This document shows, in pieces, positions 1 through 36,612 of a stretch of DNA of 36,612 nt. How positions within the stretch are numbered: the stretch's first letter is position 1; each line of letters begins with the position of its first letter. The notes beneath the pieces were generated by a model that saw nothing but the letters and a program-made list of their open reading frames with translations, was not told where the DNA came from and did not search any database. Position numbers and translations under genes: made by a program. The stretch comes from Comamonadaceae bacterium (GTDB lineage: Bacteria; Pseudomonadota; Gammaproteobacteria; Burkholderiales; Burkholderiaceae_C): NCBI GenBank assembly GCA_013823655.1, contig PNMN01000003.1, forward strand, positions 1 through 36,612, given 5' to 3'.

Positions 1-1
1 C

Positions 2-427
2 TGCGGCGGCATGGCCGAAGGCCACACGCTGTACGGCTACCTGCCTGGTGGCGCGTCGGGTGGCATCTTGCCCGCGCGCCTGGCCGATGTGCCGCTGGAC
101 TTTGACACGCTCCAGGCGCATGGCTGCTTCATCGGCTCGGCGGCGGTGGTGGTGTTGGGCCAGCACGACCGTGCGCGCGACGCCGCGCTCAACGCCATGC
201 GCTTTTTTGAGGATGAAAGCTGTGGCCAGTGCACGCCCTGCCGCGTCGGCACCCAGAAAGCCGCGGCCCTGATGGCGCAACCCGGCGACTGGGATGCGAC
301 CACGCTGGAAGACCTGGCCGTGGTCATGAGCGACGCCTCCATCTGCGGCCTGGGTCAGGCAGCGCCCAACCCCCTGCGTTGCGTGGTGAAGTACTTTCCG
401 CACGAAGTGTCTGGAGGTGCGGCATGA
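2..427 (+). CDS. fdsB: NAD-dependent formate dehydrogenase beta subunit / NuoF-like flavoprotein, C-terminal part (truncated at window edge)
   Basis: Frame open from the window edge; GGASGGILP and the C-x2-C-x2-C motif (ESCGQCTPCRVGT) with a later Cys (SICGLG), typical of NuoF/FdsB; stop overlaps the next ATG (ATGA). Confidence 0.85.
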   Translation, partial: CGGMAEGHTLYGYLPGGASGGILPARLADVPLDFDTLQAHGCFIGSAAVVVLGQHDRARDAALNAMRFFEDESCGQCTPCRVGTQKAAALMAQPGDWDATTLEDLAVVMSDASICGLGQAAPNPLRCVVKYFPHEVSGGAA

Positions 428-3360
428 GCACCCCCACCATCGCCTTCACCCTCGACGGCGTGCCGCTGCTGGCCCGGCAAGGCGAGACCGTGCTCAAAGC
501 GGCGCAGCGCCACGGCGTGGACATCCCGCACCTCTGTCACGCCGACGGCCTGCGCGCCGACGGCAACTGCCGCGCCTGCGTGGTGGAGGTGGCGGGCGAG
601 CGCGCGCTGGCCGCTTCGTGCTGCCGCGCCGTCACGCCCGGCATGGACGTGAAGGCGGGCAGCGCGCGCGCGCTCAAGAGCCAGCAGCTGGTGCTGGAGC
701 TGCTGCTGGCCGACCGGCCCGAGGCGGGCCACCAATGGGTGGATGGGCAAAGCGATCAGCCGCACGGCGAACTCAGCCACTGGGCAAACAGGCTGGGCGT
801 GACGGCCCGGCCCGAACTGAAAGCGCTGCGGCAAGCGGCTCCTGCGCCCGACCTGAGCCACCCCGCCATGGCGGTCAACCTGAACGCCTGCATCCAGTGC
901 ACCCGCTGCGTGCGCGCCTGTCGCGAAACGCAGATGAACGACGTGATCGGCGTCGCCCACCGGGGCGCGCAGGCGCAGATCGTGTTCGATCTGGGCGACC
1001 CCATGGGTGCCAGCAGTTGCGTCGGCTGCGGCGAATGCGTGCAGGCCTGCCCGACCGGCGCGCTCAGCCCCAAGACGCTGATGGGCGACCAGCGCGTGGA
1101 CAAGGCGGTGGACTCGGTCTGCCCCTATTGCGGCGTCGGCTGCCAGCTGACTTACCAGGTCAAGGGCAACACCATCGTGGCCGTCGATGGCCGCAACGGC
1201 CCGGCCAACCAGGGCCGCCTGTGCGTCAAGGGCCGCTTCGGATTCGACTACGCCCAGCACCCGCAGCGCCTGACCAAGCCACTGATCCGCAAGCCCGGCG
1301 TGCCCAAAGACCCCAGCGCCACCGCGCGACCAGACGACTGGCGCGCCGTGTTCCGCGAAGCCAGCTGGGACGAGGCGCTCGACCTCGCCGCCGGTGGTTT
1401 GAAAGCGCTGCGCGACACCCACGGCGACAGAGCGCTGGCTGGCTTTGGCTCCGCCAAGGGCAGCAACGAAGAGGCCTATCTGTTCCAGAAGCTGGTGCGC
1501 ACCGGCTTTGGCAGCAACAACGTGGATCACTGCACCCGCCTGTGCCACGCCAGCAGCGTGGCGGCGCTGCTCGAAGCCGTGGGCTCGGGCGCGGTGAGCA
1601 ACCCGGTGGGCGATGTGGCGCACGCGGCCTTGGTGCTGGTGATCGGCGCCAACCCGACCAACAACCACCCGGTGGCCGCCACCTGGATGAAAAACGCCGC
1701 CGCGCGCGGCACGCAGATCGTGCTGGCCGACCCGCGCCGCACCGACCTGCACCGCCACGCCTGGCGGCACCTGCCGTTCAAGGCCGACACCGACGTCGCC
1801 CTGCTCAACGCCCTGCTGCACGTGGTGATTGCAGAGGGTCTGACAGACGCTGATTTCATCGCCCGCCGCGTCGACAACTTCGACGCCATCCGCGAGCAGG
1901 TGAAACACACCACGCCCGAGGCCATGGCGCCGATCTGCGGCATCGACCCGCACACCATCCGCGAAGTGGCGCGCGCCTACGCCACCAGCCCGGCGTCGAT
2001 GATCCTCTGGGGCATGGGCGTGAGCCAGCACACCCACGGCACCGACAACGTGCGCTGCCTGATCGCGCTGGCCAGCATCACCGGGCAGATCGGCCGCCCC
2101 GGCACAGGCCTGCACCCGCTGCGCGGGCAGAACAACGTGCAGGGCGCGAGCGATGCGGGCCTGATCCCCATGATGTACCCCAACTACCAGCGGGTGAACA
2201 AGCCCGACGCCCACCGCTGGTTTGAGTCTTTCTGGGGCATCCCGCTGGACAGCCAGCCCGGCCTGACGGTGGTGGAGATCCTGCACAAGGCGCAGGCCCC
2301 GGCCGACGACCCGCAGAAGATCTGGGGCATGGTCATCATGGGCGAGAACCCGGCCATGAGCGACCCGGACCTGAACCACGCCCGCGAAGGGCTGGCCAGT
2401 CTGCAGCACCTGGTGGTGCAAGACCTGTTCATGACCGAAACCGCCTGGCTGGCCGACGTGGTGCTGCCCGCCAGCGCCTGGCCCGAGAAGACCGGCACGG
2501 TGACCAACACCGACCGCATGGTGCAGATGGGACGCCGTGCGCTGGACCTGCCGGGTGATGCGAAGCCGGACCTGTGGATCATCCAGCAACTGGCCAGCCG
2601 CATGGGCCCCCACGCTGCGCCGCTGCGCGGGTCGCTGCCCCCCGAGGGGGCTGCCGACGCCTTGGGGCGGCCCCGCGGCGCGGTGGGCCTGAACTGGCAC
2701 TACGAAGGCGACGATGGTGGCGTGGCGGCGGTCTATGAGGAGATGCGCCAGGCCATGCACGGCGGCCACCAGCGGGGCATTCTGGCGGGCGTGAGCTGGC
2801 AGCGGCTGCAGCGCGAAGGCAGCGTGACCTACCCCTGCCTGAACGAGGACGAGCCGGGTCAGCCCATCGTCTTCACCGATCGCTTCGCCACCGCCAACGG
2901 CCGCGTGCAACTGGTGCCCGCCGCGTTCAGACCCGCCGCCGAGTTGCCCGATGCCGACCACCCCTTCGTGCTCATCACCGGGCGCCAGCTGGAGCACTGG
3001 CACACCGGCAGCATGACGCGGCGCAGCCAGGTGCTGGACGCGGTGGAGCCGCACCCGAGCCTGAGTCTGAACGGTGCTGAACTGGCGCGTCTGGGCTTGC
3101 AGGCCGGTGATGTGGTGACGGTGCAATCGCGCCGCGGCAGCGTGGTGCTGCACACCCGGCGCGACGACGGCACGCCGCCGGGCACGGTCTACATGCCCTT
3201 CGCCTATGCCGAGGCGGCGGCCAACCTGCTGACCAACCCGGCGCTCGACCCAACGGCCAAGATTCCCGGGTTCAAGTACTGCGCGGTGCAGGTCACGCCC
3301 GGGGGTGAGCTGCACGAAGGCGTGGGCTGCGGTGGAGCTGCAGAGCCATCCGGGCCATGA
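424..3360 (+). CDS. fdsA: Formate dehydrogenase alpha subunit (molybdopterin, Fe-S), FdsA-like
   Basis: N-terminal 2Fe-2S domain (CHADGLRADGNCRAC), ferredoxin motifs (CIQCTRCVRAC, CVGCGECVQACP), CPYCGVGCQL, DHCTRLCHASS Mo-Cys region and molydopterin-binding C-terminus. ATG at 424 overlaps the fdsB stop. Confidence 0.93.
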   Translation: MSTPTIAFTLDGVPLLARQGETVLKAAQRHGVDIPHLCHADGLRADGNCRACVVEVAGERALAASCCRAVTPGMDVKAGSARALKSQQLVLELLLADRPEAGHQWVDGQSDQPHGELSHWANRLGVTARPELKALRQAAPAPDLSHPAMAVNLNACIQCTRCVRACRETQMNDVIGVAHRGAQAQIVFDLGDPMGASSCVGCGECVQACPTGALSPKTLMGDQRVDKAVDSVCPYCGVGCQLTYQVKGNTIVAVDGRNGPANQGRLCVKGRFGFDYAQHPQRLTKPLIRKPGVPKDPSATARPDDWRAVFREASWDEALDLAAGGLKALRDTHGDRALAGFGSAKGSNEEAYLFQKLVRTGFGSNNVDHCTRLCHASSVAALLEAVGSGAVSNPVGDVAHAALVLVIGANPTNNHPVAATWMKNAAARGTQIVLADPRRTDLHRHAWRHLPFKADTDVALLNALLHVVIAEGLTDADFIARRVDNFDAIREQVKHTTPEAMAPICGIDPHTIREVARAYATSPASMILWGMGVSQHTHGTDNVRCLIALASITGQIGRPGTGLHPLRGQNNVQGASDAGLIPMMYPNYQRVNKPDAHRWFESFWGIPLDSQPGLTVVEILHKAQAPADDPQKIWGMVIMGENPAMSDPDLNHAREGLASLQHLVVQDLFMTETAWLADVVLPASAWPEKTGTVTNTDRMVQMGRRALDLPGDAKPDLWIIQQLASRMGPHAAPLRGSLPPEGAADALGRPRGAVGLNWHYEGDDGGVAAVYEEMRQAMHGGHQRGILAGVSWQRLQREGSVTYPCLNEDEPGQPIVFTDRFATANGRVQLVPAAFRPAAELPDADHPFVLITGRQLEHWHTGSMTRRSQVLDAVEPHPSLSLNGAELARLGLQAGDVVTVQSRRGSVVLHTRRDDGTPPGTVYMPFAYAEAAANLLTNPALDPTAKIPGFKYCAVQVTPGGELHEGVGCGGAAEPSGP
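2605..2690. repeat. Putative GC-rich palindromic repeat element inserted in frame in fdsA
   Basis: cccccacgctgcgccgctgcgcgggtcgctgccccccgagggggctgccgacgccttggggcggccccgcggcgcg; perfect hairpin GCCCCC-CGA-GGGGGC; encodes a low-complexity peptide (PHAAPLRGSLPPEGAADALGRPRGAVG) interrupting the sequence between RMG and LNWHYEG. Confidence 0.55.
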
Positions 3361-3451
3361 ACCCAAAACCGCAGTGGAGCGCTTGTGGTGCGCAGGAAAG
3401 GCTCATGCACACGCACGCCTTTGACCACACAGCCGCATTCGCCGCGTGACT

Positions 3452-5053
3452 TCAACGCGAGGTGCCTTCCGAGCGCGTGATCTTGTTCCACACGTTGTAC
3501 TTGCCCACCGGCTTGTTCATGGGCAGGCGTTTGACCTCCTGGAAGGTGCGCGCGTCGTAGACGATCAGCGCGCCGTCGGCCTCCCACAGGCTGGCCAGCG
3601 CGTAGCGGCCATCTTTCGTGAACTCGATGTGGGTCAGCGTCTTGCCGGGTTCGCGCACGCTGGCCACCACGTCGAGTGTGCGCTTGTCGATGATGGTCAT
3701 GGTGTCCTTGGCGGTCGGGCTCATCATCGAGTCGGTCCAGGCGTAGGGCGTGCGTTCGTGGCTGCGCATGAAAAAGCCGGGGCCCGGCACCGCAATCGTT
3801 CGCACCAGGCTCCAGTCCTTCATGTCGATGACGGTGATCGTGCCGTCCTTGAGGTTTGGACTGGCGAGCACGGTGGTGCCGTTCCAGGCGAAGGTGATGC
3901 CCGAGCCCAGGTGCGGCATGCCTGCGATCGGCAGCGCGGCGATGCGTCGGCGCACATCCAGATTGACAACCTGACCACTGGGCGCACCGTCGGCCCGGGG
4001 CCCCGAGGCGCCCAGCGCGTGGGCGTAGGCCTGGTCGAAGAAAAAATTGTCCAGCGGCTCGGCCAGCATGGTGCGCCGCACACCGAGGAAGCCCCGCTTG
4101 GGCAGACCCTCGCCCATGCGGTAGTCGTGCACCAGGCCCTCGTAGATGTCCTCGGCTTTCGGGTCGTAGGAGATCTCCCACAGCTCTGGGATGTCCTTGA
4201 GCGCGACGATGAAGCTCATTCGCGGTTCGGCGTCGTACACCGCCGAGACGCGCGAGCTCTGTTTGCCGTCGCGCGTGGCCACGTCGAACACCTTCACGAG
4301 TTGCAGGTCCGAATCGAGCAGCACCAGTGTGTGCGGCAGGTAGTTGGCGACCATCACCCACTTGCCGTCGCTGCTGACGGCGACGTTGCGCGTGTTCAAC
4401 CCGGCCCGCACCTCGGCCACCACGGTCAGGTTCCAAAGGTCGTACTTGGTGACCCAGCCGTCACGCGAGCCGAAATAGACGAAGCGGCCGTCGGCGCTGA
4501 ACTTGGGGCCACCGTGCAGTGCAAAGCGGCTGGCAAAGCGGTGAATGCGCTCGAAGCGGTCGCCGTCGACCAGCGACACATGGTGGTCACCACCTTCGAC
4601 GACAACGAACAGGTTCATCGGGTCGGCCTGCCACTTCGGCTTGGCCGGCAGATCGCGCGCGAGCGCGGTCTGGACGCGCGAAGCGCGGATGTCGGCCTCG
4701 CTCCAAGCCGGCGTGGGCAGCACCGGCGTGTAGATCCACTGCGTCAGCGCTGCGATCTCGGCGGCCGACAGGGTGTCCTGAAAACCCGGCATCTGCGTCG
4801 CCACGCGGCCCTTGGCTATGACCGTGAGCGCCTCGGACTGCCGCAGCCGCGCCAGACTCTCGGGCAGCAGCGCGGGGCCCATCAGACCGGTGCGCTGTGG
4901 CCCGTGACAGGCCGCGCAATGCTGCTGGTACAGCCGGGTTGGCACCTCCGCTGCGGCAGGGGCTGCCTTTGCGGTCTGCGCCTGCGCGAGATCGACACCC
5001 ATCCACAACAAGCCGAATGCCAAGACCAACGTCCCAATCATGTGTCGATCCAT
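3452..5053 (-). CDS. nirN: NirN-like cytochrome c / d1-type propeller protein (heme d1 maturation)
   Basis: Signal peptide, CAACH heme c motif, NirS-like d1 propeller, C-terminus KYNVWNKI. Operon position with nirJ. Start could also be 5086. Confidence 0.85.
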   Translation of the reverse strand: MDRHMIGTLVLAFGLLWMGVDLAQAQTAKAAPAAAEVPTRLYQQHCAACHGPQRTGLMGPALLPESLARLRQSEALTVIAKGRVATQMPGFQDTLSAAEIAALTQWIYTPVLPTPAWSEADIRASRVQTALARDLPAKPKWQADPMNLFVVVEGGDHHVSLVDGDRFERIHRFASRFALHGGPKFSADGRFVYFGSRDGWVTKYDLWNLTVVAEVRAGLNTRNVAVSSDGKWVMVANYLPHTLVLLDSDLQLVKVFDVATRDGKQSSRVSAVYDAEPRMSFIVALKDIPELWEISYDPKAEDIYEGLVHDYRMGEGLPKRGFLGVRRTMLAEPLDNFFFDQAYAHALGASGPRADGAPSGQVVNLDVRRRIAALPIAGMPHLGSGITFAWNGTTVLASPNLKDGTITVIDMKDWSLVRTIAVPGPGFFMRSHERTPYAWTDSMMSPTAKDTMTIIDKRTLDVVASVREPGKTLTHIEFTKDGRYALASLWEADGALIVYDARTFQEVKRLPMNKPVGKYNVWNKITRSEGTSR

Positions 5054-5082
5054 ATTCCTCACGATTCCTGCTCCTGGCTTGC

Positions 5083-6330
5083 TCATAAAAACCTGACCGG
5101 GTGAAACGCTGCGCCCCTGCTGGCTCCCATCGGGTGGGCTCCTGCGAACGCCTCGGCGGCACGTCCCGGCCATGCCGTCAGGCCGATTTCGTCGTCTTCG
5201 AGGTAGCAACCCGGGTCCTCGGCCCACGGGTCACCGCTGACCTGCTGCGCGCGAACGCGCGTGTTGCCGCCGCAGATGTCGAGCTGCGCGCAGCCCCCGC
5301 AACGCCCGCCCACGCGGCGCGGGCGCTGCTTCAGACCGGCCATCAGCGCATCGCTGGTGTCTGGCCAGATCGCGGAGAACGGCCGCTCACGCACGCTGCC
5401 CAGGCTGTGGTGCCACCACATGGTGTCGGGGTGCACGACGCCGAGGTTGTCGATGTTGGCCACGTTGATGCCGCTCGAATTGCCGCCCCACGCACGCAGA
5501 TGCGCCTCCAGCGCAAGCGCCCGGTGCGGCAGGTGCTGGCGCACCCATTGCAGCAGGTAGACCCCGTCGGCATCGTTGTTGCCGGTGACGTATTCGCGCC
5601 CGATGCCGTCTTGCGCGTCGCGCCAGGCGGTTTCGAAAAGCAGGTCGAGCGCCTTGCGCGTGGCCTCGAAATGCGCGTCCTTGGCGCGGTGGATGTTGCC
5701 GCGCCCGGCGTAGTTGAGGTGCGAAAAGTAAAACTTCTCCGCCCCTTCGTCGCGCATCAGCGCCAGCAACGCGGGCAACTCGTCGGCGTTGAGTGCGGTC
5801 ATCGTGTAGCGCAGACCCACCTTGACGCCGCGCTCGCGCAGCAGCCGCACCCCGTTCAGACTGAGGGCAAAGGCCCCGTTTTGCCGACGAAAGCGGTCGT
5901 GTACCGCGCCGATGCCGTCCAGGCTGATGCCCACGTAGTCGAACCGGGCCTGCTCGATGCGCTCGGCCATCGCTGCGTCGATCAGTGTGCCGTTGCTCGA
6001 CAGCCCGACATAAAAGCCCATCGCCCGTGCCCGCAGGCCGATCTCGAACAGGTCGGGACGCAGCAGCGGTTCGCCACCGGAGAGGATCAGCACCGGCACG
6101 CCGAAGGCCTTCAGATCGTCCATGACCTCGAACACCTCCGCCGTGGAGAGTTCGCCCGCGTAGTCGTGATCGGCCGACAGGGCGTAGCAGTGCTTGCAGG
6201 TCAGGTTGCAGCGGCGGATCAGGTTCCAGATGACCACCGGCCCCCCCGGCTGCAGCCGTCGCGGTGGCGCCATCACCCCGTCACGCTCGGCTGCGGCCAG
6301 CAGCCTCATGTATTGCGAAACACGAAACAT
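5083..6330 (-). CDS. nirJ: Heme d1 biosynthesis radical SAM protein NirJ
   Basis: CNLTCKHCY radical SAM motif, GGEPLLRPD, SPASM-like C-terminal Cys cluster (CGGCAQLDICGGNTRVRA...C). Start 6330 or 6336. Confidence 0.93.
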   Translation of the reverse strand: MFRVSQYMRLLAAAERDGVMAPPRRLQPGGPVVIWNLIRRCNLTCKHCYALSADHDYAGELSTAEVFEVMDDLKAFGVPVLILSGGEPLLRPDLFEIGLRARAMGFYVGLSSNGTLIDAAMAERIEQARFDYVGISLDGIGAVHDRFRRQNGAFALSLNGVRLLRERGVKVGLRYTMTALNADELPALLALMRDEGAEKFYFSHLNYAGRGNIHRAKDAHFEATRKALDLLFETAWRDAQDGIGREYVTGNNDADGVYLLQWVRQHLPHRALALEAHLRAWGGNSSGINVANIDNLGVVHPDTMWWHHSLGSVRERPFSAIWPDTSDALMAGLKQRPRRVGGRCGGCAQLDICGGNTRVRAQQVSGDPWAEDPGCYLEDDEIGLTAWPGRAAEAFAGAHPMGASRGAAFHPVRFL

Positions 6331-6332
6331 GG

Positions 6333-6815
6333 TCATTCGTCCTTGATGCGCAGGCCTGTTTTCTTCAGGATGACGGTCGAATACAACACCTCGTCGCTGC
6401 GGCAGGCTGTGCCCAGCAAGGCACGAAGTCCGTCGCGCTGGCGCTCGACCTCGACGCGCGAATGGCCGTGCAGCATCGCGAACAGGTTGAAGGGCCATTC
6501 GGGCAGGTGGCGCGGCCGCCGATAGCAATGACTGACAAAGGGCAGCGCGCCGATGCGCTCACCCAGGCTGTCGACCGCTTCGTCATCGACGTCCCACACC
6601 GTCATGCCGTTGGCCGTGAATCCCAGCCGGTAGTGGTTGGGCACCGCGCCGATGCGCCGCACCAGGCCTTGTTCGATCCATTGCGCAAGACGCTCGCGCA
6701 CGGCGGTGCCGCTGGTCCCGAGCATCGCGCCCAGCGCTTCGTAGGGTCGCGGCACGAGCGGCAGGCCGCTCTGCGTCGCGGCCACGAGCTGGCGATCAAA
6801 TTCGTCAAGTGCCAT
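6333..6815 (-). CDS. nirH: Siroheme decarboxylase family (Lrp/AsnC-like) NirH
   Basis: RIGAVPNHYRLGFTANGMTVWDV, CYRRPRHLPEWPFNLFAMLHG, C-terminal LKKTGLR; tight operon spacing. Confidence 0.85.
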   Translation of the reverse strand: MALDEFDRQLVAATQSGLPLVPRPYEALGAMLGTSGTAVRERLAQWIEQGLVRRIGAVPNHYRLGFTANGMTVWDVDDEAVDSLGERIGALPFVSHCYRRPRHLPEWPFNLFAMLHGHSRVEVERQRDGLRALLGTACRSDEVLYSTVILKKTGLRIKDE

Positions 6816-7314
6816 GGTGACTCCTCTGGTCCCTTTGCGCCGATAGCCGGAGTTCAACGAAGTACTCGCGTTCCTTCGGAAAGGCGTACACCTGCAGCCC
6901 GGTTTCGCGCTCGATGCGCTTGATCGCCGCGTCCACCTTCGAGGGCGATTCGGCAGCGAGCACGAACCACATGTTGAACGCGTGTTCGCGCCGGTAGTTG
7001 TGCGCCACCTCGGGCAAAGCGTTGACCTGAGCGGCGACTTCCTCGAAGCGTTGCTCGGGCACGCGCAGTGCCGCGAGCATGAACCGTCCGCCGGCCCGCT
7101 CGATCTGAAACAGCGGACCGAAACGCGTCAGAACACCGATCGCCAGCAGGCGCTGCAGCCGCTCGATCAACTCATCCTCTTTGAGCCCCAACTCTGCCGC
7201 GACGCTTGCAAACGGTCTGTCGTCGAGCGGGAAGCCGCCGTGCAACCGGTCGATCAGTCGGGCGTCGATGGGGTCGGTGTCAACCCCATAGAGACGCGGT
7301 TCATGCGTGGGCAT
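6805..7314 (-). CDS. nirG: Siroheme decarboxylase family (Lrp/AsnC-like) NirG
   Basis: RFGPLFQIERAGG, VAHNYRREHAFNMWFVLA; overlaps neighbouring genes. Confidence 0.85.
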   Translation of the reverse strand: MPTHEPRLYGVDTDPIDARLIDRLHGGFPLDDRPFASVAAELGLKEDELIERLQRLLAIGVLTRFGPLFQIERAGGRFMLAALRVPEQRFEEVAAQVNALPEVAHNYRREHAFNMWFVLAAESPSKVDAAIKRIERETGLQVYAFPKEREYFVELRLSAQRDQRSHHGT

Positions 7315-8344
7315 GGGCACCCTCCGGCATCGTTTGGCGGAAATAGCGCGCCCCGGTCTGCTTGAAACGGCGGCGGCTGAACAGAACCTCGCGCGGATGA
7401 CGTCCCAGCCCCGCGCGCTCGACGGCCTCGACAAGCGCCGCCTGAACCGACTCGCGGTCCCGTCCGTGGACCATGCAGTACAGGTTGTACGGCCAGTGCG
7501 CCGCACGCGTTCGGCGGTAGGCCAGGGTGACGCCCCGCTGGCGTGCCAGTTCGGCGCCGAGCGTATCGACAACCTCGTCGGGCACATCGAAAACCGTCAT
7601 GGCGTTGGCCGTGAATCCGAGTTCGTGGTGGCGCACCACGACACCGAAGCGCCGCAGCGTGCCGACGTCGAGCCAGCGGCCCAGCGTTGCCAGTACCGCC
7701 GCAGGTGGCATCGCGAGAGATCTGGCCCAGGACTCGAACGGTTTGGGCACCAGCGGCAGCCCGTCTTCAAGCAAGCTGGCCAGCGCATGCTCGCCCGGCT
7801 GCACCGCTCTGGCAAGGCCACCGATCACGCGGCGCGTGGGCGACCCACGCAGGGAGTCACCGGCCGTGCGCCCGTGGAGGTCGAAGCCGAGGTCGATGAC
7901 GTAGGCGCGCTGCATCTCCAGCCGCAGCGCGCTCACTCCGAGCGTCTGCTCCAGGGCGTGCACCTCGGCGTGCACCTGGTTGCGCGCACCACCGGTGATG
8001 ACGAACCAGAGGTTGAGGTGGTGCTCGCGTTCGTAGTTGTGGTTGACGCCCGGATGCGCCGACACCCGGTGCGCCACAGCCTCAAGCTGCGCTGGTGGCA
8101 CAGCCATCGCGCACAGCAAGGCGCTGCCGCCAACCCCGGCACCGAACACACCGCCAATGCGGCTGATGCTGCCTTCTTCGAGCAGCGCTGCGTATTCGGC
8201 CATGATTTCGCTGGCGGCGATGCCCAGCACGCCGCCGATGTGCGCGAACGGTTCATCCACGAGCGGGAAGTCGTGCTGCCAGCGGTTGAGCAGCGCGAAG
8301 CGCAGCGCCGGATCGAGCCTGTCCGGTGTGTCGTGTGCCGTCAC
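7301..8344 (-). CDS. nirDL: NirDL fusion, heme d1 biosynthesis siroheme decarboxylase
   Basis: Two consecutive Lrp/AsnC-like NirD and NirL halves: HNYEREHHLNLWFVITG and HHELGFTANAMTVFDVPDE...YRRTRAAHWPYNLYCMVHG. Confidence 0.88.
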   Translation of the reverse strand: MTAHDTPDRLDPALRFALLNRWQHDFPLVDEPFAHIGGVLGIAASEIMAEYAALLEEGSISRIGGVFGAGVGGSALLCAMAVPPAQLEAVAHRVSAHPGVNHNYEREHHLNLWFVITGGARNQVHAEVHALEQTLGVSALRLEMQRAYVIDLGFDLHGRTAGDSLRGSPTRRVIGGLARAVQPGEHALASLLEDGLPLVPKPFESWARSLAMPPAAVLATLGRWLDVGTLRRFGVVVRHHELGFTANAMTVFDVPDEVVDTLGAELARQRGVTLAYRRTRAAHWPYNLYCMVHGRDRESVQAALVEAVERAGLGRHPREVLFSRRRFKQTGARYFRQTMPEGAHAHA

Positions 8345-8352
8345 CGTGACCC

Positions 8353-9579
8353 CTAGAAACCCACGCGCGCCGCACGCGCGGTGAAGAAGATGCCACTGGG
8401 TGCATCGACATCGATCGTGGCCAGGGTTTCAAAACCCGTGGTGTCGATCACCGACACCCGGTTGGAGTCGCGCGAGCTGATCCACACCGCTTCCCCGCGC
8501 GGCGTGAATTCCATGTGCATCACGGCCTTGCCGGGCTCCAAGGTGCGCACGACACGCTGTGTGACGGTGTCGATGACTTGCACCCGGTGGTAATCGGGCA
8601 TGGCGAAGTTGACCCACACCTGGCGACCGTCGGGTCGGGCCATCACGAACACGGGTTGCCCCACCACAGGAATGCGCGCGGTTTCTACCCAGGTTCCGGT
8701 ATTGGCCACCAGCACCTCATGGCGACCGATCGCCGGCAGGTAGGCCTGCCCACCCGCCACCGCCCAGCCCCGCAGGTGCGGCATCTTGTACACCGGCAGC
8801 GGCTGGCCACCCCGACCGTAATCGGCCAGGATGCGACGCACTTTGGGCGCGTCCTCCCACAGGTCGATCATCGCGAACCCGTCCTCACCGAACAGGCCGG
8901 CAATGTAGTGGCGGCCATTCGGTGTGATGAGCGCGTCGTAGGGCTGGCGACCGATGCCTTCGAAGCGCGTCACGCGTGGACGTGTCGGCTCCGACAGGTC
9001 CGCGATCCAGATCGCATCGGCGTCGAACAGTGAAAAGATGAAGCGGCGCCCCGGCAGGTCCCTGAGTCCGACCACGCGCGAGCGCTGGCCTGACGCGGTC
9101 TCGGCCGGGATGTCGGCCACCAGGGCCAGCGTTTTGGCGTCGAACACCTTGATGCCGCCGGGGGTGTAGTTCTGCGCGACCACCAGGCTGCCGTCCTGCG
9201 AGATCGCGCCACCGATCGAGTTGCCCGCCTGCTGCACCCGCGCCACGATGCGTTGCGTGAGCAGGTTCACCTTCGTGAGCGCGCCGTCGCGACCAAACAC
9301 GTAGACGTTGGCAGCGTCGCGCGAAAACACCACCGAGGCGTGCGAAAGATCGCCCAACCCGCTGACTTCACCCCGCGCAGTGCGCGAGCTGGTGTTGATG
9401 ATGGTCAGCGCACCGCGCCCGCGCTGCACCACCACGCCGAGGTCTCCGGTGCCTTGCGGTGGTCCCTGGACAGGCGCCGACAACGTCGGCTCAAGCGACC
9501 CGCAGCCCTGAAGCAACAGCGGCGCGCCGAGAGCAAGCGTGCCACCGATGGCCGTGCCCAGAAGTGAGCGGCGCCTCAT
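8353..9579 (-). CDS. nirF: Heme d1 biosynthesis protein NirF
   Basis: Lipoprotein-like signal (LLLQGCG), d1-type beta propeller without heme c motif, located between nirC and nirDL. Confidence 0.9.
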   Translation of the reverse strand: MRRRSLLGTAIGGTLALGAPLLLQGCGSLEPTLSAPVQGPPQGTGDLGVVVQRGRGALTIINTSSRTARGEVSGLGDLSHASVVFSRDAANVYVFGRDGALTKVNLLTQRIVARVQQAGNSIGGAISQDGSLVVAQNYTPGGIKVFDAKTLALVADIPAETASGQRSRVVGLRDLPGRRFIFSLFDADAIWIADLSEPTRPRVTRFEGIGRQPYDALITPNGRHYIAGLFGEDGFAMIDLWEDAPKVRRILADYGRGGQPLPVYKMPHLRGWAVAGGQAYLPAIGRHEVLVANTGTWVETARIPVVGQPVFVMARPDGRQVWVNFAMPDYHRVQVIDTVTQRVVRTLEPGKAVMHMEFTPRGEAVWISSRDSNRVSVIDTTGFETLATIDVDAPSGIFFTARAARVGF

Positions 9580-9950
9580 TGGGATGGCTCCGTCAAGGTC
9601 GGCAGGCCGCGCGCGAGCTGGTTCGCGATCCACTGCGCTTCGGCTGCGCTCAGAAACGCGCGCCAAGGCGGCATCGGCGTGCCGGGGCGACCGTAGAAGA
9701 TGACGGCGGCCATCGAGTCGAGCGGTTTGTCGGCCATGGCCTGCTGCGTCAGTGCCGGACCGAGTCCGCCGGTCAAGTGCAGGCCGTGGCACGAGCCACA
9801 TTCCTGGCGCACGACGTGCAGCAGTTCCCGTTGTCGCTGCGGCCCGGGCTCGGCGTCGGCAAACACGCTGGGCGCGCACCCCAGCGCGACCGGAACCAGC
9901 AGCGCTGCTGCCAGATGCCGCCTCACGGTCCGCTCAAGATCACGACGCAC
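9576..9950 (-). CDS. nirC: Cytochrome c55X, NirC
   Basis: Signal peptide, single CGSCH heme motif, MPPW axial Met region, stop overlaps nirF start. Confidence 0.85.
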   Translation of the reverse strand: MRRDLERTVRRHLAAALLVPVALGCAPSVFADAEPGPQRQRELLHVVRQECGSCHGLHLTGGLGPALTQQAMADKPLDSMAAVIFYGRPGTPMPPWRAFLSAAEAQWIANQLARGLPTLTEPSQ

Positions 9951-10104
9951 TCCGTATCCTCTCTCGCTCTTCCACCGGGAGCGCCCGGCGCATGTCCCCG
10001 TTTCGCGCTGCCCCGAGAGGCTGAGAGTTTTTCGCTCACGCCGATCAGCCGCGCCCCTGGGGACAACTTGCTGGGAATGGTCGTTGGTTGGCGATGACGC
10101 GTCC

Positions 10105-10118
10105 TTGATTCAGGTTAA
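10105..10118 (+). promoter_or_regulatory. FNR/Dnr-like box TTGATTCAGGTTAA upstream of nirE (divergent with nirC)
   Basis: TTGAT-N4-GTTAA; one perfect half-site, in the nirC/nirE intergenic region. Confidence 0.5.
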
Positions 10119-10192
10119 GGAAAGCAATGCGGCCAGGTACCCACAATCCCTTCGTCGAATCCCACGTTGCAAGGGCAGAAGAAGGTGTGGCA

Positions 10193-11059
10193 ATGAACAT
10201 GATCAAAGAGCCGCTTCGGTTTGAAACCCACCTCACAGGTGGGGCACAACCGGGCAAGGTGACGCTGGTGGGCGCAGGGCCGGGCGCACCCGACCTGCTG
10301 ACCGTGCGCGCGTCGCGCGCCCTGGGGCAGGCACGGCTGGTGCTTTACGACCACCTGGTTTCGCGCGACGTCCTGCGGCTCGTGCCGCAAGGGGCGGAAC
10401 TCATCTACGTTGGCAAGGAAAGCGGCCAGCACACCTTGCCGCAGGCCTCGATCATCGAGTTGATGGTCCGCCTGGCCCGCAGCGGCCAGTCCCTGGTGCG
10501 CCTGAAAGGGGGAGACCCCTACATCTTTGGTCGCGGCGGCGAAGAGGCCGAGGGGCTGGCGGTCGCAGGGGTTGCGTTCGAGGTGATCCCCGGCATCAGT
10601 GCGGCGCAAGGCGCGGCGGCCTGTGCCGGCATTCCGCTGACCCACCGCGATCATGCGGCCAGCGTGGTCTTTGCCACTGGCCACACGCGAGACGACGGCA
10701 GCGCGGGTTGCCGTGACGATCTGGACTGGCTGGTGCTGGCGCGCCCGCGCCAGACGGTGGTGATTTATATGGGACTGGGCACTTTGCCGCGGGTCTGCTC
10801 GAAATTGATCGCACATGGCTTGCCGGCAGACACGCCGGCCGCGGTCATCGAGCGCGCAACCTGCCCCGATCAGCGCACGATCACGGGCGATCTGCGGTCG
10901 CTGCCAGCCCTGGTGACGCTGCACGGTGTGCGCTCGCCGGCCTTGGTGATGATTGGCTCGGTGGTGTCGCTGCACAAGCAACTTGCCGTCGGGGTTGTCG
11001 CGCCGACCGGTGCCATAGCCAGCTGCGACAGCCAGGGAACCTGTCAGCCTCTGGGCTGA
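10193..11059 (+). CDS. nirE: Uroporphyrinogen-III C-methyltransferase (NirE/CobA type)
   Basis: VTLVGAGPGAPDLLTVRA, LVLYDHLVS, RLKGGDPYIFGRGGEE, PGISAAQGAAA, GIPLTHRD. Confidence 0.9.
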   Translation: MNMIKEPLRFETHLTGGAQPGKVTLVGAGPGAPDLLTVRASRALGQARLVLYDHLVSRDVLRLVPQGAELIYVGKESGQHTLPQASIIELMVRLARSGQSLVRLKGGDPYIFGRGGEEAEGLAVAGVAFEVIPGISAAQGAAACAGIPLTHRDHAASVVFATGHTRDDGSAGCRDDLDWLVLARPRQTVVIYMGLGTLPRVCSKLIAHGLPADTPAAVIERATCPDQRTITGDLRSLPALVTLHGVRSPALVMIGSVVSLHKQLAVGVVAPTGAIASCDSQGTCQPLG

Positions 11060-12024
11060 GCCGAGCCCCTGGGTAGCCTGAACAGCAGCGCCAGGAACAG
11101 CGCGGCCAGCAGGTTGTGCGCCAGCGCCAAGCCCAGCCCCAGGCTGGATCCCAGCATGCCACCCACCATCGTCAGGCCCAGGACCATCTGCATCACCAGC
11201 AGCAACACCATGGCCGCTGCAAGCCGGACGCGTCCCGCACGCCACGCCAGCACGGCCACCCACAACACCACCACGGCAAGCAGCGCTGCCAGCACATGGT
11301 GCAGCCACAACAGCGGGGCCGCGCTGCGGTGGGTGGGCAGGGCTTGGGGATCAAACCGCACTTCGACCCAAGGATTCAAAGCCTGCCACGGTTGCGTCGC
11401 CGCGCCGAGCGCGGCACTGCAATCCAGCCACCCCGCGCAACTGGCCCCTGCGTGGCTGGTGCTGACCAAACCGCCCAGCACCACCTGGGTCAGCAACACC
11501 AGCCCAGCCACGCCAGCCCACACCCCCAGCGAGCCCGCCGCAGCGGTGTCGCCAGACAAGGTCGGGCGGCGACGGGAGCACAAACGCACGCACAGCGCGA
11601 ACATCACCAACCCGCCCACCAGGTTGCCCACGCCGATGGCCGGTATGCGCGCACCGCCGCTGTAGATCCCCAGCACGGCCAAGGCCAGGGCCAAGACCAG
11701 CAGGGCCAGCGCCAGACGTCCCTCGCGCCACAAGAATGGGCGGCGTGCAAAACACGACACGACCAGCGCGATCACCACCAGCAGCGCCAGACTGGCCAGC
11801 ACACGGTGCGCGGGTCGCGCCAGTGCAATACCCGGCGAGGCCTGCGTCTGGGATTCGGCCGCGCCGGTCCGCTGCTGGCCATAACACTGTGGCCACGGCG
11901 TGCACCCAGGGCCACCATCCGCCAGGCGGATGAAGGCGCTGATCACGACGATGGCCAGCACCAACACGCAGCAGATGAGCGCCAGGCGGTGCAGAAAATT
12001 CAGGCGGCGTTGCAGATCGGGCAT
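11044..12024 (-). CDS. ctaA: CtaA/COX15-like heme A synthase homolog (divergent)
   Basis: Eight-TM pattern, paired Cys loops CTPWPQC and CAGWLDC, HR/HH/H motifs; one expected helix His replaced by Asn (GNLVGG). Confidence 0.7.
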   Translation of the reverse strand: MPDLQRRLNFLHRLALICCVLVLAIVVISAFIRLADGGPGCTPWPQCYGQQRTGAAESQTQASPGIALARPAHRVLASLALLVVIALVVSCFARRPFLWREGRLALALLVLALALAVLGIYSGGARIPAIGVGNLVGGLVMFALCVRLCSRRRPTLSGDTAAAGSLGVWAGVAGLVLLTQVVLGGLVSTSHAGASCAGWLDCSAALGAATQPWQALNPWVEVRFDPQALPTHRSAAPLLWLHHVLAALLAVVVLWVAVLAWRAGRVRLAAAMVLLLVMQMVLGLTMVGGMLGSSLGLGLALAHNLLAALFLALLFRLPRGSAQPRG

Positions 12025-12194
12025 GGGCAGTACGTCGTTTTCATGGGGTCAGTGCCGAGATCATCTCGAGGCCATTTCGAGGTCAAAACGGGTCCATTGA
12101 AAACGAACCCGACCAGCGTCCGTACAAGGCGCCAGTCCCGGCAGCCCATCGTAGCCGGGCTCGGTCCGAGGATTGGTGCCGAGATACCGATTTC

Positions 12195-12208
12195 TTGTTT
12201 TGGTTCAA
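12195..12208 (+). promoter_or_regulatory. FNR/Dnr-like box TTGTTTTGGTTCAA upstream of the NOR/oxidase-like operon
   Basis: TTG-N8-CAA about 93 bp upstream of the ATG at 12301. Confidence 0.45.
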
Positions 12209-12300
12209 GGTCTCACCGCAGACCGCACCGGAGAATCCCCTGGACCCGTGGACCGGACTGGGTTCGAACTTTGTTTGCCGACCGTACCGAAAGGAAAAAA

Positions 12301-12474
12301 ATGAGTCTCAACGAACAAGCCAACGAAAGCAGCGAAGACAACGAGCCCGTGCCCTGGATGCAGCGCCTGCTCGACAACCCTTTCATTCTGCTGTTCCTGG
12401 GCGTCATGATTCCCATGGTCGTCTACACGCTGTGGGGCGTGATCGACATCCTCACCGTTCCGCTGGCCAAGTGA
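12301..12474 (+). CDS. Small single-TM protein (57 aa), putative accessory subunit of the heme-copper complex
   Basis: ATG after AGGAAAAAA; MSLNEQANESSEDNEPVPWMQRLLDNPFILLFLGVMIPMVVYTLWGVIDILTVPLAK; first gene of the operon. Confidence 0.7.
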   Translation: MSLNEQANESSEDNEPVPWMQRLLDNPFILLFLGVMIPMVVYTLWGVIDILTVPLAK

Positions 12475-12529
12475 TGGCCGCCATCGCGCGGCATTCGCCG
12501 TCCTGTTCAACCGTGCAAGGGGAATCCCA

Positions 12530-13069
12530 ATGAGCGCCATCCTGCCACCCGCCGAACGACTGTGGTGGAAACAGCCGCTGGACCGTGTCGAAGGCACTTG
12601 GATCGTGATCGCTTTTGTCTGGTGCCTGATCATGTTTTTCATGATGGTCGGCTGGCATGTCTACGGCAAGCAGAATCTCTCGACCGAGACCTACAAGACC
12701 ACGCCGGAGATGTTCAGCGCCAAAACGCAGGCCATGGTCGACAAGTACACCGTTCGCACCGAAACCGACGAAAAAATCCCAGTGGTGGCCCCACCGCCGG
12801 GCAGCGACGTCTACCTGATCGCGCGCTTGTGGAGCTTCTGGCCGATTCTCGAACTCGAGAAAGACAAAACCTACCGTCTGCACCTGACATCCCTGGACTA
12901 CAACCACGGGTTCTCGCTGCAGCCGGCCAACATCAACGTCCAGGTCGTGCCGGGATACCAGCACGTGCTGACGGTCACACCCAACCAGAGTGGAGTCTTC
13001 TCGGTGGTGTGTAACGAGTATTGCGGCATCAACCATCACGCGATGGTCGGTCGCATCTACGTCAAGTGA
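12530..13069 (+). CDS. Heme-copper oxidase/NO reductase subunit II with CuA site
   Basis: One N-terminal TM, cupredoxin domain, upstream ligand His (DYNHGF), complete CuA motif C-NEY-C-GIN-H-HA-M. Confidence 0.88.
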   Translation: MSAILPPAERLWWKQPLDRVEGTWIVIAFVWCLIMFFMMVGWHVYGKQNLSTETYKTTPEMFSAKTQAMVDKYTVRTETDEKIPVVAPPPGSDVYLIARLWSFWPILELEKDKTYRLHLTSLDYNHGFSLQPANINVQVVPGYQHVLTVTPNQSGVFSVVCNEYCGINHHAMVGRIYVK

Positions 13070-13080
13070 GTGAGACCACC

Positions 13081-14781
13081 ATGTCCAACGTGACCACCTA
13101 CCGGACCTGCCCGCGCTCGGGCCTGCAGTTCGAAGCCCAAGCCGAAAAACTGATGCTGGCCAACGCCGTCGTGGCGGTGGTTTTCCTGCTCATCGGCGGC
13201 ATCCTGGCCATCGGCGTCGTGCTGACACGCTGGCCCGCAGTGCACTGGCTTGAGGCCGACACCTTCTACCAGGTGCTCACGGCCCACGGCATCGACATGC
13301 TGATCTTCTGGATCATCTTCTTCGAAGTTGCGGTGCTGTATTTCTGTTCATCGACACTGCTGCGCTGCCGCATCGCCACGCCCAGATGGGCTTGGGCTTC
13401 GTTCGTGCTCATGCTGGTGGGTGCCATCATGAACAACGTTGCCGTGTTCCAGGGCGGCTCCAGCGTCATGATGACATCCTATGTGCCGATGATGGCCGCG
13501 CCCTCGTTCTACCTCGGGCTGATCCTGTTCGCGGTCGGCGCGCTGATCGCGTGTTTTGTGTTCCTGGGCACGCTGGTGATCGCCAAGAAGGAAAAGACTT
13601 ACACCGGCTCGGTGCCATTGGTCACCTTCGGCGCCATCACGGCGGCCATCATTGCGATCTTCACCATCGTCTCCGGCGCGATCATCCTGATCCCCACCTG
13701 GCTGCTGTCGCTGGGTGTGATCAGCCATGTCGATCCGCTGATTTACCGCACCATCTGGTGGGCCTTCGGTCACTCGTCGCAGCAAATCAACGTCGCCGTG
13801 CACATCTCGATCTGGTACGCAGTGGCGGCGATCGCTTTCGGCGCCAAACCGATGAGCGAGCGTGTCAGCCGTGGTGCCTTCCTGCTTTACATCCTGTTCC
13901 TGCAGCTCGCCAGCGCCCACCACCTGCTGGCCGACCCGGGCGTGAGCACGGCGTGGAAGATCGTCAACACCAGCTACTTCATGTATTTCGCGGTGCTGGC
14001 CTCGATGATCCATGGCCTGACGATTCCCGGCGCGATGGAAGTGGCGCAGCGCGCCAAGGGCTACAACAACGGTTTGTTCGAGTGGCTGCGCAAGGCGCCC
14101 TGGGGCAATCCGGTGTTCTCGGGCGTGTTCATCTCGATCATTGGCTTTGGTTTCCTGGGCGGGATCTCGGGCGTGATGATGGGCACCGAGCAACTCAACA
14201 TGATCATTCACAACACAATCTACGTACCGGGGCACTTCCACGCCACCGTGGTGATCGGCACCACGCTGTCCTTCATGTCACTGACCTACTTCCTGATTCC
14301 GGTGCTGTTCCGCCGTGAAATGATCGCACCCAAGCTGGCCCAATGGCAGCCCTACCTGTTCGGCCTGTCGATGTACTTCTTCGCCCTCGTGATGATGGGT
14401 GCGGGCACGCTGGGTGTCTCACGCCGACACTGGGACATGGCCTTCAGCGGCGCGGCGCTGGCCTACGATTGGCCAGGACTGGCCTACCTGATGATGGGCC
14501 TGGTCGGCATCACAGGCATGGCGGCCATCGCCGGTGGCGCGATCTACATCTACGTCACGGTGGGTTCTCTGCTGTGGGGTCGCCGTCTGGACAACGGCAC
14601 CGTCAGCGCCAAAACCACGCCGATCCCGCGGACGGCCCCCAATGTGGCGATTCAGAGCCACGGCTCGGCTGGCTTTGCGGCACCCGGCACCTTCGTCCTG
14701 GCGATGATTTTCCTCGTCGCCTTCGTGGTGTATTACTTCATCAACTGGAAGTACCTCTCCACGCTGTGGGGTCTGAGCTGA
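13081..14781 (+). CDS. Heme-copper subunit I lacking the cross-linked Tyr; putative NO reductase catalytic subunit
   Basis: Helix II TAHGIDMLIFW; helix VI GHSSQQ in place of GHPEVY; helix VII SAHHLLADPG; helix X GHFHATVVIG. All heme/CuB His present, Tyr absent. Confidence 0.85.
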   Translation: MSNVTTYRTCPRSGLQFEAQAEKLMLANAVVAVVFLLIGGILAIGVVLTRWPAVHWLEADTFYQVLTAHGIDMLIFWIIFFEVAVLYFCSSTLLRCRIATPRWAWASFVLMLVGAIMNNVAVFQGGSSVMMTSYVPMMAAPSFYLGLILFAVGALIACFVFLGTLVIAKKEKTYTGSVPLVTFGAITAAIIAIFTIVSGAIILIPTWLLSLGVISHVDPLIYRTIWWAFGHSSQQINVAVHISIWYAVAAIAFGAKPMSERVSRGAFLLYILFLQLASAHHLLADPGVSTAWKIVNTSYFMYFAVLASMIHGLTIPGAMEVAQRAKGYNNGLFEWLRKAPWGNPVFSGVFISIIGFGFLGGISGVMMGTEQLNMIIHNTIYVPGHFHATVVIGTTLSFMSLTYFLIPVLFRREMIAPKLAQWQPYLFGLSMYFFALVMMGAGTLGVSRRHWDMAFSGAALAYDWPGLAYLMMGLVGITGMAAIAGGAIYIYVTVGSLLWGRRLDNGTVSAKTTPIPRTAPNVAIQSHGSAGFAAPGTFVLAMIFLVAFVVYYFINWKYLSTLWGLS

Positions 14782-14824
14782 GCGCTCGCCCCCGTCAAGC
14801 CCACACCGAGCACAGGGACCGACC

Positions 14825-15721
14825 ATGGATGCCACGCTGAACCCCGGCCACGACACCATCATGCGGCGTGTGCGCACCGTGGTCGGTCTTTTCAAACTGC
14901 GCATTGGCGTGGTGGTGATGATCAGTGCGCTGGCCGGGCTGGCCATCACCCCCGGCGCGGCGCTGAGCAGCGTGCAGGTGCTGGTGCTGGCTTTGTCGGT
15001 GCTGGTGGCGTCGGCCAGTGCGGGCGCCTTCAACCAGTACGCCGAGCGCCATGTTGACCACCTGATGAAGCGCACCGCCGGGCGCGCATTCGTCACTGGC
15101 GCCTTGTCGGACTCCCGGCTGTGGCTGCTGTTGATGGCGGTGATGTTGGCCGGTGCAGTGGGGGCGGCTTGGGTCGCGATCAATTCGCTGTCGGCGCTGT
15201 TTGTTTTCCTGGGCGCTTTTTTCTACGCCGTGGTCTACACGGTGTGGCTCAAGCGGCGCAGCGCCATGAACATCGTCATCGGTGGTCTTTCGGGCAGTTT
15301 TGCGGTGCTGGCCGGCGGTGCCGCAGTCGACCCCGCACTGGGTCCCATGCCGCTGCTGCTGGCGCTGGTCTTGTTCCTGTGGACGCCGCCGCATTTCTGG
15401 AGCCTGGCGATCGCCAACCACGCCGACTACGCCGCCGCAGGGGTGCCCATGCTGCCCGTGGTGGTAGGGCCCGAGCGTGCGGCAGTGGTCGTGTTCTGGA
15501 GCACCCTGGCCCTGGTGCTGGCGTCGTTGCTGCCACTGGCCTACGGGGCCGGCGCGGTCTACGGCGCCGGTGCGCTGGCGGGAGGCACCGTCTTCCTGCA
15601 CCGCGCGTGGGTGCTGATGCGCCGACCCGGGCGTGGCACGGCCATGCGCTGCTTCTTTGCCTCGATGGCGCAGCTCAGCCTGCTGCTGCTGGCTGCGATG
15701 CTCGATGCCGCGATGCGCTGA
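14825..15721 (+). CDS. ctaB: Protoheme IX farnesyltransferase (heme O synthase) CtaB-like
   Basis: UbiA family; NQYAERHVDHLMKRT, YTVWLKRRSAMNIVIGGLSG, LFLWTPPHFWSLAI. Confidence 0.88.
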   Translation: MDATLNPGHDTIMRRVRTVVGLFKLRIGVVVMISALAGLAITPGAALSSVQVLVLALSVLVASASAGAFNQYAERHVDHLMKRTAGRAFVTGALSDSRLWLLLMAVMLAGAVGAAWVAINSLSALFVFLGAFFYAVVYTVWLKRRSAMNIVIGGLSGSFAVLAGGAAVDPALGPMPLLLALVLFLWTPPHFWSLAIANHADYAAAGVPMLPVVVGPERAAVVVFWSTLALVLASLLPLAYGAGAVYGAGALAGGTVFLHRAWVLMRRPGRGTAMRCFFASMAQLSLLLLAAMLDAAMR

Positions 15722-15746
15722 TCTCGCACTTCACCCGCAGCGCCTG

Positions 15747-16757
15747 ATGGTGCGACCGAACCCGATGCATCGCCACCTTTCCATCGCTCTCTTGTCACCG
15801 CCCCGGCACCGTGCCACCGACTGTGGTGCGCGGACCGGCCTGCGGGGGCTGCTCATGCTCATGGGCGTGTGTCTGTGCCTCGGACTGGCAAGCGGTTACG
15901 TCTGGGCTGCGGCACCCGCAGCCCCGGTGTCCAACACCACCGGTGGCAGCGCTGTGCAGGCACTGGACGAAACCACGGCGCTGGCCGCCGGGCGCTCGGC
16001 CATCGGTCGCGACATCGGTGAGCACAGCCTGATCGACAGCAACGGTCGCGCACTGCGGCTGTCTTCCTATCGCGGCAAGCCGCTGGTGGTGAGCTTCATC
16101 TACACCGGCTGCTTCCAGATCTGCCCCAGCGGCACCAAGGCGCTGGACGAGGCGGTCAAGGGCCTGGAAAAGGCTTTCGGCCCCGACAGCTTTCACATCG
16201 TCAGCATCGGTTTCAACCAACCCTTTGACTCGCCTGCGGCCATGCGCGCTTTTGCCGCGCAGCAAGGCATCACGGCGCGCAACTGGGATTTCCTGAGCCC
16301 GTCGCCGGCCGCCGTGGACAAGCTCACCCACGCCTTTGGTTTCAGCTATGTGCCCACGCCAGCCGGGTTCGACCATGTGCTGATGGCCACCGTGGTCAAC
16401 GCCGAAGGCCGCATTCACGCACAGGTGTTTGGCGACCGGCTCACGGCCAGTCAGGTGGGTGAACCGCTGCGCCAGTTGCTGCGTGCCAGCGGCGTGCCAC
16501 CCGAGCTGACACTGTCCAGCGTGATCGAGCGCGTGCGCGTGCTGTGCACCGTGTACGACCCTGAGACCGACAGCTACCGCTACGACTTCTCACTGATCTT
16601 CACGATCGCCGGGGGCATCACCTTTTTCATCGCCATGCTGTTCTTCTTTGCTGGCGAATGGCGCGACCGACGGCGTCGGCAACGCGTGCTGCGTCAATCG
16701 GTGGCTGCGGCGGCAACCAAAACGCCACTTGACGCTGCAGCACCGGTGGTGCGCTGA
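15747..16757 (+). CDS. SCO1/SenC family copper chaperone with C-terminal TM extension
   Basis: CFQICPS (CX3C), conserved His (FDHVLM), C-terminal TM segment FSLIFTIAGGITFFIAMLFFFAGEW. Confidence 0.82.
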   Translation: MVRPNPMHRHLSIALLSPPRHRATDCGARTGLRGLLMLMGVCLCLGLASGYVWAAAPAAPVSNTTGGSAVQALDETTALAAGRSAIGRDIGEHSLIDSNGRALRLSSYRGKPLVVSFIYTGCFQICPSGTKALDEAVKGLEKAFGPDSFHIVSIGFNQPFDSPAAMRAFAAQQGITARNWDFLSPSPAAVDKLTHAFGFSYVPTPAGFDHVLMATVVNAEGRIHAQVFGDRLTASQVGEPLRQLLRASGVPPELTLSSVIERVRVLCTVYDPETDSYRYDFSLIFTIAGGITFFIAMLFFFAGEWRDRRRRQRVLRQSVAAAATKTPLDAAAPVVR

Positions 16758-16766
16758 GAGCCTCCC

Positions 16767-18332
16767 ATGCAAGCACTGCGCAACACGCGGCTGGCTGGGC
16801 TGGCGGTTTACGTCCGCGTCGAGCGCCTGTTCGATGCCGCCTTCGGCGCCGCGCGCAACCCGCTGCGCCACCTTGGCGCCACCGGCTTCATGCTGTTCTG
16901 GTGGCTGGCCCTGAGCGGCATCTATCTCTACGCCGTGCTCGACACCTCGGTGGCTGGCGCACACCGGTCGATCCAGGCGCTGTCGCAAGGACCTTGGGCC
17001 GTGGGCGGCGTGTTGCGCAGCCTGCACCGCTACTCGGCCGATGCCTTTGTGCTGGTGATGGGCCTGCACCTGCTGCGTGAAGGGCTGCACGGTCGCTACC
17101 ATGGCTTTCGGCGCCACCCCTGGCTCACCGGTGTGCCGCTGCTGCCGCTGGTCTTTGTCTGCGCCGTGGGCGGTTTCTGGCTCAACTGGGATCAACTGGG
17201 GCAATTCTCTGCCGTGGCCAGCGCCGAATGGCTGGACCGTCTGCCGTTGATGGCTTCGTCGATATCGCGCAACTTCATCAGCGCCGCAGCGGTGAATGAC
17301 CGCCTGTTCTCGCTGTTCGTTTTCATCCACCTGGGCGTGCCGCTGCTGCTGGTGTTCGGCCTGTGGTTCCACATCCAGCGTCTGAGTCATGCCCAAGTGT
17401 TTCCGCCGCGCCCGGTGGCGCTGGGCACCAGCGGGGTGCTGCTGGCGCTGGCGCTGGCGCTGCCGGTGCTGAGCCACCCACCGGCCGACATGGCCGTGGT
17501 GCCGACGGTGCTGGCCTACGACTGGCTGCTCTTGTTCATCCACCCGCTGGCCGCCGCATTCTCCAACGACACACTGTGGCTGCTGCTCGCGCTGGTCCTT
17601 CTGACGCTGCTGGTCCTGCCCTTCATGCCGCAGCCCGCACCGCCGCCGGTGGCCCAGGTCGATCCCGCCCATTGCAGTGGCTGTCGGCGCTGCATGGCAG
17701 ACTGCCCCTACGCCGCCATCACCATGGCGCCACATCCGTACGAACGCCTCGGTCGTCTCGGGCGTGAGACGGCGGTGGTGGACGCCGACCTGTGCGCGAG
17801 TTGTGGCATCTGCGTCGGTGCCTGCCCGTCCTCGACGCCGTTTCGCAGCGTGGCCCGACTGGTCACCGGCATCGACCTGCCACAAGCCCCGATTGGCGAA
17901 TTGCGCCATCGCCTGCAGCGCCAGTTGGCGGTCATGACGAGCGGGCGCCGCATCGTCGTTTTCGGCTGCGACCACGGTGCCCGGGTGGCCGCACTGGCCG
18001 CGCCCGACGTGGCCCCCTTCAGCCTGGCCTGTGTCGGCATGCTGCCGCCCTCGTTTGTGGAGTACGCCCTGCGCGATGGCGCCGACGGGGTGCTCATCAG
18101 TGGTTGCGCCGAGGGTGCCTGCGAATTCCGGCTCGGTCAGCGCTGGAGCGCCGAGCGCCTGGCCGGTGCGCGCGAGCCACACCTGCGCGCCCACATCCCT
18201 GCCGCGCAATGGGCCACCGCCTGGGCCGACGCAAGTGACGAAGACGGGCTTCGAGCCGCCTTGCAGCAACTGCGCAGACAGCTCGATGAGCATGTCGCTC
18301 GCCCTTCCAGACTGGAGGCGGAAAGTGCCTGA
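16767..18332 (+). CDS. Fusion: diheme cytochrome b (bc1 N-terminal type) + 2x[4Fe-4S] ferredoxin + MvhD/hydrogenase delta-like domain
   Basis: Paired His: HRYSADAFVLVMGLH and HLGVPLLLVFGLWFH; CSGCRRCMADCP and CASCGICVGACP; MvhD-like VVFGCDHGA...DGVLISGCAEGACEFRLG. Confidence 0.85.
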   Translation: MQALRNTRLAGLAVYVRVERLFDAAFGAARNPLRHLGATGFMLFWWLALSGIYLYAVLDTSVAGAHRSIQALSQGPWAVGGVLRSLHRYSADAFVLVMGLHLLREGLHGRYHGFRRHPWLTGVPLLPLVFVCAVGGFWLNWDQLGQFSAVASAEWLDRLPLMASSISRNFISAAAVNDRLFSLFVFIHLGVPLLLVFGLWFHIQRLSHAQVFPPRPVALGTSGVLLALALALPVLSHPPADMAVVPTVLAYDWLLLFIHPLAAAFSNDTLWLLLALVLLTLLVLPFMPQPAPPPVAQVDPAHCSGCRRCMADCPYAAITMAPHPYERLGRLGRETAVVDADLCASCGICVGACPSSTPFRSVARLVTGIDLPQAPIGELRHRLQRQLAVMTSGRRIVVFGCDHGARVAALAAPDVAPFSLACVGMLPPSFVEYALRDGADGVLISGCAEGACEFRLGQRWSAERLAGAREPHLRAHIPAAQWATAWADASDEDGLRAALQQLRRQLDEHVARPSRLEAESA

Positions 18333-18843
18333 ACGTGCGCCCGTCACACCCGCAGCCTGGATCGGCCAGGTGCTGCTGTACGCCTTGTTTGCGCTGGTCA
18401 TCGGCGTCTTTTCGCGCTGGCCTCCCTACCAGGTGCTGCCCGAAGGTCAGGCCCTCATCAAACTGAGCTTCGTGCACCAGGGCAAGCTGGTGTCCGACTG
18501 CCGCCCCACACCGCCCGAAGAGCTGGCCCGGCTGCAGCCCACCATGCGAGCGCCACTCCAGTGTCCGCGTGAGCGCTCACCGGTGACGGTCGAGCTCGAG
18601 CTGGACGGTCAACTGGTGCATGGGCAGACCGCGCAACCCGCTGGTCTGTCGCGCGACGGCAACTCGGTCGTCTACCACAAGCTGCAAGTGCCGGCCGGCG
18701 AACACCACCTGAGCGTGCGCATCAAAGACGACATCCGCAGCCCCGGCTTCAACCATCGGCGCGAGGCCCGCGTGACGCTGCGTTCGGCCCAGATCATGGT
18801 GATCGATTTCAACGCCGAATCAGGTGAGATCACATTGCAATGA
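18325..18843 (+). CDS. Membrane-anchored periplasmic protein of unknown function
   Basis: GTG start after GGAGG; single N-terminal TM then soluble domain; overlaps upstream gene stop and downstream ATG (ATGA at 18840). Confidence 0.7.
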   Translation: MPERAPVTPAAWIGQVLLYALFALVIGVFSRWPPYQVLPEGQALIKLSFVHQGKLVSDCRPTPPEELARLQPTMRAPLQCPRERSPVTVELELDGQLVHGQTAQPAGLSRDGNSVVYHKLQVPAGEHHLSVRIKDDIRSPGFNHRREARVTLRSAQIMVIDFNAESGEITLQ

Positions 18844-20285
18844 ACCCACTGAACCCAAGCTTCGACGGCCACCGCTCACCCCCCCGCAGCAGCGCGCAAG
18901 CCCAGGCAGGCCACCTCTACGAACTGCGCCTGAGCAGCGACACCAGCCTGGCGCTGGCGCGTGGCTGGCTCTGGCTGGGCCTGCTGGCGCTGATTGTCTC
19001 GGGTCTGTTCGCGGTGGTGCTCGTGCTGGCGCGCACGCCGGGCCTGAATCAGTTTCTGCCACTGGCCGATCTCTTTCGCGTGGCGCTGGTCGTGCATGTC
19101 GATTTGTCGGTGCTGGTGTGGTTCACCGCCATGGCAGGCCTGCTGTGGAGCCTGAACAGCAGCGCAGCAGGTCGGCGCACCGGCTGGGCCGCCTGGGGCT
19201 TGTGCGCACTGGGAACGGCGCTGATGTGCGTGGCGCCATTTGCCGACCCGGGCACCCCGCTGATGGCCAACTACATCCCGGTGATTGACGGACCCGTCTT
19301 CCTCACCGGGCTGCTGCTGTTCGGTGTCGGCACCACGCTGCTGGTGCTGCGCAGTCTGTGGGCCGCCTTGCCTCCGGGGCTGCGGCTGGACGGTGCCGCC
19401 GCACTGCGTTTTGGTCTCAACGCCAGCGTCGTGGCCACGGCCGTGGCGCTGCTGGCCTTTGCCGCGTCCTTTGTGCTGACACCGGCCTCGCTGTCCGGCA
19501 AGCCCTACTACGAAATCCTGTTCTGGGGCGGTGGCCATGCGCTGCAGTTCACCTGGACCTTGCTGATGCTGGTCGGATGGCTGTGGCTGGCCGGCGCCTG
19601 CGGCATGCGGGTACCCCTGAGCCCGCGCCTGGCCTTGCTGATGTTTGCGCTGGCGCTGGTCAGCGTGTTTGTCACGCCCTACGCCTACCTGGCGCACGAC
19701 ATCGCCAGCGTCGAGCACCGCAACCTGCACACCTGGGCCATGCGCATCGGCGGTGGCCTGGCCATCGCGCCAGTGACGCTGGCGGTGGGCTGGGGGCTGA
19801 TGCAGGCCCGCGCACAGCCGCTACAGCCCAACCAGCAGCCGCTGCGCGTGGCGCTGCTGTCGTCGATGCTGCTGTTTGCCGTCGGCGGCATCATCGGTGT
19901 GCTGATCAACGGCAACAACGTTCGCATTCCGGCCCATTACCACGGCAGCATCGTCGGCGTGACGCTGGCGCTGATGGGCCTGGTCTACCACCTGTTGCCG
20001 CAGTTGGGCTGGCGCGCGCCCGCAGGGCGTCTGGCCGTCTGGCAGCCGGCACTGTATGGCGTCGGGCAGTTGATGCACATCGTGGGGCTGGTGTGGTCGG
20101 GCGGCTACGGCGTACAACGCAAAGTGGCCGGCAGCGAACAGGTGCTGCGCAGCACAGCCGAAGTGGCGGGCATGGGCCTGATGGGGCTTGGCGGGCTGAT
20201 TGCCATCATCGGGGGCATGCTCTTCGTGGTCGTGGTGCTGCGCGCCATGCGCGCGCCTGCTGTGCGTGCTGCGTCCAATTCCTGA
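18840..20285 (+). CDS. Divergent heme-copper oxidase-superfamily subunit I homolog (unassigned family)
   Basis: Multi-TM; helix II VVHVDLSVLVWF; helix VI FWGGGHALQF; helix X NNVRIPAHYHGSIVGVTLALMG; canonical HH of helix VII not seen (EHRNLHTW instead). Confidence 0.7.
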   Translation: MNPLNPSFDGHRSPPRSSAQAQAGHLYELRLSSDTSLALARGWLWLGLLALIVSGLFAVVLVLARTPGLNQFLPLADLFRVALVVHVDLSVLVWFTAMAGLLWSLNSSAAGRRTGWAAWGLCALGTALMCVAPFADPGTPLMANYIPVIDGPVFLTGLLLFGVGTTLLVLRSLWAALPPGLRLDGAAALRFGLNASVVATAVALLAFAASFVLTPASLSGKPYYEILFWGGGHALQFTWTLLMLVGWLWLAGACGMRVPLSPRLALLMFALALVSVFVTPYAYLAHDIASVEHRNLHTWAMRIGGGLAIAPVTLAVGWGLMQARAQPLQPNQQPLRVALLSSMLLFAVGGIIGVLINGNNVRIPAHYHGSIVGVTLALMGLVYHLLPQLGWRAPAGRLAVWQPALYGVGQLMHIVGLVWSGGYGVQRKVAGSEQVLRSTAEVAGMGLMGLGGLIAIIGGMLFVVVVLRAMRAPAVRAASNS

Positions 20286-20292
20286 AGCGCCC

Positions 20293-22200
20293 ATGAGCAA
20301 CCCGATCCAGGTGCTGCTGCGCTGGCCCTTCATGCACGTCGAGGCACTGTTCAACCGTGCCTTCGGCGACCGCATCAACCCGCTGTACCACCTGGGTTCG
20401 ATCACCTTCTTCCTGTTCTGGATCATCGGTGGCAGCGGCCTGTACCTGTACATCTTCTTCGACACCAGCGTGAGCGGCGCCTACGATTCGGTGGAGGCCA
20501 TGACGCACCAGCAGTGGTTTGCCGGCGGCGTGATGCGCAGCATGCACCGCTACGCTTCCGATGCCATGGTGATCACGATGTTGGTGCACATGCTGCGCTA
20601 CTACGCGTTCGACCGCTTGCGCGGTTTTCGCTCCTTTTCCTGGCTGACCGGCGTGGCGCTGATCTGGGGGGTGTTCGCCTCGGGCGTGAACGGTTTCATG
20701 CTGCCCTGGGACCGGCTGGCGCAATACGTCACCATCGCCAGTTTTGAATGGCTGGACTGGCTGCCCAGCTTCGGTGGCACGCTGATCCGCAACTTCATCG
20801 TCCCCAGCAGCGTCAGCGACCGCCTGTTTTCGCTGCTGGTGTTCGTCCACATCGGCGTGCCGCTGCTGGTGCTGCTGCTGATGTGGATCCATGTGCAGCG
20901 GGTGCCCAATGCCAGTCTGCAACCACCGCGGCCCATCGCCATCGGCATGGTGCTGTTGCTGCTGGCCCTGTCGCTGCTGCAGCCGGTGCACAGCCAAGGG
21001 GGTGCCGCCGACCTGGCCAGCGCCGTCACGCGACTCGATCTCGATTGGTTTTTGCTGTGGCTGTTCCCGCTCATCGACCGCTGGCCCCTGGGCTGGGTGT
21101 GGGCGCTGGTGTCGCTGGCCACGCTGCTGCTGCTGGTTCTGCCCTGGCTGCCGCCCAAGCGCCGCCGCAACGCCGGGGACGCGCTGCAAATGACGCTGCA
21201 CCCCGGTGGCACCAAGATCGCCCTGCGCTCGGGCGAAACCCTGCTCGAAGCGGGCCTGCGTGCCGGCCTGGCGTTGCCTTACGAATGCCGCAACGGCGGC
21301 TGTGGTGTCTGCCTGTGCAGCGTGCACCACGGCAAGGTTGACCACGGGCACTACCAGGCCGACGCATTGAGTGCCGAAATGCGCCAGCGTGGTCAGGCAC
21401 TGATGTGCTGCGCCACAGCGCTGGAAGATGTCGAGATCATTGTCGATGTGCCATCTCTGATCCACTCCGATGCCCCGAGCTTGCGACGCTGGCACGGGCG
21501 CGTGCAGCAGATGACCCGCCTCGGCCCCGACGTGATGCGCTTGCTGGTGACGCCGCCCGATCAAGGCATCGCCTTTACCGCCGGTCAGTACCTCGACATC
21601 GTGCTGGCCGACGGTCAGCGCCGCGCCTTCTCCTTCGCCAGCCCACCGAACGGTGGCGGCCTGATCGAGCTGCACGTGGCGCTGGTTCCCGGTGGACGTT
21701 TCACGACCCAGGTCTTTGAATCGATGCAGGAAGGCGACACACTGGAACTCGAAGGTCCCTTCGGCCACTTCACGCTCACCGAAAGCGCGCGGCCGATCCT
21801 GTTCGTGGCGGGCGCAACCGGTTTTGCCCCGGTCAAGAGCATCGTTGAAGATGCCTTTCAGCGTGGTATCCAGCGCCCCATGCGCCTGTACTGGGGAGCA
21901 CGCAACATCGGCGACCTGTACCTGCTGGACCTGGCGCGCCAATGGCAGGCAGACCATCCCCACTTCGAGTTCGTGCCGGTGCTGTCCGAACCCGACCCGG
22001 ACTGGAATGGCCGCACCGGCCTGGTCCACGAGGCCATGCTCAGTGATTTTCCCGATCTGCGCGAACACGAAATATACGTCTGCGGTTCGCTGATCATGGT
22101 AGAAGTTGCCATCCCGGCCTTCTTGGCCCATGGTGCTTCCCAGAACCACTGTTTCTCCGACGCCTTCACGACACAGCGACCGCATCAGCCTCCATCCTGA
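20293..22200 (+). CDS. Fusion: diheme cytochrome b + plant-type [2Fe-2S] ferredoxin + FAD/NAD(P)H oxidoreductase
   Basis: HRYASDAMVITMLVH and HIGVPLLVLLLMWIH; CRNGGCGVCLC...C; FAD motif RAFSFAS; NAD-binding GATGFAPVKS and YVCGSLIMVE. Confidence 0.88.
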   Translation: MSNPIQVLLRWPFMHVEALFNRAFGDRINPLYHLGSITFFLFWIIGGSGLYLYIFFDTSVSGAYDSVEAMTHQQWFAGGVMRSMHRYASDAMVITMLVHMLRYYAFDRLRGFRSFSWLTGVALIWGVFASGVNGFMLPWDRLAQYVTIASFEWLDWLPSFGGTLIRNFIVPSSVSDRLFSLLVFVHIGVPLLVLLLMWIHVQRVPNASLQPPRPIAIGMVLLLLALSLLQPVHSQGGAADLASAVTRLDLDWFLLWLFPLIDRWPLGWVWALVSLATLLLLVLPWLPPKRRRNAGDALQMTLHPGGTKIALRSGETLLEAGLRAGLALPYECRNGGCGVCLCSVHHGKVDHGHYQADALSAEMRQRGQALMCCATALEDVEIIVDVPSLIHSDAPSLRRWHGRVQQMTRLGPDVMRLLVTPPDQGIAFTAGQYLDIVLADGQRRAFSFASPPNGGGLIELHVALVPGGRFTTQVFESMQEGDTLELEGPFGHFTLTESARPILFVAGATGFAPVKSIVEDAFQRGIQRPMRLYWGARNIGDLYLLDLARQWQADHPHFEFVPVLSEPDPDWNGRTGLVHEAMLSDFPDLREHEIYVCGSLIMVEVAIPAFLAHGASQNHCFSDAFTTQRPHQPPS

Positions 22201-22221
22201 CCCCACCGGGAGCCTGTCCGC

Positions 22222-22923
22222 ATGGAAATCCGATCCTCGCCCCCCAGTTTCGACATACCCCGCTACCTGTCGACGCTGCCACAGTTCAGTGAGCTCGACG
22301 CAGCCGACCAGCAGCGCCTGGCCAAAGGCTGCTCGCTGCGTCGCCTGCAGCGCGGCGACATGGTCCAGCATGCCGGTGCACCCTGCGAGGCATTCCACAT
22401 CACGGTGGTGGGGCAGATCAAGTTGTTTGCCTTGTCTGCCGAAGGAAAGGAGAAGGTGGTGGAGATCGTGGGACCGAGCGGCAGTTTTGGCGAGGCGCCG
22501 ATGTTTCTGGACCAACCCTGTCTGCTCAGCGCACTGGCGCTCACCGACGTGCTGCTGCTGGACGTCAACCGACGCATCCTTCTGGATGAGATCGAACGCA
22601 ATCCCAGCATCGCCATGTGCATGCTGGCGGGCTTGTCGCGTCGGCTGCACGGCATGGTCCGCGACGTGCAGTCCTATGCACTGCACAGCGGTCTTCATCG
22701 CGTGATCGGCTATTTGCTGCGCGAGAGTGATGGCCTGGCGACCCAGGCATTCACGTTGTCATTGCCGGTCAGCAAGGCCACCGTCGCCTCGCGCCTGTCG
22801 CTGACGCCGGAGTACTTCTCGCGTGTGTTGCACGAACTGGAGACGGCCCGCCTGATCGCCATCGACCGGCGCGACATCCACGTGCTGGATCTGGCCCGTC
22901 TGGCCGCGTATTCGCCGCCGTAG
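22222..22923 (+). CDS. Crp/Fnr family regulator (Dnr/NnrR-like) 1
   Basis: cNMP-binding-like domain, HTH with recognition helix TPEYFSRVLHELE (ExxSR), no FNR-type N-terminal Cys cluster. Confidence 0.85.
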   Translation: MEIRSSPPSFDIPRYLSTLPQFSELDAADQQRLAKGCSLRRLQRGDMVQHAGAPCEAFHITVVGQIKLFALSAEGKEKVVEIVGPSGSFGEAPMFLDQPCLLSALALTDVLLLDVNRRILLDEIERNPSIAMCMLAGLSRRLHGMVRDVQSYALHSGLHRVIGYLLRESDGLATQAFTLSLPVSKATVASRLSLTPEYFSRVLHELETARLIAIDRRDIHVLDLARLAAYSPP

Positions 22924-22958
22924 CAAAGTGGCGCAGATGGCTGCTGCCCGCGCCGGGC

Positions 22959-22982
22959 CTGGGTCAAGGGCTGGGTCAAGGG
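22959..22982 (+). repeat. Perfect 12-bp tandem repeat (CTGGGTCAAGGG)x2
   Basis: ctgggtcaagggctgggtcaaggg, in the gap between the two Crp/Fnr genes. Confidence 0.8.
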
Positions 22983-23069
22983 CCTCATCGGCCGATTGGC
23001 GGACATACAATCAAAAACCGACCCCCGTCGGCCCCACGATGCACTAAGAGTGCTGAGAGTCTTTCGCCC

Positions 23070-23759
23070 ATGCAATCGCAACAGATCGATCTGCCGCGCT
23101 ACCTGTCGGTCTTGCCGCTGTTTGGCGACCTGAGAACCGACGAGCTCGTCCGGCTGGCCGAGGGCTGCCAGCTGCGTCGCATGCCTCGGGGCGACATGGT
23201 CTGCCGCATGGGCCAGCCCTGCGAAGAGTTCCACGTGGTGGTGGTGGGCCAGGTGAAGCTGTTTGCGATCTCGCCCGACGGTCATGAAAAGGTGATTGAG
23301 CTGGTTGGACCTGGCAACAGCTTTGGCGAAGCCCTGATGTTCAGCGGTCGTGCCTATGTGGTCAATGTTCAGACCTTGTCCGACAGCCTCTTGCTGGTGG
23401 TCAGCAAGGCCGCCGTTCTGGCCGAGGTGGCGCGTGACCCGCGCTTTGCGATGCGCTTGCTCACCAATCTCTCGCGGCGCATGCAAAGCCTCATCAACGA
23501 CGTGCAATCGGACGCTTTGCACAGCGGCATGCAGCGCGTGATCGGCTACTTGCTGCGCGAGAGCGAGAGCCAGGCGCCCCAGGTTTTCACGCTGTCATTG
23601 CCGGCCAGCAAGGCCACCATCGCCTCGCGCCTGTCGCTGACGCCGGAGTACTTCTCGCGCGTGTTGCACGAACTGGAGGCCGCCGGTTTGATCGTTATCG
23701 ACAAACGCGAGGTGCGCATCCTTGACGCAGCCAGGCTGGCGCGTTACCCGGCGACCTGA
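23070..23759 (+). CDS. Crp/Fnr family regulator (Dnr/NnrR-like) 2
   Basis: Same architecture as the upstream gene; C-terminal HTH almost identical (SKATIASRLSLTPEYFSRVLHELE). Confidence 0.85.
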   Translation: MQSQQIDLPRYLSVLPLFGDLRTDELVRLAEGCQLRRMPRGDMVCRMGQPCEEFHVVVVGQVKLFAISPDGHEKVIELVGPGNSFGEALMFSGRAYVVNVQTLSDSLLLVVSKAAVLAEVARDPRFAMRLLTNLSRRMQSLINDVQSDALHSGMQRVIGYLLRESESQAPQVFTLSLPASKATIASRLSLTPEYFSRVLHELEAAGLIVIDKREVRILDAARLARYPAT

Positions 23760-23819
23760 GGATGCCCATCGCACCCGTTCTGCCTGGTGTGGTGTTGTGC
23801 TCTTGATGGAACAAATAAC

Positions 23820-23890
23820 TCAGCGGTCACGCAGATGCAGACCGGTTTTCTTCAGCACCGAGCAGGCGTACAGCGCGCAGAAGAACCGCC
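23820..23890 (-). pseudogene. Possible relic of a nirH/nirL-like C-terminus
   Basis: Minus-strand peptide ALYACSVLKKTGLHLRDR resembles the NirH terminus VLYSTVILKKTGLRIKDE; + strand gcag..c.gttttcttcag is shared with 6350-6370. Confidence 0.35.
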
Positions 23891-25003
23891 TCAGCGTGGC
23901 GCCACCCCGGCGCCAGCGCGCATGTCGGCGCGCTCGATGCTGTGGGCCAGTTCCTGCGCAAACTCGCCATCGGGTGGTGCGTGCGTGCGGGCGCGGCGCC
24001 AATGGACGGCGGCAGCGGCAAACTCTCCGCGCTCGAAAGCAGCGGCACCAGCCAGCGCCAGCGCCTTGGGATGGTCGGCATCGATCTTCAAGGCACGCTC
24101 GACCAGTTGAAGCGGCTCGCCTTCGATCCGGAAGCCCTGCGCCGCTGCCAGCACGTCGGCATAGTCGGTCAGCACCTGGGGGCTGTCGGGAGCGAGGGCC
24201 AGCGCGCGCGCATAGGCGTTGGCGGCCTCGGGGTACTGCTCCAGCGCGGCGCGCGAGCGACCCAGCAGACTCCAGTCGTCGGCGCTGCCGCCCTGGGTCT
24301 GCAGGCGCGCCTGCAATTGCGCCACGCGGTCTTGCGCCTGGTGGGGGTCGATGAGCGCGGGCGCTGCGCCCAGGCCGCTCAGCAAGGTGTCGGGCTCTCC
24401 CACTTGCCAATAGATGCCTGCCGCCAGCAAGGGCGTGCCCAGCGCCACGCCCCAATGCAACACGCGACCGCGCACTGCCGGGTGCAACGGTTCGGCGGTG
24501 GCCTGCGTCCGGTTCGGGCTTGGCTCGACCACAACCTCAGTCGCAGCCTCAGTCGCCTCTTCGGCCACGCACGCAGACGCACCACGGCGGCGCGCCACCT
24601 GTCTCCAAAAGGCCCACAGCGCCACCGCCAGCAACAGAAAAGGCCCGCCCCACAGCAGCACCGTGCGCGCCTGGAGAGCGGGCCGGTAACGCACGAAGTC
24701 GCCGTAGCGCTGAACCATGAAGTCAAGAATGTGCTGTTCGGACTCGCCACGCGCCAGGCGCTCACGGATCTGGGTGCGCAGGTCCACCGCCAGCGGTGCC
24801 ATGGATTCGGCGATGGTCTCGTTCTGACACACCAGGCAGCGCAGTTCAACCGCCACGCGCTGCACCCTGGCCTCGAGTTGCGGGTCGGCGTCCATCGGGC
24901 GCACCGGCTCGGCACCGGTGGCTGCACCAGCCAGCACCGCCAGGGCGAGACCAGCCGCACGCAAGGCGCAGCGCAGCGTGTGCAGTGTGTGAAGTTCAGC
25001 CAT
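23891..25003 (-). CDS. ccmH: Cytochrome c maturation protein CcmH with CcmI-like TPR extension
   Basis: LRCLVCQNETIAESMA motif, TM segments, C-terminal TPR region. Confidence 0.92.
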   Translation of the reverse strand: MAELHTLHTLRCALRAAGLALAVLAGAATGAEPVRPMDADPQLEARVQRVAVELRCLVCQNETIAESMAPLAVDLRTQIRERLARGESEQHILDFMVQRYGDFVRYRPALQARTVLLWGGPFLLLAVALWAFWRQVARRRGASACVAEEATEAATEVVVEPSPNRTQATAEPLHPAVRGRVLHWGVALGTPLLAAGIYWQVGEPDTLLSGLGAAPALIDPHQAQDRVAQLQARLQTQGGSADDWSLLGRSRAALEQYPEAANAYARALALAPDSPQVLTDYADVLAAAQGFRIEGEPLQLVERALKIDADHPKALALAGAAAFERGEFAAAAVHWRRARTHAPPDGEFAQELAHSIERADMRAGAGVAPR

Positions 25004-25520
25004 CGAGTCTGCGCATCAGAGGGAGGATGGTGTCGCGCAAGGCCTCGCGCGTGAGCACGCCGATGTGCTTGTGGCGGATCACCCCCTGCTTGTCGATGAC
25101 AAAGGTCTCGGGCAGACCGTAAACACCGTAGTCGATGCCGATGCGCCCGTCGAAGTCGGTCAGGTTGGCGCGGTAGGGGTCGCCGCCATGGCGCTGGATC
25201 CAGACTTTCGCGGCTTCGGGTTTGTCCTTGTAGTTCAGGCCGATCAGCGTCCACCGACCTTCACGCGCCAATTCCAGCAGCAGCGGGTGCTCTTGCACGC
25301 AGGCGGCGCACCACGAGGCCCAGACGTTGAGCAGCCAGACCTGTCCACGCAACTCCTGCGTGGACAGTGTGCGTGCCGGATCCTCCAGCCTGGGCAGTTG
25401 AAAAGTCGGCGCCGGCTGGCTGATCAGGGGCGACGGCACCTCGCGCGGGTCGAGCCGCAGACCCACGGCCAGCATCAGCACCAGCAGGGCAAAGATCGCC
25501 AACGGGAGAAAGCGTTTCAT
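24996..25520 (-). CDS. ccmG: Thiol:disulfide interchange protein CcmG/DsbE
   Basis: N-terminal TM, WASWCAACVQEHP thioredoxin motif, GVYGLPETFVID. Confidence 0.93.
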   Translation of the reverse strand: MKRFLPLAIFALLVLMLAVGLRLDPREVPSPLISQPAPTFQLPRLEDPARTLSTQELRGQVWLLNVWASWCAACVQEHPLLLELAREGRWTLIGLNYKDKPEAAKVWIQRHGGDPYRANLTDFDGRIGIDYGVYGLPETFVIDKQGVIRHKHIGVLTREALRDTILPLMRRLDG

Positions 25521-27574
25521 CACAGCCCCAGGCCTTTGCTGGACGCAACCGGGTCCAGGTCGGAACGCCCGGGCAGCGCCGAGCCACCCGCATCGGTCGC
25601 GGCGGATTCGACGCTGTCGCGGCGCCGGTGGCGGCGGTAACGGCTGTCCAGCGCGGCGACCAGTCCGCCCAGCGCCATCAGGGCGCAACCGGCCCATATC
25701 CAGTTGATAAAGGGCTTGTGATACAGGCGCACGCTCCACGCACCGCCACCCAGCGACTCGCCCAGCGCGACGAACAGGTCGCTCGTGATGCGGTTGTCAA
25801 TGGCGGCTTCGGTCATGGGCATGCCCCGTTCGCGGTACAGGCGTTTCTCAGGCTCAAGCACCGCCACGGTGCGGCCTTCGCGGCTGACCGTGATGCGCCC
25901 GATGACGGCGTCGTAGTTGGGTCCGGCGTGATCGCGCACGCCGTCAAAGACAAAACGGTAGCCCGCGAGCTCGGCGCCGTCGCCCGGCACCATGCGCACA
26001 TCGCGCTCGGTTTCGTAGCCGCTGACCAAGGTCACACCGACCACGAACACGGCCACGCCCGCGTGAGCCATCTGCATGCCCCACCAACTGCCGGGCTGCG
26101 CGCCCAGGCGTCCGACGATCCCTTTGCGTCCGGCGCCTGGTTTGCCCGCACCCCGGGCTCGCTGCCACACGCCGCCCAGGCCCAGCGCCAGTATCCACAC
26201 CGCCAGCGCCAGCCCAAAGCCGACCATCGGTTTGTAGGGTGCCGACCAAAAAAGCGGCGCCAAACCCCCGACCGTCAGCGCCAGCAAGCCCGCAGCGCGT
26301 GCGCGGCGCAGCAACAGGGCCAGCGAGGCGTGGCGCCACGGGGCCAGCGGCGCCAGCGCCATCAGCAACAAGGCCGGTGCGATCAGCGGCACGAACACCG
26401 CTTCGAAGTACGGCGCACCCACCGAGAGCTTGCCCAGCCCCAGCGCGTCGATCGCCAGCGGGTACAGCGTGCCCAGCAACACCGCCGCCGCAGCCACCAG
26501 CAGCAACACGTTGCCGACCAGCAGCATGGACTCGCGCGAAACGGGTTCGAAGGCGCCACCGCTGCGGATCACCGGCGCACGCCAGGCAAACAGACTGAGC
26601 GAGCCGCCAACCACCAGCACCAGAAAGACCAGGAGGAAGCTGCCGCGCGAAGGGTCGGTGGCAAAGGCGTGTACCGAACTGAGTACGCCCGAGCGCACCA
26701 AAAAGGCTCCCAGCAGCGACAGCGAGAACACCAGGAGGGCCAGCAGCGCCGTCCACAGCCGCAGGCTGCCACGCCGTTCGGTCACGATCAGGGAGTGCAT
26801 CAGCGCCGTGCCGGCCAGCCAGGGCACGAAGGATGCGTTTTCCACCGGATCCCAGAACCACCAGCCGCCCCAGCCCAGTTCGTAGTAAGCCCACCAGCTG
26901 CCCAGGGCCACGCCCAGCGTCAGGAAAGCCCAGGCCACCATGACCCAGGGGCGTGCCCAGCGCGCCCAGGCCTCATCCAGGCGCCCGGCCAGCAGGGCGG
27001 CCACGGCAAAGGCAAAGACCACCGCAAAGCCGACATAACCCATGTAGAGCAGCGGCGGGTGAAAGATCATGCCCGGGTCTTGCAGCAGCGGGTTGAGGTC
27101 GCGCCCCTCCTCGGGTGCCGGTAACAGCCGCGTCAAGGGGTTGGAGGTGAACAGCATGAAGGCCAGAAAACCGCAGCTCACCCAACCCATCACGCCCAGG
27201 ATGCGCGCCACCAGCGGCTCGGGCAGGCTGCGCGAGCGCCAGGCCACGGCCAGGGTCCAGCCCGCCAGCACCAGCACCCACAGCAGGAGCGAGCCCTCGT
27301 GGCCGCCCCACACCGCAGTCACGCGGTACATCAGAGGCAACTCGGAGTTGGAGTTTTCTGCCACGTACAGCACCGAGAAGTCGTGCGAGAGAAAGGCCGC
27401 CGTCAGCACGGCATAGGCCAGCGCCACGCAGACGAACTGCGCCAGTGCCGCCGGCCGTGCCCAAGCCATCCAGTCGCTGCGGCCCAGGCTGGCCCCGGCC
27501 AACGGCACAGTGGCCTGCACCAAGGCCACGACCAAGGCCATCGACAGCGCCAGTTGGCCCCATTCGGGGTTCAT
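25520..27574 (-). CDS. ccmF: Heme lyase CcmF
   Basis: [31 protein letters not shown], multi-TM. Confidence 0.95.
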
Positions 27575-28086
27575 CGCGAAACCTCCACCACCGTGCTGAT
27601 GTAAGGTTTGGTGACGGGAGCCTTGGCGCGGGGCGTCAGGCCTGGAGGCGTCGGTCCTTGCACCGGCTGCGCCTGGTGCAAGGCTTGTGCAGCCTCTGGG
27701 GGCATGTAGTTTTCGTCGTGCTTGGCCAGCACCTGGTCGGCGCGAAACAAGCCATCGCTGCCCAACCGACCCTGCGCCACCACGCCTTTGCCTTCACGAA
27801 ACAGGTCGGGCAGCAGGCCGCTGTAGAACACCGGCACCTGGTGCGCGGTGTCGGTCACGACGAAGCGCACCACCAGGCTGACCGGGTCGCGCTGTATCGA
27901 GCCCACTTCCACCAGCCCGCCGATGCGAAAGCTGCGCTCCAACGGTGCCTCGCGCGCCACCACCTGTGTGGGGCTGAAGAAGAACACCAGGTTGCTGTTG
28001 AACGCGTTGAGCAGCAGCGCCAGCGCGGTGCCCAGGGCGGCCAGTCCTGCGGTCACCGCCAAGGCCCGTTTGTGTCTGGGTTTCAT
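27571..28086 (-). CDS. ccmE: Heme chaperone CcmE
   Basis: [12 protein letters not shown] and [13 protein letters not shown] (heme-binding His); TM anchor. An alternative GTG start is at 28113. Confidence 0.93.
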
Positions 28087-28105
28087 GTCGTGTCTCGGTA
28101 AGGGT

Positions 28106-28246
28106 TCATTCACACAGGGCGCGGCGGCGCTGCCGTATGGCCCATGACTCGGCTGCCATCAGCGCCGCGCAGGCACCGAACGAGCCCCACACGTAGAGGC
28201 CGTAGCCACCCATGTGCCAGAAATCGCTCCAGTCGGCCCAGTTCAT
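28106..28246 (-). CDS. ccmD: CcmD (46 aa)
   Basis: Reading the minus strand by hand gives [46 protein letters not shown]; typical CcmD size and position; missing from the supplied ORF track. Confidence 0.88.
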
Positions 28247-29010
28247 GCGGCCTCCCCGGCAGGCACCCGCATCAGCTCACGTTGAGCCCACAGGGTGTGG
28301 CGCTCGCGTTCGAGAATGATCACGCGCAGCCGCGCCAGCGCTGCCGCAATGCTGTACATCCAGAACGCCAGCGCCATCAGCAGCATGCCCATGAGCATCA
28401 CCTGCGCCATGCTGGACGCTCCCGTCAGGCTCACCGAGGCGCCCTGGTGCAAGGTGTTCCACCACTGCACCGAGAAGTAAATGATCGGCACGTTGACCAC
28501 ACCCACCAGCGCCAGCAGCGCAGCCGCTCGGTCGGCCCGGCGCTCGTCGTCGATGGCCGCATGCAAGGAAATGAAGCCGATGTAGAGAAACAGCAGGATC
28601 AGCTCTGACGTCATGCGAGCGTCCCAAGCCCACCAGGTGCCCCAGGTGGGCTTGCCCCACAGAGCGCCGGTCCACAGCGCGAGCAAGGTCATCAAGGCGC
28701 CGGTGGGCGCCAGCGCGCTGGCCAGCATGAACGACAGGCGGGTGTTGAAGATCAGCCCCATGGCCGCCCAGAAGGCCATCACCAGGTAAATCAGCATCGA
28801 CATCCAAGCCGCCGGCACATGCACGTAGATGATGCGGTAGGCATCGCCCTGCTGGCTGTCGGTGGGGGCCAGGCCCAGCCCCACCCACAGACCGGCGGCG
28901 GCAAACACCACCGCCAGCGCCGCAAACCAGGGCAGCAGGCGCCCGGCCAATGGGTAAAAATTTTGCGGTGCCGCGTAATGGAACCAGTTCCATGCGGGGT
29001 TCGTTTTCAT
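28243..29010 (-). CDS. ccmC: Heme exporter CcmC
   Basis: WGTWWAWDARMTSELILLFLYIG (tryptophan-rich motif), RIIYVHVPAAWM. Confidence 0.95.
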   Translation of the reverse strand: MKTNPAWNWFHYAAPQNFYPLAGRLLPWFAALAVVFAAAGLWVGLGLAPTDSQQGDAYRIIYVHVPAAWMSMLIYLVMAFWAAMGLIFNTRLSFMLASALAPTGALMTLLALWTGALWGKPTWGTWWAWDARMTSELILLFLYIGFISLHAAIDDERRADRAAALLALVGVVNVPIIYFSVQWWNTLHQGASVSLTGASSMAQVMLMGMLLMALAFWMYSIAAALARLRVIILERERHTLWAQRELMRVPAGEAA

Positions 29011-29047
29011 GACGGGACTCCAGCGTGTGGCAGCGTTTTCATGCGGC

Positions 29048-29728
29048 CTACTCCAGCGAGATCCGCAAGGCCGCCGCCGTCGCCAGCGGCGAGAGAAACA
29101 AGGCCAGCGCCAGCATCGCGCCCAACAAGGAAAAATGCCCGCTGACACCCAGCCCGGTGTGGCTGGCATCGACCGCGCCGGCACCGAAAATCAGCACCGG
29201 CACCACCAGCGGCAGCACCAGCAAGGACAGCAGCACTCCGGCCCCGCGCACGCCCACGGTGAGCGCCGCACCGATGCCGCCCACCAGGCTCAGCAAGGGG
29301 GTGCCCAGCAGCAGCGAGGTCGCAAGCACCATCGCCGAGCTGAACGGCAGATCGAACTGCAGCGCCAGCAGCGGTGAAATCAGGGTCAGCGGCAGCCCCG
29401 AGCACAACCAGTGCGCCAGCATCTTGGAGAGCACCAGCAACGGCAGCGGGGTACAGGACAGCAGCAGTTGCTCCAGCGTGCCGTCGTGGTGATCGTCGGC
29501 AAACAGCCGACCCAGCGACAGCATCGATGCCAGCAGCGCCGCCACCCACACCACACCGGGCGCCATGCTGCGCAGCAACTCGCGCTCGGGGCCCACGCCC
29601 AGTGGAAACAGGCTCACCACGATGACGAAGAAGACCAGCACCGCAGCGCTGTCGGCGCGGCGGCGCAACGCCACCCGCAGGTCGCGCTGCAGCACGCAGC
29701 GCATTCCAGTCCATACAGAAGGGCTCAT
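29048..29728 (-). CDS. ccmB: Heme exporter permease CcmB
   Basis: Multi-TM; LGRLFADDHHDGTLEQLLLS; between ccmA and ccmC. Confidence 0.92.
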   Translation of the reverse strand: MSPSVWTGMRCVLQRDLRVALRRRADSAAVLVFFVIVVSLFPLGVGPERELLRSMAPGVVWVAALLASMLSLGRLFADDHHDGTLEQLLLSCTPLPLLVLSKMLAHWLCSGLPLTLISPLLALQFDLPFSSAMVLATSLLLGTPLLSLVGGIGAALTVGVRGAGVLLSLLVLPLVVPVLIFGAGAVDASHTGLGVSGHFSLLGAMLALALFLSPLATAAALRISLE

Positions 29729-29737
29729 GCGCTGCGC

Positions 29738-30400
29738 TCAGAGTTGCAGCACCAGGGGTGGCTCGCCCTGCGGCAGCGCCAGGCCCTGGTGGCTGGTGAG
29801 CACGACCACGCCAGCGCGCGCCAGGTGCGCGGCCAGCAGGCCCTGCAACCACTGCGTGGCGACGGCGTCGAGTGCGTTGAAGGGTTCGTCCAGCACCCAC
29901 AGTGGCACGCTGGTGGCCAGCATCAGGCGCGCCAGGGCCACACGCCGACGCTGGCCTTGCGAGAGCACCCTCGCGGCGCTCTTTTCGCGTCCGGCCAGAC
30001 CGGCAAAGGCCAAGGCCTCCAGCATCTGGGCCCGGGTCGGCGCGAGCCCGGTCAACTGGCAGGCCGAAGCCAGGTTCTCGATGCAGGACAAGTCGTCTTT
30101 GAGTGCTGCCGCATGGCCCAGATAGACCAGCTCGCGGTTGAACTCGTCGCGTGCGCGCGCCACCGGCTGCTGGCGCCAACACACCTCGCCCTGGCTGGGG
30201 CTCAGCAAGCCACAGACGATGCGCAGCAAGCTGGTCTTGCCCGCACCGTTGGCACCGGCCACATGCAGCAAGCGCCCCGCAGGCACTTGCACGCCAACTT
30301 GGCTGAACAGCGAGCGTCCTGAACGCGCACATGCCAGATCACGCAATTCAAGCAAAGCGGCCACGGTAGCGGGCCGGGCCACGCCGACCAAGCTGCTCAA
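29738..30400 (-). CDS. ccmA: Heme exporter ATPase CcmA
   Basis: Walker A GANGAGKTS, LSQGQRRRVALARL signature, Walker B LWVLDEP. Confidence 0.93.
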   Translation of the reverse strand: MSSLVGVARPATVAALLELRDLACARSGRSLFSQVGVQVPAGRLLHVAGANGAGKTSLLRIVCGLLSPSQGEVCWRQQPVARARDEFNRELVYLGHAAALKDDLSCIENLASACQLTGLAPTRAQMLEALAFAGLAGREKSAARVLSQGQRRRVALARLMLATSVPLWVLDEPFNALDAVATQWLQGLLAAHLARAGVVVLTSHQGLALPQGEPPLVLQL

Positions 30401-30487
30401 GGAGCATGTGGCGCGAGGTCGACCGTGCGGAGTGAGAGGACATGAACATGATGGTGGCCAGTGTTTCTCTCAGGGCCGCGACAGTCC

Positions 30488-30501
30488 ATGATGTGCATCA
30501 A
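30488..30501 (-). promoter_or_regulatory. FNR/Dnr-like box upstream of ccmA
   Basis: Minus-strand TTGAT-GCAC-ATCAT, one mismatch from TTGATN4ATCAA, ~88 bp upstream of the ccmA start. Confidence 0.6.
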
Positions 30502-30589
30502 GATTCCGCACTTCGGGTGGCGTCCATGCGCCAAGGCACGGTGCAGTCACCGCATCACCACCGCGTTTTTGCCGCACCTCTGGATGCCG

Positions 30590-31018
30590 TCACGGCAGAA
30601 CTTCGACCAACCCCTTCATCTCCGGGTGCGGGCCGCAAACATAAGGGTAGAGACCTGGCTTGTCGAACACACGTTCCCAGAATTCGCCAGGAAAGAAGCG
30701 TTCGCTCTCGAACCCCTGCGGCCCGGTGAACAGGACGGAGTGCGTGGTGCGCCGTTCCATGTTGGTCCATCTCACACGCGTGCCGACCTTGACACTGAGC
30801 GTGGCGGGCGTGAACTTGTAGTCTTGGATCAACACCTCGGCGTTGCCGGGGACGGTCGCACCCGCCTTGTCGGGCGCCCAAGGCACAGCCACCAAAAAGC
30901 CGATGATCCAGACACCGGCGTGGCGACGCGAGATCCGGGCCGCCACGCCTGGCGGGCACCGGTCGCGCCACAATGGGTCAGCGCACACGCTGTTCATCGG
31001 ACAGAAGCCTTTGACCAC
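30590..31018 (-). CDS. Plastocyanin/amicyanin-like cupredoxin, exported
   Basis: N-terminal hydrophobic segment; type 1 Cu ligands TTHSV ... YVCGPHPEM. Start uncertain. Confidence 0.8.
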   Translation of the reverse strand: MVKGFCPMNSVCADPLWRDRCPPGVAARISRRHAGVWIIGFLVAVPWAPDKAGATVPGNAEVLIQDYKFTPATLSVKVGTRVRWTNMERRTTHSVLFTGPQGFESERFFPGEFWERVFDKPGLYPYVCGPHPEMKGLVEVLP

Positions 31019-31027
31019 CGGATCGGC

Positions 31028-31897
31028 TCAATGCTTGTTAGCCGTGATATCGGCCTTGGCGTCCAGACCCAGCGTGTGACCCAGCGACACGTGATGGAAA
31101 CGTCCGGCGCTGTGGTCGTCGTGGATGGCAAACCCGAAGTTGTAGGTCTTGCCTGCGGTCAAAGCGATGTCGCCCTGCCCGCCGGTGAACTTGCGCGTGA
31201 AGACCACGACCCACTCGTCGCCCTTCTTCTCGCCCTTGGCGTCAACCAACGCCTTGCCACCGTCCATCACGCGTTTGTCGGCAACATGACCGTCGTGCCT
31301 GGCGCCTTTGCTGGTCCATTGCATCAAGTCGTAGTACTTGCCAGTGGCCAGGTTGCCATCCTTCACGTACTTGGTTTTCTTGTCGTCCTTGCCATCGGGC
31401 ATGGTGCGCAGGTCGGCGTGACAGGATTCCCAGCAACCCGACAGGTTGGCCCGCTCGATCTTGTTGTCGTCAAGCATCAGCGTGAGCTTGACCTGGTTGG
31501 TCGGGTCCATTTTCTCGGCGCCGCCACCGGCCGGCTGCTTCCAGCTGAAGCGCAGATAGAGCTGGCTGCCGTCGTGCGCGGCCTGCACGTTGACGGGAAC
31601 AGAACCCGCCTTGCCCTTGATGGGGCGGGGTTCGAGCAACTGCCCGCTGGCCAATTTCTTGCCCATGTCGGCGGCTTCTTGATCGTGGCAACTGGCACAG
31701 CTCTCGCCCTTGCGCAGCGCGCGCGCGCCACTGTGGTCGGAGCCCTTGGTGATCCACTCGATGGGTGAGGCGCCGGGATACAGCAGCGTGATCTTGCTGG
31801 CGGTCACCTTGCTCCAGTCGGGCGGCGCGGCCTGGGCCGAGCCCAGCGTCAAGCCCAGACAGGCGCAGAGCAAGAGAAGGGGGGGTGTGTGTTTCAT
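31028..31897 (-). CDS. nirB: Diheme cytochrome c552-like (NirB / ethylbenzene dehydrogenase-related domain)
   Basis: Signal peptide, CASCH motif plus CWESCH (CX3CH) motif; third gene after nirS-nirT as in nirSTB operons. Confidence 0.65.
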   Translation of the reverse strand: MKHTPPLLLLCACLGLTLGSAQAAPPDWSKVTASKITLLYPGASPIEWITKGSDHSGARALRKGESCASCHDQEAADMGKKLASGQLLEPRPIKGKAGSVPVNVQAAHDGSQLYLRFSWKQPAGGGAEKMDPTNQVKLTLMLDDNKIERANLSGCWESCHADLRTMPDGKDDKKTKYVKDGNLATGKYYDLMQWTSKGARHDGHVADKRVMDGGKALVDAKGEKKGDEWVVVFTRKFTGGQGDIALTAGKTYNFGFAIHDDHSAGRFHHVSLGHTLGLDAKADITANKH

Positions 31898-31936
31898 CAT
31901 CGTTCCTCGCAAATGGGCTGGGGTCGGGGTTGACAT

Positions 31937-32530
31937 CTACTCTTCTTCCTTCATGCCTGCCGGTTTTTTGTGGGCGATGCCTTGGTGGCAATCGATGCAG
32001 GTCTCGTTGTTCTTCACCGCCAGTTCGTGCGAGCGCTTGGCGCGTGGTTTTTGCTTTTCGGTGTCCATGCTGGCCATTGAATGGCAGTTGCGGCATTCCA
32101 GCGAGTCGTTGGCCTTCATGCGCGTCCATTCGCGTTCAGCCAACCGCAGGCGGTGTGCCTCGAATTTTTCGGGCGTGTCGATGGTGCCGAGGACTTTGCC
32201 GTAGAGCTCGCGCGTGGCCTGCACCTTGCGAACCATCTTGGGCACCCATTCGCGCGGCACATGGCAATCGGCGCAGACGGCGCGCACACCAGTGCGGTTG
32301 TTGTAATGGATGGTCTTTTGATACTCGGCATACACGTTGTCTCTCATCTCATGACAACTGATGCAAAAGGTTTCGGAGTTGGTGGCCACGACCGCCGTGT
32401 TGAAGCCACCCCAAAACAGCACGCCCGAAATGAAACCGACCACCAGCAGCGTCAGCAGGGAATATTTGGCACTGGGGCGACGCAGGCGACTGAGAATGCC
32501 ACCACCAGGCGAGGGAGAGCTCTTGTTCAT
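31937..32530 (-). CDS. nirT: NapC/NirT family tetraheme cytochrome c
   Basis: N-terminal TM anchor; CISCH, CADCH, CRNCH, CIDCH. Confidence 0.9.
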   Translation of the reverse strand: MNKSSPSPGGGILSRLRRPSAKYSLLTLLVVGFISGVLFWGGFNTAVVATNSETFCISCHEMRDNVYAEYQKTIHYNNRTGVRAVCADCHVPREWVPKMVRKVQATRELYGKVLGTIDTPEKFEAHRLRLAEREWTRMKANDSLECRNCHSMASMDTEKQKPRAKRSHELAVKNNETCIDCHQGIAHKKPAGMKEEE

Positions 32531-32636
32531 GCGTTGCAGGCTCGTATTGCGGCGAAACAGGCGACCGCCGCAGCGGTCGCACCACGCTTGGGCGGTGCGC
32601 CAGGCAGGCGCACCGCCGTTACCCATCAAGCAGCCC

Positions 32637-34313
32637 TCAATAGATGTCGTGCTGCGTGTTCCAGACGTTGAACTTGCCGGTCGGCGTGATCATGTCGGGG
32701 CTGGTGATCACCCTCTTGAGCTTCAGCGTCTTGTCGTCGTAGATCACGATGGCCGACTGGTCGGTCTTGCCACCCCACAGCGAGATCCAGACTTCGTCGC
32801 CCTTTTCGTTGTACTCCTGGTGCACGGCACGGCGCAGCGCCTTGGTCACCGGCAGGCCGGAGTCCTTGGCGACATCGATGCGAACCGGCGGCTTGCTCAG
32901 GTCGCGAATGTCAAACACATAGTTGACCTCGGCCATCTCGCGCTCGGGGTGCATCGGCATGTCGGCCCACAGGTGGTTCGATTTCGGATGCGTCTTGACG
33001 AACAGGTTGCCGGCACCGGGCATCTTCAGCTCTTGGACAACTTTCCAGTTGTACTGCTTGAACTTGGCGTGCTTCGGGTCGTCCGAAGGCGTCGAGATCA
33101 GCGACACCACCGGATCGCCCAGGTGGCCCGTGGCCCAGACTGGGCCGTACTGCGGGTGCATGAAGTTGGCGCCGCGTCCCGGGTGCGGGATCTTGGCGGT
33201 GTCGATCAGTGCCGCCAGCTTGCCGGTCTTGGTGTCCACCGCCGCGATCTTGTTCGAGGCGTTGGCCGCGACCAGGAAGTAGCGCTTGCTGGCGTCCCAG
33301 CCACCGTCATGCAGAAACTTGGCCGACTCGATTTTGGTCGTCTTCAGGTTCTTGATGTCGCTGTAGTCGACCAGCAGGATCATGCCGGTCTCCTTGATGT
33401 TCACCACCCACTCGGGCTTGATGTGCGAGGACACGATCGAGGCCACGCGCGGCTCCGGATGGTACTCGCCGTCGACCGTCATGCCGCGCGTGGAAACCAC
33501 TTTGAGAGGTTCCAGCGTGCCCCCGTCCATGATCGAGTACTGGGGCGGCCAGTAGCTGCCGCCGATCAGGTACTTGTCCTCGTAGCCCTTGAACTTGGAG
33601 GTGTCCACCGAGCGTGCGTCGGAGCCCATGCGGATGGTGGCGACCGTGGTCGGCTTCTCAAACCACATGTCAATCAGTGTCACCAGGCCATCGCGGCCCA
33701 CCGTGTAGACATAGCGGCCCGACAGCGACAGGCGCGAGATATGCACCGCGTAGCCGGTGTCCAGAATCTGCCAGATCTGCTTGGTGTCGCCGTCGATCAG
33801 CGCCAGCTTGCCGGTGTCGCGCAAGGTGGTGGCGAAAACGTTCTTCAAGTTGATGTTGTTCATCTGCTTGGTCGGACGCTGCGCCACCGGCACGATCAGC
33901 TTCCATGAATCCCGCATGTCTTTCAGGCTGAATTCGGGCGGGATCGGTGGCACCTGCTGGATGTAGCGCGCCATGATGTTGATCTCTTCCTTGCTCAGGA
34001 TGTCGTCATAGTTCACCATGCCGCCCTCGGTGCCCAGAGCAATGATTTTCTCCAGGCGCGCGGTGCCCAGTTTGAGCATGCCACCCTCCTGTACCGTGCC
34101 ATCGGGGGCCTTCTTGGACCACAGCGGCTCCAGGTTCTTGCCCGTCGCACCCTTGCGCAGCACACCGTGGCAGCCCGCGCAGCGCTCGAAGTAAATTTTC
34201 TTGCCCACCTCCTGCTCAGCTGCGCTCATGGGCGGTGCGGTCTGGCCGTAGGCCGAGAACGCGCTGACCAGCAGCGCGGCTGCAGCGACGAGGTTGAACT
34301 TGCCTGTCTTCAT
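32637..34313 (-). CDS. nirS: Cytochrome cd1 nitrite reductase NirS
   Basis: Signal peptide, CAGCH motif, d1 propeller (YSIMDGGTLEPL, SHIKPEWVVNIKETG, HPGRGANF), C-terminus FNVWNTQHDIY. Confidence 0.95.
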   Translation of the reverse strand: MKTGKFNLVAAAALLVSAFSAYGQTAPPMSAAEQEVGKKIYFERCAGCHGVLRKGATGKNLEPLWSKKAPDGTVQEGGMLKLGTARLEKIIALGTEGGMVNYDDILSKEEINIMARYIQQVPPIPPEFSLKDMRDSWKLIVPVAQRPTKQMNNINLKNVFATTLRDTGKLALIDGDTKQIWQILDTGYAVHISRLSLSGRYVYTVGRDGLVTLIDMWFEKPTTVATIRMGSDARSVDTSKFKGYEDKYLIGGSYWPPQYSIMDGGTLEPLKVVSTRGMTVDGEYHPEPRVASIVSSHIKPEWVVNIKETGMILLVDYSDIKNLKTTKIESAKFLHDGGWDASKRYFLVAANASNKIAAVDTKTGKLAALIDTAKIPHPGRGANFMHPQYGPVWATGHLGDPVVSLISTPSDDPKHAKFKQYNWKVVQELKMPGAGNLFVKTHPKSNHLWADMPMHPEREMAEVNYVFDIRDLSKPPVRIDVAKDSGLPVTKALRRAVHQEYNEKGDEVWISLWGGKTDQSAIVIYDDKTLKLKRVITSPDMITPTGKFNVWNTQHDIY

Positions 34314-34429
34314 GAAAGAACTCCTTGTATGTTTCGCGCAGCCGGCCCCGTGTTGACGCGAGGCTCGCTGGCGGCTGCATTGCCATGGTGCGAGCGAGGG
34401 CATCGTGCGCTTGGGGGAGTTCTCTGTCC

Positions 34430-34443
34430 TTGAACTGGTTCAA
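34430..34443 (-). promoter_or_regulatory. FNR/Dnr-like palindrome upstream of nirS
   Basis: TTGAA-CTGG-TTCAA (+ strand), perfect half-site symmetry, ~117 bp upstream of the nirS ATG. Confidence 0.6.
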
Positions 34444-34527
34444 GACTGTTGCCGCTGACCAAAACCGTGCGGAACCGACGCCGGTGTTTGACCGGCGCTG
34501 TGTCATCTCTGTCTGAGTGTGGGTGCT

Positions 34528-34557
34528 CTGCGCAGGAGGTTCAGGACGCCTGCGCAG
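34528..34557. repeat. 9-bp inverted repeat CTGCGCAGG-N12-CCTGCGCAG
   Basis: Perfect arms in the nirS/SCO intergenic region. Confidence 0.75.
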
Positions 34558-34631
34558 ACGGTGGTGCCAACGCACTGCCGAAGCCGTTCGACAGCTTCAA
34601 AAAACCCAGCGCTGGGTCAAATTCAGCGGTA

Positions 34632-34655
34632 CCCGGTCGGACTGGACCGACCGGG
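34632..34655 (-). terminator. Strong hairpin 10 bp downstream of the SCO gene (terminator-like)
   Basis: CCCGGTCGG-ACTGGA-CCGACCGGG, perfect 9-bp stem, 6-nt loop; no strong U-tract. Confidence 0.5.
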
Positions 34656-34664
34656 CCGCGCCAC

Positions 34665-35291
34665 TCACTGCGCCAGCAGTTTCTTCACGTCGTCAGCCAG
34701 CACCTGCGCGCCGCTGTTGTAGCGGTGGTACAGGCGGATGCGACCCTGCGGGTCGTACACGTAGCTGCCAGCCGAGTGATCCACGGTGTAGCTGGTGGGC
34801 GTGGGGCCATCCACTTTCTTGTAGTAAATCCCGTAGCTCTTGGCCAGTGCCGGCAAGTCCTCAGGCGCGGCGTACAAAGCGAGAAAGCTGGGGTCAAAGC
34901 TGGCCATGTACTGCTTCATGATCTCAGGCGTGTCACGCTCCGGATCGACGCTGATGAACAGGCCTTGCAAACGCTCCCCATCGGCACCCAGCAGGCGCCG
35001 GGCCTCGGCCAGCTCGCCCATCGCTGTGGGGCAGACATCCGGACACTGGGTGAAGCCAAAAAACACCACCACCACCTTGCCCTTGAAGTCGGCCAGGGTG
35101 CGCGGCTGGCCGTTGTGGTCGGTCAGGGAGAAACCGGTGGCGTAGGTGGCGCCGGAGATGTCGATGCCCGAGAAAACCGCCTTGGAGGGCCGCTCGGTGC
35201 AGCCGCTCAGCGTCAGCCAGCCGAGCGCGCCAAGGGTGACGCCCAACACGGTGCGGCGGGTGCAAGTCGGGTCGAAGGTTGCAAGGGACAT
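34665..35291 (-). CDS. SCO1/SenC family protein (lipoprotein/Tat-like signal)
   Basis: FGFTQCPDVCPTAMGEL (CX3C), conserved His (TVDHSAGSYVYD). Confidence 0.9.
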   Translation of the reverse strand: MSLATFDPTCTRRTVLGVTLGALGWLTLSGCTERPSKAVFSGIDISGATYATGFSLTDHNGQPRTLADFKGKVVVVFFGFTQCPDVCPTAMGELAEARRLLGADGERLQGLFISVDPERDTPEIMKQYMASFDPSFLALYAAPEDLPALAKSYGIYYKKVDGPTPTSYTVDHSAGSYVYDPQGRIRLYHRYNSGAQVLADDVKKLLAQ

Positions 35292-35399
35292 GGCATTCAG
35301 GGGGCGTGATGAACCGTCAGCGCGGCGAACAGCAACGGGCATCCGATGACAGGCAGGACCACGGCACGGGTGGCGGGGGAGCGGTGCTCATCGGGCTCG

Positions 35400-36542
35400 T
35401 CAGGACATGCTGGATCGGAAGGTGCGAGAACGGGCATGGGCCGCGTGGCTGTCAGACAGGGCGCCGGTCATGACGATGATCAGTGCGGCGGCCCCGGCCG
35501 TGTGCCCCACAGCGGCCAGCAGCGGCCATTCAAGCACCACGGTGGTCAGACCGCTGGCGAGCTGCCACAAGGCCAGTGCCAGCAAGGCGTACGCGGTGTT
35601 GCGCATGCCGGGCACCGACCACAAACGCCAGGCCAGCCAGATCAGGGCGGCCAGAACCACGTAGGCCGCCAGGCGGTGAACGTAATGAATGGCGGTGAGC
35701 GCGGAGAACGGGATCGCATCGCCCGAGCGGTCCTGCCCGAGTTCGCGCCACAGCGAGAAGCCGGTCCGGAAATCCATCGATGGCCACCAACTGCCCTGGC
35801 AAGTGGGGAAGTCCATGCAGGCGAGCACCGCGTAGTTGGTGCTGACCCAGCCACCCAGCGCGATCTGCAGCCACAGCAAGGCAAACACCCACCACAGCGC
35901 GAGGCGGGTGCCACGCTGGATCGGCACCGAATCCGGTCGGGCCGGATCGGCCCTGGCATAGCCCGCCGACTGGAATCGCAACAGCGCCAGCAACGCCATG
36001 CCGCCCAGCAGGTGCAGGGTGACCATGGCCGGAAACAGCTTCATCGTCACAGTGAGGGCCCCGAACGCGCCCTGTACACAGACCCAGATCAGCGTGAATG
36101 CGGGCCACCCAAACGACACCGCCAAGTGGCGCCGCTCCCGCCAGCTCACGGCGGCCAGCACCACGATCAGCACGCCCACGGCGGTGGCGAGGTAGCGGTG
36201 AATCATTTCGATCCAGGCCTTGGTGAAGGTGACTGGACCGGTGGGCATGGCCTCTTGCGCCGCGCTGATGGCCGCACTGGCACCGACCGGGCTGGCACTG
36301 CCGTAGCAGCCGGGCCAGTCGGGGCAACCCAGGCCGGAATCGGTCAGTCGCGTGAAGGCGCCAAACACCACCAGATCAAAGGTGAGGAACAGCGTGAGCA
36401 GCGTGAGCACGCGCAGGCGCTGAACGGTCGGCGCGTGGCGGTTGCGCAACCACACCCAGGCCAGCGGTCCGAGCGCGATCACCACGCCCAGCAGCATCAG
36501 GCGGGCCATGGGAGTCAGGTCGTAGAGCGGCTGCGTTTCCAT
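35400..36542 (-). CDS. ctaA: Heme A synthase CtaA/COX15
   Basis: LTDSGLGCPDWPGCYG, EMIHRY, HLLGG, HYVHRLAAY, GHTAGAA; all four ligand-type His present. Confidence 0.9.
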   Translation of the reverse strand: METQPLYDLTPMARLMLLGVVIALGPLAWVWLRNRHAPTVQRLRVLTLLTLFLTFDLVVFGAFTRLTDSGLGCPDWPGCYGSASPVGASAAISAAQEAMPTGPVTFTKAWIEMIHRYLATAVGVLIVVLAAVSWRERRHLAVSFGWPAFTLIWVCVQGAFGALTVTMKLFPAMVTLHLLGGMALLALLRFQSAGYARADPARPDSVPIQRGTRLALWWVFALLWLQIALGGWVSTNYAVLACMDFPTCQGSWWPSMDFRTGFSLWRELGQDRSGDAIPFSALTAIHYVHRLAAYVVLAALIWLAWRLWSVPGMRNTAYALLALALWQLASGLTTVVLEWPLLAAVGHTAGAAALIIVMTGALSDSHAAHARSRTFRSSMS

Positions 36543-36612
36543 GTCAGTTGCTCCACCGCGCTGCGCGCGACCCGTGGCACATGAAACGGTCCAACCCAGG
36601 GGCACCGCCGGA

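Follow-up and report, generated by a model that had tools for sequence, protein, structure and literature searches.

The four consecutive genes at 16767-22200 of the window (the whole 36,612-nucleotide stretch of Comamonadaceae DNA that was analysed), here called A to D, make up the 3' half of an operon of nine genes. The operon encodes an eNOR, a little-studied bacterial enzyme believed to convert nitric oxide to the greenhouse gas nitrous oxide. With a probability of roughly 0.6, judged from sequence and gene context, A-D would constitute the electron-transfer half of this operon, i.e., a dedicated redox module through which quinone and/or NAD(P)H/ferredoxin would be coupled to the reduction of NO.

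A nine-gene operon

The operon (12301-22200, + strand) runs in the order small single-TM protein, subunit II, subunit I, heme-O synthase, SCO, A, B, C, and D. The original prediction covered only the last four genes, and ORF calls and Pfam searches bear out its reading frames, domains and junctions: an 8-bp overlap between A and B (A ends at 18332; B opens at 18325), a 4-bp overlap between B and C (B ends at 18843; C opens at 18840), and a gap of 7 bp between C and D (C ends at 20285; the ATG of D is at 20293). A, C, and D exceed the curated Pfam cut-offs by a wide margin, and each of the four genes has homologs within the same operon in many genera; the gene set is therefore not a product of chance. 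What had been overlooked is the upstream region of the same operon, 12301-16757, with a heme-copper NO reductase and CyoE and SCO assembly genes. Consequently, A-D do not stand as the free-standing four-gene complex first envisaged, whereas their suspected link to NO metabolism holds through the eNOR operon. The features are as follows.

12195..12208, +, candidate FNR/DNR-type box TTGTTTTGGTTCAA, 2 mismatches, weak taken alone
12301..12474, +, single-TM protein of 57 aa, the operon's first gene, 104 homologs
12530..13069, +, eNOR subunit II, cupredoxin (COX2 Pfam)
13081..14781, +, eNOR subunit I, COX1 family (COX1 E 1e-63); start 13081 inferred, ORF opens at 13021
14825..15721, +, CyoE/CtaB heme-O synthase (TIGR01473 over cut-off)
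15633..16757 (ORF limits), +, SCO/SenC copper chaperone (PF02630 E 7e-13); true start probably at 15747-15861
16767..18332, +, A: bc-type cytochrome b + 2x[4Fe-4S] + FlpD/MvhD, 521 aa (Pfam Cytochrome_B, Fer4_7, FlpD)
18325..18843, +, B: one TM anchor and periplasmic beta-sandwich, GTG start, 172 aa
18840..20285, +, C: heme-copper subunit I homolog, 481 aa (COX1 Pfam E 7e-18)
20293..22200, +, D: cytochrome b + [2Fe-2S] ferredoxin + FAD/NAD(P) reductase, 635 aa (Pfam Cytochrome_B, Fer2, FAD_binding_6, NAD_binding_1)
22222..22923, +, Crp/Fnr-family regulator directly 3' of D (Pfam cNMP_binding, HTH_Crp_2)
23070..23759, +, second Crp/Fnr-family regulator (Pfam)

The candidate box precedes the start codon of the first operon gene by 93 bp, and a comparable FNR/DNR-type box is present at 34430-34443, before nirS. 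The genomic context of the eNOR operon also includes nirEF and nirJ, and it is this setting of nirS, nirEF, and nirJ that speaks for a putative NO reductase activity.

The eNOR half

The eNORs are Gln-type, B-family-derived NO reductases with a cupredoxin subunit II and, as a family trait, a single conserved proton channel. They are recognised by a Gln where oxidases carry the cross-linking Tyr, close to the active site in subunit I (PMC8756737). In the present operon, subunit I has Gln at the oxidase-Tyr position (GHSSQQ); this residue, Q255, occupies a column that is Tyr in aa3 and is 100% conserved in 92 homologs, as are the six His ligands H89, H251, H300, H301, H405, and H407. The gene immediately upstream encodes the cupredoxin subunit II, with the full CuA ligand set (H126, C161, E163, C165, H169, and M172) conserved at ~99-100% in 96 homologs. 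By these residues, the predicted NO reductase of the operon is of the eNOR type, and its subunit I (13081-14781) is the likely reactive site. In almost every eNOR locus, a gene for the small 57-aa protein directly precedes that of subunit II, and similar small ORFs also precede the eNOR genes of Thermus and Thermomicrobium.

The label first given from gene order and Pfam was sNOR (norSY-senC), known as norSY-senC-orf1 in ammonia oxidisers and coxBA-senC in Nitrosococcus. The likeness lies in the gene order, in which a cupredoxin gene precedes COX1, SenC, and one more ORF (PMC4940428, PMC3772326), and in a small membrane peptide encoded upstream in the Bacillus relatives (PMC3475470). However, sNOR carries Asn at the diagnostic position (PMC8756737 Table A4), where all homologs here have Gln, which identifies eNOR and rules the sNOR label out.

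Cytochrome b fusions A and D and the anchored protein B

In hhalign, A and D match full-length bc1 cytochrome b with probabilities of 99.0 and 98.5, respectively, in alignments that extend through the PEWY region. By their sequences, they are paralogous bc1-type cytochromes b, each with two predicted b hemes and with electron-transfer tails predicted to be cytosolic. A has six predicted TM helices, two hemes b with invariant His ligands (H87, H101, H188, and H202), invariant Fe-S cysteines (C303/306/309/313 and C343/346/349/353), and an FlpD domain (PF02662 E 2e-12) with C401, C422, C447, and C452 invariant. Among 73 homologs, D shows the corresponding His residues (H85, H99, H186, and H200), C332, C337, C340, and C372, and FAD and NAD motifs. 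Both share the four bis-heme His and TM layout of bc1/b6f cytochrome b; at the PEWY site, D-W stands in for E-W. This Qo-like motif, aligned to PVWYF, is degenerate, with only D-W invariant, and its loop is predicted to face the periplasm.

A also resembles the QmoBC and MvhD-HdrA modules, in which an FlpD domain is likewise combined with a membrane cytochrome b and ferredoxin domains of the 4Fe-4S type, although their cytochrome b is of another family and no HdrA-type flavoprotein was seen among the Pfam-annotated neighbours. The anammox Rieske/cytochrome b complexes (PMC12954380) share cytosolic NAD(P)-type modules with A and D. Unlike such systems, A and D have their electron-transfer domains fused to cytochrome b, and neither a Rieske [2Fe-2S] protein nor cytochrome c1/f occurs among the Pfam-annotated operon genes and recurrent neighbour families examined. 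The Chloroflexi protein RME88945.1, listed with a cytochrome c domain alongside cytochrome b6, Fe-S, and FlpD domains (PMC8756737 Table A3), has a make-up consistent, by analogy, with periplasmic electron delivery to heme c.

B has two invariant cysteines (C59 and C80) and no sequence match in Pfam, NCBIfam, or PDB. Its AlphaFold model is confident (pLDDT 93.5) and found no convincing structural relative among PDB folds. B adjoins A in 124/131 A loci, and the two are fused in L057 and L077; sequence and model together suggest that B is a membrane-anchored, periplasmic partner of A.

A heme-copper homolog without CuB

C retains the heme ligands H86, H366, and H368, plus H233, and is modelled with the 12-TM subunit I fold (AlphaFold pLDDT 87.6), for which the top PDB match is a ba3 oxidase; a sequence search against PDB gave nothing useful. 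Thus, C shares its fold and four of six His ligands with the B-family subunit I of T. thermophilus ba3, and differs from it in lacking the TM7 His-His pair of CuB and in having Phe at the Tyr position and an invariant Met301. The His-His pair is absent in 105/105 homologs, and a complete CuB ligand set is found in 0/105. Its loss makes C unlikely to be the NO/O2-reactive site proposed for it originally, and C as an NO-reactive enzyme was rejected on this ground; from its sequence, C is presumably a CuB-less, non-catalytic heme-copper paralog. Three HH pairs occur in C homologs in a loop ~10 residues past the TM7 His-His position. A tree of C and eNOR did not resolve whether C descends from eNOR, a descent at which the GHxxQ motif common to both, the sole pointer, hints.

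Co-occurrence of A-D with eNOR

Across genomes, A and eNOR are nearly inseparable. Among 369 sampled genomes (35 with A, 34 with eNOR), A and eNOR subunit I occur together in 33/36 with either gene, and among 299 genomes in a second set (33 with A, 30 with eNOR) in 29/34, with Fisher p-values of 1.5e-43 and 7e-35, respectively, that ignore phylogeny. The exceptions with A and no eNOR (2/35 and 4/33 A-bearing genomes) include several incomplete assemblies. This near-universal co-occurrence in the proteobacterial genomes sampled points to a dedicated, uncharacterised electron-transfer partner. The association does not require linkage: in 16/28 phylum-sample genomes A lies outside a same-strand cluster with eNOR, yet both are present, and all six unlinked A-B pairs examined sit beside nirS. 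A(-B) occurs in Accumulibacter, in many Burkholderiales and Rhodocyclales genomes, and on an alphaproteobacterial plasmid. Candidate culturable carriers of the operon are Ramlibacter lithotrophicus, Comamonas granuli, Simplicispira lacusdiani, and Piscinibacter caeni.

As anticipated, A-D are widely found together; on the same strand within 8 kb, C is present in 76 and D in 68 of the 131 A loci mapped, and gene orders within one operon vary (A-B-C-D, A-B-D, and D-B-A-C). Most of the 40 loci mapped first lack D, and the idea that it is rare holds for these and fails for the 80 loci nearest the window's A. C is missing in 6/34 eNOR genomes of the class set and present without eNOR in 18 class-sample genomes. 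C and D are, in short, facultative in the operon. A search for AMO families in the eNOR genomes lacking C, as possible ammonia oxidisers, gave no match, nor did the controls.

Known eNOR loci share with the present one the Gln for oxidase Tyr, the six His, the CuA subunit II immediately upstream, and nearby nir genes; in proteobacteria the operon also contains A-B, frequently along with C and D, none of which lies near the eNOR genes in the Thermus and Thermomicrobium loci examined, so that eNOR itself does not need A-D. In two genomes, G140 (a single contig, 99% complete) and G284, the only heme-copper proteins are aa3, cbb3, eNOR, and C, which makes eNOR their only heme-copper NOR.

Proposed role and alternatives

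We infer both the function of A-D and the direction of electron flow. A-B, as a homodimer or an A/D heterodimer, would form a membrane module between the quinone pool and cytosolic reductant, with input from a ferredoxin-like protein via the FlpD of A and from NAD(P)H via D. Electrons would leave on the periplasmic side for the CuA of eNOR, either directly or by way of a cytochrome c or the C hemes; NirS may be a further recipient. This electron-supply role is favoured by the A/eNOR co-occurrence, the constancy of B with A, unlinked A-B beside nirS, the invariant heme and Fe-S ligands, the hhalign match to bc1 cytochrome b, the complete CuA, and eNOR as the sole heme-copper NOR of G140 and G284. 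Against it, the CuA subunit II could draw its electrons from bc1 through cytochrome c in the usual way, and the genome G000 does carry a canonical cytochrome b gene. In addition, the operon has no Rieske or c-type heme subunit to account for periplasmic electron exit from A, C occurs without eNOR, and eNOR in Thermus and Thermomicrobium has no A-D nearby. The literature searched does not identify the electron donor of eNOR in proteobacteria.

A rather unlikely alternative is that A-B (and C) give reducing power or a scaffold for heme O/A or copper insertion and not electrons for turnover, the targets being eNOR and other heme-copper enzymes. A-B-C indeed come directly after cyoE and SCO, and the D domain resembles the ferredoxin/ferredoxin-reductase pair required by heme A synthase of yeast. 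Outside the operon, C homologs adjoin ctaA (L045, L057, L061, L064, L065, L066, L070, L072, and L077) or an aa3 operon (L061, L064, L068, L069, and L072), and also stand beside cyoE and SCO; however, two (L060 and L067) have no ctaA, cyoE, SCO, or aa3-type neighbours, unlinked A-B pairs adjoin nirS in place of cyoE/SCO, and Thermomicrobium has eNOR and cyoE without A-D. Two transmembrane b hemes and a conserved Qo-like loop are also more than a cytosolic assembly reductase needs.

Another reading, quite unlikely to be correct, has the Qo-like site of A/D bifurcating quinol: NO would receive one electron through eNOR, and NAD(P)+ or ferredoxin the other by way of the b hemes. The very high oxidising strength of NO would make such a scheme feasible in energetic terms, and a bc1-type cytochrome b core whose Fe-S/flavin modules lie on the N side would suit it. 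The anammox complexes with NAD(P) oxidoreductases offer a proposed precedent (PMC12954380). Nevertheless, the operon holds no Rieske protein or obvious high-potential one-electron acceptor, the PEWY motif is degenerate, with only D-W retained, and the direction is a prediction. In its fullest form, likewise quite unlikely, a Rieske-less quinol-bifurcating A/D heterodimer, with B and C as the electron exit, would couple NO reduction by eNOR to NAD(P)+/ferredoxin reduction. Finally, it is very improbable that A-D serve generally in NO stress or respiration, travelling with eNOR and acting independently of it, since A is nearly absent where eNOR is missing, even though A-B can sit beside nirS, distant from eNOR, and C is found without A-B.

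Significance

While eNOR itself is already known (Murali et al. 2024, cited in PMC11388526), no published description of the A-D set was found in the literature searched, Murali et al. 2024 aside. The almost unfailing inheritance of A(-B) together with eNOR provides a concrete, testable partner for this lesser-known NO reductase and source of N2O. Likewise, C represents a widespread heme-copper family without CuB, which matters for tallying oxidases and NO reductases in genomes. If true, a Rieske-less bifurcating A/D complex would give denitrification a new way of conserving energy.

The eNOR operon and its surroundings

The original prediction placed four genes, here A to D, in series as a redox module and suggested that they form one complex; all four ORFs were found as described, along with the overlaps and the 7-bp gap. 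In Pfam, A matches cytochrome b, 4Fe-4S and FlpD, C matches COX1, and D matches cytochrome b, Fer2, FAD_binding_6 and NAD_binding_1, whereas family and sequence searches including Pfam returned no match for B. The same strand carries further genes just upstream, among them those for a heme-O synthase and an SCO protein. Principal features are:

12301, plus strand: 57-aa single-TM ORF, preceding the cupredoxin
12530-13069, plus strand: cupredoxin (subunit II), directly upstream of A-D
13081-14781, plus strand: COX1 protein (subunit I), directly upstream of A-D
22222-22923 and 23070-23759, plus strand: two paralogous Crp/Fnr regulators (Pfam), in tandem after D
32640-34403, minus strand: nirS
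34668-36605, minus strand: SCO-CtaA pair

In subunit I, all six His ligands are invariant among 92 homologs, and a Gln four residues after the TM6 His (92/92) occupies the column that holds Tyr in aligned aa3 oxidases. Since Gln at this position defines eNOR and Asn characterizes sNOR (PMC8756737), the operon classes as eNOR by its diagnostic residue, on which a classification as sNOR fails. The CuA ligand set of subunit II is complete. Two compared genomes, G140 (a single contig, 99% complete) and G284, encode no heme-copper proteins other than aa3, cbb3, eNOR and C. eNOR homologs sharing the GHxxQQ motif are carried by plasmids of Thermus and Thermomicrobium, where A-D were not found beside eNOR; a nitrite reductase is nearby in one Thermus case. 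At the Thermus plasmid locus L254 (2898-11681), the neighbors of eNOR are a nitrite reductase, a regulator of the Rrf2 type and a DUF542 (Ric-like) gene; together these could plausibly be an NO-response cluster.

Within the window, nirE, nirF, nirDLGH-type, nirJ, cd1/nirN-like and ccm genes surround the operon, and a weak FNR/DNR-like box precedes its first gene, with another ahead of nirS. Near nirS, SCO is followed by CtaA (heme A synthase), a recurrent neighbor of C homologs that in many Rhodocyclales-type loci sits upstream of eNOR in divergent orientation. An ethylbenzene-dehydrogenase-like heme-domain protein (31031-31936, minus) is also near nirS, as are its homologs in other loci (L055, L085, L102). 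The window's features also include a second cd1/cytochrome c protein, NirN-like and weakly similar to the window's NirS (3455-5227, minus), a small NirC-like cytochrome c ORF overlapping the predicted NirF start (9576-9947, minus), and, at the left end (1-3360, plus), formate-dehydrogenase-like genes (molybdopterin subunit and NADH-4Fe-4S fragment). The assembly from which the window comes is 83% complete and split into 445 contigs.

Co-occurrence and gene order

Among 369 genomes sampled across the class, A occurs in 35, eNOR subunit I in 34 and both in 33; the corresponding counts for 299 genomes of the phylum are 33, 30 and 29 (Fisher p ~1e-43 and ~1e-34, values that ignore shared ancestry). 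Several mismatched genomes are incomplete assemblies. A lies outside a same-strand eNOR cluster in 16 of 28 phylum genomes, many with A and eNOR on different contigs, possibly through assembly breaks; three of the 16 have the two on a shared contig, either 15-20 kb from each other or in divergent orientation, and six A-B pairs outside such a cluster adjoin nirS. Because A can stand apart from eNOR with both present, and A-B beside nirS, the association is more than common operon position.

B adjoins A in 124 of 131 loci and is fused to it in two. Metagenome-assembled genomes are the source of most loci in the analysis. Across 80 loci, a non-random set of best matches to the window's A from titled genome records (genera including Accumulibacter, Ramlibacter, Comamonas, Simplicispira, Curvibacter and Piscinibacter), most have the order small-II-I-CyoE-SCO-A-B-C-D, A-B-D (C being either divergent or missing) or D-B-A-C. 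The shorter arrangement small-II-I-CyoE-SCO-A-B is found on a Defluviimonas plasmid, where a hemerythrin-family gene comes directly after it (L098, 14089-14493); L054 likewise has a hemerythrin ORF close to its eNOR operon.

Sequence features of A, B, C and D

A carries four invariant His, eight Cys for two [4Fe-4S] clusters and four Cys in FlpD; D, among 73 homologs, has four His, the four Cys of the [2Fe-2S] domain, and FAD and NAD motifs. In both, the membrane part can be aligned over the whole of bc1 cytochrome b, PEWY loop included, and D-W is invariant; the operon contains no Rieske or cytochrome c1/f gene. Tandem A genes in some genomes (L211, L212, L221), together with A/D pairs elsewhere, suggest that A/A or A/D may form a cytochrome b dimer. 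In the confident model of B, a single TM helix is joined to a beta-sandwich; two Cys are invariant, and no close fold relative was found.

C is modeled with the heme-copper fold of 12 TM helices, for which T. thermophilus ba3 is the best match in the PDB, and shares GHxxQ with eNOR. It keeps the TM2 His (104/105 homologs), the TM6 and TM10 His and the propionate-side R/K pair, and Met301 is invariant. Phe replaces the Tyr in 100 of 105, the TM7 His-His pair occurs in none of the 105, and CuB is lost, judging from these residues. In the class sample, 28 of the 34 genomes with eNOR also have C, as do 18 that lack eNOR.

Proposed function

All the evidence comes from sequence, and it establishes operon membership, cofactor ligands, A/eNOR co-occurrence and the loss of CuB. 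The operon may already stand described in the main eNOR paper (Murali et al. 2024). C-family proteins also occur outside eNOR operons (L041, L059-L076), in genomes with or without eNOR, and often adjoin ctaA, cyoE, SCO or an aa3 operon, which makes a role of A-B-C in assembly the main rival to a redox module. For bifurcation to NAD(P)+, published proposals on anammox complexes supply an analogue (PMC12954380), but the operon offers no obvious high-potential acceptor. We infer that A-B, joined by D where that gene occurs, serves eNOR as a redox module, in which electrons would pass between quinone, a cytosolic reductant and the periplasmic side.

Follow-up and report, generated by a model that had tools for sequence, protein, structure and literature searches.

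The FlpD/MvhD domain is known as a relay into HdrA, mainly from methane-making microbes. Its presence at the end of a membrane cytochrome b, encoded within a denitrification island of a Comamonadaceae bacterium, raises the question of which electrons such a protein carries and to what partner. A preliminary description, made from the sequence alone, had suggested that the fused protein forms a membrane exit or entry for an Hdr- or ferredoxin-type electron carrier. The window considered here is the entire analysed stretch of 36,612 nucleotides (contig PNMN01000003.1), in which the gene, referred to as cytb-FlpD, and its predicted segments are located as follows:

16767..18332, + strand: cytb-FlpD, 521 aa; predicted cytochrome b (helices A-F), 2x[4Fe-4S] ferredoxin and FlpD/MvhD
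16872..17642, + strand: cytochrome b segment, aa 36-292; haem His 87/101/188/202, DW (aa 252-253) at the PxWY (Qo) position
17670..17834, + strand: two-cluster ferredoxin domain, aa 302-356; 8 invariant Cys
17967..18287, + strand: FlpD/MvhD domain, aa 401-507; 4 invariant Cys (401, 422, 447, 452)

The three-part reading of this open reading frame, already put forward in the preliminary description, is borne out by Pfam matches above the curated cut-offs for Cytochrome_B (PF00033, aa 36-206, E 1.6e-15, 57.9 bits against a cut-off of 27.2), a Fer4 dicluster (aa 302-355, E 2.4e-10) and FlpD (PF02662, aa 412-507, E 1.8e-12, 47.8 bits against 22.3). The motifs listed there are likewise in place: two histidine pairs with 14-residue spacing (H87/H101 and H188/H202), two CX2CX2CX3CP clusters (303-314 and 343-354), and an MvhD-like C-terminus with a GC...GC...C pattern, whose ~130 aa match solved MvhD chains (9sw2_D, 1.8e-7; 5odc_D, 3.5e-6) in addition to PF02662. 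Judged from their ligands, the cofactors are probably two [4Fe-4S] clusters and, in FlpD, a [2Fe-2S]-type cluster.

Homologues of cytb-FlpD were gathered from 80 contigs of named assemblies and from sampled genomes. All four haem histidines, the eight ferredoxin cysteines and the four FlpD cysteines are retained in 107/107 aligned sequences, the two invariant histidine pairs agreeing with the diheme cytochrome b originally proposed, and PF00033 and PF02662 each match individually in all 77 representative members. These invariant ligands and paired domain matches mark cytb-FlpD as one old, intact gene. The fused frame recurs intact in more than 100 loci, which rules out a frameshift or chimera joining separate genes, an artefact that the preliminary description had considered. 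Apparent internal stops in several homologues, which might have indicated selenocysteine, are ordinary terminal stop codons. In a tree of the cytochrome b segment, the FlpD-fused forms stand apart from FNR-fused paralogues and from bc1 cytochromes (branch support 96/92).

An AlphaFold2 model of the protein (mean pLDDT 92.7) places residues 16-291 in the fold of complex III cytochrome b helices A-F (Z about 20-23; Foldseek, VIA-align 2), with a structural match that runs to about residue 311 of the mammalian protein. Sequence and model together make cytb-FlpD a putative electron-transfer subunit of the membrane that descends from the cytochrome b of complex III. Profile alignment against the bc1 cytochrome b of related genomes puts the invariant D252-W253 on the PVWY (PxWY, Qo) motif, whose flanking P and Y are not kept, and shows the Qi-forming stretch between helices D and E to be largely missing; because this alignment was forced to be global, the structural match is also needed to support its register. 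In bc1 cytochrome b, the end of helix F lies on the N side. Since the tail of cytb-FlpD comes after helix F, we infer from this topology that its Fe-S and FlpD modules should be on the cytoplasmic side.

Eight genes make up the operon, in the order cox2 - hco1 - ctaB - sco - cytb-FlpD - tm - hco2 - cytb-FNR; neighbouring genes overlap at the cytb-FlpD/tm/hco2 junctions. The remaining features of the operon and its surroundings are:

12530..13069, + strand: cox2, haem-copper oxidase (HCO) subunit II with CuA ligands
13081..14781, + strand: hco1, HCO subunit I, ba3-like, Gln236 at the catalytic-Tyr position (numbered from codon 13078)
14825..15721, + strand: ctaB, haem o synthase (TIGR01473, 1.3e-73)
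15750..16757, + strand: sco, SCO1/SenC copper chaperone (start codon approximate)
18325..18843, + strand: tm, 172 aa, one predicted TM helix and periplasmic beta-sandwich; no known family
18840..20285, + strand: hco2, second HCO-like protein; H86, H233, H366 and H368 kept, helix VII His-His copper ligands missing
20293..22200, + strand: cytb-FNR, paralogue with the same cytochrome b segment plus predicted [2Fe-2S] and FAD/NAD(P)H reductase modules
22222..23759, + strand: two Crp/Fnr-type regulators, downstream of the operon
32637..34403, - strand: NirS-like cytochrome cd1 (context)

The denitrification island recognized in the preliminary description is evident in the window from nirS-like, nirF/N-like, nirDL, nirJ, nirE, NapC/NirT and ccm genes. 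No Fnr/NnrR-type box was found upstream of cox2; five matches with one mismatch occur in the window, all elsewhere. A short hydrophobic frame at ~12240-12474 ends just 5' of cox2 (...VMIPMVVYTLWGVIDILTVPLAK*) and may be a small oxidase subunit. Two further features lie outside the operon. A molybdopterin oxidoreductase gene with Fer2/Fer4 domains, formate dehydrogenase alpha-like, is found at 229-3360, and genes weakly similar to it occur near the operon in several relatives. Directly beside nirS, at 31028-32629, lie a gene for an ethylbenzene-dehydrogenase-type haem domain and a NapC/NirT gene, a trio with nirS that recurs in loci L010, L057 and L079.

The operon is kept across Burkholderiales and in some Lysobacterales and Steroidobacteraceae. 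Among Burkholderiales-type loci with room for the neighbour in question, cytb-FlpD is accompanied by tm in 73/75, hco1 in 62/62, hco2 in 65/66 and cytb-FNR in 58/58. A Defluviimonas plasmid carries cox2-hco1-ctaB-sco-cytb-FlpD-tm and lacks hco2 and FNR, and one other lineage (L155, L156, L157) has a tandem cytb-FlpD pair with tm and hco2 in place of the FlpD/FNR pair. In deeper lineages of the phylum, the unit is reduced to cytb-FlpD and tm, adjoining cox2-hco1-ctaB-sco or nirS; these two genes thus form the constant core.

The partner gene tm adjoins cytb-FlpD in 96 of the 98 loci with room. Its protein is modeled with high confidence (pLDDT 96.5) as one TM helix followed by a periplasmic beta-sandwich, and two of its cysteines are nearly invariant. 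Pfam and NCBIfam contain no family that matches it, and a fold search returned weak beta-sandwich matches only (Z up to 9.7). FixH did not match at E values up to 5 in either collection, although distant homology could escape such searches. Ligands for a Rieske-like cluster or other cofactors are not evident in tm.

The hco2 family (18840-20285 in the window; homologues L121-L170) often occurs alone in other lineages, several times beside ctaA, and possibly represents a copper-less relative of the haem-copper oxidases, judging from its residues. We do not argue for hco2 as a second active NO reductase (gNOR/nNOR), because the helix VII His-His pair is not conserved in a ~120-member alignment. 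The cytb-FNR protein, with its BenC-like reductase module, has a NOX-like layout built on a different cytochrome, and its gene is kept beside cytb-FlpD in Burkholderiales.

The strongest link of cytb-FlpD is to a putative eNOR-type NO reductase encoded by its own operon; the preliminary description mentions neither this link nor the cytb-FNR paralogue. Where ba3 oxidase has its catalytic tyrosine, hco1 has Gln236 in 68/68 sequences, with the haem and copper ligands H232/H281/H282 present in 68/68 and H386/H388 in 67/68; the cox2 gene upstream encodes a subunit with a CuA motif (C161..M172). A Tyr-to-Gln substitution together with an upstream CuA subunit identifies eNOR-type enzymes in Table A4 of a published survey (PMC8756737), and hco1 with cox2 is thus a putative CuA-containing, Tyr-to-Gln (eNOR-type) NO reductase. 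Of 398 genomes surveyed in the phylum, 30 have hco1, 34 have cytb-FlpD and 29 have both, so that cytb-FlpD accompanies hco1 in 29/30 genomes and hco1 accompanies cytb-FlpD in 29/34. In the sole exception among hco1 genomes, the contig stops right after sco, where cytb-FlpD should begin. The corresponding Fisher p of 8e-38 is uncorrected for shared ancestry and overstates independence, since the genomes are related to each other; the association extends over several families. A nitrite reductase is encoded in all 40 cytb-FlpD carriers checked, cd1-type NirS in 39 and NirK in one. Together, cytb-FlpD and the eNOR-type enzyme suggest a putative dedicated electron route for NO removal.

Several modes of action are compatible with this association. 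We favor, with a probability of roughly 0.4, a model in which cytb-FlpD serves NO reduction during denitrification as a dedicated electron supply, fed by a low-potential donor in the cytoplasm. We infer donor, direction and acceptor as follows. The donor docking at FlpD would be ferredoxin in its reduced form or a reductase linked to NAD(P)H, with HdrA unnecessary, and electrons would pass from the [2Fe-2S] cluster through the two [4Fe-4S] clusters to haem bH and across the membrane to haem bL. They would leave near haem bL on the periplasmic side, where either a quinone bound in the Qo-like pocket or the NO reductase complex itself would accept them. For Burkholderiales, cytb-FNR may add a parallel entry, as another cytochrome b that draws on NAD(P)H. 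BenC-type FNR modules accept NAD(P)H, and MvhD passes hydrogenase electrons into HdrA (PMC9012536); cytoplasmic entry via FlpD is favored because both FlpD and FNR modules serve as entry modules elsewhere. Beside the core pair lies no gene for a dedicated soluble donor, and the search for an FlpD partner gene upstream in the deep lineages turned up cysE/isc-like neighbours only, in one lineage, named by eye from translations. That the Qo-like site has been retained argues for a quinone at this position. Against an electron feed, transfer from the cytoplasm to a quinone on the periplasmic side would waste proton-motive force, and a retained Qo-like site is what quinol oxidation would lead one to expect.

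Quinol oxidation could indeed run the chain in reverse, with electrons from the periplasmic Qo-like site moving to the cytoplasm in a NarI-like topology and leaving via FlpD to a cytoplasmic acceptor. Such a geometry would build proton-motive force and conserve energy, and it would account for an invariant DW at the PxWY position in a protein that has lost its Qi stretch. We nevertheless regard it as quite unlikely, since no cytoplasmic reductase is conserved beside cytb-FlpD and low-potential-type Fe-S and FlpD modules would be odd acceptors for ubiquinol electrons. A variant of this idea invokes quinone-based bifurcation by a complex III-derived module, in which quinol at the Qo-like site would pass one electron to the high-potential CuA/NO side, while the other would reach ferredoxin or NAD(P)+ by way of the b haems and the Fe-S clusters. 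The retained Qo architecture, the near-obligate association with an enzyme that uses a very oxidising acceptor, and a paralogue, cytb-FNR, that could make NAD(P)H are all consistent with it, as is a match of the Fer4-FlpD tail to the C-terminal module of HdrA2 (NF040770 positions 569-770, 3.8e-19). If this were true, denitrifiers would harvest the oxidising power of NO for low-potential reductant (ferredoxin or NAD(P)H). The operon encodes no Rieske-type acceptor for the first electron, however; neither a Rieske protein nor cytochrome c1/f was recognized among the Pfam-scanned open reading frames of the operon and window, tm included, and tm lacks evident cofactor ligands, which makes bifurcation very unlikely. 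The same tail match indicates that kinship with HdrA2 is real, and FlpD and Fer4 resemble both HdrA2 and MvhD, as would be expected if cytb-FlpD were the membrane exit or entry of a heterodisulfide-reductase (HdrA) system. Genome content contradicts this. Eighteen of 19 near-complete carrier genomes have a single FlpD (PF02662) and no HdrA, and matches on the scale of HdrA were absent from all but G094, the only one with a second FlpD, which lies in an HdrA2-type locus elsewhere in that genome. In the genome that the window comes from (82.7% complete), FlpD likewise occurs once. The hdrA-like partners sought on the strength of the preliminary description are thus missing from 18 of the 19 genomes, and we consider a link to HdrA extremely improbable; of the carriers it envisaged at the membrane, a ferredoxin-type one is still plausible and Hdr is not supported.

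The placement of cytb-FlpD beside sco leaves room for a role in assembly, and co-occurrence with hco1 cannot tell electron supply from assembly. As a maturation factor, similar to NOX/ferric reductases or to CcoG, the protein would carry cytoplasmic electrons to the periplasm, where they would reduce disulfides or Cu(II) as SCO inserts copper into the NO reductase. Its gene lies directly 3' of sco in 73/75 Burkholderiales-type loci and close to ctaB, it co-occurs tightly with one particular CuA enzyme, and tm contributes a periplasmic domain and two nearly invariant cysteines. Yet in deep lineages cytb-FlpD and tm are often separated from sco and hco1, several times beside nirS, and neither Pfam nor NCBIfam identifies tm as FixH/CcoH. 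A maturation role also leaves the retention of the Qo-like motif unexplained, and to our knowledge CcoG is not a cytochrome b. On balance, we judge it unlikely, and the electron feed from a cytoplasmic donor is the reading we retain.

The component domains of cytb-FlpD are already known. Like complex III/b6f cytochrome b (PF00033), it has helices A-F, two haem histidine pairs and a motif at the PxWY position (here xDW), but it stops after helix F, lacks the Qi-forming stretch and gains a cytoplasmic Fe-S/FlpD tail, in an operon that has no Rieske protein or cytochrome c1. With MvhD/FlpD (PF02662) and the HdrA2 C-terminal module (NF040770), it shares a Fer4 dicluster and, after it, an FlpD domain whose cysteines are conserved, but it is fused to a membrane cytochrome b and its operon includes no HdrA, HdrBC or hydrogenase. 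In transmembrane cytochromes of the NADPH oxidase/ferric reductase type, a cytoplasmic reductase module feeds two b haems across the membrane, as cytb-FNR may do, although cytb-FNR, like cytb-FlpD, is built on a bc1-type cytochrome b. The Tyr-to-Gln substitution and CuA site of hco1 and cox2 are shared with eNOR/CuANOR NO reductases (B-family-related), and the eNOR/CuANOR descriptions consulted do not mention a cytochrome b-FlpD subunit. The same three-part architecture seems to have been tabulated before, as RME88945.1 (cyt b6 PRK03735, DMSOR_beta-like and FlpD), a likeness by description that comes from an Appendix table made for another domain search in a Chloroflexi survey (PMC8756737); neither a function nor a gene context for it was found in that text. 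A search of the open-access literature found no paper on the function of cytb-FlpD.

What sets this family apart is a FlpD domain with every ligand kept in denitrifiers that mostly lack HdrA, mounted on a complex III-type cytochrome b and tied to one class of NO reductase. The operon is a concrete gene set that can be tested by knock-out in cultivable carriers such as Simplicispira lacusdiani, Comamonas granuli and Paucibacter oligotrophus. This arrangement suggests that bc1 and cytochrome c are not alone in supplying NO reduction with electrons; a second source of this kind would affect the origin of N2O and the redox balance of denitrifiers.
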